DNA from: Kappaphycus alvarezii
Lineage: Eukaryota; Rhodophyta; Florideophyceae; Gigartinales; Solieriaceae
DNA: 64,000 nucleotides
Assembly: GCA_002205965.3 (NCBI GenBank)
Contig: NADL03000006.1
Coordinates: forward strand, 248,001 to 312,000
Reading direction: 5' to 3'
Positions 1 through 64,000 of the stretch are shown piece by piece (the first letter of the stretch is position 1; each line of letters starts with the position of its first letter). Made by a program: the position numbers and the translations under genes. The notes beneath the pieces were generated by a model that worked only from the letters and a program-made list of their open reading frames with translations, did not search any database and was not told the DNA's origin.

Positions 1-2880
1 TGGTAGCTCGGTACGAAAATCAAACCCGCCATGTTCCAGCTCATATTAATCCAGACGGAGACGGTGTCACCACAACACGGCACGGTCGAAGAAGAAAATA
101 TGTCTATACAAACGAAAAAACACCTACACACACCACCAGAGCTGCGCCTTGCCAGATCACACGCGATTACAAAAAGCATCGCATATCTGTATCACCCCCC
201 TGATTTAACGCCACACAGGAAGCAGCAGGTAGATTTTACTCACTCTGCCACCTGCGCCTAAACCATGTCGTCTCAGCCAAGCTCACTCAAATGGCGAGCA
301 CGCCGCTATCACTAGGCTTACCAACGATATCAGTTGAACCCACGGCCCCATGCCATTGCGAAGGCTGTTCACCAGGATACTTCCAACGTGACCACCACAC
401 GAACTACTCCTGGACCGCCCCCCGTACACAACATTGTCACAAAAATAGAAGGACTATTCCGACTACAGCGACTGGACACAGGTACTTCATATCATTTTCG
501 TATCTTTACAAGCGCATGGGCGTTGTCTCATTACTCAGGCAGCGAAAGTAGGCTTAATTACAGATATTAACCGCAGTGACGCAGATTGAGGGGAATGCGC
601 TAATCGCGCGGCGAAACTAAGATGCGTTTATTCCAACGAATTATGAATACGGTACTTCTGGAACACTGTGGGGCACTAAATACACGCATCGACTCCACTA
701 CTCCACACACGCCACAGGAGAACACTGTTGCGGAGTTGCTCAATCGCACCTTCATATCACGCAAACGAACGATAAAACATAGAGAAAGTATGCCATTCAA
801 TTAGTTTCGGGCCTGCTGTCTGCTAGGTACTGTCACCAGTCAAGCGCCACCCTCCACCAAACTATCCGAGACATTACTGGCCGACTTTGGGAGGATCTAC
901 GCACACCATATTCCCCATTCCCTACCAAACTATTTACGCTTGGCCAATTCATTATATTCAGATAACAGGCCCACATCATCATCCTGACCGACATCAAAAA
1001 GAAACGATCACCAAGGGTAATATTGGTGCTTTAACTCAGCGCTCGTGATGAAAAAACCACCGTATCATCGACTAGACCAACGGTCAGCTGTACAAGTGAT
1101 CTACGACCTTACAGTCCGACCTACTATCCCATCGATGTTACTTCTACGACATACCACACCACGAGACCCACCACCCACCTATCAATGCTCACCATGTGAT
1201 GCAGTCCAAGCATATGTCAATGAACTCACGGATAAAGTGAATCCCACGGCAAAACGAGAAGAATAACTCACGAATCCTCCGCACTATCTAAGGGAGGCAG
1301 TACATCGTCATGATTCCTACATGTGGCGCTATGCATACGAAACATAAGTCAGGATGCACAAAATCTTGGTGCTTTTGCCTTAAAACCGATCAAAACTGCT
1401 GCTGAAATAGAAAGAGTACAAAGCAGTCGTCACCTTCACACACAAGTACGATGCGCAGGGTGATGTGTCAGGGTGCAAGAGCTGTATATACTACGCTTAG
1501 TATCCACCCCAACCTGGTGCGTATTTCCATCCTGCCGAATTGGCGTTCTACACCTCAGACAGGGATAGCATGCGCCGCCTCACATCCATTGCCACAGCGC
1601 ATGGCAGGAATGTAAAACACATCGATCTCAAGAATTAATTTCTCCATGAAGAGTACGAGATCAATTTGTCCATTTACCTTGAGACACTACCCCCATTTGA
1701 TGGACTTAGAAAAAACGAACACAGTCGCTCAAGTTGTCAAGAATATATATGGAATCACACAAGTAACTAAGGCCTTCTACAAATTCATGCGGGCTTTCCT
1801 CCAAGACCATGCCTACAAACCTATGGAAAGCGACCTCAATTCCTATGTCCGTACCGACTGCGACCACAAAATCATCCTCGATGTCACAGTAGATGATTTT
1901 TTAGTGGCCTCCAAAACTAGACAATGCATACATACCTTTTCTGTTCACTACTCAGAAAGTACGAGTTGAAATGCCTCGGAGATGCCACAAACTTCACTGG
2001 GTGGAAAACACAGCAGGACCGGCAAAAGAAGATTACACACATCTCACAACCTTATCTCACACAGACGGTCACCAACAGCCTCCTGCTGCACAACTGAATG
2101 CCGTAAAAAGTACCGGACCTATAAAGGAACGATATCCCCACCTTTAAGGACACGAAGAAACACCTGCAAGCAAAGCATTACCCATAAACGCGCATCATAG
2201 GTATGCTGAGGTATCTATTGGATACGACAAAACCGGACCTCGCATACATTGCGGGCATACTGGCTTGATACACAGCCAATCAAACAATGGGACAATAGAC
2301 AGGACTTAAACAAACAAAAATGTGGCTGACTATGTCAAACATACGGCCACCGTGGTATTAATCTACACAACGGGACCGGACCGACTCCAAGGGCAATCCG
2401 ATGCCGACTGTGCCATCTGCTCATACACTCGTCAGTCAACCTATGCCCCCTTGGTTTACCACGAAGATAACCTATCATTGTGCTCTCGCAAGATACGCAC
2501 TGCCTTCAACAGCACCTGCGAAGCCGAATACATAGTATTCATATCAAATTAGGCACACAAAGAGAATGAAACAACTACTTGAAGTCCGTAGACATGGAAA
2601 CCCCAAAATCATCCTCTATGGGATGGAAAATCAAGCGTCCATCATCGTCGCACGAGCATGCTCCGCTACCAAGCATTTTAAGCACATCGAATTCAAGTAC
2701 CGACACATAAAAAAGGCTATGGAGAACGGTACTATAGAACTCGTACACACACCATCCGCAAAGTTACAAGCTGGCCTCTTCACGAAGCCACTGTTACCAG
2801 GTCGGTTTCTGGGACACCGCAAAAAGCTCAGCTTAACGCCGAAAGTCCATTTAAAACCCAATTATGCAGAGAAATCATGA
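1..2880 (+). mobile_element. Ty1/copia LTR-retrotransposon fossil, left-truncated
   Basis: Short peptide blocks in copia order lie along the plus strand: a GAG-pre-integrase-like CEGC motif near 350, an integrase-like block with TPHTPQEN near 700, reverse-transcriptase-like text around 1650-1970 (NIYGITQ, then VDDFLVASK), and RNase H-like blocks at 2320-2820 (DADCAICSY, TCEAEYI, KHFKHIEFKYRHIK). The order integrase, then RT, then RNase H defines Ty1/copia. The element runs off the left edge, and I could not find its LTRs. It is heavily broken, with more than ten interruptions, and is an old fossil. Confidence 0.8.
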
Positions 2881-3319
2881 CCTCACTATCACATATGTAC
2901 TGGATTACATCGTATGATAGAGACATCATAGCACCCCCCATTGTAATGCAAGATTTTACAACTATGGGTAACTTAATCGCCGGCTCTAGTGACCGACCGC
3001 GGCTACCAGGGACAGCTTTCACCATTACAATTATTTAATTACAATACATCGACAGGAAAGTTGAAAAGTTGAAATGGGCTCTTTATGCAAACAACCGTGA
3101 GAGAAATAAAGGACAAATCTCGGACCAAAAAACTATAATGCTTTCATTGTCGGTCGAAATTTTATTGAGAGAAGTGAGCCAATAGGCTCATGAGTGGCCA
3201 ATTTCTCAAGGTATTTTTGCATTTTATGAACGATAATATAGGCAGTATTTGGCGGGGAACGGAGGTGCACATCCCCCAGTTAATTTGAAGGTCTTGCTGC
3301 TGATCCTCTCGAGACAAGC
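2881..3319. other. Unassigned spacer
   Basis: AT-rich sequence between the copia fossil and the Myb-like gene. It may include a remnant of the copia 3' LTR or the left end of the following DNA transposon, but I found no second copy in the window to define either. No gene is seen here. Confidence 0.4.
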
Positions 3320-4165
3320 TCTTATGGCTGAATTACGCCCACAACCTGAACAAATCTACCCTTTTTCTGCCTCCCTTACAGTCAAGAAGCGTAATAATTT
3401 TCTTTCTCTGGAAGATCTTATCATAATGAAGGTGATATCGGCGCTTCTTGCACATGCAGCGAAAAAAGGCAGTGTTTGCGCTACTTATGCGAAAGGGTCG
3501 GACAAGGTAACAAATAACGATGAAATGACTGAAAATATGAGTTGAAAGATCATCCAAATTACATAAAATCGTTTGCAGGAGGACTTTGATGCAGAAGAGA
3601 AGAGCAACGCGGGGCTGTCCGGCGTTTTTAGGGGTGATATTTGGGAGTTTTAGCTACTGCTATCGAAGATAAGTGAGGAAAAGGGGTCATTTGACGAGAA
3701 AAAGACTGCGGTTAGGACCTAACTTTATAAGTATTAGCAGGAAAAATGCGGTTAAGACGTAAATTTATAAAACAGAGCAAGATTAGGAGCGCATTGAAAG
3801 ATTAATCGTGTAAATGGCGTTAAAAAGGAAGGAAAAGTGAGTAGAAGGATGGGAGTGATAAAGATATGGGGTTTTTGACGAGAACGGTAGCGATGGAGGT
3901 GACAACGGTAGCACAAAGGGTGTGAAAAGCAGGAAAATCAGAACTTGGATTACACAGGGGGACTAATGTCATTTCGAGAGCATTTGACGACGGAAAGCAG
4001 TCAGTTGCAGTTCGAGCGAGATTAGTATGCAGCAGAAAGAGAAGAGCGTGAAAATTACAGGGGCGAGCGCCGTCTGGAAAGGGAAGCGACACAGAAGTTG
4101 GAACTTGAGAAATTCAGGATGAATGTTGACGCCCAGCGCAAGACTGATTATTACCTAGCTATCCG
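3320..4165 (+). pseudogene. Myb/SANT-like protein of a PIF/Harbinger-type transposon (decayed)
   Basis: The plus strand encodes a SANT/Myb-like block, KKRNNFLSLEDLIIMKVIS near 3384, followed by NRLQEDFDAEEKSNAGLSG (about 3564-3620) and a charged coiled-coil tail (AAEREERE, LELEKFRMNVDAQRK, about 4025-4135). This order matches the small DNA-binding protein that accompanies many Harbinger-like transposases, which normally helps bring the transposase to the element ends. In-frame stops at 3543 (TGA at an expected Trp), 3564 (TAA) and about 3649 (TAG), plus further breaks, show it is dead. The transposase relic lies immediately downstream on the opposite strand, so the two genes converge. The family call rests on motif order only. 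Confidence 0.6.
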
Positions 4166-4289
4166 TTTTGGTTACGTTTACTAGAATTTAATTGCAACAA
4201 AATTGAGGTGATTTTCCTGGGGGGTTCATTACGAATATTTTCCCCTGATGCTCACCTGCAGCTCCCAGGAAAAAACTTTGTTCTTCACT

Positions 4290-4960
4290 CCTCACGAATC
4301 CCCCAACTATTTCTGCAACGCACTCTTCCAACATTGACAGACGGAAGTTAAAGTAATGCGAGATATGATCAGGGTGAATTCAATTGTGAAAGTTGCTCAT
4401 GAACACATTTGTCACATACAAAACACCGATGGGTGATTTCCTTACTTTCATCTTCCGCTTTGTGTCACATATCTGAAAGAAAAGCTTCACTTCTTTGAAC
4501 AGCCCTTCTACCGTAACACGAAACTTCGCCATCCACTTGTTAAATGCTTTCTGTTAGTCGTTCAAATGAATAACTTGGAACGGGACATGCATGAAATTCT
4601 TTCAGTAATAACCACAATCCTCATGAGCAACATACTTCACGCCATCAACCGTGAGAATGCTGGGTAAATATATCTCTAATCCGCTACGAATATACATGAA
4701 CCAATCTTGGCGACGCCTTCTACGGGCCCATTTGTATGTAGGATCATCTTTTTGGGCGTATTCACCGCTTGATACTTCAAAGAATGTTTGCGCTTGTGTC
4801 CACTGTACACGAAAATCTGATGCATGTAGCACTTGAGCCCTGCTATTCCCATTACCTCCCATCCAATAATGCAATACAGTTCTGCAACGCAGCCCCTTTA
4901 CCATGAATAGCATTGCTAAACTTTACTGCTCTATTTTCAATATAAATTTATGGAACTGGG
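4290..4960 (-). pseudogene. DDE_Tnp_4-like (PIF/Harbinger-class) transposase fragment
   Basis: Reading the minus strand downward gives RRRQDWFMYIRSGLEIYLPS, then VDGVKYVAHEDCGYY. A stop follows, then FNKWMAKFRVTVEGLFKEVK, TKRKMKVRKSPIGVLYV and HPDHISHYF (to about 4330). This is the usual order of the DDE_Tnp_4 core: an RRHDW-like block, a GD..Y block in which the Asp corresponds to E-D here, and the C-terminal V-x-VE..FKEVK helix. The catalytic region before the first block is not clear, so the N-terminal half is missing or decayed. At least three in-frame stops are visible (near 4600, 4550 and 4390). It converges with the Myb-like gene upstream, which suggests a single non-autonomous or dead transposon. 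Confidence 0.7.
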
Positions 4961-5736
4961 CTCATTAGCAATTTCCCTCTTGCTTGTAAGAAGAGTTCAA
5001 CGGTCTCCCAGAAAATCTCACAAAACTGGTAGGAGTGCTGAACAAATATAATTCAAGATCTTCCCGTCGAATAGTAACATCCATCCGCCACATAATCACA
5101 AAAGTCCCTGAAAAAGACTTTAGCGCTTAGCGGTTCCTGGTCATGTGCCTCTAACCATTAAGCCATCCTATACCAGAAATAAATATTAGTATGTCCGCAA
5201 CGCGGAATTGGAACATCAAAAGAGCTTCCTTTTGCCGAAACTATTAAAACTAGAGTTAAAGTCTTCCGCTTCAATGTGGTTAGAACGAAAGCAGAGAATA
5301 TTTACCTCATTCGCACATAGAGTTTAACTTTTAGCAAGCTCCATACGTGCTCCTCTTGATGCGAAAAACGAATTTCGCTGTTTCTTCTTGGTGTACCAAT
5401 TCATACTTTCGGATATTTCGATGCCATATATGTCTGTACGCCTTTCGCAGAGGCCGATTGAAAGGTGATCATAGTGCATTGTGAAGATGAGGCATCTGAA
5501 ACGCAACTTTGATGCTATACTCAGCAAGATTGAGCGCAATATTCACATTATTGCACAAGGCGTGGTGCCGTAATCCACAGGCCAAAGTTCGTGACTTAAT
5601 TCTCCATTAAACTTTCACGACACTTGTAACTCACAAGTGTACGGAATTCTACAGAAATCCTCCTGACGTAAAGAATCTAATTTTGACAGTGTAGGGGCGC
5701 AAATAGCTAAACTCATGCTGTCAAGTTCTCATCTTT
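4961..5736. other. Unassigned flank of the transposon, with small inverted repeats
   Basis: No gene recognised. Two perfect 7-bp inverted repeats are visible: CACTTGT/ACAAGTG at 5621-5639 and TTGACAG/CTGTCAA at 5683-5724. The stretch probably contains the decayed transposase N-terminus and the right end of the DNA transposon, but no matching terminal repeat was found on the left side. Confidence 0.35.
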
Positions 5737-6058
5737 GTACTAACTCGAGCCTAGAACTGTTCGATATATTCGTCGGCTAGCGTCGCGTCGTAGAGCTTAT
5801 AAGTGTTGGATAGTAGGGAAAAAAGGATGGGAAAGGTCGGCCGAGCGGAACGAACGACGGTCAGTTCCAGCTACTTTACTCGTAGATATAGAAAAATAAA
5901 ACCCTCCGTGCCTTCGAAGCTTTGAGGACTCTGGAAGCGGCACCCGGTAGTACGTTATTTTCATTGTACGTTCCAAAGACCAAAGAGCCCCAACGGCGGC
6001 GACGGTTTGGGCGAGTGAATACTTTTATTAGGTATTGTAACACAGCTACTGTAATGAA
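5737..6058 (-). repeat. LTR of copia B (3' LTR)
   Basis: It starts (plus-strand left end) at TGTACTAAC and shares blocks with 11668-12027, including AGTTCCAGCTACTTTACTCG, the following CCTC.GTGCCTTCGAAG block, GACGGTTTGGG, and the GCTACT.TA end. The similarity is well short of identity, which agrees with an old element. Confidence 0.65.
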
Positions 6059-6899
6059 ACTCCCCGTATTCCTCCAAATTCGTTGGGCTTACAGTACCAG
6101 GACAATTGGAACATGTGATGCCAGTTGTGTGCGGGCTGTATTTTTGACTTTTTGAAATTTTGTTCCAGCATTCATCGGGAAAATTGCCGAGAAATTTTCC
6201 GAAGAAAATTTACGAGAGAAAGATCACACAGGAGGAAATGAGGTCCTATGAGGTGTCGAGCAGTCACATAGTACAGTATATATGCAGTGCATGTGTCCAG
6301 TGCACACACTACCAGCCCTCGTTGGTCGGTGCCCAAAGTACTGCTTTTCAGAGTTTCGTTTAGCATCACCACTACAGCACACAGCTAGGGTACTTACAGT
6401 AAGGCCCCGTGCTCTGTAGTGGTGGACCGAGGTGACCGAAAGAGGGTGACGGTGTTGAAATCGATTAGTCGTAATAGATAGAGGAATTCAGAAGCCAAAT
6501 AAGAAGAGGGCCACAGTTGGGATGAAGTAACCCAGGCAACCGCAGCAAAGTTACAAGGGTCAGATGGGGACGTAGTCGTCAGATTGAATATGAGTCTCCT
6601 GGTGTCGTGACCGCTGTGACGTTCTGCAGTCAAGTATCTGTGGACAGGAAGTACTATGCTTGGTACGTTAGTATCGGCGACGGGAAGTCGTGCTTCTAAA
6701 TTGATGATTCAACGCTCACTGCGCCATCTTGTGGAGGAAGTGTGTGGAAGTTCCCTATCCGATCCATTACTGTGAAACACGGAAGAAGGAATCCAGAGAA
6801 ATTCTTAGAGAAGGCGCCCAGTAAAGATACTGCGAAGAAGATTTGGAATAATGAACACTGAACTACATGGTGAGCTTCTTAGAGTGTTATTCAAAGGTG

Positions 6900-7450
6900 G
6901 CTGTGTCTAGGGGGAGACTTGGTGCAAGGGAGCCGAATCTTTGTTTCTTCGTACCGAAATGAGTACAGGAGCTGCCTTGTATAACGGAACGAGATGGTTG
7001 ATTTTGTTCCTGCAAGTACAATTACCGCTATATAATCGATTTTTTTGGAAAAGAAGCGCCAATTATCGTCATGAATGAGTACAGACTGAGCAAGTTGAAG
7101 GTTTATAATGTATGTAGTATCCTGAGGTTCTTCAGGGGGCTTAAAATGTGGCTGGATATCAGATCGTATCCAAAAAGGAATAAATTGGGTGACGGGAGCA
7201 GCTCGGAGTCCATTTAAATTGTTTACGGGTTTCCAGAGAGAAGATAATTAGTGTATATAGTGCTTTTGGTTGAAAAATGGGTAACGAGAAGGTGGTAGAT
7301 CATTCTGTACTTGTGGACACCATAAAGGGAATGATTGTGGACTCTGCTGAATAAAGGGTCATCAAACTTAGAAAGGAGAGTCTGCGGCTGTGAAGTGCAC
7401 TCAAAGGATCATCTTGGAAGTAATTTGGGGAGGCAGATGCGTGGGAGGCC
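6900..7450 (+). mobile_element. Possible Ty3/gypsy integrase scrap, opposite strand inside copia B
   Basis: Around 7194 the plus strand reads SPFKLFTGF, which resembles the SP.E..TG segment near the end of gypsy integrases. About 90 bases later comes VLVDTIKGMIVDSAE with a charged tail, as in the following helical region of that family. Everything else is decayed. This is a weak call from two short motifs in the right order and spacing. Confidence 0.25.
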
Positions 7451-10400
7451 TGATTTGCATACGTCACGAGCGGTTGCGATTGGCAAGGTGGATAAAAGAG
7501 GAGGTCGAGGGTGAGTATTACTGAAAGAACGCCACTTTGATTGCAACTTAGCCACTTGTCTGTTTGTCCCTGAGAATCCATAGCTTTATTTGCGGGCTGA
7601 TGAATCCGAACGAAATCGCGTTCGAAGAGCGTCTTGATACATCGGCTTCGTTATTCCATCGGCGACAATATTCCGACCACGCACGAAGTGTATGTCGAAA
7701 ATAATTTTATCCTAGAACGCTTCGTGAGCGGCAACAATGTCCAGCGTCGTCCGCGATTCGGACGTTCGACAACCTTTTGAAATAACTTCAAACAGTCTTT
7801 TGTTGTCCGTGAGCAGTTGAAAACGTAAGTTCGCACCGAAGAATATATTGCAGGTCGTAGGAAATAGCGAGGGTATTGTCAAAAATGCCAGCAAATGCAA
7901 TGACCTCACCGGCAATGGCGAAACGGGTGAGCTTTCGGCATTTGTAGGACTTGGAGAGCAACGGAACAGATGCGTTGCTATTGTCCGCCAAGAAGCCACG
8001 ACAAGTTCGCCATCCGTGTTGCGATCGAGGAGAATACCTGTGAACTCAGTCGAGAATGAGAAGTCGTCGGACATCTTGAAGCTCTCTTCAGTGTTGTTCG
8101 ATACCAATCAAAAGTCAGAGTCTCCTGCGCGGTGGAGGTCATCCATGTAGGCCGCACTGAGACCCTTCAATGTGCTATCGGAAGTAAGGTATTTGAATAC
8201 CCGATCAAGTCAGCTTGGCTTCATTCCCAGCTCTATCCAGTGGTGCTTATCTATATTTGTATTCCAAAAATCCTCAGCGTCGCACAACCCATAGAGAAGC
8301 TTGAGGAGCTTGAGATATTGGTGAGGCTGTAACCTGAATTTGGGACTGTATTTTTGATGTACACATCGCGTACAGACGGTTCCGTAGGTTGTAGAGATAA
8401 GCCTGCAAGAAATTTGCTGCCCGTACGTCGAACTTGAACATCACCACCAACACGAGGAGTAGCCGCACTGACTGCCGTTGCGGAGCAACCTTAGTACGAA
8501 CGAGGAAGTTAATAATGCGGTCCCGATGGCTGCGAATGACATAATTTGCCTAATAGGTGATGGTTCCGTCGACATTGGACATTACTTGTGAGCACGAAAC
8601 GGCTCAGAAGTACATTTTTATTTGGATGGACTTCTTCCTGTAGAATCAATTTTAAAGCACCGCTTTCAAGGAGTCCTTGGAGTTCTTTGCGTTTCGCTGG
8701 TTGCATTTCAGTGGATGGAGCTTTCTCGTTAGTAGAGTCGAGCCCCCCATTGAGGATGGCAGGCTGTCGATCTTGAGTTGATAGAGTGCGGAATGCCGGG
8801 ATGAAATCACACAGAAAGTAGTGGGAAGGTTCTGCAAGTGCAAAGTATGGCTCGACTTAATCCAGATTAAAGGAGAGCGCAGTACCAGAATAATCTACTC
8901 TTATGAAAAGTATTTCCTTTCCATCGCGACACAATACACAGTGTACGGGTCTTTCTATTCACCAATACGTTTTACTCCCTCTCTTTCACGCCAGACGAGG
9001 ATTGGGTCTCCGATCTCGTATGTGTACTCTCATGCTGCGGGAACCTTGTCCTAAGCGCCCTCTTGATGTGCAAGATGCTATCTCAGAGACCACTTCTTTG
9101 CGGGTATTCGTCAACATACACAACGTTAAGTTCTTCCTGCGGAATGGCAACTCGCTTGACAAGTCGATTGGAAATCATAATGTGGTTATTTATTCCCCAC
9201 CTAGCGTTCCTATCGCCAATGGAGCGGGGATATCAGGTTCGACGATTTCAAAGTGGAAAAAGACCATCTTTATACCCAATTTTGAATCCAACGCCAGAAC
9301 TGCGAGACCAAGAGAAGGGTAGACAAGGTTAGCAAAGCAAAACGGATACGGGATTGCACCTAGTGGGCGATGTTGGAGTCCTAAGCTGCAAAAATACTCT
9401 GCATTTCCATACGTTGTCGACAGAAGTAAGAGCGCCTATGTCGAATAGAAGTCCAATCGGTCTATCTTTAGGCTATTTGGTGAGATGGGAGAGATGTATG
9501 TCGGACATATCGATTTCGATGCAGTCTGGGCTATGTTTAATCGCATGAGTAGGTAGTTTGGGCAAGCAGACGAGGGCGGTTCATGTTCCGCCCAGAATCG
9601 AAAATCTTGTACAAAAGGCTAGACAGGAGTTTCCAATACGGAAGAAATTCGATGTATGTACATATCTTGCTCGAGGCGAGCAAAGATGTCCGGAAGCGAG
9701 AGATGACCAGTTAAAGCACTATCATCCAGTTTTTCAAAGGTGTTTTAGGGTGCGTCAAACGCGGCAAGGTTCGAAAAGTACCAAAATGTACGGATTTACA
9801 TGATATGAATCATTATAGGCGTTATTTTAATCATTGTCATTTTCCGCATCAATGAAGTCTGTAATAAAATTTACGGGTTTTGTCAATTTGCCATTCGTGA
9901 ACGTTCATTTCTAATCAGTTCTGACTTCGAACACCGGTTACCAGGATACGTAGGGCGATCACCTTTCACGCAAATTCTTTAGATCTAGCCCTTCTGAATT
10001 CCTCGGCGCTGTAAGACAGTGCAGGATATTCCAGGATTTTGGGTGCGTCAAGAGCTATCCTGGCCTCCAAATGGACTCTTTTTGCGCCTATAACGCGATG
10101 TGAGCTGTGATGGCGGGCCCATCTGTGGTTTTATCAATGTAAAGAATAAAGCCCCCTATTCACCAACTTCCATTTACCTCAGCTGTTGAATGGACCCATT
10201 TAGAGAAGTAAAAATCTTGGTGAAAGTGTCTTGTGAGAAGTGATGCTTTATAGGAACCTGTGAACATTCTACGAAATCAGTAACCGCTTTCCGCAGAAAG
10301 TCTGTTTTTTGTGCGTCCGAACGAAAGTCTCTCGGGCACTGAGGAGCCCGGAAATTCATACGTTTAATAAATTCCTTCAACTCGATGGAGAGGTCGTAAA

Positions 10401-11667
10401 TGTCGTTCTAAAAAGACATAATATATATATTATGTCCATAAAAGAGCGAAGGCGTAATTTTTACAATGTCCCTTTCTACCTGCACTCGTCTTGAATCTTT
10501 CACGTACTCCTCTGTCATAACTCGAGCCATTTAACCGAAGGATTGGACACCACGATCAAAGTAGTAATAAAGGAAGAGTATGCGAGCGGGCCTGACAAAC
10601 GGGAAAGAAGAAGCCTGACTTCTGCGTTCCAGAAAATTGATACTGACGGGCACAAATATCATACATTTAAAGTGTCTCTTCAATTTATTCCGATAATTTT
10701 CCACAGAAACGAGAGCATCTGAACATTGCGTAGACATAGTAAGCCTTGTGTGGATCTTCAATTCTGATTTGTGAAGGATTTTTGCCCCCACGATCATCCA
10801 ATTACACATCGGCATGATATCAGTTGGAGAAGTGATATGGGTCTCTGGAGCGATGATCTTCTGAATGATAGGCGAAATAAGGTGCCTTGAACTCGGTCCT
10901 GAGGTTTCATAAAAAATTCATTAGCGGCAGAGTCTAGGTTCAATGTTGAACGTTCAATACGCTCCATTTTGGCAATTGGATCGTAAATCCCTTGAGGATT
11001 GTTTCCATTGCTATATTCTCTGCAGGCTTGCATTACTTGGCCTGAAGTTTTCTTCTGTATCGTTTCATCCAAGATAGGTAGAGGAACAAATGATTTAGGA
11101 CCGAGCAGTTTGCTGGTCCTGGCGATGTTTTCTAATGCCATCTTGCATGTGTCCCTGTTGGTTCCGACCAGGCAGTACATCCACACGTGTGAGCTAATCC
11201 TTTGTTTTTCATCTCATTTGCGGAAATATCCACCAAAAGCATGTAGTGGTCCGGGACCGAAGCAAATGAAAACATCCCCGAGAGATGATACAGTGCGTGG
11301 ATCGGGAACAACGGCACCTTGAAGTATTCCTCGGAGAAAATTTCTGCAGTTGGTGGCAACAGGTCTTCTAGGAAATCCGAGACGAAATATGGGTGTAGAA
11401 ACTCAAAAATTCCCTCGCTGCTTGATTCCATGGAGTTGAACGTTTCTAAAGTGGTCTCGGAAGCTTGGAGTAGATGCAGTGGGATACCTTCATTGAATAT
11501 TGACGAATTGATCATCTTCATGAGACGAACGGCGTTCTATTTAAGTTGTGCTCGGGTATTTGCCGGCAACTTTAGTTGACTTGATATCTTGAAGATCAGA
11601 TGACCTTTCATCTTGCAAAGTTGTACAAAAAGTGAAACACGAATCCAGATTGTCGTCTTCTTATTTC

Positions 11668-12027
11668 TGTACCAACGTGAGGCCCGAACTGTACGATCAT
11701 TTCTTCAGGTAGCGTCCCGTAATAGAGCTCATAAGTAAGAGAAATTAGGGAATAAGGGATGAGGAAGCTACAGCAAACGGCGGTGAGTTCCAGCTACTTT
11801 ACTCGTAGATCCAGAACAGCAAACCCTCTGTGCCTTCGAAGCCGGGGGCGCTGAAAGCGGCACGCGGTGATACGGTATTTATATACTGTAGTCACAGTGA
11901 ACGAAATATCCTGCAGCGGACATCCGTTATACTGATGCCATAAAGTTCGCGCCCCAGCGACGGGGACGGTTTGGGGAGTAAATGTTGTAAGTGCGTAGTG
12001 TAATTAGCTACTATATATATAATGACA
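11668..12027 (-). repeat. LTR of copia B (5' LTR)
   Basis: Partner of 5737-6058. The left boundary TGTACCAAC corresponds to TGTACTAAC of the other LTR. The right boundary is placed at AATGACA, so the LTR reads TG..CA on the minus strand. A related solitary copy lies near 17.2-17.6 kb. Confidence 0.6.
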
Positions 12028-12140
12028 CATGCTCCTCTCTCTGTGCTGCTGGCTCGACTCCACACGAGAAGGGCGTAAATCAAACTCCTGTATACAGTAG
12101 ATGAGTAAATTCGGTCCTGATTGGCCCCAGTAGGATAGTC

Positions 12141-13242
12141 TGTTATGCAAAAAGGGTTTGTGATGGTGCTAGCTCAGCAAGCAAACGGGTTGCTGTGACA
12201 GCGCAGCATCTGATACAGCTCAGCAGGAGTGCCCAGATGTTGTATGATATTAATTGAGTACAAAGTGCTGCTGTAGCCACTAGATTTAATTTTCATAATG
12301 GCCCAACTCTACACTGCATTGTACTGTATTTTCACATGCAGTGCGGAGGGGCTACAAAAATTCTATATAATGGCTTGCGTGCCTGTGGTATAATGGCGTC
12401 CCAAATGGTTAGCGCGCTCGCTCCCAAGTTGGCGTCCGCTCCTTGTGGAATTACTGTAATCCGGGTGGTTTGATGTAATGTTCCAGCGGGTTTCATAACG
12501 TGCATTGCTGGCCGTCAAGGATGGATATTCTTGGGTTCAGCTTGGAGATTACTGTAAGATCCCGTTGTATACAGCACAACGCTCATAGAAAGGTCACAGG
12601 AATCCGTAAGGTACGCACCATCAGGGGTTTTGGAAGGTTTGCTAGCGGCTCACCTTTCCTACAGGAAATGGATTGGGCACCGGGGCCCCCAATGGATGAC
12701 TGTAGTCCTTTTTTTGGTTTTTCATCCTTTACAGTGGTAAGAACGGCGAGTTAGAGTTTTTTCTTATACAGTTTCGTTGATCCTTAATGTTTTAGTAAAG
12801 GTGTAAGCACCCCCTGACCCACGAACCCGTCTTCAAGCCGCAGACACCTCCCTCGACTCCTTCACCCCAGTAGGTTAACCGTCTGCCTATTTAACGCCGT
12901 ATTCACCTACGCTTCCTTGCAATCACCTTATCTCAATTGGTATTTAGTGTAGCCCATAGGTTTATCCCTGCTCTACCAACTTTCTACGGTACTGACGAAC
13001 CTATCGGATTATTTCCCAAAGTACCGAGTAGCGGAGCAAGTCCAAGACAATAATCATCAGCCATCAGACAGAAGAAGTAATCGCTTGTTCTTGCGGAAAT
13101 AAGAGGAAGCCAGCCCGTCGCGAACAACGTTCAGTAGTTGTGTCAGACATTGTAAGCGCGGCTTGTATGGCTTACAGTAGACTTCCACCAGCAACCTTGC
13201 TGCGTGCTACACGTGTCATACCTTTTGGGCTGTGATACTACA
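12141..13242 (+). repeat. Solitary LTR of the copia C family, split by an insertion
   Basis: 12141-12383 matches, in reverse orientation, the right part of the LTRs at 17878-18327 and 23097-23525: the start TGTTATGCAAAAAGGG, then CAGCAAGCAAACGG, ACAGCTCAGCAG and GGCTTGCGT. 13021-13242 matches their left part: ACCGAGTAGCGGAGCAAG, then TGTGATACTACA at the end. With the insert removed it is one LTR beginning TG and ending CA. No internal region is attached, so it is a solo LTR. No target duplication was recognised. Confidence 0.75.
12384..13020. mobile_element. Insertion of unknown class inside the solo LTR
   Basis: About 637 bp interrupt the LTR and are bounded by GTGCC on the left and GTACC on the right, which is compatible with a 5-bp target duplication with one change. 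The insert starts TGTGGTATAATGG and contains ATGGTTAGCGCGCTCGCT, which resembles the 5' half of a tRNA. A convincing B box and tRNA fold are not present. It may be a tRNA-derived SINE, a short LTR, or another element. No protein-coding region is recognised. Confidence 0.4.
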
Positions 13243-13244
13243 GC

Positions 13245-13495
13245 ACAGAGGCGTGCGGAGGGTAATCATAAATTAACTACGGATTCGGGCGGCGGGTAGA
13301 AACCTGTCGGGGCTGCATTATTTGGAGACTAAACGCAAAACGAGTAACGAAGTCGCGGAGCTCCTGTCGAGGGGAGGAACCGCGACGGGAAGCAGCGAAG
13401 GAAGCAAGGCGACATGCAATACAGTAAAGTTCCTGTACAGTTTTCCGTACTGTACAGTATTGTAATGCACTGTACAGTACTTGACTGTAATGCAT
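13245..13495 (-). mobile_element. Tail of a retroelement with restriction-like endonuclease (LINE-like remnant)
   Basis: 13245-13425 is a close DNA repeat of 28385-28565. On the minus strand both encode the same C-terminal text, RLASFAASRRGSSP followed by ELRDFVTRFAFSLQI. At 28.4-29.1 kb this tail follows a zinc-finger and PD-(D/E)XK-like domain, so this copy is the severed 3' end of the same kind of element. It directly abuts the solo LTR end at 13242. Confidence 0.55.
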
Positions 13496-13640
13496 CCGTT
13501 GATCTCAACGGGTTGAAAAACTGCCACTTACGGGTAAAGTCTGATTGCTCTCAAAATGTGCATCTGACTTTATTTGTTCTGATTAGTACCCCTTGTGTTG
13601 TCAATCGGCACTGTACTGTACTGTACTGTACAGTAGTCGC
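13410..13640. repeat. GTACTG/CAGTAC-rich simple repeats
   Basis: Palindromic units of the type TACTGTACAGTA occur at about 13447, 13468 and 13608-13634, the last being five tandem CTGTA-like units. Similar short runs occur near 16410, 17650, 17705, 18150, 23370 and 28300. Several are self-complementary and could form hairpins. Confidence 0.6.
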
Positions 13641-13992
13641 ATTTTCTTTCTGCCTCTCCTCGATCACCCGACCCCCATCCCTTCCAAAAATCCTTCAACA
13701 GTCCTCCCTGAAGCAACCGTTTACTCTCCACAACCTCTCCCGACCAAAGTCAACAATCAATTCCGCTCTCCCCGTCCCTTGCAACTGCTATCCCATCCCA
13801 TCCCATATTCTATCGCCTCCCGCCCCTTTCCACCCTTCTCCCTGTCTCCCACTATGGCCCTTCAAGCTCGTAACCGCCGCCATCTTTCCCGTTTAACCAT
13901 GCATATGCCCGCCTTTCCAGTTCCAAAACTCCGCATTCGTCACGTACCCCATCTCTCTCCCTGGCTCACGCTCTCCCACTCTCTCTTTCCGC
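13640..13992 (+). promoter_or_regulatory. C-rich leader/promoter of the kinase gene
   Basis: The plus strand is strongly enriched in C and T, with many CCC and TCCC runs, directly before the kinase coding region. Comparable C-rich leaders precede the ORFs at 33.5 kb and 58.5 kb and the ORF inside each gypsy LTR. This suggests a shared promoter or 5'UTR style in this genome. No TATA box stands out. Confidence 0.4.
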
Positions 13993-15584
<1,592 letters not shown>

Positions 15585-16747
15585 AGACTGTCTTCAATAG
15601 TACGTAGGGAGCATAGTTATGAATAGCCACGAGTGAGCACATTCACGGGGCTGGTATCTTCCGAAGTTCTTTCAATGTAGACGTAGAGTACGTGTATAGT
15701 GGAGTATAGTAAACTTCAAAGAAAGTGTTCTCACTGCGTGATATCCAAGGAATGTGAAACAAGGTGTGGACCATGATAGCCGCGCGAGGCAGTGAACTAG
15801 GAGTCAGATCAAGAGCAGTTAAAATTTGAATATACTGCTATGGCGCCGCACTTTGGACATCTCTCTGGCGTATGGGCATATTCGGGCTTGCCTCTATCGG
15901 CTTGAGACTTGCGATGCGTGGCCGCCTTCAGTCACCTTCATCAATCGAAGAAGCGTTCGGTTCATTCATAACAATACAGTCGCGCAAAGAAAACATCTCA
16001 GCCCTTCAACCCACCTGACCATAGCGCAATTAGCAGTTTCCTTAACGTTAGGCAGAAGTTCCTGTCTAGGGCATCCTCGACTTTGACAGCCGCAACTACG
16101 CGTCCATACTACAGTGTAACAGCAGGATTCCTACCTACGCCATGAATATTCAGGTGCACAGCCTTCAGACTGAAGTCATGAGAATCCGTCTCTGCTTCAA
16201 TACTTCACGGCGTAGCCACAGAATAATGGCATCAAGTTTGTTTCCTTCCACGCCACAGCCTGAGACTAACAGTGTGCCCCATTGCTGATCCCCAGAACAA
16301 TTCGGCATGAGGAAGTTGCCGAAGATTGCAAACTGCAATAATGCAAAATTTGGCGGTAATCTCTATCACGGGCACATTTTAATTTGGGAGTCCGAGGCTG
16401 GGAGACACTGTACTGTACACAGACCTGCCACCTCTCCGATAATAGCCGTCCTGCATCTCCAATCAGTAATGCACCCCACATTCCCACCCCTTTTAGAATT
16501 GCCGCTTACGGTTATGACCATTGCTATGTCTGTGCCTCCGTCAACTAGACGTTGGCAATATCTGCGCTGCGCTTACGCGAAACAAATCATTCCCAGAGGA
16601 ACATTGAGGAGAATGCTAGTCTTGGGTCTTCACAACGTTGAGAAAAGTCGTATGCTGAGGGAAGAGGTGACCTTTTATTCAAATTTTGATTTGACCTCAT
16701 ACTGCATTCTATGAAGTATGAGGGGACCTTACGGCCCCTACTGGTAG
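15585..16747. other. Intergenic region without recognised gene
   Basis: Short open frames exist on both strands, but none shows a known motif or clear coding character. The segment may contain a 5' exon of the next candidate gene. Confidence 0.4.
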
Positions 16748-17128
16748 CAAAAACAAGGTGTCATTAGCTGCGATGCCTGGTCAGCGAAACATCTGGCTAA
16801 ACTGTGGCGAAAAGCACATTCCTGTTTTCACAAATTTAAATTGTTGGCCACTGAGAGGTTGCAACCCTTGTCTCTCGTTAATCGCAATAACCCAGCACAA
16901 CGGTGGAACGTCGAAAATGCTCTTACACACTACAAAACCATACTTTTCGATGACCGGTCCATGGAGACCATTGCAAGAATTATTCTGGGCCACGTTGACC
17001 GCGTCCATTCTCCCGATTCCTGCCCTCCCACTACCTCGCGAAACGTGCTCCGCATACAATGGCGTTGTCAAAGAACAAACCATCATTCCCAAAATTCGAG
17101 GGCATGGCTGCTATTACGAGCTATATAG
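16748..17128 (+). CDS. Possible mitochondrial ribosomal protein uL29m (MRPL47-like) exon
   Basis: A 126-codon open stretch after the TAG at 16745 reads AWSAKHLAKLWRKAHSC, then FKLLATERL, then RWNVENALTHYKTILFDDRS. MRPL47/uL29m proteins have a W-(S/T)-x2-(D/H)L-x-KLW block, an LL(A/T) block about ten residues on, and a basic helix ending in a VL.ER-like motif; the order is the same here. There is no ATG at the start, but the 3' splice-like CATTAG at about 16762-16767 could begin this exon. The match is weak and the spacing is two residues off. It could also be a chance open frame. Confidence 0.28.
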   Translation, partial: QKQGVISCDAWSAKHLAKLWRKAHSCFHKFKLLATERLQPLSLVNRNNPAQRWNVENALTHYKTILFDDRSMETIARIILGHVDRVHSPDSCPPTTSRNVLRIQWRCQRTNHHSQNSRAWLLLRAI

Positions 17129-17214
17129 TTGCAACGATGAGAGCAAAAAGGGGCCGTCTACAGCGTGGGTCTTTATGCGAGGGAGGCGTACTTGCGTAAA
17201 CTGAACCAGATTGA

Positions 17215-17597
17215 GCAGCTAGGCTTCCGTTCGGGTACATACTGTAATAAGGTCGTTAGGTAGCGTGGTCGCGAAGTAGAGTTGGCGTCAGTAGCGCTTG
17301 ATGCACGGGATAAAGGGTAAGGAAAATATGGTTCGAGCTGAACAAACGGCGGTGACATAATATCAAAGTTCACGCAGCTTACCATGCAGAACTAGGCAAC
17401 AAAAGTTGTTGGACAAACTCCTGTGCCCCTAAATTAGAGAAGGGGCGTGCTGGAAGCGACCCTCAGCAACAACGTGTTTGTACGCGCTACATTTTATGAG
17501 TCGTTATTAACGACTCATAAAACATCGCCAATGACGGGGACGGGTTTGGACAAATAAATTCTGATGGGGGCTGGTGTAAATAACTACTGTAATGGAG
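17215..17597 (-). repeat. Solitary LTR-like copy of the copia B family
   Basis: It shares the LTR blocks GGTAGCGT, CGGCGGTGA, TGACGGGGACGG and the AACTACTGTAATG end with 5737-6058 and 11668-12027, in the same relative order. No internal region is attached. It is strongly diverged and contains a 31-base palindrome not present in the other two. Confidence 0.5.
17492..17522. repeat. 31-base perfect palindrome
   Basis: Two 15-base arms, TTTTATGAGTCGTTA and its exact reverse complement, surround a single T. It lies within the diverged solo LTR at a place where the two related LTRs have unrelated sequence. Confidence 0.85.
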
Positions 17598-17777
17598 AAC
17601 GAAGCCTTAAATACGATTTCTGGAAATTGCAATCCGGTGAGTCCATGTCCTGTACTGTACAGTACAGTTTAGAAATGTACTTTATCACTTTAATTTGTTT
17701 GTGTACAGTTGTACAGTGTTATACGGGATGGAGCAACAGAAAGTTCGGTCAGTCGGTGGAACGAACACTCTATATAA

Positions 17778-17877
17778 GTAATTTCAGAGGTATTAATGGG
17801 CACCCTGTCGGATATTCCGGGCCACACCCGACCATATTTTTCAAATATTAAATCACCCCACATTTTCCCCCCTCTAC
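17778..17877 (-). repeat. TIR-like repeat, family 'GGGGG-AAAT-TTGGGGTG'
   Basis: Read on the minus strand it begins GGGGGGAAAATGTGGGGTG, followed by TTTAATATTTGAAAAATATGG and GGCCCGGAATATCC. The same order recurs at 26590-26665, and a related form occurs at 26401, 27884 and 57840 (-). It ends exactly where the LTR of copia C begins. Confidence 0.6.
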
Positions 17878-18327
17878 TGTAGTATCACAGCCCAAAAGAT
17901 ATGACACGTGTACACGCAGCAGGTTTTCTGTTGGAAGTCTACTGTAAGCCATACAAGCCAAGCTTACAATGTCTGACACACTACTGACCGTTGTGCTCGA
18001 CGGGTTGGCTCCCCTTATTGCGGCAAGAACAAGTGTTTACTTCTTCTGTCTGATGGCTGATGATTCTTGTCTTGGACTTGCTCCGCTACTCGGTACGCAA
18101 CCCTTTATAGACTTTTTTGTAGCCCGTCTGCACTGTATTTGAAAGTACGTACAGTACAGTGTAGAACTAGTCCACCATAAAAATTAAATCTATGGCTACA
18201 GTAGCATTTGTACTAGATTAATAGCATAAAATATCTAAGCATTTCTGCTGAGCTGTCACAGGTGCTGTGCTGGCACAGCAAACCGTTTGCTTGCTGCGCG
18301 GACTATCGCGAGCCCTTTCTGTACACA
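17878..18327 (-). repeat. 3' LTR of copia C
   Basis: The plus-strand ends are TGTAGTATCACAGCC and CTTTCTGTACACA, so it reads TG..CA on the minus strand. It is a direct repeat of 23097-23525. It contains an extra segment near 18270-18300, relative to the other LTR, that is shared with the solo LTR at 12141. Confidence 0.8.
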
Positions 18328-21300
18328 TTCCCGCCCTTTCAAAAGCGAGGCGGTGTGCCTTACTTCTTACGGATAATCCAGCCGATGAAGTTTTGTCAAC
18401 TTCAGTCCATAGAATGTCTAGCAGAGGCTTGCAAATATTCGGCTTTGCTAGACCATCAGCAGGATTTGCAATACCAGCGATAAGTCCAACATTTGATATT
18501 TTGAACTTGTTGTAGGCTTCGCGGCAGCAGCATGTCTATCATTAAACGTTTTCAGTTGTATGGGAAGCACGGTAATGACATCGAAAATTTGCTTCGAGTC
18601 TGTGAACATTTTCAGAGGTATCTTACGGCGTAAGATCGTTTCAATATGTAAGCGACATCAAATGCGGCTGGAGAATGCGTATAATTCTCCAGCCATGATA
18701 CCGTACGACGAGACGAGGCTTGCGGCTGCTATAGTTCAAAACATGGCAGCGGTCTGCGTCATCACAAAGCAAAATAATGAATCCTAACTGCGAAGTGAGA
18801 TCTGTGTTTGTCGCAAACGATGCATCTGCATAGTACGAATATGCAGGTGTTGAAATTGAGCGAGGATATTTGAGACGGATGTCTTTGGTATCTTTCACAT
18901 AGCTTATGGAAGTATTAAGCTATGGCCTTCTTTCCGAAACTTTCAACGGTTACTTGTGCTGCGCGATTGACTGCACAGCATATGTCCGGACGAGTGTGCG
19001 ATAGCCAACTGAATGCGGCTCGGACGGAGCGAAAGAGTTCAAAGGTAGAATCTTTGGTATTGTTCTGAGCTTGGCAAGATAGTCTGGTGATGGGCGTAGA
19101 ACGTTCGCTGACCATCAATCGATTTTTAGTTTCAATATGGATGCCAACGAACTCAAGATTGTCATACTCGACCGGTTTTGACTCAAACGAACGAGCTGTG
19201 AGTTCAATGAGCTTATCAAAATTTTCATTTCCAGCAAACAAATTATCATCGACATAGGCTCCAAGAAGTCCATCGGTACCCTCTGTACTTTTTCATGTAA
19301 AGACGGATCTCCGTCGAGTGTAGCATTCCTAGTTCGTTCTTGATGAAAATTCGAGAGTAGCGCCAGTAGTCACCAGAATCACATATACCATAAAGAGGTT
19401 TTCAGCTTCAGTACTTGATCTCCCCGATGTTGAAAAACTTTCGATCGGCCTCACGGATCTTAAGATATATCACGACTTAGCTTTTCTTTCGCTTGGAGGT
19501 AAGCTTGAACGAAATCAATCATTGCGAGGCGGTAATTAAGAATGGAGATACTGAAAGGATTATTTTGGTAGAGCTTTGGCGTAGCGTTGGGCAGCTATGC
19601 ACTATAAACTTTTCATGTCTCTTTGTAGCCTTGTCCAACGAAACGTGCTTTGGCTTCTGACGGTCGGTACCTGGATTCTTTAGCGTAAGTTCAAATCTTC
19701 CACCGATAATGTTTGCCTTCGGGGAAGAGACGAAATATTGAAGACTTCCCAGACTTTACGATCAGAAAGACCCTGAATCTCGTTGCGTTTGGCTATTTCA
19801 AATGCTGCGGAGTTGGATCTTTTGTCAGCAGCAGGAATTTCTCCATGATATACGTTAGGCTTGTGTCTCTAAGAATCAGTTTTCCCTCGTTTTGACCCGA
19901 ACTTCAGCCATTCTTTCTTGAACGGTTGCAAGAAATGTTTCGCCCGAGAACTCGTCAAAGACATTATCTATTTCGTCACGCTCATTGCAGACATTTTTCC
20001 TGTCCTTCCTGGTGATCCGGATCCGTTATATACTCACGGACTCTGTCAATCGAAACCCTTTTAAGTTCGTTATTGATACTATCCAAGATTTTTTTCATCT
20101 CCTGCAACAACCTTGTATGGCCTTCCTATGCTTTCACTTTTTGCGATAGAAGAGTACTTGAGATCCAATCTTAATTTCGCGGTCTGATGCAATAGGGACG
20201 TTACGATTAAGAGCAGTGCGGATGCGGGCAGAAACAACAGCCTTATACATCTCAGAGCGAGCATTTTTAATGCTTTCATTCGCTCACGCTGCTCGGGAAG
20301 ATCTGAGAAACCTAGCGGAAATTGTGGAACGATTCCAAACACGAGAAGAATGGGATACAACCCATCTGGTCCGGTAGTGTTGTTCATGACATGAAAAGAA
20401 AGAGGAAGACAGTCATCATTAGAAATCTTTGGGTGCTCCATTCGTACCTTACGATAAATTCGGCGGAAGGAAGTCATGGTACTTTTCACCGACGCCAATA
20501 GCATTATGGCTTTCGATACCTGAGTCCAAGCGTTTATCCCACTCGCTTGCAGCAAGTGACGCCACCGGTCACTATCGAATTGCGGTCCACGATCAGTGTG
20601 AATTTCTTTCGAGTAACCGACGTACTTTGTAACCCATTGACGGACGTAAGCTGTCCATACGTTGTTTGCAGACTCTTCGAGGAATACTGCAGCACTGAAC
20701 AAAGTATCCTTGCAAACCATGTGTAGTACGGGCATGCTTTCCAAGTATATAAGATCATAAGCACAGTTCTGTTAAAGACTACGTCTTCGCTTGGCAGTGC
20801 GACCGGAAACGAACAGGTTGGTTCGAAATCCTTTGACACATCACAAGATTCAGTAACTTTTTCGAGTGCCTTAAGTGTCTCTGGTTTCGCTTGAGAATCC
20901 TTGGCCTGCTTCATCATTTTGTATATTCTCAGTGGATGCGGGTGATAAAAGTGTCGTTGAATCCTTTTCAATTCCGGCTCTGTATACATACCTTCGTAGT
21001 TCCATTCATAGTAGGCATCGCCCAGCTTTCAAGTGAGAGGTGCGCTCCAGACAGGATCTTTGCATCAGATACGATTGTCCACAGTGTTTAATAGACGCTT
21101 GTACTTATTAAGTACGTCGAGTCCGAAAAATGCGGTATTCCAATATATACAACATCCAGAATGATCTTCATGTGATAGTTCTCGCCAGATGGGATTCGAA
21201 ACTTTGCTTTTACAATTCCCTCCTTCCTGGTTGCTCCAAATTTGTAGACCTTTCCTATTGACCGAATGAGAGCTAGAGAGATTCCCATGAGGCGGTAGTA

Positions 21301-23096
21301 TGGCTCAGCTTGACTCTTACCTACTACAGATCTCTGAGCTCCAGTATCCAAAAAGGCTCCATTTAACTTTTCAATTCCTTTTGCGGCCGAAGGAGAAGTA
21401 AGGTTGATCGTAGCTTCAGCTACGGATTTTTCATCATTCGTGTCTCCGACATAATTAACAAGTGCTTCGAAGAGATCAAATTCTGCTTTTTCTTCTTCAT
21501 CTTCATCGTGAACAGGTACATCTGTTTCATCTGGTACTTCTTGACTCATTTCCTCTTTTTCTTCATTTACAGAGTCGAGTTGTTGACGTAATCCAAATAA
21601 TTCAACCTGAGCATTTCGGTGATTCCAGTTTTCTTCGACATGGACTCCATTTTTCGACGAGCTGCTTTACAAAGGTCAATCTTATGCGGACATGAACTTA
21701 GCATATGACCAGGGGAATTACAAATGAGGCATCCCATGACCGAAAATGGTCCAGATGGATCCTTCCCTTGGCCGTAACTTCGTGTATCAATGAGACCACT
21801 ATGTCGGTTTGCGTAGCGACCAGGTCCTTGATAGAGTATCCCAGAGACCTTTTCGTCCTCATCTGAAGTAGTACGTGACCTAATTGCAATCTTATCTCCA
21901 TGTTTGCCAATTTGGCTTCCATAGAGAGATATGAGGCTGCTTCAAGTTCTCCATAGTTGCTGAAATGAGAGTCCATGGGCAGCGACGCGACTTAACGGCT
22001 CCGTCGCCCGTGCATAATTGACGGTAGCATTACGAAGAATTCAATCTTGTGTGCCTCACTCCTGTGCGAAACAGTAATTTGCGGTGAAAGCTTTGTTATC
22101 AGCTTGTACAGTTTTTCAAGTGCTGCAAGCTCATCAAGGCCTTCGGAAGTATACTTAGATAACCTAAGTCCACCGAGATAGTTCTTCACTCGATTTTGAC
22201 GAACCAGGAGCTGTATTCATTACCAATGAGGTTTATGGCCTCAGTAAACGAATTAACTTCGTTATGATCCGATCCAGTAAAATCTCTTAGCATCACCACG
22301 TAGAGGTTATGAAGGTATTGCTTCTTTTGCGCAGCGCTGAGACCATAGTCACGAGAACTTGTTGGTACTCGGCAACATATTCCATCCATGACTCACCAAG
22401 GTCTCCCGGAACTTTTGGTCCTTGTCACGGAATCTAGAGCCGATGTAGTAGCCAATTTGTCCTGATGCGACGGAATGGATGTAGCACAAGATTCTTCATC
22501 TTCGGGGCTGACGATTCTGGCCTCTTCGGGTTGTAGAAGACCTGATTTCAGTATTCTTTGTTATTTCTTCTGCAGCTAACTTGTCTTCGTCTTCGGTATA
22601 GATATTAGCGGCTAGCTGGCGGATAACACGACGGGAACTATGCGGCGGTATATTTGCTTCACGTTCATTCAACCAGTCATGAAGTGCTTTATGAGCAATA
22701 AGCAGAGAATGAATAGCAGGAGAGAACAATACAGCCGGTGGAAATGTTCGGCTACTCATCGACTATTTGAGGTCCAGTCATAGACCGAACAGAGACACGA
22801 TTCTCGAGTATTCGAATTGAGTTGATGAATCCTGAAACCTCTTGAGAGACATTTTCCAGTGCTATCTCAGACGAAACAATCCGATGTATGGCAGTGCTTC
22901 CTTGATCCATTTGATCACTGACCTAGAAATTAGGTTGGGTTCTGACTTGTTTCAACAGAAGGTTGGTGTGTAAGTAACATACTCTGATCCAAGTTGACGG
23001 AAGGATATTCAGGCTTTTTTCAGTGGAGTATTATGTAATTGAAAGTGCAAAGTGTGGAATTAATAAATCTGAGGACACTGTGAGGATAATTCGCGA

Positions 23097-23525
23097 AGTA
23101 GTATCACAGCCCGAAAGGTATGACACGTGTAGCACGCAGCAGGTTTCTGTTGGAAGTCTACTGTAAGCCCTACAAGCCGAGCTTACAATGTCTGACACGA
23201 CTACTGACCGTTGTGATCGACGGGTTGGCTTCCCCTTATTGCGGCAAGAACAAGTGTTTACTTCTTCTGTCTGATGGCTGATGATTCTTGTCTTGGCTTG
23301 CTCCGCTACTCGGTACGCAAGCCCTTTTATAGACTTTTTTGTACCCGTCTGCACTGTATTTGAAAGTACGGTACAGTACAGTGTAGAACTAGTCCACCAT
23401 AAAAATTAAATCTAGTGGCTACAGTAGCACTTTGTACTAGATTAATAGCATAAAATATCTGAGCATTCCTGCTGAGCTGTCACAGGTGATACTCTGGCAC
23501 TATCGCGAGCCCTTTCTGTATAACA
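23097..23525 (-). repeat. 5' LTR of copia C
   Basis: Direct repeat of 17878-18327 sharing long blocks such as GTCTGATGGCTGATGATTCT. The plus-strand right end is CTTTCTGTATAACA. No 5-bp target duplication was found between the two outer flanks. Confidence 0.8.
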
Positions 23526-23534
23526 TCTGCCCAA

Positions 23535-23567
23535 GGGGCGTCCCTACTCGACTTTCCAAAATCCAGA
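23535..23567 (+). repeat. Left terminal inverted repeat of the Harbinger element
   Basis: It begins GGGGCGTCCCTACTCG and pairs with the right end at 26367-26399, at about 85 percent identity by eye. Confidence 0.75.
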
Positions 23568-23711
23568 CCAAATGACAAATATGCATGATTCTCATTGGCG
23601 GCCCAAAACTGTTTTCGTTCGGAAGCTTTTTAGAAACGCATCCACGATGGAATGCCAACTCCAACGGCGGTATTCGCACCGGCCACGAAGCCTATCATGT
23701 CATTGTAGAGT

Positions 23712-25010
23712 TCTTCCTCAACATCGTCGCTGAAAGACCTTATTGTCGATGCAGTCGCTGTCTTCTGTGCTTTCAACGATCAGCAACCCACTGAATCCCA
23801 GCGCTTGGGCAGATCACGTCCAGGACGTAAAGCAAATCGCGATATTCAGCGCGAAGAAGGGGCTGAAAGGATCGAAAAGGACTATTTTCCACGATATCGA
23901 CCAGTATTACCAATATTCGACACGCAAGAGTTCGAACGCCGCGTTAACATCACACGTACTATTTATGAAGTGATACGGGCGACAATTCGTAACTTTGACA
24001 ATTTCCTCATCCAAAGCAAGTACTCGTGTGGAGATCAGGGCACAAGCCCTGATCAAAAACTTTGCGTTGCGTTGCATATTCTCAATACTAGAGTAGCTGC
24101 CGATACCCTCTTTGTTTACTTTCGTTTGTCTGGGACGCCATTTTTGTTATCGCTTAACCACTTTTGCCGTGCGATCATTCACACATTTCAAGAACAGTAT
24201 CTATGCAGGCAGAACATGTCAGACATCAAATCAATCGAAGCGCAGTACAAGATACTTGGCTTTCCTTGGTATTTAGGGTTTGTGTATTGTTCTGGGTGGC
24301 ACTTGGACAATTGTCCCGTTGGTCTACAGGGTGAGTTTATCGGAAAAGAAGGGAAGCCAGCCATTCGTATGGAAGTGTTTGTGATGATAAACTTTGGATT
24401 AGGCATCTAATTTTTGGCGTGCCAGGCGCCAAGAATGACAAGTCATACTAAACCAAAGCACAATCTTTAATGATACTCGCTCGGAGACTGGCCTCCGGTA
24501 AATCTAAAGGCAAGCATTGGTGGCACGATTATAGATTAGTTTTACTTTCTGTCAGATGGAATATATCCACGGTTCAGAATCTTTGCTAAGCCGCACCCTA
24601 TCCCAACAAAATGAAAGCAAAGATCTACACAGCTGTTCACGTATGCGCCTGTAAAGTTGTCGAACGTGTTTTCGGTGTGTTGGATGCTCAGTTCGAAATA
24701 CTGCATGTACTTTCACGTCTCGCAAATCTAATGAATTCAGTGACATTGTGCACACCTGCGCGATATTACATAACATGATTGTATAGGAGCGCGGCTGCAG
24801 TGGAACTACTAAGTTTAGAATTGGCGATGAGATGGAACGAACATTAACGACAGCATTCAGTAATGTCACACTACATGCGCAATGCAGTTACGAACAGGCC
24901 GCACTATAGAGAGAGATTCTTGATTCAATGAAAAGCTTAGAGGACTACATAACATTACTAGAAGCCCTGATGAATAAAACTTGGAATGCACATGGTAACA
25001 GCATTGAATA
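23712..25010 (+). pseudogene. PIF/Harbinger DDE transposase, frame-disrupted
   Basis: The open frame starts near 23712 without an obvious ATG. It reads GRSRPGRKANRD (23808), RVNITRTIYEVI, the helix-turn-helix-like LCVALHILNTRVAADTLF (24058), FCRAIIHTFQEQYL and the GFPWYLGFVYCSGWHL block (about 24262), where family members have G-x-(I/L)-D-C-x-H-W. The Asp is replaced by Tyr/Val text, so the first catalytic residue looks lost. After a frame change near 24390 comes LWIRHLIFGVPGAKND (second catalytic Asp block), then VVERVFGVLDAQFEIL (about 24660) and DIVHTCAILHNMIV (about 24740). Stops occur at 24447, 24588 and 24786. The length matches the family's usual 400 or so codons. Confidence 0.8.
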
Positions 25011-25189
25011 ACGCAAGCAGGGGGTTTTTTTATCATTAACAACTAAAAGTGACGAAAAGCAGTAATTATCTCGATTTTTCAGAGTCTTCTCTCTTTTAAA
25101 CTGAGGAGAACACTTCGTCAGAAGGGGTTGGACGTGCTCGAAATGTTTAGAAGCGCAGAAACACCAGCAAATTACCTTTCGTCTTTGCC

Positions 25190-26040
25190 GACGCACAGCT
25201 TTTTATGAGGCCTTCCGCCAACCTTATTTGACAAGCTTTCGAACAAACGCTTCCGCAAAAGCGCGCTAATGCTCTCCTTTTCCTCTTTACTGACGTTAGA
25301 ACCTGGATCCATCAAAGCTATAGCCACCTCCCACTTCATCTTTTCGCCTTGAAATAAAAGTTTTTGCTAAGATAACTTATGTCGATGAGCTGCGTTAGTT
25401 GCTAACATTTACTAGATGCGTTAGATGCTGGCAGACATTTTTCTTCGTATCGGGACTCCCTTGTTCAGTTTTGGTCTCCTTCAGTTTTTGGCTGCTTTAT
25501 TTCCCATTGGCCTCTGAAACTGCTTGGTAATTTCCATATCTATACCACCTGCTTCAAGTAGGTTAGTGTGGTCTGATACGAATTCGTACGAGCTGCCATG
25601 TTAAAAGGCTTTGCTATATGATACGCAGGATTACGATTGCAATCGTAAACATGGGATGCGAGGTGCTTCCGTCACTGTAGAGTAGCGATGCACATCTATG
25701 GAGATCTTCTTCAGTAGGATTTCCGGTATATTTCATCCTTTTCACGCTTCCTAAGCAACTTTTCAACTTCGTACATTCTCTACGGAGCATTTCCCAATGC
25801 TTTCCGCAAGCAGCATAAGAACGTCCGTCCCATCTTCTTGAATCTAGTGGTACTTTGTCCGGGTAGTACAAACGTCTCCCAGTTTGGAGCGGTCGATTAT
25901 AAAAACTTAGCGAATCTTCTGATACATTGTGGCGGACGTCATGAAAGATCCTACAGAGGATCTGTACAAGTCGCATATATATATGCAGCTCTTGAAGAGG
26001 CGAAATTTTCTTCTTCACTCCAAGATATGCACTTGCCACC
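25190..26040 (-). pseudogene. Myb/NAM-associated-like protein of the Harbinger element
   Basis: On the minus strand an open frame from about 26039 to 25614 carries YAACGKHWEMLRRECTKL and NPTEEDLHRCASLLYSD, the pattern of the trihelix/Myb-like protein encoded by PIF/Harbinger elements. Further on, after frame changes, comes RPMGNKAAKKLKETK (about 25510), the RP.GNKAAK motif of NAM-associated C-terminal domains, then MDPGSNVSKEEKESI and GGRPHKKLCV near 25200. In this superfamily such a protein binds the element ends and assists nuclear import of the transposase. At least two breaks lie between 25614 and 25440. Confidence 0.72.
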
Positions 26041-26366
26041 TTTGTAGGGCAAACTTCAGCGCATGTTGCGTCAGAAGCTTCAAAAGACTGGATCTGCGGT
26101 ATTTTCTGACGTTACATAGTGCAGAACAGGGAGTGTGCGTAGTGAGAGAGATGGATTTGTTCAAGGATGGCGCAGTTTGAAGTGGCCAAGCTTGCTTCTT
26201 CGAAACACTGTTATGTAGTGTACATTTTTTCCTTTTCCCGCCACATTTTGGGAAGTCTGTCCAAAGACATTTCTTTCGGCATCGATCCTGCAATTTACGC
26301 AGAGTTTTGGATTTTGAGCCAGCGATTGGGGCCTGTAATTTCTCAAAAGTCTTTCCAACCGTTGGA

Positions 26367-26399
26367 TTTTGGATTTCGGAAAGACGAATGGGGACGCCC
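26367..26399 (-). repeat. Right terminal inverted repeat of the Harbinger element
   Basis: The reverse complement begins GGGCGTCCCCATTCGTC and is followed outside by TAA. Confidence 0.75.
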
Positions 26400-26400
26400 T

Positions 26401-26500
26401 AAGGGGGGTATGTTTTGGGTTATTTTCATACATGGAAGATGTGGTCGGTTATATCCACTCTGCTAATGCGTTATGCGGAATAATTCGTCACTGATGGGTA
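26401..26500 (+). repeat. TIR-like repeat, subtype a
   Basis: GGGGGGTATGTTTTGGGTTA is followed by GATGTGGTCGGTTATATCCA and GCTAATGCG. It aligns over about 110 bp with 27884-27990. It begins immediately after the TAA flank of the Harbinger element. Confidence 0.6.
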
Positions 26501-26589
26501 ACACTACATGACCTTCCTTATAGGGCCCGGCTCAATGGCAACGAGTAGGCATGCCGCGTTAGACATTACGGCCGCGACAGCGTGGCTTT

Positions 26590-26665
26590 GGGTAAGTTAG
26601 GGTGCTTTAATGTTTGAAAAGATGTGGCCGGTTGGGCCTGGAATATCTTAGAGGGCTACGCGGTG
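26590..26665 (+). repeat. TIR-like repeat, subtype b
   Basis: TTAGGGTGCTTTAATGTTTG, then AAAAGATGTGGCCGG and GGGCCTGGAATATC, match the minus strand of 17778-17877. Confidence 0.5.
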
Positions 26666-27330
26666 ATGGAAAGTCCTATTTTCCAGCAAAATACCTGATA
26701 TTTTTAGAATTAGACACATACTGTAGATTACATTAGCATGCCCAGACGGTCAGTGAAAGATACTGTACTTCCTACAGTAGTTGCGGTAGCTGCTGACAAA
26801 GAATCATGCGAACATAGCTCAAATTGTTGCTTAATTAGTTATTTCTTTTGTACTGTATGCTGTCAGTTGGTACACTGTGAGTCATCAGTGGGTTCACAGT
26901 ATACACATCAACTGAGTACCTTTGATTAAGAACTTTACAGTATAAAGAGGTGGTGGGTACCGCACTTTCCCCCTGCACCACCACCAACAACATCATCAAC
27001 AAAAACACTCAGATACCCGATAGAAACTCCCCGAAGTCAGCCGTAAGCTGAACATCATCACCTTAAGCACGTAGGTAGCGTGCCCCCTCAGCAATAGAGC
27101 TCGTTGTAGCTCTAGTTGGTCCTCAATTCGTCCCCCGCTTGAAGAGGGGGCGAAACCACAGATATTTCATAAGTAATGGGTTAATAGAGAGTTAATGCAA
27201 AAATAGAATTCTGCAAAATTCAGAAATATGTAGTATGATAAATTGCAGACTAATATTTCTGAAATTTATTTCTGAAATTTAAAATCCCGTTTACGTATTG
27301 ACAAACAATACAGACAAATAAAAGCATTAG
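26666..27330. other. Unassigned, with two small hairpins
   Basis: No gene recognised. Small hairpins occur near 27097 (AGAGCT, loop, AGCTCT) and near 27133 (CCCCC, loop, GGGGG). A repetitive CACCACCACC/AACAACATCATC run lies near 26980. Confidence 0.35.
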
Positions 27331-27334
27331 TTTG

Positions 27335-27883
27335 TTATCCGAGCTTTTCGGGTGTCGATGGCCCTTCCAGGAGCGACGTGCTGGGTGTATTGCGCCCCCT
27401 GCCCGCGTCTCCAAAGCACAAATTGATTCCCTGTGTTTTATTCTGTGGCCCAAGTACTATTGCCCAGCCCCGCTCTTCCTCCCGAACACACCATGCCCGA
27501 GGACCCACTGCCCGGAAACTCTCGACGTGTTCGGAGAACATCTCATGCATAGCGCACATGGGCCAGAACGCATTACAAGGTATGATTTTCAGGGTTCACT
27601 GCTAGACTCGCACATGGCTAAGAGAGCCATTACGTTGTCCTGTAGTTTCGCCAGGCCGGTCAAATCTTACCAGGCTGGACGTCCGCGCCATCGAAAGCAG
27701 TGGGGGCATAGACTACTTCGACGCCACCTGCGTGAACTCTCCCGCTCTTGCGAACAGAGTAGTCCTTACTCTTAACCCGCTGACATCCCTGAGTGCGGCA
27801 GGGACTTCGAAACTCAGAAAGTACAAGGACTTTATCGCCCGCTCCACGCGATCCAGGCTCGCACCAATCCCTACATCCACACT
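27335..27883 (+). mobile_element. 3' coding end of a retroelement: zinc finger plus restriction-like endonuclease domain
   Basis: The plus strand reads a Cys/His cluster (CPETLDVFGEHLMH, about 27510; the expected second pair includes a Ser), then HGPERITRYDFQ. After a frame change it reads ESSGGIDYFDATCVNSPALA (about 27694) and LTSLSAAGTSKLRKYKDFIA (about 27781). A C-x2-C..H..C finger followed by a (V/F)DxTxxxP motif and an A.KL.KY helix is the layout of the PD-(D/E)XK endonuclease tail of site-specific non-LTR and related retroelements. Only this 3' part is present. Similar tails occur at 28.4-29.1 kb (-), 13.2 kb (-) and 57.5 kb (-). Confidence 0.6.
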
Positions 27884-27990
27884 TGGGGGGGAATTTTTGG
27901 GTTATTTTAATGCATGAGAGATGTGGTTGGTTATATCCACGCCGCTAATGCGGTTTGCACGATAAGTCGTCACTTGGGGGGTGCATCATG
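27884..27990 (+). repeat. TIR-like repeat, subtype a
   Basis: It begins GGGGGGGAATTTTTGGG, then TTATTTTAATGCATGAGAG and GGTTATATCCACGCCGC. It aligns with 26401-26500. The 11-mer CACTTGGGGGG flanks its first 80 bases (27880 and 27971). Confidence 0.6.
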
Positions 27991-28090
27991 AACTTCCCCG
28001 CTAGCAGTGCCGCCCGTCAACGGCTATAGCTGCACTAATACCTAGTCTACGTTGCACTGATGCCCACTCCACCGCATTCCACTGGGCTCC

Positions 28091-28200
28091 GACGACTGGA
28101 ACCATCCACCAATCAACATTTGGAACGACTTGGTCTAATGCCCTCCAACGACTGTAACCGTCCACAAATCAACCACTGGAACGGCTGGCCGATGTCAGGG
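28091..28200. repeat. Two-unit tandem repeat, period 56 bp
   Basis: ACGACTGGAACCATCCACC at 28092 recurs as ACGACTGTAACCGTCCACA at 28148, with AATCAAC and TGGAACG(A/G)CT shared downstream. The units are diverged. Confidence 0.65.
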
Positions 28201-28384
28201 GGATGAAAATTACTGAATTTCAAATCGATTTCTCTAGTTTCGCAAGTGCCTGTGCGGCGCTATTACCTGGCCAATTCTTCTGGCCAAAACCTGTGCGCGA
28301 CTGTACTGTACTTGGGTACCATACCCTACCCTGCTTGCTTGTCCGCAAATTGCTGTGTGGTGGTAAATCTTTATGGGTTGTACA

Positions 28385-29080
28385 ATGTCGCACAGAAGCG
28401 TGCGGAGGGTATTCATAAATTAACTACGGATGCGGGCGGCGGGTAGAAACCTTTCGCGCCTGAATTATTTGGAGACTAAATGCAAAACGGGTAACGAAGT
28501 CACGGAGCTCCTGCTGAGGGGAGGAACCGCGACGGGAAGCAGCGAAGGAAGCAAGGCGGCGGAAAAATCCCTTGCCGTCGTCGCCCAAGGCTCCATAGAT
28601 ATCAATCCCGACGGGGAGAGGAGGATATCGTTTTGGTTGCAGTAAGTGCCGTGATGACGATGTTTCTCGCACTCTGCGAGTGTTGTGCAGCGCCTGCGGA
28701 AACCGTACTTGGCGAAATGTGGCGGAGTGCGGGGGTGGGCAACAGTAACGTCGACGGCGATATCTGTACTGTGAAATCCGTTTGCAGCAGGTATGTAAAT
28801 GTCCATTCGTAGCGCGGGGGACTCCGAATGCCTAGATGAGTTGGGAACCTGTAGAGGAGCGGATGTTCGACGAGAGAGACGATCCCAACTTCCTTGCAGT
28901 AGCGGGCAAGAAAGTTGCGGAGGATGTGATGAAGACTAGTCATTCCGTCTTCGTATTTGCAGGTCAACGAGTGTTGACCACTTGGATTTAAGACGGGTGC
29001 GATGTCGGCCGAGCGGCGGGAGCAGACTGGACAGCGTGTAAATCCAGGGAATAGCGCGATGCCGAGACGTATAGCCAGAG
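28385..29080 (-). mobile_element. 3' coding end of a retroelement with zinc finger and restriction-like endonuclease
   Basis: Minus strand, from about 29080: LAIRLGIALFPGFTRCPVC, then a His (GQHSLTC) giving a C-x2-C..H-x4-C finger, then MTSLHHILRNFLARYCKEVG. After a frame change comes DIYIPAANGFHSTDIAVDVT, followed by VAHPRTPP. This is a typical PD-(D/E)XK core (D..D.T). It ends with FAASRRGSSPQQELRDFVTR and FAFSLQI near 28440. The 5' part with reverse transcriptase is absent. It is the best preserved of four tails in the window and identifies what the 13.2 kb repeat is. Confidence 0.65.
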
Positions 29081-29287
29081 CGACTTTTCACGTAGAAGAA
29101 TACATGTACGTACCGCGGTGGGGGTGAGGAAGCGAAGGGAAAACAGACGAGGCGGAAGATGTGCACACAGAGAGGGTCCGTGTGTACGTCGTTGGCTGCC
29201 GCGGACGAGAACAACCTATCAGATTCGATAGCATGAGTTCAGTTGTGATCGCAGACTGGAGCCTTTCGCCGGGGACCGGCGATGAAC

Positions 29288-29318
29288 AAGAAAGAAGTTT
29301 AATGCGTTCAGTATCTAC
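29288..29318 (+). repeat. 31-bp direct repeat, left copy
   Basis: AAGAAAGAAGTTTAATGCG followed by TTCAGTATCTAC. The same sequence with one change lies at 31169-31199, so the pair brackets the DDE transposase relic. Confidence 0.8.
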
Positions 29319-29499
29319 TAGGTCCCTCTCCCAAATACTGAGTGATTCTTTAATGACTTCGTACCTGAAAAATAACTAAGAAAAAAGGTATGGTAGTCAA
29401 GCACAGTATACGGAGAAGAAAAAATTGAAAATTCACTCATTGATATTTTTTGAATAAATTGATTTCCTAAATGACTGAGTAAGGTTTTCAAGAACAAAA

Positions 29500-30880
29500 T
29501 CAATTATTTTTATTCAAATAATTACTCAGATTTGACCTCTCGGTCATTAAACTCAACATTGCGGAACTGTAATTCAATCTTCTACGAAGTTTCGTGCAGT
29601 ATCGCTCCTGCACACGGCGGCGCTTGCGGCAGATTTCCTCACCGATCGAATAAAACCTCTTTTTCACTCGCTTGTGCTGCGTCGCATCCTCTGACCGCAG
29701 ATGATGCATTTGAATGTGGATATTAGTCAGAGCAGCACAAAGCTTAAAACTAAACGGTATCGATCCTCCTTCCAGCGCCACTTGCTCCCAATCACACCCC
29801 ACAACATAGAAAGCCTCCAAAAAATTTCGCCAATGAACCTATCTGATTCAATTTGAACGTTCCTAACCTCCTTTTTCCGAGACAAAGCACCATTTCTCGG
29901 CTTATTCTTTGGCAAAATAGCCCTCGTAATCTTCGCAGCCCCTTGATATAATTTGTCCATCAACACAGCCCACAGACTCAGATACCCACCAGAAAGCGGT
30001 CCAATATCTTGATTACTACGGTCTGCAGAGGTCCTTTTCAAAGCAGATCTATGAAATTCTACGTTGCGCTGGAATATTTCAAGATCCGAAACAAACCCTG
30101 GTACTGCTTGGTACAATTAGCCGCGAGCCAATTGGAAAGCACTCTAACCTCCACTTTGTAGCAGTTCAACTTGTGCTTCCCACTGAAGTACACTTTTCCT
30201 TCCTACATGTTCCCGCTCGGGCGGTTTGCTTGTTAAAAAGTTCCATCCGTCACATGTCTTGCTGCTGGGAAGTGCTTGAACCGCTTCCAATCCATGAGTA
30301 AATCTCCAGGCTGAAATAGGGACATATTGCGTTCCACCAGGCCTCCATACAGGGACCAACCCAGCATGTCAATAAACTTTCACCATTTCAGATGTTGGGC
30401 GCTTCAAGCTGAAAACCTATGCAATAATTTCCCATGCTCCTCCATACTTGAGGGAGTAAGCTTCATGAGAAGCATATCCTTTCCACTGTACTTCGATTTT
30501 CGACCCGGCCCTACGTTTCAGTTTTCGTTGACCATGTCCGAGATGGTGCTCCGTACTGTTCCGGATTCTGATGCATCAAAGTTTGTCATGTCGTGAATTG
30601 CTTTAGACTCTCCTGCTTCATAAAAGACGTCGAAGAGTGGGCAAGAAGAGGTAGATTCTTCATCTGTGGGAGTACCGTCAGAGTCACTGAAATCTTGAGT
30701 TGAGTGTTGCGCTCAACAGCCACATCGGCGAGGATTTGAAGGGCATTTGTGGCATGATTTGGCTGGGCACTGTGGCGGGGCGTTTTGTGAGGGTGGACTG
30801 GGACTGGGATTGTGCTGCCATGATTCCTGCAGTTGGTGCAGGCGATAAATGAAGAGTGTCTGTGATAATGCTGCATTTAA
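29500..30880 (-). pseudogene. DDE superfamily endonuclease-type transposase (PIF/Harbinger- or ISL2EU-like), decayed
   Basis: Read down the minus strand: MTNFDASESGTVRSTISDMV (about 30598), then KYSGKDMLLMKLTPSS, the typical N-terminal segment. Next comes VYFSGKHKLNCYKVEVRVL (about 30180), where the family has K.YFSGKH...YK.E. Then VPGFVSDLEIFQRN (about 30100) with the second catalytic Asp, DKLYQGAAKITRAILPK, FIGEIFWRLSMLWGV (the block with the catalytic Glu) and LTNIHIQMHHLRSED. The length is close to the family's 400-450 codons. Frame changes near 30150 and 29790 and several stops show it is dead. A 31-bp direct repeat lies outside both ends. Confidence 0.75.
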
Positions 30881-31168
30881 AACGGTTTTACCGTTGGATG
30901 GGGCAATCTTTTTGCAGTGACTACGTCATTTCCAAATTGACCGCGTTTTTCTGTATGAATTGTATTCATTGTGTATTCATTTGGGTGCCGGTATCCCATG
31001 ATTTGTGTGAGTAAATGATTTATCATATTTCGTCTTAATTATCTTTTTTATTGAAGTTCATTACCTTATGAGTAAACCTATTTCTCGAGACGACCTTGTT
31101 GCGCAGAAACTATTGGCTCTTTCAGAATGCCCGCCTCATTGATAAAGGGGTCTACTGTGGACTAAAGA

Positions 31169-31199
31169 AAGAAAGAAGTTTAATGTGTTCAGTATCTAC
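31169..31199 (+). repeat. 31-bp direct repeat, right copy
   Basis: AAGAAAGAAGTTTAATGTG followed by TTCAGTATCTAC, 30 of 31 bases as at 29288. Between the two copies the inner edges resemble each other inverted: AGGTCCCTCTCCCAA on the left, AGACCCCTTTATCAA in reverse complement on the right. They may be weak terminal inverted repeats. Confidence 0.7.
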
Positions 31200-32749
31200 A
31201 GGGGACTGCGCACGTCCTAACTATACGGTTAAGATCTAACAACGCTCGAAAAAGCCGTAGCTGTAAGAGACGAAGACAGCTGCGGGTGGCGGAAGGATAA
31301 GAGCGAGAAGGCGGACCGCAAATTGCTGCCTTTTTCGATACTGCGCCACACTCGTTTTCACAGTACAATCAGCAAAAAATGTATTTTTCGGCGAAACGAC
31401 GACCCTGACCTCTTCCGCAAACAACGAGAACCCCGCATTCCTCACGAAACCGAAAACATTCAACCCGTCCGCAGTCGTTCGACACTTTGGGCAGTCTGAC
31501 GCCGTCTCCAATGTTTTGCCGTCCTGTAGTGCAAATCAACACCAACGTATATTTTCTGGCGTCGATGCGGTCACGGACCGTGACCTCTTCCGCGTAACGA
31601 AAACCCTGTACTCTTTCCCGAAACGGAGAAAGAAACATACAAAAATTGAACCGGTACCCAGCCGATCAACCACTCCGGTCATGGCAACCGCCGACGCCGC
31701 TTTCTCTTTAAATCCTGGTTGGTTGAGCGCTCGCCGAGCTGAGCGTGTCGGTTCGCTGTCCTGTGCGACCCAGCCACGTGCAAAATGGGCAACCCAGCCG
31801 CGCGTACAATTGGCGGTCGGCTGGGTCGCACGACGGCGGTAGACCCGGAAATCTCCGAATTTTCTTCTGTTTTCGGAGAAACCCTTTTGCACAACGTCTG
31901 GAAACATCTAATGCATAAACATTCGATGTGCGCTGGCATTTTAATTTTTGAGGCTGAGTGCAGCCGACGATTCAACTGCGGCCGCTGAACATCTCGCGGC
32001 TTTTGAAAGGGGGCTATACTCGGGGCTTATATTAAGGGATGAATTTTGATCGTACTTTGATTTACCCCGACATGGTCAGTACACTTATGCAGCGTCGAGC
32101 AAAGATTTGAAGTATTAAAAGGGCAGCAAGGACAGAGAGGAGATTCGTGAAATCGATCTTGCGGGTGGAAGACAGCAGCTGGGTGGTTGATCTCGGATAT
32201 GAGAAAGGGGAATCAAGCAAATCAACGTAATGGAAAACAGGTCAACACGTGTGCTACCGGGTCGTGTGTGGACCACTGCAACCAAAAAAAACTGTCGTCA
32301 TTGGCCAAAGGATCGATCCTTTCGCAGCAAGGAGTATGGCGGGGGCCTACGTCCGTAAAGAACAAGAACATGATCCATCGTGGCACAGGAGAGAAGACTA
32401 CCAAGAGCAGACGCGGAGTCAACAATTGTTGATTGCCTGGACACAAGGAGCTTCATACATCTTTGTGTCATTGCTTCAGTTTAACCGTCTGTTCGATCTA
32501 TGACGAGCATTTGCGTAACCGCTCAAAAAGGGTGGAATTTTTACAAACGATGTGGATGTTCCATATCGTTCCGTACCGGCACGTACAATCAAACTGCTTA
32601 CTTCTTGCAGTGAATCACCCTTCACTGAGAACTCTCCACTACGCTCCCCAAACTGCCGTGACTCGTCAACAGAGTGATCAAAGGAAAGGAGGCGGTAGTT
32701 TGCTTCGCGGGGCGGCAAATGTCCTGGAGGGTACGCGGCATGTTTCAAT
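31200..32749. other. Unassigned region
   Basis: Overlapping short open frames occur on both strands, none with a motif I recognise. GC content rises near 31.7-31.9 kb around a strong inverted repeat. No RNA gene is visible. Confidence 0.35.
31763..31831. repeat. 13-bp perfect inverted repeat with 43-bp spacer
   Basis: GTGCGACCCAGCC at 31763-31775 is the exact reverse complement of 31819-31831. A further CCCAGCCGCGCG lies in the spacer. It could form a strong hairpin or mark the ends of a very small element. Confidence 0.8.
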
Positions 32750-33160
32750 CTTTCTTCCCCGGATCAATCTATTCTAACTCAACTCCACTCCATGCCCCGT
32801 TGCGCTGCATTCCCACAACTAAGTCTCATTTTCAGCCCCTATTCGAACCCCCCTACCGCAACCCGTCCTTCAAAACCAATCCCATTCCATTCTAACCTGC
32901 CCCGCTCCTTGAACCCACCTCCGTGCCGATCAATTCTGCGCGCCCCCTTCCGAGTTCATCTTTCTCCCCTTTTCTCACTAAGCCACCCTATCTTACCTCG
33001 CACCCCTTCACCCTCTAATCATCTTCCACCCACTTCACAACCCTCCCAACTCCCTGTATCCCTCGCACCCACCCAACTGCTCTTTCAATGAATGTGCCCC
33101 TTCAGGTAGCATTCAACCATTGTTGCACCGCTGCTCCCACCAACCTCGCATCCATCCCAC
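32750..33160 (+). promoter_or_regulatory. C-rich leader before the disrupted host ORF
   Basis: The plus strand is C/T-rich, with many CCC, CCACCC and TCCC runs, as before the kinase gene. It suggests that a host transcription unit starts near 33.1 kb and is read to the right. Confidence 0.35.
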
Positions 33161-33537
33161 TATGCCGCCCAACACCTTTTATATGCTCGTCTCAAACATC
33201 CCACACTTTATCCCGCCCGTTTTGGGGACGTCTGTGTTTTGGTTCATGTCTCGTGCCCGTCCCCAGAGGTGCATAGGGTGTGCATGCAATGGAAGCCGAG
33301 ACTAAGCATTGCAATGTCCCTGGTTTGAACACGTGTGGCATTCCAATGCTGAGCCTCTATTCCATTCATTCACACTGTACGCACCTCGCGACGGAGTGCA
33401 GAGATGTGCAAAACCGTTTCGTTCGTTTTTGTGATGTTTTGTCTTGTAAGTTCGGGTTTCGCCCCTAGGACCTGGGAACTGTCGCGAAGAAGAGTCGCGG
33501 TAACGTCGATCCGTCGTGAAACTATCAAGTGGATATT

Positions 33538-33820
33538 ATGCAATGGCTGAGCGTAAAGCTATGGGCGTGGCTTTACGCATGGGGAGGGCATGATACCCTT
33601 GATGTATTTTGGAAGGGGTTTGTCAGGCGGGCTCGAGAAAACATTCGATCGAAGGAGAGTTATTTGACTGGGTTTTAGCAGGGCTGGTGTCTGAAGATGG
33701 GTTTGCTGGCTTGAACAAGTTTTGGGAAGGTGGTGGGGGGTTTGCTTGTAGTGTGTTTATGTATACAATTTGTACGATGGTGGGTGTGGCGATTCGGTCT
33801 GGAGGTGTGGCAAGGGATTT
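33538..33820 (+). pseudogene. Host ORF, 5' part, interrupted by the gypsy array
   Basis: ATG 33538 opens a 47-codon frame (MQWLSVKLWAWLYAWGGHD). After a one-base frame change near 33650 the reading continues as GELFDWVLAGLVSEDGF, a hydrophobic stretch (FACSVFMYTICTMVGVAI) and GGVARDF, where the retrotransposon begins. The same frame resumes after the array at 56721. The region holds a possible membrane segment. I do not recognise the protein family. A 9-bp inverted repeat (GCGTAAAGC) lies at 33551-33578. Upstream exons in the 33.1-33.5 kb region are possible. Confidence 0.4.
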
Positions 33821-34190
33821 TGTAATACAGGAAATGGTCCTCCCCTCATTTAATACAGGAAATGGTCCTCCCTTCACGTAATACAGGAAATGGTCCTCCC
33901 TTCACGTAAGACAGGAAATGGTCCTCCCCTCGTGTAATCCAGCAACCTACAACGATCCCGCCCTAACTTCTCCAACCGTCATTTCCAAATTTACTTCCAT
34001 TTTATCTAGATATTTTTATACTGTATTTAACCCTCTGAATCGACCCCGAATCAAGTCCCTTTTCCCTTTTAGCTTACCTCCTCCTCCAAATTCGCCTTTT
34101 TTTGAGAAGAAGGGCGCAAATGCACTATTGCAAAATCCCTTGCAGATTTATTTTACCTATTCCTAATCTATAGAACCTGCCCCGGGAGCC

Positions 34191-34198
34191 TATTTAAA
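34191..34198 (+). promoter_or_regulatory. TATA-like box for the LTR ORF
   Basis: TATTTAAA about 115 bp upstream of the ATG at 34306, followed by C-rich leader sequence. It is present in all four LTRs (41312, 48426 and 55546 regions). Confidence 0.45.
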
Positions 34199-34305
34199 CC
34201 CCTTTATTCTAAGTTCCAAATGCCCCCGATCATTTTACTCATCACCCCTCTCCCCCACACACCCAAAACACCCCATTTGCCTCCTGTTCCCCAACGTCTA
34301 TCACA

Positions 34306-34915
34306 ATGAGCAACCTTCGCCCCTCTGTCCCTATTTCCAAAAACCGCCCTTCCCGTTCCATCAATGGCCTTCGTCTCGCCGCCTACGGGCCAACCGATGC
34401 CGACGACTACATCCGGCGGCAAACAAAGAAGCAAATCATCGAGTTCGTGCGCCGCCTCTTCATAGAAGAAGAAGCGAGGGAGGTAAGTCCGGGAGAGGCT
34501 GAGAAGGTCGAGGAGGAGAGCGGGGAGTCCTTCGAGGAATGGTTAGCCCCTGAGCTAGTGTACGAGGCTCAGGAAGATGAGGAGGAGGAGGAGAGGAGGA
34601 TGAGGAGGAGGAGGATGAGGAGAGGAAGAGGAGGTGAGGAGGATGAGGAGGATGAGGAGGAGGAGAGGAGAGGAGGAGGATGAGGAGTGAGGAACAGGGG
34701 GCATGGAAAGTGTTGGACTGGTGGGGCCTGGAATAGAGAGTATGGATCAAGTTGTGCCCACGATGGAACCGGATGGAGATATCTTTAGTAGTCTAGATAT
34801 CTCCCAGGGGGAAATAGAGAGTTGTGAGCCATTCGCAGATATTTGTGGGGACTGCTTGGACAGCATGGATATTTTAGAGGAGTTGTTTGGATCTGATTTA
34901 GAGAATGGGAAATAA
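34306..34915 (+). CDS. Acidic ORF inside the LTR
   Basis: ATG 34306 opens MSNLRPSVPISKNRPS, then a basic/amphipathic segment (YIRRQTKKQIIEFVRRLF), then Glu-rich sequence running into a GAG/GAT minisatellite. Beyond that, another acidic stretch with short hydrophobic residues (SMDILEELFGSDLE) ends at 34915. Homologous ATGs lie at 41424, 48540 and 55664. The start and the C-rich, TATA-preceded leader are the same in all four LTRs. The basic N-terminal part followed by an acidic tail resembles regulatory proteins with activation domains, but that is inference from composition. The protein is part of a fossil element, and the repeat length varies between copies. I know of no named family. Confidence 0.55.
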
Positions 34916-35042
34916 GAGGACCAAATTAATTGTTAGTTTCTTAAGTATCTTTTGCTTAGAGTATATTGTCCACACAAAGTATTTTTATGCATTTCTTGGT
35001 ATCTTCTGTAGTTTTGTTCGGACTTTAGGGGTAGCCAAAAGT

Positions 35043-35051
35043 CTATATAAG
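35043..35051 (+). promoter_or_regulatory. TATA-like box for the genomic transcript
   Basis: CTATATAAG about 315 bp before the LTR end, in a typical U3 position for the main retrotransposon promoter. It is conserved in all four LTRs. The exact transcription start cannot be read from sequence. Confidence 0.45.
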
Positions 35052-35357
35052 CTGAGTAAACTGCTTCCTCATGGAGAGGTCAAGCAAGTTGGCAGACAAC
35101 TTCAAGCCAAGTCCCGAGTAGTAGGAAGTTGAGAGTCAACTTCAGACCCAAGAAAACTTTTTCTTACGCTAGTCGCAGAGCGTCGGTGGTAGACCCTGCC
35201 CCTTTTATACTTGCTTGTAGCTTCCTCAACTCTCTTCTATATACACTCCCTTTTGTTCGTTCAACAATACCACGGCAGCACTTTTGTCGCTCGCAACACC
35301 TCCTTCTCAGGGTAATTGGTTCTGAGGATCTCCTCCCCCGCCGATTTACCCCTATCA

Positions 35358-38300
35358 TTTGGTACTCTTGTGGAGGGGGTTGCACCCGAGGTATTCGAGT
35401 TGAGCAGTAGTAAGGAACACTTCGGGGGGATTTCTTTTCGGTAATCATGGATCTCAATGCTGCTCGTATAACGTTCACAGGGGGCAAGACTGAAGACGTT
35501 GAGGAGTTTCTTTACACATATGTCAACGTTGTGATGCGAGAGAAGGGCGATGAAGAGAAGGCCGCAAGTATCTTCGCCTATCTTCATGGTGACGCAAAGC
35601 ACAAATATAAGTCCAAGTTTATCGACGGGTGGTCTCTTAACGGGAATGGGCGTAACTTCGGTGAGGTATGTGAGTGGCTTGTGAAAGAGTATGCTAAGGA
35701 GGTAGAACCAGATGAGATGATTCGTACCGCCATAGAGGCCCGGCTCAACTTCGACGATTTGTTAAGCTCATTGGTGTACTTGTGTGATCTTTATGAAAAG
35801 GCTGGGTTCAACGCCCAAGCCAAGTACGGAATGCTGCGTAAGGCGGCTATGGGGGATAAGCGGCTCTCCGATTTCCTCCTCATCAAGGGCCCTCACACTT
35901 TTGATGAACTGAAGGGTACCATAGTAGAATTTGTCAAAAATTCGGAGACGTTTCAGTCACTGAGTGAGGTACCGAGGGAAACCCGCACATCGATGTCTAT
36001 CGTACATCCTGAAAAGAATTATCAAAGGCCGGCTACTAGTGCAGCGGCATTAGAATCTGTCAGGAGCGATGTCAAAAACTTGGAAGAAAGGTTGGAAACC
36101 CGATTCGATAATCGACTTGACATGATAACCTCGCAGTTGGAAAGCCTTACTCTTACCATTAAGAAGAACCAGTCTGGGGCCCCTAAGGCCGCAGAAGTCT
36201 GTTCTTACTGTCACAAGCCTGGACACTTTGCAAACAGGTGTCCTGATAATCCACATAGAAACACTCGTTGTGCAAAGTGCGGTCGATATGGGCATCATGA
36301 AAGTAACTGCTGGTCTAAAGACAACAGAAGAGCAAATTTATCGGAAGCAAGGAGTGAGTCAGGACCAGAGGTGAAAATCTTACAAAATAGAAGGGATCAA
36401 AGGTTGACGGATGCCGGTAACGTATCCATCGCTGAAGAGATTAGTCAAGTCAATGTGACAAAAAGGGATGGGGAAGGGAACATTTTATCGAAGAAACCTA
36501 GGCTAGAGTATGGAATGCTGGAGCATATCCCAGCACCTGTACCTCCTCGAACCAAGAGGTCTGATCAAGTTGTTCCAGGAGTGGGAGTCACTCCGGCCAA
36601 GAAGACGAAAAAGAGTAAGAAAGTTAAGAGTATCTCTAAGGACGTACTAGAGTATGTGAAGAGGTACAATTTGGTGGCTGAGCTTGCATCGGCCCCAACT
36701 GGGATAACGTTTGGTCAACTTTTGAGGGGCGACGCAGAGGATGCGAGAAAAGAACTCAAAAAAATTATCAGGTCTAATAAGTCCGCTAAGGGTAAGAAAC
36801 TGTTTTTCAATCGGCCTCGACAGCACCAAGACGTCTTAAGCTGGTACCAGTCAAAGTATTGGGTATGAAAACCCAAGCTCTCTTCGATTCGGGTGCTGTT
36901 CCAAACCTCATTTCAGAAACTTTGGTGACAGATCTAGGTCTCGAAATTATCCAACGACTCGAAAAATAACTGTAGCGGATGGAACCGTCTCAAAATGCAT
37001 GGGCACTGTTGACAAGGTTTCCGTGTTCTTTGGGGACTCTAAAGTTGATGTAGACTTTCTTGTCATGCCGGATCTCCCTTTCGATGCAATCATTGGCTGC
37101 CCTACCATGGAAAGACTAGGGACATGCATTGACTTGGGCAACCAAATGGTTTCAGTTAATATTGACGGCAGAACCGTGAAGATGCCCCTGGATTTCGACA
37201 AAAGCACGCATCCTGAAGATTTAAAAGAAACGGACAGTGAAGATTTCACTTCTAGCTATGACAGCGAAGATTCGGAACCAACTAACACTTTCGAAGTGGA
37301 AAAGGGTACCCTCGGGGGTTAATGAACATGGCATGGGACGATTATGATTCCGGGTTTGAAACAGATGACGACTGGGATTCTAGGATAAGTTTGAAACCCG
37401 AATGTGTTTCTTTTTGCGATGATATCGAATCAAAGGACAGAATTCGGAGCATGAAAGAAGATTACCTTTGCAAAGAAAATAAGAATACGTCGAATTCCAT
37501 ATATGAAGATGTGAGCACGACGGAAGAGGTCCTTCAAAATATTGAGGTTGAGGATCAAGAAGAAAAAGGGCGCCAAATGGCAGAAATCCAAGGAAAAGTG
37601 CAGCACCTTCCCGCCCCGCCTCACTGAAAATATCCGACATGTTAACATCTTCCGAAGTAATTGCATGGAGCGTTTCAGATTTAAGACAAGCAAGTGTACC
37701 GGTTACTCACTCGTTCGAACTTACCGACACTCAACCGATTTACCACAAGCCTAGACGTCAACCGCCAAAATATGACCAATTTATCTCAGAAAATGTTACA
37801 AGTATGCTGAAAAATGATATTATTCGACCAGTTTCATCCCCATGGTCGTTTCCAGTTGTGGTCGCACCAAAGAAGGATGGAAAGCTGCGTTTTTGCGTCG
37901 ATTACCGACAACTGAACCAGAGAATGATACCCGATCGATTTCCGATTCCGAACATGGAGGAGATCCTCGAGGACCTGAAGGACGGGAGATATTTCACCTC
38001 AATTGACCTTTACACTGGCTATTGGCAGATTCCATTGGATGAAAAATGTAAGGAAAAAACAACCTTTACCAGCAAAGCCGGTACGTTCAGGTTCGAAGTG
38101 ATGCCTTTTGGTCTCATGAATGCACCAGCTACATTCCAAAGAATGATGAACGAGGTTTTGAAAGGACTTCCATTCGCAAGAGTCTATATCGATGATGTCG
38201 TCATATTCTCAGAAACATTGGATCAGCACATCTCGCACGTCAAGACAGTTGTGGAGAGGATATCGGAGTATAGCTTGAAAATTAAGTTGAGCAAATGCTT

Positions 38301-40943
38301 CTTTGCGAAAACTTCTATCCAATTACTCGGTCATATCGTCGACCAAGAGGGAATTAGAGTGGATCCAGAGAAAACGAAAAAAATAAAGTTGGCACCAAGG
38401 CCCGCTTCAAAGACGGAGGTCCGAAGCTTCTTAGGACTGGCCTCATATTACAGAAGATTTATCAAAGATTTCGCCAAGACTGCAGCACCGTTACATGCCA
38501 GCACTACGAAGAACGGAAAATTTTACTGGAACAAGGAAATGGAAACTGCATTTCAGGAGCTTAAAGATAAGCTATGTGTCCCCCCAGTTCTCATGTACCC
38601 AGATTTCAAGAGACCATTCGTTGTGGAGACAGATGCCTCAGAACGGTCTTTGGGTGCCGTTTTGTCCCAAAAAGATGAAAACGGAAGACTACACCCTGTT
38701 CAATTCGCAAGCCGAACTCTGAATGACGCGGAAAAGAGATACTCAGTCTGCGAGAAAGAAGCGCTAGCTGTCGTCTTCGCGCTGAAAAAGTTTCGCGTAT
38801 ACCTTTTATCACTCGAGAAATTTGTCTTGATAACTGATCACCAGGCACTTAAAACAGCATTCCAAAAGAAGGATGTACATCACCGCTTGGCCCGATGGCT
38901 CGACATTTTCGCAGAATATCGGTTTGAAATTGTGTATAGACCCGGACGCAATAATCAGCCTGCCGATTACCTATCCCGCTTGAGGGACGCACTGATTCCA
39001 AATGAAAAAGCTTCGGAGGACATCGTCGGAGTCGCCGAGTTGCAGTTGCCGAACGATAACGAGTACGAAGCTAATATTCACGGACTGATCAAATTCCTCG
39101 ATGGACTAGAAATGAGAAAGGTTGATCTTGAACACCGAAATTGGGTACGCAGGAATCAAAAGGCTTTTACATTGTGGAATGGGAAACTTTTCCGGCACAC
39201 TAAAGCCGGTCCCCGACTAGTGGCCCCTTTGAAAGAAAGAATGAAGATCTTGAGGACTTTCCATGATGAGCTAGGGCATTGGGATCTCGAAACAACCAAA
39301 AATTCGTAACTGAGAGATTCTGGTGGCCCGGTATCCATAAGGACGTCTATAACTTCGTGAAAAGCTGCGACAACTGCCAAAAATTCACTCCAATACGGAA
39401 GTATAAGACAACTCTAAGTTTTCCAGTTTCCGGTCTCTTTGAAACCTTCTCAATTGACTTCGCGGCCCGTTCAAGGAAACTTCTTCCGGAAACAAATATC
39501 TCCTTATAGGGGTGGAACATCTTACTGGATGGCCAATAGCAGTTGCAGTCGAGGAGGCAAATGCTGAGGTGGTACTGAGATTCATCGAAAAAGAAATAAT
39601 TGAACCGTTTGGTCTTCCAAAAAGGATCATCTCGGATAACGCCCTTTGTTTTACTGCAACTTCACTGCTTCGTTTTTGGAAGAGAAAGGGATTCAGCTGA
39701 AGACCGTTCTCGCATACGCTCCTATGTCCAACGGGAAAGCGGAGAGGATGGTTGGAACCATCAAACGAGCAATATCGAAAACTATGTTGGAGAATGAAAT
39801 CCAGTGGGAAGATGCCTTACCAAAAGTGTTATACGGCTACCGTCGAAGAAGAGGAAGAAATGGACGCTCACCATTCGAGCTAATGTACGGAAGGGCTCCT
39901 AGAATGTTACAGAGAGACATGGAAACAAATATTATCGATGAAGAGAGTAGGGAAGTTGAACTACTGGCCACCGAAGGCTGGAGATCACACCGCGCGCTAA
40001 CACAGACAAAATAAGGAAGCAGGTCCAGAGTTTGTGGAGGTAATATATCATTACTATAGGAAGATATGGAATGGTAGCTGCTGGAGACTTGTCGCAAACG
40101 TATCTGAATATTATCCGTCCAATTTACGTATTTCTCAAGAACAACCAAGACGTGCGACTGAGAGGTTACGCCTTACCCCCGGATATGGAATACAGGCTGG
40201 TCCCGTATCCTCTATGGGAACCTTACGTTTCTCCGCCACAAATTGGGAACGTTGGAGGCGGCGAGGATCCTCCTGAAGCAGTGATGATGACCAGAGGGGA
40301 CCTTCAGGAGACAACAGCCCGCCCAGAAGAGGTTCCGGTCGTCCCCCGAGAGGACCTCGTGCAGGTCCCAGTACGTCAGGAGCTGGTCGCGGCCATTCAT
40401 CGGGACCGTCCACCACAACTTCATCTCTAGCTTTGCTTCACAACCATGCACAGCATACAGTCGGAAGAAGAAGATTATCTTTTTGGCTGCGCAATATCTC
40501 CGAGGATGCGAACGATGCGCAGGTCATTTCTATTTCATGATAAGCATCTGTTTATGTTTTTAGGGCGCTACATGGACCGCACTTATCTTACGAAGATTCG
40601 TTCTTGATGATGCGCGTCTTCTTTTCTTATCGACATCCATTCCTCCGGCATCTTCCAGAAGAGTTTGCATATCACATATATTTTTTCACTCTTGGAAGAT
40701 TCGGAAGAGTCACGGAAGAAGAATGTATTCAACCCCACCTCGATGTGATCAAACCAATATATGAGGCTATGCTACAAAGTGAGGTACCAGTAATGCGAAC
40801 CTACTTTTTAGAGCATCATATTGGTAATCAGTTGCATCCGTACCCGTTTGAGAGACCATACATTTTATCAATAAGACAGCGAACACTAACGGAAGCAGAA
40901 GAAGAGCAGTGACGACCCGGGACGTTCGCCTGAGAAAGGGGCG
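35358..40943 (+). mobile_element. Internal region, unit 1 (gag-pol and downstream ORFs)
   Basis: Gag starts at ATG 35447 (MDLNAARITFTGG) and holds two zinc knuckles, CSYCHKPGHFANRC and CAKCGRYGHHESNC, near 36200-36310. A protease motif, LFDSGAVPNLIS, follows near 36880. Reverse transcriptase is at about 37800-38400 (KLRFCVDYRQLN, VYIDDVVIF), RNase H at about 38615-38900 (VVETDASERSLGAVL), the integrase zinc finger at about 39260-39400 (HDELGHWD, CDNCQK) and the catalytic core at about 39450-39800. Two further short ORFs follow. It encodes virus-like-particle and replication proteins of a Ty3/gypsy element. Several interruptions are present. Confidence 0.9.
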
Positions 40944-42470
40944 TGTAATACAAAAAATGGTCCTCCCTCATTTAATACAGGAAATGGTCCTCCCTTCACG
41001 TAATACAGGAAATGGTCCTCCCTTCACGTAAGACAGGAAATGGTCCTCCCCTCGTGTAATCCAGCAACCTACAACGATCCCGCCCTAACTTCTCCAACCG
41101 TCATTTCCAAATTTACTTCCATTTTATCTAGATATTTTTATACTGTATTTAACCCTCTGAATCGACCCCGAATCAAGTCCCTTTTCCCTTTAGCTTACCT
41201 CCTCCTCCAAATTCGCCTTTTTTTGAGAAGAAGGGCGCAAATGCACTATTGCAAAATCCCTTGCAGATTTATTTTACCTATTCCTAATCTATAGAACCTG
41301 CCCCGGGAGCCTATTTAAACCCCTTTATTCTAAGTTCCAAATGCCCCGATCATTTTACTCATCACCCCTCTCCCCCACACACCCAAAACACCCCATTGCC
41401 TCCTGTTCCCAACGTCTATCACAATGAGCAACCTTCGCCCCTCTGTCCCTATTTCCAAAAACCGCCCTTCCCGTTCCATCAATGGCCTTCGTCTCGCCGC
41501 CTACGGGCCAACCGATGCCGACGACTACATCCGGCGGCAAACAAAGAAGCAAATCATCGAGTTCGTGCGCCGCCTCTTCATAGAAGAAGAAGCGAGGGAG
41601 GTAAGTCCGGGAGAGGCTGAGAAGGTCGAGGAGGAGAGCGGGGAGTCCTTCGAGGAATGGTTAGCCCCTGAGCTAGTGTACGAGGCTCAGGAAGATGAGG
41701 AGGAGGAGGAGAGGAGGATGAGGAGGATGAGGAGGATGAGGAGGAGGAAGAGGAGGAGGAGGATGAGAGGATGAGGAGGAGAGGAGAGGAAGAGGAGGAT
41801 GAGGAGGATGAGGGAACAGGGGGCATGGAAAGTGTTGGACTGGTGGGGCCTGGAATAGAGAGTATGGATCAAGTTGTGCCCACGATGGAACCGGATGGAG
41901 ATATCTTTAGTAGTCTAGATATCTCCCAGGGGAAATAGAGAGTTGTGAGCCATTCGCAGATATTTGTGGGGACTGCTTGGACAGCATGGATATTTTAGAG
42001 GAGTTGTTTGGATCTGATTTAGAGAATGGGAAATAAGAGGACCAAATTAATTGTTAGTTTCTTAAGTATCTTTTGCTTAGAGTATATTGTCCACACAAAG
42101 TATTTTTATGCATTTCTTGTATCTTCTGTAGTTTTGTTCGGACTTTAGGGGTAGCCAAAAGTCTATATAAGCTGAGTAAACTGCTTCCTCATGGAGAGGT
42201 CAAGCAAGTTGGCAGACAACTTCAAGCCAAGTCCCGAGTAGTAGGAAGTTGAGAGTCAACTTCAGACCCAAGAAAACTTTTCTTACGCTAGTCGCAGAGC
42301 GTCGTGGTAGACCCTGCCCCTTTTATACTTGCTTGTAGCTTCCAACTCTCTTCTATACACTCCCTTTTTTCGTTCAACAATACCACGGCAGCACTTTTGT
42401 CGCTCGCAACACCTCCTTCTCAGGGTAATTGGTTCTGAGGATCTCCTCCCCCGCCGATTTACCCCTATCA
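40944..42470 (+). repeat. LTR 2 of the gypsy array
   Basis: 1527 bp, begins TGTAATACAAAAAATGG and ends CCCTATCA. It serves as 3' LTR of unit 1 and 5' LTR of unit 2. The layout is as in LTR 1. Confidence 0.92.
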
Positions 42471-45400
42471 TTTGGTACTCTTGTGGAGGGGGTTGCACCC
42501 GAGGTATTCGAGTTGAGCAGTAGTAAGGAACACTTCGGGGGATTTCTTTTCGTAATCATGGATCTCAATGCTGCTCGTATAACGTTCACAGGGGCAAGAC
42601 TGAAGACGTTGAGGAGTTTCTTTACACATATGTCAACGTTGTGATGCGAGAGAAGGGCGATGAAGAGAAGGCCGCAAGTATCTTCGCCTATCTTCATGGT
42701 GACGCAAAGCACAAATATAAGTCCAAGTTTATCGACGGGTGGTCTCTTAACGGGAATGGGCGTAACTTCGGTGAGGTATGTGAGTGGCTTGTGAAAGAGT
42801 ATGCTAAGGAGGTAGAACCAGATGAGATGATTCGTACCGCCATAGAGGCCCGGCTCAACTTCGACGATTTGTTAAGCTCATTGGTGTACTTGTGTGATCT
42901 TTATGAAAAGGCTGGGTTCAACGCCCAAGCCAAGTACGGAATGCTGCGTAAGGCGGCTATGGGGGATAAGCGGCTCTCCGATTTCCTCCTCATCAAGGGC
43001 CCTCACACTTTTGATGAACTGAAGGGTACCATAGTAGAATTTGTCAAAAATTCGGAGACGTTTCAGTCACTGAGTGAGGTACCGAGGGAAACCCGCACAT
43101 CGATGTCTATCGTACATCCTGAAAAGAATTATCAAAGGCCGGCTACTAGTGCAGCGGCATTAGAATCTGTCAGGAGCGATGTCAAAAACTTGGAAGAAAG
43201 GTTGGAAACCCGATTCGATAATCGACTTGACATGATAACCTCGCAGTTGGAAAGCCTTACTCTTACCATTAAGAAGAACCAGTCTGGGGCCCCTAAGGCC
43301 GCAGAAGTCTGTTCTTACTGTCACAAGCCTGGACACTTTGCAAACAGGTGTCCTGATAATCCACATAGAAACACTCGTTGTGCAAAGTGCGGTCGATATG
43401 GGCATCATGAAAGTAACTGCTGGTCTAAAGACAACAGAAGAGCAAATTTATCGGAAGCAAGGAGTGAGTCAGGACCAGAGGTGAAAATCTTACAAAATAG
43501 AAGGGATCAAAGGTTGACGGATGCCGGTAACGTATCCATCGCTGAAGAGATTAGTCAAGTCAATGTGACAAAAAGGGATGGGGAAGGGAACATTTTATCG
43601 AAGAAACCTAGGCTAGAGTATGGAATGCTGGAGCATATCCCAGCACCTGTACCTCCTCGAACCAAGAGGTCTGATCAAGTTGTTCCAGGAGTGGGAGTCA
43701 CTCCGGCCAAGAAGACGAAAAAGAGTAAGAAAGTTAAGAGTATCTCTAAGGACGTACTAGAGTATGTGAAGAGGTACAATTTGGTGGCTGAGCTTGCATC
43801 GGCCCCAACTGGGATAACGTTTGGTCAACTTTTGAGGGGCGACGCAGAGGATGCGAGAAAAGAACTCAAAAAAATTATCAGGTCTAATAAGTCCGCTAAG
43901 GGTAAGAAACTGTTTCTTCAATCGGCCTCGACAGCACCAAGACGTCTTAAGCTGGTACCAGTCAAAGTATTGGGTATGAAAACCCAAGCTCTCTTCGATT
44001 CGGGTGCTGTTCCAAACCTCATTTCAGAAACTTTGGTGACAGATCTAGGTCTCGAAATTACTCCAACGACTCGAAAAATAACTGTAGCGGATGGAACCGT
44101 CTCAAAATGCATGGGCACTGTTGACAAGGTTTCCGTGTTCTTTGGGGACTCTAAAGTTGATGTAGACTTTCTTGTCATGCCGGATCTCCCTTTCGATGCA
44201 ATCATTGGCTGCCCTACCATGGAAAGACTAGGGACATGCATTGACTTGGGCAACCAAATGGTTTCAGTTAATATTGACGGCAGAACCGTGAAGATGCCCC
44301 TGGATTTCGACAAAAGCACGCATCCTGAAGATTTAAAAGAAACGGACAGTGAAGATTTCACTTCTAGCTATGACAGCGAAGATTCGGAACCAACTAACAC
44401 TTTCGGAAGTGGAAAAGGGTACCCTCGGGGGTTAATGAACATGGCATGGGACGATTATGATTCCGGGTTTGAAACAGATGACGACTGGGATTCTAGGATA
44501 AGTTTGAAACCCGAATGTGTTTCTTTTTGCGATGATATCGAATCAAAGGACAGAATTCGGAGCATGAAAGAAGATTACCTTTGCAAAGAAAATAAGAATA
44601 CGTCGAATTCCATATATGAAGATGTGAGCACGACGGAAGAGGTCCTTCAAAATATTGAGGTTGAGGATCAAGAAGAAAAAGGGCGCCAAATGGCAGAAAT
44701 CCAAGGAAAAGTGCAGCACCTTCCCGCCCCCCTCACTGAAAATATCCGACATGTTAACATCTTCCGAAGTAATTGCATGGAGCGTTTCAGATTTAACAAG
44801 CAAGTGTACCGGTTACTCACTCGTTCGAACTTACCGACACTCAACCGATTTACCACAAGCCTAGACGTCAACCGCCAAAATATGACCAATTTATCTCAGA
44901 AAATGTTACAAGTATGCTGAAAAATGATATTATTCGACCAGTTTCATCCCCATGGTCGTTTCCAGTTGTGGTCGCACCAAAGAAGGATGGAAAGCTGCGT
45001 TTTTGCGTCGATTACCGACAACTGAACCAGAGAATGATACCCGATCGATTTCCGATTCCGAACATGGAGGAGATCCTCGAGGACCTGAAGGACGGGAGAT
45101 ATTTCACCTCAATTGACCTTTACACTGGCTATTGGCAGATTCCATTGGATGAAAAATGTAAGGAAAAAACAACCTTTACCAGCAAAGCCGGTACGTTCAG
45201 GTTCGAAGTGATGCCTTTTGGTCTCATGAATGCACCAGCTACATTCCAAAGAATGATGAACGAGGTTTTGAAAGGACTTCCATTCGCAAGAGTCTATATC
45301 GATGATGTCGTCATATTCTCAGAAACATTGGATCAGCACATCTCGCACGTCAAGACAGTTGTGGAGAGGATATCGGAGTATAGCTTGAAAATTAAGTTGA

Positions 45401-48058
45401 GCAAATGCTTCTTTGCGAAAACTTCTATCCAATTACTCGGTCATATCGTCGACCAAGAGGGAATTAGAGTGGATCCAGAGAAAACGAAAAAAATAAAGTT
45501 GGCACCAAGGCCCGCTTCAAAGACGGAGGTCCGAAGCTTCTTAGGACTGGCCTCATATTACAGAAGATTTATCAAAGATTTCGCCAAGACTGCAGCACCG
45601 TTACATGCCAGCACTACGAAGAACGGAAAATTTTACTGGAACAAGGAAATGGAAACTGCATTTCAGGAGCTTAAAGATAAGCTATGTGTCCCCCCAGTTC
45701 TCATGTACCCAGATTTCAAGAGACCATTCGTTGTGGAGACAGATGCCTCAGAACGGTCTTTGGGTGCCGTTTTGTCCCAAAAAGATGAAAACGGAAGACT
45801 ACACCCTGTTCAATTCGCAAGCCGAACTCTGAATGACGCGGAAAAGAGATACTCAGTCTGCGAGAAAGAAGCGCTAGCTGTCGTCTTCGCGCTGAAAAAG
45901 TTTCGCGTATACCTTTTATCACTCGAGAAATTTGTCTTGATAACTGATCACCAGGCACTTAAAACAGCATTCCAAAAGAAGGATGTACATCACCGCTTGG
46001 CCCGATGGCTCGACATTTTCGCAGAATATCGGTTTGAAATTGTGTATAGACCCGGACGCAATAATCAGCCTGCCGATTACCTATCCCGCTTGAGGGACGC
46101 ACTGATTCCAAATGAAAAAGCTTCGGAGGACATCGTCGGAGTCGCCGAGTTGCAGTTGCCGAACGATAACGAGTACGAAGCTAATATTCACGGACTGATC
46201 AAATTCCTCGATGGACTAGAAATGAGAAAGGTTGATCTTGAACACCGAAATTGGGTACGCAGGAATCAAAAGGCTTTTACATTGTGGAATGGGAAACTTT
46301 CCGGCACACTAAAGCCGGTCCCCGACTAGTGGCCCCTTTGAAAGAAAGAATGAAGATCTTGAGGACTTTCCATGATGAGCTAGGGCATTGGGATCTCGAA
46401 ACAACCAAAAAATTCGTAACTGAGAGATTCTGGTGGCCCGGTATCCATAAGGACGTCTATAACTTCGTGAAAAGCTGCGACAACTGCCAAAAATTCACTC
46501 CAATACGGAAGTATAAGACAACTCTAAGTTTTCCAGTTTCCGGTCTCTTTGAAACCTTCTCAATTGACTTCGCGGCCCGTTCAAGGAAACTTCTTCCGGA
46601 AACAAATATCTCCTTATAGGGGTGGAACATCTTACTGGATGGCCAATAGCAGTTGCAGTCGAGGAGGCAAATGCTGAGGTGGTACTGAGATTCATCGAAA
46701 AAGAAATAATTGAACCGTTTGGTCTTCCAAAAAGGATCATCTCGGATAACGCCCTTTGTTTTACTGCAACTTCACTGCTTCGTTTTTTGGAAGAGAAAGG
46801 GATTCAGCTGAAGACCGTTCTCGCATACGCTCCTATGTCCAACGGGAAAGCGGAGAGGATGGTTGGAACCATCAAACGAGCAATATCGAAAACTATGTTG
46901 GAGAATGAAATCCAGTGGGAAGATGCCTTACCAAAAGTGTTATACGGCTACCGTCGAAGAAGAGGAAGAAATGGACGCTCACCATTCGAGCTAATGTACG
47001 GAAGGGCTCCTAGAATGTTACAGAGAGACATGGAAACAAATATTATCGATGAAGAGAGTAGGGAAGTTGAACTACTGGCCACCAAGGCTGGAGATCACAC
47101 CGCGCGCTAACACAGACAGGAAATAAGGAAGCAGGTCCAGAGTTTGTGGAGGTAATATATCATTACTCTATAGGAAGATATGGAATGGTAGCTGCTGGAG
47201 ACTTGTCGCAAACGTATCTGAATATTATCCGTCCAATTTACGTATTTCTCAAGAACAACCAAGACGTGCGACTGAGAGGTTACGCCTTACCCCCGATATG
47301 GAATACAGGCTGGTCCCGTATCCTCTATGGGAACCTTACGTTTCTCCGCCACAAATTGGGAACGTTGGAGGCGGCGAGGATCCTCCTGAAGCAGTGATGA
47401 TGACCAGAGGGGACCTTCAGGAGACAACAGCCCGCCCAGAAGAGGTTCCGGTCGTCCCCCGAGAGGACCTCGTGCAGGTCCCAGTACGTCAGGAGCTGGT
47501 CGCGGCCATTCATCGGGACCGTCCACCACAACTTCATCTCTAGCTTTGCTTCACAACCATGCACAGCATACAGTCGGAAGAAGAAGATTATCTTTTTGGC
47601 TGCGCAATATCTCCGAGGATGCGAACGATGCGCAGGTCATTTCTATTTCATGATAAGCATCTGTTTATGTTTTTAGGGCGCTACATGGACCGCACTTATC
47701 TTACGAAGATTCGTTTCTTGATGATGCGCGTCTTCTTTTCTTATCGACATCCATTCCTCCGGCATCTTCCAGAAGAGTTTGCATATCACATATATTTTTT
47801 CACTCTTGGAAGATTCGGAAGAGTCACGGAAGAAGAATGTATTCAACCCACCTCGATGTGATCAAACCAATATATGAGGCTATGCTACAAAGTGAGGTAC
47901 CAGTAATGCGAACCTACTTTTTAGAGCATCATATTGGTAATCAGTTGCATCCGTACCCGTTTGAGAGACCATACATTTTATCAATAAGACAGCGAACACT
48001 AACGGAAGCAGAAGAAGAGCAGTGACGACCCGGGACGTTCGCCTTGAGAAAGGGGGCG
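42471..48058 (+). mobile_element. Internal region, unit 2
   Basis: Same layout as unit 1: gag from ATG 42558, zinc knuckles near 43310-43420, protease near 43990, reverse transcriptase near 44915-45510, RNase H near 45730-46020, integrase near 46370-46900, then the two downstream ORFs. Nucleotide identity to units 1 and 3 is extremely high. Several interruptions are present. Confidence 0.9.
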
Positions 48059-49591
48059 TGTAATACAAAAAATGGTCCTCCCTCATTTAATACAGGAAAT
48101 GGTCCTCCTTCACGTAATACAGGAAATGGTCCTCCTTCACGTAAGACAGGAAATGGTCCTCCCCTCGTGTAATCCAGCAACCTACAACGATCCCGCCCTA
48201 ACTTCTCCAACCGTCATTTCCAAATTTACTTCCATTTTATCTAGATATTTTTATACTGTATTTAACCCTCTGAATCGACCCCGAATCAAGTCCCTTTTCC
48301 TTTTAGCTTACCTCCTCCTCCAAATTCGCCTTTTTTTGAGAAGAAGGGCGCAAATGCACTATTGCAAAATCCCTTGCAGATTTATTTTACCTATTCCTAA
48401 TCTATAGAACCTGCCCCGGGAGCCTATTTAAACCCCTTTATTCTAAGTTCCAAATGCCCCCGATCATTTTACTCATCACCCCTCTCCCCCCACACACCCA
48501 AAACACCCCATATTGCCTCTGTTCCCAACGTCTATCACAATGAGCAACCTTCGCCCCTCTGTCCCTATTTCCAAAAACCGCCCTTCCCGTTCCATCAATG
48601 GCCTTCGTCTCGCCGCCTACGGGCCAACCGATGCCGACGACTACATCCGGCGGCAAACAAAGAAGCAAATCATCGAGTTCGTGCGCCGCCTCTTCATAGA
48701 AGAAGAAGCGAGGGAGGTAAGTCCGGGAGAGGCTGAGAAGGTCGAGGAGGAGAGCGGGGAGTCCTTCGAGGAATGGTTAGCCCCTGAGCTAGTGTACGAG
48801 GCTCAGGAAGATGAGGAGGAGAGGAGGAGGAGGATGAGGAGGATGAGGAGGATGAGGATGAGGAAGAGGAGGAGGAGGATGAGGAGGATGAGGAGGATGA
48901 GGATGAGGAAGAGAGGAGGATGAGGAGGATGAGGGAACAGGGGGCATGGAAAGTGTTGGACTGGTGGGCCTGGAATAGAGAGTATGGATCAAGTTGTGCC
49001 CACGATGGAACCGGATGGAGATATCTTTAGTAGTCTAGATATCTCCGCGGGGGAAATAGAGAGTTGTGAGCCATTCGCAGATATTTGTGGGGACTGCTTG
49101 GACAGCATGGATATTTTAGAGGAGTTGTTTGGATCTGATTTAGAGAATGGGAAATAAGAGACCAAATTCATTGTTAGTTTCTTAAGTATCTTTTGCTTAG
49201 AGTATATTGTCCACAAAAGTATTTTTATGCATTTCTTGTATCTTCTGTAGTTTTGTTCGGACTTTAGGGGTAGCCAAAAGTCTATATAAGCTGAGTAAAC
49301 TGCTTCCTCATGGAGAGGTCAAGCAAGTTGGCAGACAACTTCAAGCCAAGTCCCGAGTAGTAGGAAGTTGAGAGTCAACTTCAGACCCAAGAAAACTTTT
49401 CTTACGCTAGGCAGAGCGTCGTGGTAGACCCTGCCCCTTTTATACTTGCTTGTAGCTTCTCAACTCTCTTCTATATACACTCCCTTTTGTTCGTTCAACA
49501 ATACCACGGCAGCACTTTTGTCGCTCGCAACACCTCCTTCTCAGGGTAATTGGTTCTGAGGATCTCCTCCCCCGCCGATTTACCCCTATCA
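48059..49591 (+). repeat. LTR 3 of the gypsy array
   Basis: 1533 bp, shared between units 2 and 3. It has the same ends as LTR 2 and a different length of the GAG/GAT minisatellite. Confidence 0.92.
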
Positions 49592-52500
49592 TTTGGTACT
49601 CTTGTGGAGGGGGTTGCACCCGAGGTATTCGAGTTGAGCAGTAGTAAGGAACACTTCGGGGGGATTTCTTTTCGGTAATCATGGATCTCAATGCTGCGTA
49701 TAACGTTCACAGGGGGCAAGACTGAAGACGTTGAGGAGTTTCTTTACACATATGTCAACGTTGTGATGCGAGAGAAGGGCGATGAAGAGAAGGCCGCAAG
49801 TATCTTCGCCTATCTTCATGGTGACGCAAAGCACAAATATAAGTCCAAGTTTATCGACGGGTGGTCTCTTAACGGGAATGGGCGTAACTTCGGTGAGGTA
49901 TGTGAGTGGCTTGTGAAAGAGTATGCTAAGGAGGTAGAACCAGATGAGATGATTCGTACCGCCATAGAGGCCCGGCTCAACTTCGACGATTTGTTAAGCT
50001 CATTGGTGTACTTGTGTGATCTTTATGAAAAGGCTGGGTTCAACGCCCAAGCCAAGTACGGAATGCTGCGTAAGGCGGCTATGGGGGATAAGCGGCTCTC
50101 CGATTTCCTCCTCATCAAGGGCCCTCACACTTTTGATGAACTGAAGGGTACCATAGTAGAATTTGTCAAAAATTCGGAGACGTTTCAGTCACTGAGTGAG
50201 GTACCGAGGGAAACCCGCACATCGATGTCTATCGTACATCCTGAAAAGAATTATCAAAGGCCGGCTACTAGTGCAGCGGCATTAGAATCTGTCAGGAGCG
50301 ATGTCAAAAACTTGGAAGAAAGGTTGGAAACCCGATTCGATAATCGACTTGACATGATAACCTCGCAGTTGGAAAGCCTTACTCTTACCATTAAGAAGAA
50401 CCAGTCTGGGGCCCCTAAGGCCGCAGAAGTCTGTTCTTACTGTCACAAGCCTGGACACTTTGCAAACAGGTGTCCTGATAATCCACATAGAAACACTCGT
50501 TGTGCAAAGTGCGGTCGATATGGGCATCATGAAAGTAACTGCTGGTCTAAAGACAACAGAAGAGCAAATTTATCGGAAGCAAGGAGTGAGTCAGGACCAG
50601 AGGTGAAAATCTTACAAAATAGAAGGGATCAAAGGTTGACGGATGCCGGTAACGTATCCATCGCTGAAGAGATTAGTCAAGTCAATGTGACAAAAAGGGA
50701 TGGGGAAGGGAACATTTTATCGAAGAAACCTAGGCTAGAGTATGGAATGCTGGAGCATATCCCAGCACCTGTACCTCCTCGAACCAAGAGGTCTGATCAA
50801 GTTGTTCCAGGAGTGGGAGTCACTCCGGCCAAGAAGACGAAAAAGAGTAAGAAAGTTAAGAGTATCTCTAAGGACGTACTAGAGTATGTGAAGAGGTACA
50901 ATTTGGTGGCTGAGCTTGCATCGGCCCCAACTGGGATAACGTTTGGTCAACTTTTGAGGGGCGACGCAGAGGATGCGAGAAAAGAACTCAAAAAAATTAT
51001 CAGGTCTAATAAGTCCGCTAAGGGTAAGAAACTGTTTCTTCAATCGGCCTCGACAGCACCAAGACGTCTTAAGCTGGTACCAGTCAAAGTATTGGGTATG
51101 AAAACCCAAGCTCTCTTCGATTCGGGTGCTGTTCCAAACCTCATTTCAGAAACTTTGGTGACAGATCTAGGTCTCGAAATTACTCCAACGACTCGAAAAA
51201 TAACTGTAGCGGATGGAACCGTCTCAAAATGCATGGGCACTGTTGACAAGGTTTCCGTGTTCTTTGGGGACTAAAGTTGATGTAGACTTTCTTGTCATGC
51301 CGGATCTCCCTTTCGATGCAATCATTGGCTGCCCTACCATGGAAAGACTAGGGACATGCATTGACTTGGGCAACCAAATGGTTTCAGTTAATATTGACGG
51401 CAGAACCGTGAAGATGCCCCTGGATTTCGACAAAAGCACGCATCCTGAAGATTTAAAAGAAACGGACAGTGAAGATTTCACTTCTAGCTATGACAGCGAA
51501 GATTCGGAACCAACTAACACTTTCGAAGTGGAAAAGGGTACCCTCGGGGGTTAATGAACATGGCATGGGACGATTATGATTCCGGGTTTGAAACAGATGA
51601 CGACTGGGATTCTAGGATAAGTTTGAAACCCGAATGTGTTTCTTTTTGCGATGATATCGAATCAAAGGACAGAATTCGGAGCATGAAAGAAGATTACCTT
51701 TGCAAAGAAAATAAGAATACGTCGAATCCATATATGAAGATGTGAGCACGACGGAAGAGGTCCTTCAAAATATTGAGGTTGAGGATCAAGAAGAAAAAGG
51801 GCGCCAAATGGCAGAAATCCAAGGAAAAGTGCAGCACCTTCCCGCCCCGCCTCACTGAAAATATCCGACATGTTAACATCTTCCGAAGTAATTGCATGGA
51901 GCGTTTCAGATTTAGACAAGCAAGTGTACCGGTTACTCACTCGTTCGAACTTACCGACACTCAACCGATTTACCACAAGCCTAGACGTCAACCGCCAAAA
52001 TATGACCAATTTATCTCAGAAAATGTTACAAGTATGCTGAAAAATGATATTATTCGACCAGTTTCATCCCCATGGTCGTTTCCAGTTGTGGTCGCACCAA
52101 AGAAGGATGGAAAGCTGCGTTTTTGCGTCGATTACCGACAACTGAACCAGAGAATGATACCCGATCGATTTCCGATTCCGAACATGGAGGAGATCCTCGA
52201 GGACCTGAAGGACGGGAGATATTTCACCTCAATTGACCTTTACACTGGCTATTGGCAGATTCCATTGGATGAAAAATGTAAGGAAAAAACAACCTTTACC
52301 AGCAAAGCCGGTACGTTCAGGTTCGAAGTGATGCCTTTTGGTCTCATGAATGCACCAGCTACATTCCAAAGAATGATGAACGAGGTTTTGAAAGGACTTC
52401 CATTCGCAAGAGTCTATATCGATGATGTCGTCATATTCTCAGAAACATTGGATCAGCACATCTCGCACGTCAAGACAGTTGTGGAGAGGATATCGGAGTA

Positions 52501-54279
52501 TAGCTTGAAAATTAAGTTGAGCAAATGCTTCTTTGCGAAAACTTCTATCCAATTACTCGGTCATATCGTCGACCAAGAGGGAATTAGAGTGGATCCAGAG
52601 AAAACGAAAAAAATAGTTGGCACCAAGGCCCGCTTCAAAGACGGAGGTCCGAAGCTTCTTAGGACTGGCCTCATATTACAGAAGATTTATCAAAGATTTC
52701 GCCAAGACTGCAGCACCGTTACATGCCAGCACTACGAAGAACGGAAAATTTTACTGGAACAAGGAAATGGAAACTGCATTTCAGGAGCTTAAAGATAAGC
52801 TATGTGTCCCCCCAGTTCTCATGTACCCAGATTTCAAGAGACCATTCGTTGTGGAGACAGATGCCTCAGAACGGTCTTTGGGTGCCGTTTTGTCCCAAAA
52901 AGATGAAAACGGAAGACTACACCCTGTTCAATTCGCAAGCCGAACTCTGAATGACGCGAAAAGAGATACTCAGTCTGCGAGAAAGAAGCGCTAGCTGTCG
53001 TCTTCGCGCTGAAAAAGTTTCGCGTATACCTTTTATCACTCGAGAAATTTGTCTTGATAACTGATCACCAGGCACTTAAAACAGCATTCCAAAAGAAGGA
53101 TGTACATCACCGCTTGGCCCGATGGCTCGACATTTACGCAGAATATCGGTTTGAAATTGTGTATAGACCCGGACGCAATAATCAGCCTGCCGATTACCTA
53201 TCCCGCTTGAGGGACGCACTGATTCCAAATGAAAAAGCTTCGGAGGACATCGTCGGAGTCGCCGAGTTGCAGTTGCCGAACGATAACGAGTACGAAGCTA
53301 ATATTCACGGACTGATCAAATTCCTCGATGGACTAGAAATGAGAAAGGTTGATCTTGAACACCGAAATTGGGTACGCAGGAATCAAAAGGCTTTTACATT
53401 GTGGAATGGGAAACTTTCCGGCACACTAAAGCCGGTCCCCGACTAGTGGCCCCTTTGAAAGAAAGAATGAAGATCTTGAGGACTTTCCATGATGAGCTAG
53501 GGCATTGGGATCTCGAAACAACCAAAAAATTCGTAACTGAGAGATTCTGGTGGCCCGGTATCCATAAGGACGTCTATAACTTCGTGAAAAGCTGCGACAA
53601 CTGCCAAAAATTCACTCCAATACGGAAGTATAAGACAACTCTAAGTTTTCCAGTTTCCGGTCTCTTTGAAACCTTCTCAATTGACTTCGCGGGCCCGTTC
53701 AAGGAAACTTCTTCCGGAAACAAATATCTCCTTATAGGGGTGGAACATCTTACTGGATGGCCAATAGCAGTTGCAGTCGAGGAGGCAAATGCTGAGGTGG
53801 TACTGAGATTCATCGAAAAAGAAATAATTGAACCGTTTGGTCTTCCAAAAAGGATCATCTCGGATAACGCCCTTTGTTTTACTGCAACTTCACTGCTTCG
53901 TTTTTTGGAAGAGAAAGGGATTCAGCTGAAGACCGTTCTCGCATACGCTCCTATGTCCAACGGGAAAGCGGAGAGGATGGTTGGAACCATCAAACGAGCA
54001 ATATCGAAAACTATGTTGGAGAATGAAATCCAGTGGGAAGATGCCTTACCAAAAGTGTTATACGGCTACCGTCGAAGAAGAGGAAGAAATGGACGCTCAC
54101 CATTCGAGCTAATGTACGGAAGGGCTCCTAGAATGTTACAGAGAGACATGGAAACAAATATTATCGATGAAGAGAGTAGGGAAGTTGAACTACTGGCCAC
54201 CGAAGGCTGGAGATCACACCGCGCGCTAACACAGACAGGAAATAAGGAAGCAGGTCCAGAGTTTGTGGAGGTAATATAT

Positions 54280-54663
54280 CATTACTCTATAGGAAGATAT
54301 GGAATGGTAGCTGCTGGAGACTTGTCGCAAACGTATCTGAATATTATCCGTCCAATTTACGTATTTCTCAAGAACAACCAAGACGTGCGACTGAGAGGTT
54401 ACGCCTTACCCCCGGATATGGAATACAGGCTGGTCCCGTATCCTCTATGGGAACCTTACGTTTCTCCGCCACAAATTGGGAACGTTGGAGGCGGCGAGGA
54501 TCCTCCTGAAGCAGTGATGATGACCAGAGGGGACCTTCAGGAGACAACAGCCCGCCCAGAAGAGGTTCCGGTCGTCCCCCGAGAGGACCTCGTGCAGGTC
54601 CCAGTACGTCAGGAGCTGGTCGCGGCCATTCATCGGGACCGTCCACCACAACTTCATCTCTAG
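54280..54663 (+). CDS. Post-integrase domain A (unit 3; same in units 1 and 2)
   Basis: Downstream of the integrase core, the pol frame continues into YLNIIRPIYVFLKNNQDVRL, then a LxPYPLWEPYVSP block, and a Pro/Glu-rich tail to 54663. It shares its pattern with domain B further downstream. I do not recognise the family; it is not a chromodomain, which many gypsy integrases have at this place. Matching parts lie at about 40034-40430 and 47146-47543. Confidence 0.5.
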   Translation, partial: HYSIGRYGMVAAGDLSQTYLNIIRPIYVFLKNNQDVRLRGYALPPDMEYRLVPYPLWEPYVSPPQIGNVGGGEDPPEAVMMTRGDLQETTARPEEVPVVPREDLVQVPVRQELVAAIHRDRPPQLHL

Positions 54664-54840
54664 CTTTGCTTCACACACCATGCACAGCATACAGTCGGAA
54701 GAAGAAGATTATCTTTTTGGCTGCGCAATATCTCCGAGGATGCGAACGATGCGCAGGTCATTTCATATTTCATGATAAGCATCTGTTTATGTTTTAGGGC
54801 GCTACATGGACCGCACTTATCTTACGAAGATTCGTTCTTG

Positions 54841-55143
54841 ATGATGCGCGTCTTCTTTTCTTATCGACATCCATTCCTCCGGCATCTTCCAGAAGAGTTT
54901 GCATATCACATATATTTTTTCACTCTTGGAAGATTCGGAGTCACGGAAGAAGAATGTATTCAACCCCACCTCGATGTGATCAAACCAATATATGAGGCTA
55001 TGCTACAAAGTGAGGTACCAGTAATGCGAACCTACTTTTTAGAGCATCATATTGGTAATCAGTTGCATCCGTACCCGTTTGAGAGACCATACATTTTATC
55101 AATAAGACAGCGAACACTAACGGAAGCAGAAGAAGAGCAGTGA
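54841..55143 (+). CDS. Post-integrase domain B (unit 3; same in units 1 and 2)
   Basis: MMRVFFSYRHPFLRHLPEEF opens a short ORF that ends just before the purine tract of the 3' LTR. Its second half reads HLDVIKPIYEAMLQSEVPVM, then LHPYPFERPYILS, which mirrors domain A (NIIRPIY..., LVPYPLWEPYVSP) with the same spacing. It sits in the position where some LTR elements carry an envelope-like or accessory gene. No signal peptide or clear membrane segment is seen. Matching parts lie at 40604-40912 and about 47715-48025. Confidence 0.5.
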   Translation: MMRVFFSYRHPFLRHLPEEFAYHIYFFTLGRFGVTEEECIQPHLDVIKPIYEAMLQSEVPVMRTYFLEHHIGNQLHPYPFERPYILSIRQRTLTEAEEEQ

Positions 55144-55176
55144 CGACCCGGGACGTTCGCCTTGAGAAAGGGGGCG

Positions 55177-56720
55177 TGTAATACAAAAAATGGTCCTCCC
55201 CATTTAATACAGGAAATGGTCCTCCCTTCACGTAATACAGGAAATGGTCCTCCCTTCACGTAAGACAGGAAATGGTCCTCCCCTCGTGTAATCCAGCAAC
55301 CTACAACGATCCCGCCCCTAACTTCTCCAACCGTCATTTCCAAATTTACTTCCATTTTATCTAGATATTTTTTATACTGTATTTAACCCTCTGAATCGAC
55401 CCCGAATCAAGTCCCTTTTCCCTTTTAGCTTACCTCCTCCTCCAAATTCGCCTTTTTTTGAGAAGAAGGGCGCAAATGCACTATTGCAAAATCCCTTGCA
55501 GATTTATTTTACCTATTCCTAATCTATAGAACCTGCCCCGGGAGCCTATTTAAACCCCTTTATTCTAAGTTCCAAATGCCCCCGATCATTTTACTCATCA
55601 CCCCTCTCCCCCCACACACCCAAAACACCCCATATTGCCTCCTGTTCCCCAACGTCTATCACAATGAGCAACCTTCGCCCCTCTGTCCCTATTTCCAAAA
55701 ACCGCCCTTCCCGTTCCATCAATGGCCTTCGTCTCGCCGCCTACGGGCCAACGATGCCGACGACTACATCCGGCGGCAAACAAAGAAGCAAATCATCGAG
55801 TTCGTGCGCCGCCTCTTCATAGAAGAAGAAGCGAGGGAGGTAAGTCCGGGAGAGGCTGAGAAGGTCGAGGAGGAGAGCGGGAGTCCTTCGAGGAATGGTT
55901 AGCCCCTGAGCTAGTGTACGAGGCTCAGGAAGATGAGGAGGAGGAGGAGGAGGAGGATGAGGAGGATGAGGAGGATGAGGATGAGGAAGAGGAGGAGGAG
56001 GATGAGGAGGATGAGGAGGATGAGGATGAGGAAGAGGAGGAGGATGAGGAGGATGAGGGAACAGGGGGCATGGAAAGTGTTGGACTGGTGGGCCTGGAAT
56101 AGAGAGTATGGATCAAGTTGTGCCCACGATGGAACCGGATGGAGATATCTTTAGTAGTCTAGATATCTCCCAGGGGGAAATAGAGAGTTGTGAGCCATTC
56201 GCAGATATTTGTGGGGACTGCTTGGACAGCATGGATATTTTAGAGGAGTTGTTTGGATCTGATTTAGAGAATGGGAAATAAGAGACCAAATTCATTGTTA
56301 GTTTCTTAAGTATCTTTTGCTTAGAGTATATTGTCCACAAAAGTATTTTTATGCATTTCTTGTATCTTCTGTAGTTTTGTTCGGACTTTAGGGGTAGCCA
56401 AAAGTCTATATAAGCTGAGTAATCTGCTTCCTCATGAAGAGGTCAAGCAAGTTGGCAGACAACTTCAAGCCAAGTCCCGAGTAGTAGGAAGTTGAGAGTC
56501 AACTTCAGACCAAGAAAACTTTTCCTTACGCTAGTCGCAGAGCGTCGGTGGTAGACCCTGCCCCTTTTATACTTGCTTGTAGCTTCCTCAACTCTCTTCT
56601 TTATACACTCCCTTTTATTCGTTCAACAATACCACGGCAGCACTTTTGTCGCTCGCAACACCTCCTTCTCAGGGTAATTGGTTCTGAGGATCTCCTCCCC
56701 CGCCCGATTTACCCCTATCA
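55177..56720 (+). repeat. LTR 4 of the gypsy array
   Basis: 1544 bp, terminal 3' LTR. It ends at 56720 and is followed directly by the target duplication GATTT. It carries the longest uninterrupted GAG/GAT run of the four. Confidence 0.92.
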
Positions 56721-56984
56721 GATTTTTCAAGGGAATGTGATTGTGGAAGAGTTGGGAGTTTGGCACTTGTGAAGAAAGGGTCGTTTAAGTTGGAATGGGC
56801 CATGTTACTGAAATCAATTCCCGTCGCTCTCAAAGTACTCCCTGGCGTCTGTTTGAGCGATATGTTTTGGCGCCCAAACAATTGCGAGAGACAGTGGCAA
56901 CGTTCTCTTGTCGGGCTTTGTGCTTTGCGAGAATATAGTCTGCCTGTAGAGTTTGGTCATGGTAGTGTGAGAAGTGTTTCATAA
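56721..56984 (+). pseudogene. Host ORF, 3' part, after the gypsy array
   Basis: Directly after the array the target duplication GATTT is followed by an open frame in phase with the interrupted frame at 33820: codons for Ser-Arg-Glu, then LALVKKGSFKLEWAMLLKSI, VCLSDMFWRPNNCERQWQ and a stop at 56984. That the frame stays open for 88 codons across the junction supports a real coding region split by the insertion. The family is not recognised. Confidence 0.45.
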
Positions 56985-57399
56985 CTACTATGTATGTTCG
57001 CGTAAGTCGATATGGATCATCGCCGTAAGGGAAAAGGTTTGGGTGTTATACTCTTGGAAGATATATTCGATCTATCCCATGGTTATCCGACAACCACAAT
57101 CGACTAAAAAAGGGTACACCGACACAGTAATGGTGAAGGAACTACGCCCCCTAAAACGTTACCGTAAGTAAGTGCCACTGTTGGGAAAAGAGATGGTTGT
57201 CGAAGAATTTCTGAGCCTGTTGCAACTAGGCGTATTCTTCGTGCGCAGCACTGAGGGAATTTTTTGGGTGCTTTACTGATTAGGGATGCACGACGGTTAT
57301 TTTGCGAAGGCTAAGGGGGACAGGTCTGTGTAATGGAGAGTCTGGAAATGAGGCCGAGTCATGAAGTACTACCTCACAGGGCTGGTGTGAGGCCAGCCG
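56985..57399. other. Unassigned
   Basis: A 65-codon open frame (56974-57171, plus strand) overlaps the end of the split host ORF but shows no motif. Nothing else is recognised. Confidence 0.3.
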
Positions 57400-57680
57400 T
57401 AAGGCATGCTTTGTTGGACGACACCGTCACCACAGCGTGTCTTCGAATAAGAACAAATCGCACCCGCCCAAAGGTCTCCATGGCTCGTATAGCGACGTGC
57501 CTAGCCACGTCTGTGAACACGCGAATGCGTCTAGGAGCCACCCGCAAGAGTAGATATCGGCACGGGATCGGTCGGGACCTGGCATGCGTGGTGATGAATC
57601 TTGATACCTCCTGAACTTTGACGCTTTCGCGGCGTTCAGAGATGTCAGGGAGTTGAAGCAATGGGGCAAAACGCATCAAA
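57400..57680 (-). mobile_element. Short tail of the endonuclease-bearing retroelement family
   Basis: The minus strand reads SLTSLNAAKASKFRRYQD near 57645, which matches LTSLSAAGTSKLRKYKD of the 27.3-27.9 kb element. The DNA around it also aligns (CTGACATC then CTGAACGCCGC against CTGACATCCCTGAGTGCGGC). The rest is too decayed to assign. Confidence 0.5.
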
Positions 57681-57829
57681 TAATTGGTGCAAGTGGTCGG
57701 TCGCTACCTCAGTATTTCGATTCAAGAAAAAAGGGGTTTCATCTAATGCATCATGCCTGCTGACAGGCTTCGAGCCAGCCATTTAGGCACATGACTCACA
57801 TTACCCATTATTCTGAGCACGTCTAGCAT

Positions 57830-57888
57830 CCCTCAGGGAACAGCTGACCATATTTTTCATGCATTAAAAACACCCCAAATTTCCCCCG
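57830..57888 (-). repeat. TIR-like repeat flanked by a 9-bp direct repeat
   Basis: On the minus strand it begins GGGGGAAATTTGGGGTG, followed by TTTTTAATGCATGAAAAATA, as in the family at 27884 and 17778. GTCTAGCAT occurs immediately on both sides (57821-57829 and 57889-57897). Confidence 0.6.
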
Positions 57889-57909
57889 TCTAGCATATAA
57901 CCATGCCCG

Positions 57910-58115
57910 TAAGGTGGTGGTTTTTCGTCATCTTAGGAAAAGGTGACCTAGGGTGAAAAAGACCCACAAATCGCCGTAGAAGTAGATCACTCACCACGCT
58001 TGGTGCTCCCAATCACCATTTTACTGGAGATTTCACTATGCAAGGTGTAAGGTGACCAATCAGCCGAAAAGTAGACAATCACCACAGTTAATGGTGATGA
58101 AGGTGCTGTTTATCA
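57910..58115. promoter_or_regulatory. Cluster of GGTGA/TCACC motifs
   Basis: About nine GGTGA/TCACC-type motifs in both orientations lie in 200 bp, some arranged as perfect inverted repeats (ATCACCA, 7-base loop, TGGTGAT near 58078; CACCA, 4 bases, TGGTG near 57995). It may be a binding-site array or the end of a transposon. Confidence 0.35.
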
Positions 58116-58369
58116 CCAACTGTACCAGCTTCCAGCAATACACTCAAAGTCATGGCATCTTCTTAAAAGGGTCTCGTCAGCGCTTCTACTACCTCTCCAG
58201 TCCGAGAACAAACCCGCGTTCCTCCCCAGTTTAATAGGCTCGCGTCCATGCTCTTCAGCATGCCTGTCCCGTACCCACCATTTATACGCAGTGTTATACG
58301 GCACTGGGTCAAAAAGAGGGATGAAATCGGGGGCTGCGGCGAGGAAGGCTCAATGGCCGCCTGTCATCT

Positions 58370-58740
58370 GCCCACTTCCCTCTACACTGCTCTTCGAGGA
58401 CTTTACCTCGGGACAGAAATCTCTATCCTACCTCAAGTCCTTCCCCCTCCCCGCCCTTATACAGACTCCTCTCCTCCGCCCCGCCCTACCAATCTCCTCT
58501 GCAACGGCCACAGTTTTGTCGTTCGTTGAAATCGACACTACCCGGGACACAACCCACATCAGTACTGGATGTCACCTGCTACGCGTCCCCACCCCAAACT
58601 GGCAGTCCCAAGTCCATATTCTCAAGCCGAGCTGCGTCCATGAAGAGTGTGCAAACTCTCGAGCATCATCCTCTGTCTACACTCTCAGATGTTATAGCGT
58701 TTATACAACAATAAACATGCCGTGGCTATTCCTCTACCAT
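58370..58740 (+). CDS. C-rich leader and short unrecognised ORF, probably truncated
   Basis: A C-rich leader (58370-58510) like those of the other host genes is followed by an open frame 58526-58714 with SIFSSRAASMKSVQTLEHH and LSTLSDVIAFIQQ. No start is certain and no family is recognised. It ends where the large minus-strand transposon begins, so the 3' part may have been displaced. Confidence 0.3.
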
Positions 58741-59689
58741 ATGTAGAGTTTCCTCAGTTTTGAGCGCTCGCAGATTAGCAATTTTTGGCCTACTGCTCAG
58801 ATATTGAAGCGCGCATAAGCACTTGGTCCGTGTTTTATTTCTTCCCACAGCTTTCGCATATCGCCTGCCTACAAAGAGAGCACCATTGTCGTTCCTTTGC
58901 TCCCCTTCTTTCGAAATCTGCGGCCGTCCATTGTGTATGCATAGTTGAACGAACATAACGCGCAGTATGTAGCCTTCCCCTTACTCCATATGACTTGAGA
59001 TATTCGAAAGCCTCCGTTTCCTGTCGTTCTCCCGATTGTATTTCTCAGCAAAGTTCTTGGTGTATAATGGTTTAATTACCTCCACGCCAGTCCCGTTACT
59101 TATACGCGCACATGCCGTCCTTAATTTCTTGCATTCCAGAGCCAAACCACGGGCAGAGTCTGTAAACTTCCCGCATTTAGAAGACCGCGTGTGGGAGCTC
59201 CTTATAACTTTTCTCAATATCGACGCTGCCTGATCCCTGTAGTTGACCTCTTGACTTTGCTTGCGATAGTCGGTAGGCAATGGCTGCATTGTTAACCAGC
59301 GCGCAGATGAGCCTTCCTATGACGCTTAAGATAGGGTTCTCACTGGCATTGGCGTAAAAAAGGCTCACAAATGCTCGACTGAAGTAATACACGCCACCTT
59401 TCGATGAGTTACAAACACCAGTGCTGTCTGCCTGATCATACGAGCTGGTGGAAAGGGCCTTCTATCGAACTGAGCGCTTTGTATGCATGGCTCGAATTGT
59501 AAAATGAGCAGAAGGAGTTCAAGTCGGACGCGTTTGAATGCTGCACTAGCTCATCGTACATGAGAGGAATCGAATGAGCACTTGAACCAATCCAGTTAAA
59601 TGCCGTCTTATGAATAGAAGTCAAACAGTACAGATTTGGGTTTCGAAGAAACCCAGAGAAGTGTAGGATGACGGCATATATAATTTACA

Positions 59690-60010
59690 CGTGAACCATC
59701 GAACTCCCCTTGGCAACCACAAACATAACCTTCTTTTTCCCAAGTACCACTGCATGATGCAGAACTTGAATTCTGTATTCTATTGACGGCACCTGCTCAC
59801 GGAAGCACAACTGGACAAATAAAACTGCCAATTCCCTTCAGACAGGTTATTGCATAGCTTTTTGGACCTTCGCTTACGCGCCTCTTCGATAGTGCGCAGC
59901 GAGGTCATCGTCTTAATCTCGATAGGCATGATATCAACATGAGAGCCTGTCTCTAACACCGCTGCAATCCCATCGGGACTATCAGCGAGCGTGGTGGTCT
60001 TTTTAGACTG
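59690..60010 (-). pseudogene. YqaJ-like PD-(D/E)XK nuclease segment
   Basis: The SPDG motif (catalytic Asp), EIKT (catalytic Glu-x-Lys) and a Y..QVLHHA helix followed by KKKVMFVVA occur in the order and rough spacing of YqaJ/lambda-exonuclease-type nucleases. One frame change separates the first two motifs from the last. Such nucleases cut DNA ends. Here the segment lies between the DDE part and the Cys-rich end of a transposon gene, so a role in mobility is inferred. Confidence 0.6.
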
Positions 60011-60028
60011 TATCAATCCAACTGTTTG

Positions 60029-60118
60029 AATATGCTCGATCGAGAAAGAGGTTGATACAGGAAAATCGACGACAATATGCTCGATCGAGAAAGAGGTTGA
60101 TACAAGCACATCGACGAC
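60029..60118 (-). repeat. 45-bp in-frame tandem duplication
   Basis: AATATGCTCGATCGAGAAAG plus AGGTTGATACA at 60029 recurs at 60074, a period of 45 bp. On the minus strand the repeated peptide is VSTSFSIEHI. It lies just upstream of the nuclease segment. Confidence 0.85.
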
Positions 60119-62985
60119 CGCGTCGACCTCCAAAAAAGTGTTGCTCTCCACTGCCTTGTGCTCTCGAAAGAAGCCGGAAGCGCTCTTAATACTTGCTCTT
60201 CAATCATACTACCCTCCTTCATCCCCGTAGTTGATATGAGTGCCTTCATCACCCAACAGCTCAGCGATGCCTGATAGAGGCTTTTCAGCAGCCGCTCTTT
60301 CTGCGTATCATCATCCTGGCTCCTCTGATCCCTCCAACCCTTGCCCTCAAACAAGAGCCTTCCCCCAGCCGTCTCATTCTGCAAATACAGAATCTTCTCA
60401 ACTAACTGCTGCTTCCTCGCAGTGGTGGACTGACGCTGCCAACGCTGCTCAGAATTGCAAACAACTGGTCGCGCCGCATGGATCCCAGAGACTGCGACGT
60501 GTATTCTCTTATCGTATCCAACGCGCCCGTGCGGTCCTACTCCTGCACAGCTTCGTCGTTCGTCTTCATACTAATCTCGTCGAAGATGAATCAGAACTTA
60601 GATTGTAGCTCAACTCGTGTCGCTTCTTCTTTGGCAGGTAGAGGATTACTAAAGTGATACAAACGCGTCCCCGCCAACTGCTTTGACATCACCCCTATGT
60701 TTCTTCCAATCGAGACGCCACTGACCTGAAAAAGCCGTGTGAGGTTCGAGAGGTGTACTTGAGGGCCCGAGCGAGAAACCAGCCCGGGTCTTCCGACTGA
60801 AAATGCGTGAGATGCGTGACGTTGGAGAGAGTTTGTTGAAGCATCATGTTGATGGCCGTGTTCATGGTGGTGGAGCACGTAGCAACACAGCTTCCAGAAA
60901 TATTAATGACGGTGTTGCTCTGGTACTTGGCTTGGCTTGCAAGTGCCTTTTCCACGCAGGCACGATTCCGGTAGTTGTGATTAGGGACCAGCGTGAATTT
61001 TTCATATCGAACATGGTTTGGTGGTTGTAGTAGATTGCTGCAATGCATCCGCTGAACGATTCACGATAGACGCCTGCGTGCACGGGTCTCCCTCGATTGC
61101 CGCTCATTTTTCGCTTCGCACTGTACACCGCGTGGGCCCCTTTCTCCCCGATCCTCATCCCCTTGTGGCGCTTGGTGATGGCGCCGTCACGTAACACAAA
61201 GGGAAAATCTAGGGACCTTTTGTTTGTCCCAAGGCCAGTGGCCCCTAATGTTTTCGTTAATAAACGCGATTGTGCTCTGGGAGTTGTAACCACGATCGGA
61301 TGCGAAGATAGCGTCGACCATGGGACGGATGGATCCATTGGTCTGTAATCCCTGCACGAGTTGTATAACTCGCTGCCAGGTATCGAGAACCTGCTCACCG
61401 GGACGCGACTAGTGACTGGCAATAAAGGGGTTGAGTGCGTAACAGAGGGCGTTATTGACTGGTCCCAGCGCCTTCTCTGGGTTTCTTAAATGGCTTAGGT
61501 CGGTATATTGTGTCATTTACCTTGACCGAAGCCGCTGGTGATCGTCGTCGAGGCTGAATATCGTGGCACTGGGGACGTAACAAATGACGCGGTTGATGGC
61601 GGCCAGCTCTTGCTCTAGTTCAGTGATTAGAGCGTTCCACCTTGTCGTCTGTTTGACCAGCCAGTCCCACTTGCTTCCACCCTCTGCCATCGATCCCTCG
61701 TGCAGCAGAACGAGGACCAAACCTTGCTGTACCGTTTAGCAGAGATACCTATATTGAAAAAGAAGTCTTTATTACGAGGGTTAGCTATAGTTGACACGTT
61801 AGAATGATAAAGAAGCCGCAAGTATGTGCATGGCAATAATACCTCTTAGCCCCGATATATCTGTCATTTTTTGGGTTGCGCTGGTGCAGGACTCGATTAA
61901 TGTTCGAGGTGATTTTTTCAAGAACGTGATCAGGTAGAAACACGTTAAAAGCGTCCGTTCGCGTTTAAACTGTGGCCGTCACAGCCGATTTGGATGTCAC
62001 GGAGGCCTCCTCCACAACCGACTTAAGAAGCTTGTTTGCCTCATTGATAAAGCGCTCTGCAAGGTACTTGTCCACAGTGTATACCTCTATTAAAAAAGGC
62101 TCAAAAGGGGCCACAGTGTTCCCATTTAGACAGACCACCACGTTGACCTCGTGCAGATTGATCTTCTTCCGCTCCTCTGGCGGACTATTTAGCTTCTTGA
62201 CCTACATGGTGGTCTTCCAAGGGGTCTTGATCTGAAGAAAATGAATGGCGTCAGCGAAGAGGGTAGACCACTGATCCTCTGCGACTTTTTTGTCACAGTT
62301 GAGTCGGGAGGAGTCCTTTACAGCGTGTGTAAAGTCTCCTGTGTGATTCCGCAGCCATTCGATCTCACTATCTGGTTTAGTTCGTCCTCAACATCCACCA
62401 CATCGCTTTCCTCCTCGCTTATGTCCTTTTCCATGCGGAGCAAATCTGCTTGTATTTTTTGCAAGAAGGGTCTATACCTGTCGTCAGATAACTGTGAAGT
62501 ACTCTCAGATTCAAAACTCAACTTTCGTGCCGTAGATTCCTAAAATATTTCAGCCGCAGAATGACGAAGATTAAGTGGAGCACTGGTATGATCAGGAGGG
62601 TCCTATGGGCGGGGCGGGACGAGTCAGCAGCGTCCTCAGATAAAGGGGCTCTCCAAAAAACGCCGAGATTATCCATTCGGGAAACTCAGGGAACTCCAGA
62701 TAGCCATCCTCGTCGGCGAGCGACTCTGCCAGGCTTAGCCGTACCGCAAGATACTTGTCGATGCCGTCTACTCATTCACTAGAAGCAGCAAAGTTCGCGA
62801 TATTCTTTTCATGCAGGGCCTCCAATTAGTGATAAAAAACCTCCACTGACGCCGGTTCAGACCCCCAAAAACCGCCAAACGAAAGTCGAAAGAAGATTTC
62901 GTTGAGCGAGGAACCCTTGACTCTTGATTTCTGAATCTGATCGTATCCGTCGGTTCGAATGCTTAGTCACCTTGCGCTTGCTCAT

Positions 62986-64000
62986 GTTCGCACGAAGACT
63001 GTCGATGTGAAAGTATTCCGCGGTTCGGTAGGGCTGATCATGATTAACACTACAGTGTATATACTGTGCCCTGATGATGCACAGAGGATTCACAAGATTT
63101 GAGACTTGAATGCCAAGTTACACCAAGCTCACTCTATCAGAAGCTACTAGCGCAAACTGACGAACGTCGCCTTTGTCTTCTACCTGTTTGGTAGCTTCAC
63201 TTTGGTTTCGTTCGTTACCCCCCTCTTTTCTTTTTTTTGTCGTCCCTCCCCTACTTCTGGCGAGTGATGCCAAGAGCATCCAAGTCATTGAGGCTAAATT
63301 TTGTTTCTTCATACGTTCACCCCATTCTTATTGGTTTCTTGTCGCTAGCTGAATATTAGAACTCCCCGCACTATTGTGCAACATAACGTCTTGTACGCCT
63401 ATTGTCTCAAATTTTCTGGTTTGTGTTGTTGGTTTTTCTTCCACTCTCATCGCGGCAGCCTTACAACCTGCCGCTCACTTGGTGTGCACTACAAGACTCT
63501 TCTTCACAGGTTGATCACCAGCTTAAATCTATACTCGAAAAACTTCAGTACTCTTCCGTACCATATATCCCGCCTCTGCGATTCAGTTCCACCGGACGCT
63601 ATATAATATCACAAGCGAATTCCACAGCCACGTTATAGTTAAACCTCGAAAACGAGGAGCGCTTCCTTCCGCACAGCTTTGCACCAATCACTTTTCAATC
63701 GCCACCCAGGACATCTTAGCCCCTCCACAACTAATAAAGTGATCAAAAAGACGCTGCCCTTCGCGACTGGACTTCATTAAGATTAAATACAGAAGCAGCA
63801 TAAGCATGCACCAGCTTTCCCAAGTCTATTCTCTTGTTTCGGGAGAATCTAAGACCTCAATTTACTTCGGAACCCGCATCCCAATTCATTATCAGCTCTC
63901 TCATCTTTATCCGAAAAGTATTTGCTACTCTGATCATCATCCTCTTTTTTTCTGACGCGAAAAAATACTCTCTGTAGAAAAGCTTGTAGCTTTCGATAAA
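62986..64000. other. Unassigned right end of window
   Basis: Short open frames occur on both strands (for example 63376-63606 plus), with no motif recognised. T- and C-rich stretches near 63180-63240 and 63430. The left part may hold the 5' end of the transposon. Confidence 0.35.

Follow-up and report, generated by a model that had tools for sequence, protein, structure and literature searches.

In a 64-kb stretch of Kappaphycus alvarezii DNA, hereafter the window (C6:248001-312000, C6 being a 1.18-Mb contig of a 336-Mb assembly of 884 contigs), three gypsy-like units share four LTRs within one GATTT target site duplication, and this array was probably generated by a single insertion followed by multiplication in place through misaligned LTR recombination. 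Self-comparison of the window gave three head-to-tail units of about 7.12 kb each, arranged as follows.

33816..33820, + strand, GATTT, left copy of the target site duplication (flank comparison, empty-site paralogue)
33821..35357, + strand, LTR1, 5' outer LTR, 1537 bp
35358..40943, + strand, internal region 1, 5586 bp
40944..42470, + strand, LTR2, common to units 1 and 2, 1527 bp
42471..48058, + strand, internal region 2, 5588 bp
48059..49591, + strand, LTR3, common to units 2 and 3, 1533 bp
49592..55176, + strand, internal region 3, 5585 bp
55177..56720, + strand, LTR4, 3' outer LTR, 1544 bp
56721..56725, + strand, GATTT, right copy of the target site duplication (flank comparison, empty-site paralogue)

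The array begins and ends with an LTR, its four LTRs alternate with three internal regions, and all four LTRs carry TG at the start and CA at the end. An arrangement of four LTRs and three internal regions within one GATTT duplication had been proposed by a sequence-only reading of the window and was borne out to the base, as were the LTR start-to-start spacings of 7123, 7115 and 7118 bp (starts at 33821, 40944, 48059 and 55177). Inspection of the boundaries over the whole array revealed no duplication at the inner LTR boundaries, where internal sequence directly adjoins the LTRs; GATTT-like duplications inside the array, which the same reading had held to be incompatible with its proposal, were thus absent from these boundaries. 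Nested insertions are ruled out by the same two observations.

To examine the target site, the joined flanks (300+300 bp) were aligned to an empty site on contig C45, a paralogue at 90% identity (538/595) and not an allele, which contains one GATTT. The alignment was unbroken across the junction, which indicates that the GATTT duplication is more than a chance match and that the array site corresponds to one clean insertion. Recombination of two different insertions was also considered for the window array, and is ruled out by the matching outer duplications and the empty site. Single insertions of the element had matching five-base flanks in all four cases in which both ends were compared (GATTT, AACCC, GTGCC and ACCCC), the LTR adjoining the ACCCC copy reading C, not T, as its first base.

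The nature of the element was assessed from its coding content. The following features were recorded.

33822..33942, + strand, 28-bp tandem repeat, 4.3 copies, at the start of LTR1
34556..34705, + strand, GA-rich (AGG) tract of LTR1, fast-changing
42641..44920, + strand, ORF of 759 aa, retroviral-type aspartyl protease (Pfam)
44914..46329, + strand, ORF of 471 aa, reverse transcriptase and RNase H (Pfam)
53368..54663, + strand, ORF of 431 aa, integrase zinc-binding and core domains, spanning a deletion junction (Pfam)

Counterparts of the 28-bp repeat of LTR1 are located at 40945, 48060 and 55178. Taken across the units, the Pfam domains follow the order protease, reverse transcriptase, RNase H, integrase, which is that of gypsy elements and upholds the earlier assignment of the units to this group. 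The TG...CA LTR ends and the short target site duplication are further Ty3/gypsy traits and, on these sequence characters, the element is classified as a gypsy-like LTR retrotransposon. The integrase core of unit 2 (46622-47110) scored slightly below the Pfam cut-off, while the zinc-binding and core domains of unit 3 (53368-54663) scored above it; protease and integrase were also found in a single copy of the element, L022. Of the 120 reverse transcriptase relatives listed, most have uninformative names. Genome-wide counts were 1581 for the junction between LTR end and following internal sequence and 252 for one form of the 3' junction.

Comparison with L022 indicated that units 1 to 3 all lack the same 490 bp in the 3' part of the internal region. 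The gap is single in units 2 and 3, and was split by the aligner in unit 1 beside a two-base difference. The deletion junctions are positioned as follows.

40009..40030, + strand, 490-bp deletion junction, unit 1
47121..47142, + strand, 490-bp deletion junction, unit 2
54240..54261, + strand, 490-bp deletion junction, unit 3

A search of the whole 336-Mb assembly with this junction (at most one mismatch) recovered three matches, one per window unit, and no free-standing copy with the deletion. Conversely, the undeleted left-breakpoint sequence was absent from the window but had 20 exact matches when both strands of the fetched loci were searched, with one place entering the count twice. The deletion is therefore common to all units and, in this assembly, private to them. 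In agreement with this, the distance between 5' and 3' junctions is 5.58 kb in the three window units, as against 6.04-6.08 kb in ten others and 5.04 kb in one, these values being drawn from 17 3' junctions on contigs C3-C59, of which 14 were matched to a 5' junction and three were left unmatched. In L022 the stretch missing from the window units runs from the last part of the integrase frame into the first part of a 397-aa frame that has no Pfam match.

The internal regions of the window units are also nearly identical, with 0, 1 and 1 substitutions per pair over 5560-5572 aligned bases (BLAST pieces). Within four other arrays the units were separated by 8-67 substitutions, and copies at different loci by a median of 19 and a minimum of 4 (196 pairs); only pairs with at least 4000 shared positions entered these counts, which omit gap columns and the stretch that the window units lack. 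Global alignment of the window internal regions gave 5-9 substitutions per pair, nine of the ten substitution columns falling in two short clusters beside gaps. At the 58 sites that vary among the compared copies, the three window units were concordant wherever a base was read, and position 40317, G in all three of them, is A in every one of 21 other copies. Taken together, the private deletion and the near-identity of the internal regions indicate that a single deleted copy gave rise to all units; unequal crossing-over requires just such a descent of all units from the one inserted copy. Units drawn from other genomic copies are ruled out by the private deletion, and the nearest compared copies are at least 4 substitutions away.

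Near-identity over 5.6 kb is also what would be expected if one or two true units had been assembled as three. ORF end positions vary from unit to unit, and 17-19 gap events per pair were counted in the global alignment of the internal regions; these frequent one-base gaps are of the kind met in noisy long-read assemblies and may be assembly noise. The fact that other arrays of the element reach contig ends (C335, C329, C155 and the start of C6) would fit such an artefact as well. Against it, the four LTR tracts are mutually distinct (distances 2.0-12.8), and the array lies inside the 1.18-Mb contig, next to a left flank which is part of a dispersed family (40 of 55 candidate places scored) but which, when searched, matched at 100% here only, the next match being at 90%. 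An assembly artefact is thus regarded as very improbable.

The preferred origin, multiplication in place, would involve the following steps. One gypsy-like element inserted once, giving the GATTT duplication that is seen, and this copy already had, or soon gained, the 490-bp deletion in the 3' part of the internal region. Misaligned recombination of its 3' LTR with the 5' LTR on the sister or homologous chromosome would then have produced a two-unit array, and a second such recombination three units. Each exchange would create an interior LTR with its left part from the 3' LTR and its right part from the 5' or an interior LTR, and would leave the outer duplication intact. The sequence-only reading had proposed either amplification by unequal crossing-over between LTRs or integration of a concatemer; one insertion with subsequent LTR-mediated amplification is supported over a joining of different elements by the private 490-bp deletion and the near-identical internal regions, and integration of a concatemer made of several cDNAs with an origin elsewhere is disfavoured.

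That reading had also suggested that variants of LTR1 to LTR4 would separate the two routes. In the GA-rich tract, LTR1 is 10.4-12.8 away from LTR2-4 (10.8 from LTR4), LTR2 is 7.3 from LTR3 and 6.6 from LTR4, and LTR3 and LTR4 are separated by 2.0; the distance between two LTRs of one element was 4.2-23.0 in five elements taken as single, one of which, C206, was unchecked on its far side. The left parts of LTR2-4 have no mutual substitutions and two relative to LTR1 (BLAST), and global alignment adds six further LTR3-only columns, at 246 and 457-463. In their right parts, LTR1 and LTR2 are free of substitutions over 644 positions (BLAST), with three LTR2-only columns at 1422-1431, beside a gap, in the global alignment. 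Outside the tract, nine substitution columns are private to LTR4, all at LTR position 1240 or beyond, and they reduce to substitutions at 1240, 1254, 1342 and 1419 plus a one-base shift at 1329-1337. LTR3 and LTR4 are alike in a substitution at 1108 (found in 0/32 other copies) and in one-base length differences at 431, 903, 1098 and 1155, so that LTR3 goes with LTR4 at 903-1155 and with LTR1 and LTR2 from 1240 on. Global alignment assigned eight private substitution columns to LTR3 (246, 457-463 and 985-986); some of the columns private to LTR3 or LTR2, which lie beside gaps, are perhaps assembly errors.

Interior LTRs built as mosaics agree with the tract distances and with most of the substitutions held in common, and disagree with some one-base gaps. 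Those at 247, 469, 1365 and 1405 group LTR2 and LTR3 against LTR1 and LTR4, those at 1178 and 1338, on the right side of the supposed exchange point of LTR2, unite it with LTR3 and LTR4, and LTR4-only gaps are present on the left part as well as the right. An order of events based on one-base gaps was abandoned, since the gaps back conflicting groupings. The variant comparison thus fits crossing-over in its tract distances and most substitutions and conflicts with it in some gaps; at the level of sequence, the LTR evidence favours crossing-over without settling the matter, the signal being thin and noisy.

The one outer duplication and the identical private deletion would fit equally well an array that integrated ready-made, a one-LTR circle of the deleted copy having been transcribed or copied for more than one round and inserted in one step, a route considered open for rice tandems in PMC11899658. 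However, the LTRs of such an array would start identical and should drift equally, whereas the tract distances range from 2.0 to 12.8 and LTR3 has changes in common with LTR4 only. A free-standing deleted copy is also missing from the assembly, although one that was lost or unassembled is possible. We consider this one-step origin unlikely. Three points can be set against multiplication in place, namely the conflicting one-base gaps, the deletion that units from a single deleted circle would also share, and the ease with which units so alike may be miscounted by an assembler.

The element also forms other arrays. Among the first 100 of the 252 3' junctions, 16 lie in six loci (the start of C6, the window, C119, C155, C329 and C335) with same-strand neighbours 7.1-7.7 kb apart. 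Complete multi-unit arrays with clean outer duplications had been described by the sequence-only reading as rarely seen, a view not supported by these six loci among the first 100 of 252 junctions listed, nor by tandems in plants, described as frequent in PMC11899658. Two or more comparable units were available in four of the five non-window arrays (C119, C155, C329 and C335), and the units differ within each. Since the C335, C329, C155 and C6 start arrays extend to contig ends, they may have arisen by misassembly or by recombination between copies; the C119 array, whose flanks are unlike, possibly derives from recombination of two different insertions. Uniform units together with matching flanks were found in the window array only among the six, both ends being unavailable for C335, C329, C155 and the C6 start.

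The differences between units of the C335, C329, C155 and C119 arrays (8-67 substitutions) and the unlike flanks of C119 are as expected if a resident element gained other copies or cDNAs through homologous recombination, as reported for yeast Ty5. For the window array this appears extremely improbable, because the added units would need a deletion that the assembly shows at no other place. We tentatively propose, as a possibility that is somewhat less likely to hold than to fail, two kinds of array in one young family, one amplified in place (the window) and the other mixed (C335, C329, C155 and C119), formed by inter-element or cDNA recombination. If so, both routes could be measured side by side in one alga.

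Tandem LTR retrotransposons with one outer duplication are, according to PMC11899658, frequent in plants and a source of genome variation. The window array is of this known kind, here in a red alga: it displays the alternation of LTRs and internal regions, one outer 5-bp duplication with none inside, and an empty site (a paralogue) by which such insertions are recognized. It resembles rice TLI1 and TLI2 of that study in its alternating LTRs and internal regions, common inner LTRs, one short outer duplication and similar units; it differs in its red algal host, in a private deletion by which all units can be traced to one copy, and in having three internal regions where TLI2 has two. The rice study left recombination after insertion and insertion as a tandem undistinguished, and the deletion carried by all window units is a natural label that narrows this choice. 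Yeast Ty5 tandems (Ke and Voytas 1997, cited in PMC11899658) were likewise formed through the LTR, with new cDNAs as their source whereas that of the window array is a resident copy; recombination of the Ty5 type may fit the other arrays of this genome. The LTR-element arrays of kangaroos, as cited in PMC11899658, are also tandem structures explained by LTR recombination; they are centromeric, whereas the window array consists of three units within one duplication. Among the matches listed, no title in the open-access literature reported shared-LTR arrays in red algae. The presence of further arrays of the same family in one genome makes the question of mechanism countable.

Regarding the remainder of the 64-kb window, no RNA families or tRNA genes were found in it. 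A kinase ORF lies 18.6 kb leftwards of the array, and its relatives point to a red alga as the most likely host; its best species-named relative is Chondrus crispus (54% identity, rank 8 among the 120 matches listed), followed among these matches by Hildenbrandia, Porphyridium, Compsopogon and Pyropia.

At least five additional shared-LTR arrays of the family to which the window element belongs were observed in the assembly, on contigs C335, C329, C155 and C119 and at positions 1-10402 of C6 (loci L009-L021). Differences from unit to unit were found in all four of the additional arrays that contain at least two comparable units, and four of the five reach a contig end.

The insertion target of the window array (33521-33820) is a member of a dispersed family with 55 candidate places in the assembly. 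Four members lie at a spacing of about 10.5 kb on contig C677 (798000-829950), which suggests that they form a tandem array of their own. In the empty-site paralogue L029, the insertion point is spanned by an open frame:

L029 47-763, minus strand: candidate coding frame of 238 aa

At the left boundary of the array, an 18-nt inverted match (94%) links the junction of target and LTR (33810-33827) with a stretch within the LTR (34126-34143), possibly by chance.

A further frame was found 3' of the integrase in L022, a single copy of the element:

L022 7868-9061: frame of 397 aa

Its start falls within the stretch missing from all window units, and a Pfam search of this frame returned no match.

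Elsewhere in the window, a repeat of about 400 bp occurs at 17879-18276 and 23098-23500 (94% identity), with related pieces at 12148-12383 and 13021-13251. Two ORFs with matches to mobile-element domains were also recovered:

23805-24410: ORF with a Pfam match to the Plant_tran transposase
20079-20744, minus strand: ORF whose similarity to the integrase core is weak and scores under the curated cut-off

The former is presumably kin of Harbinger elements, and the latter is perhaps a remnant of another element.
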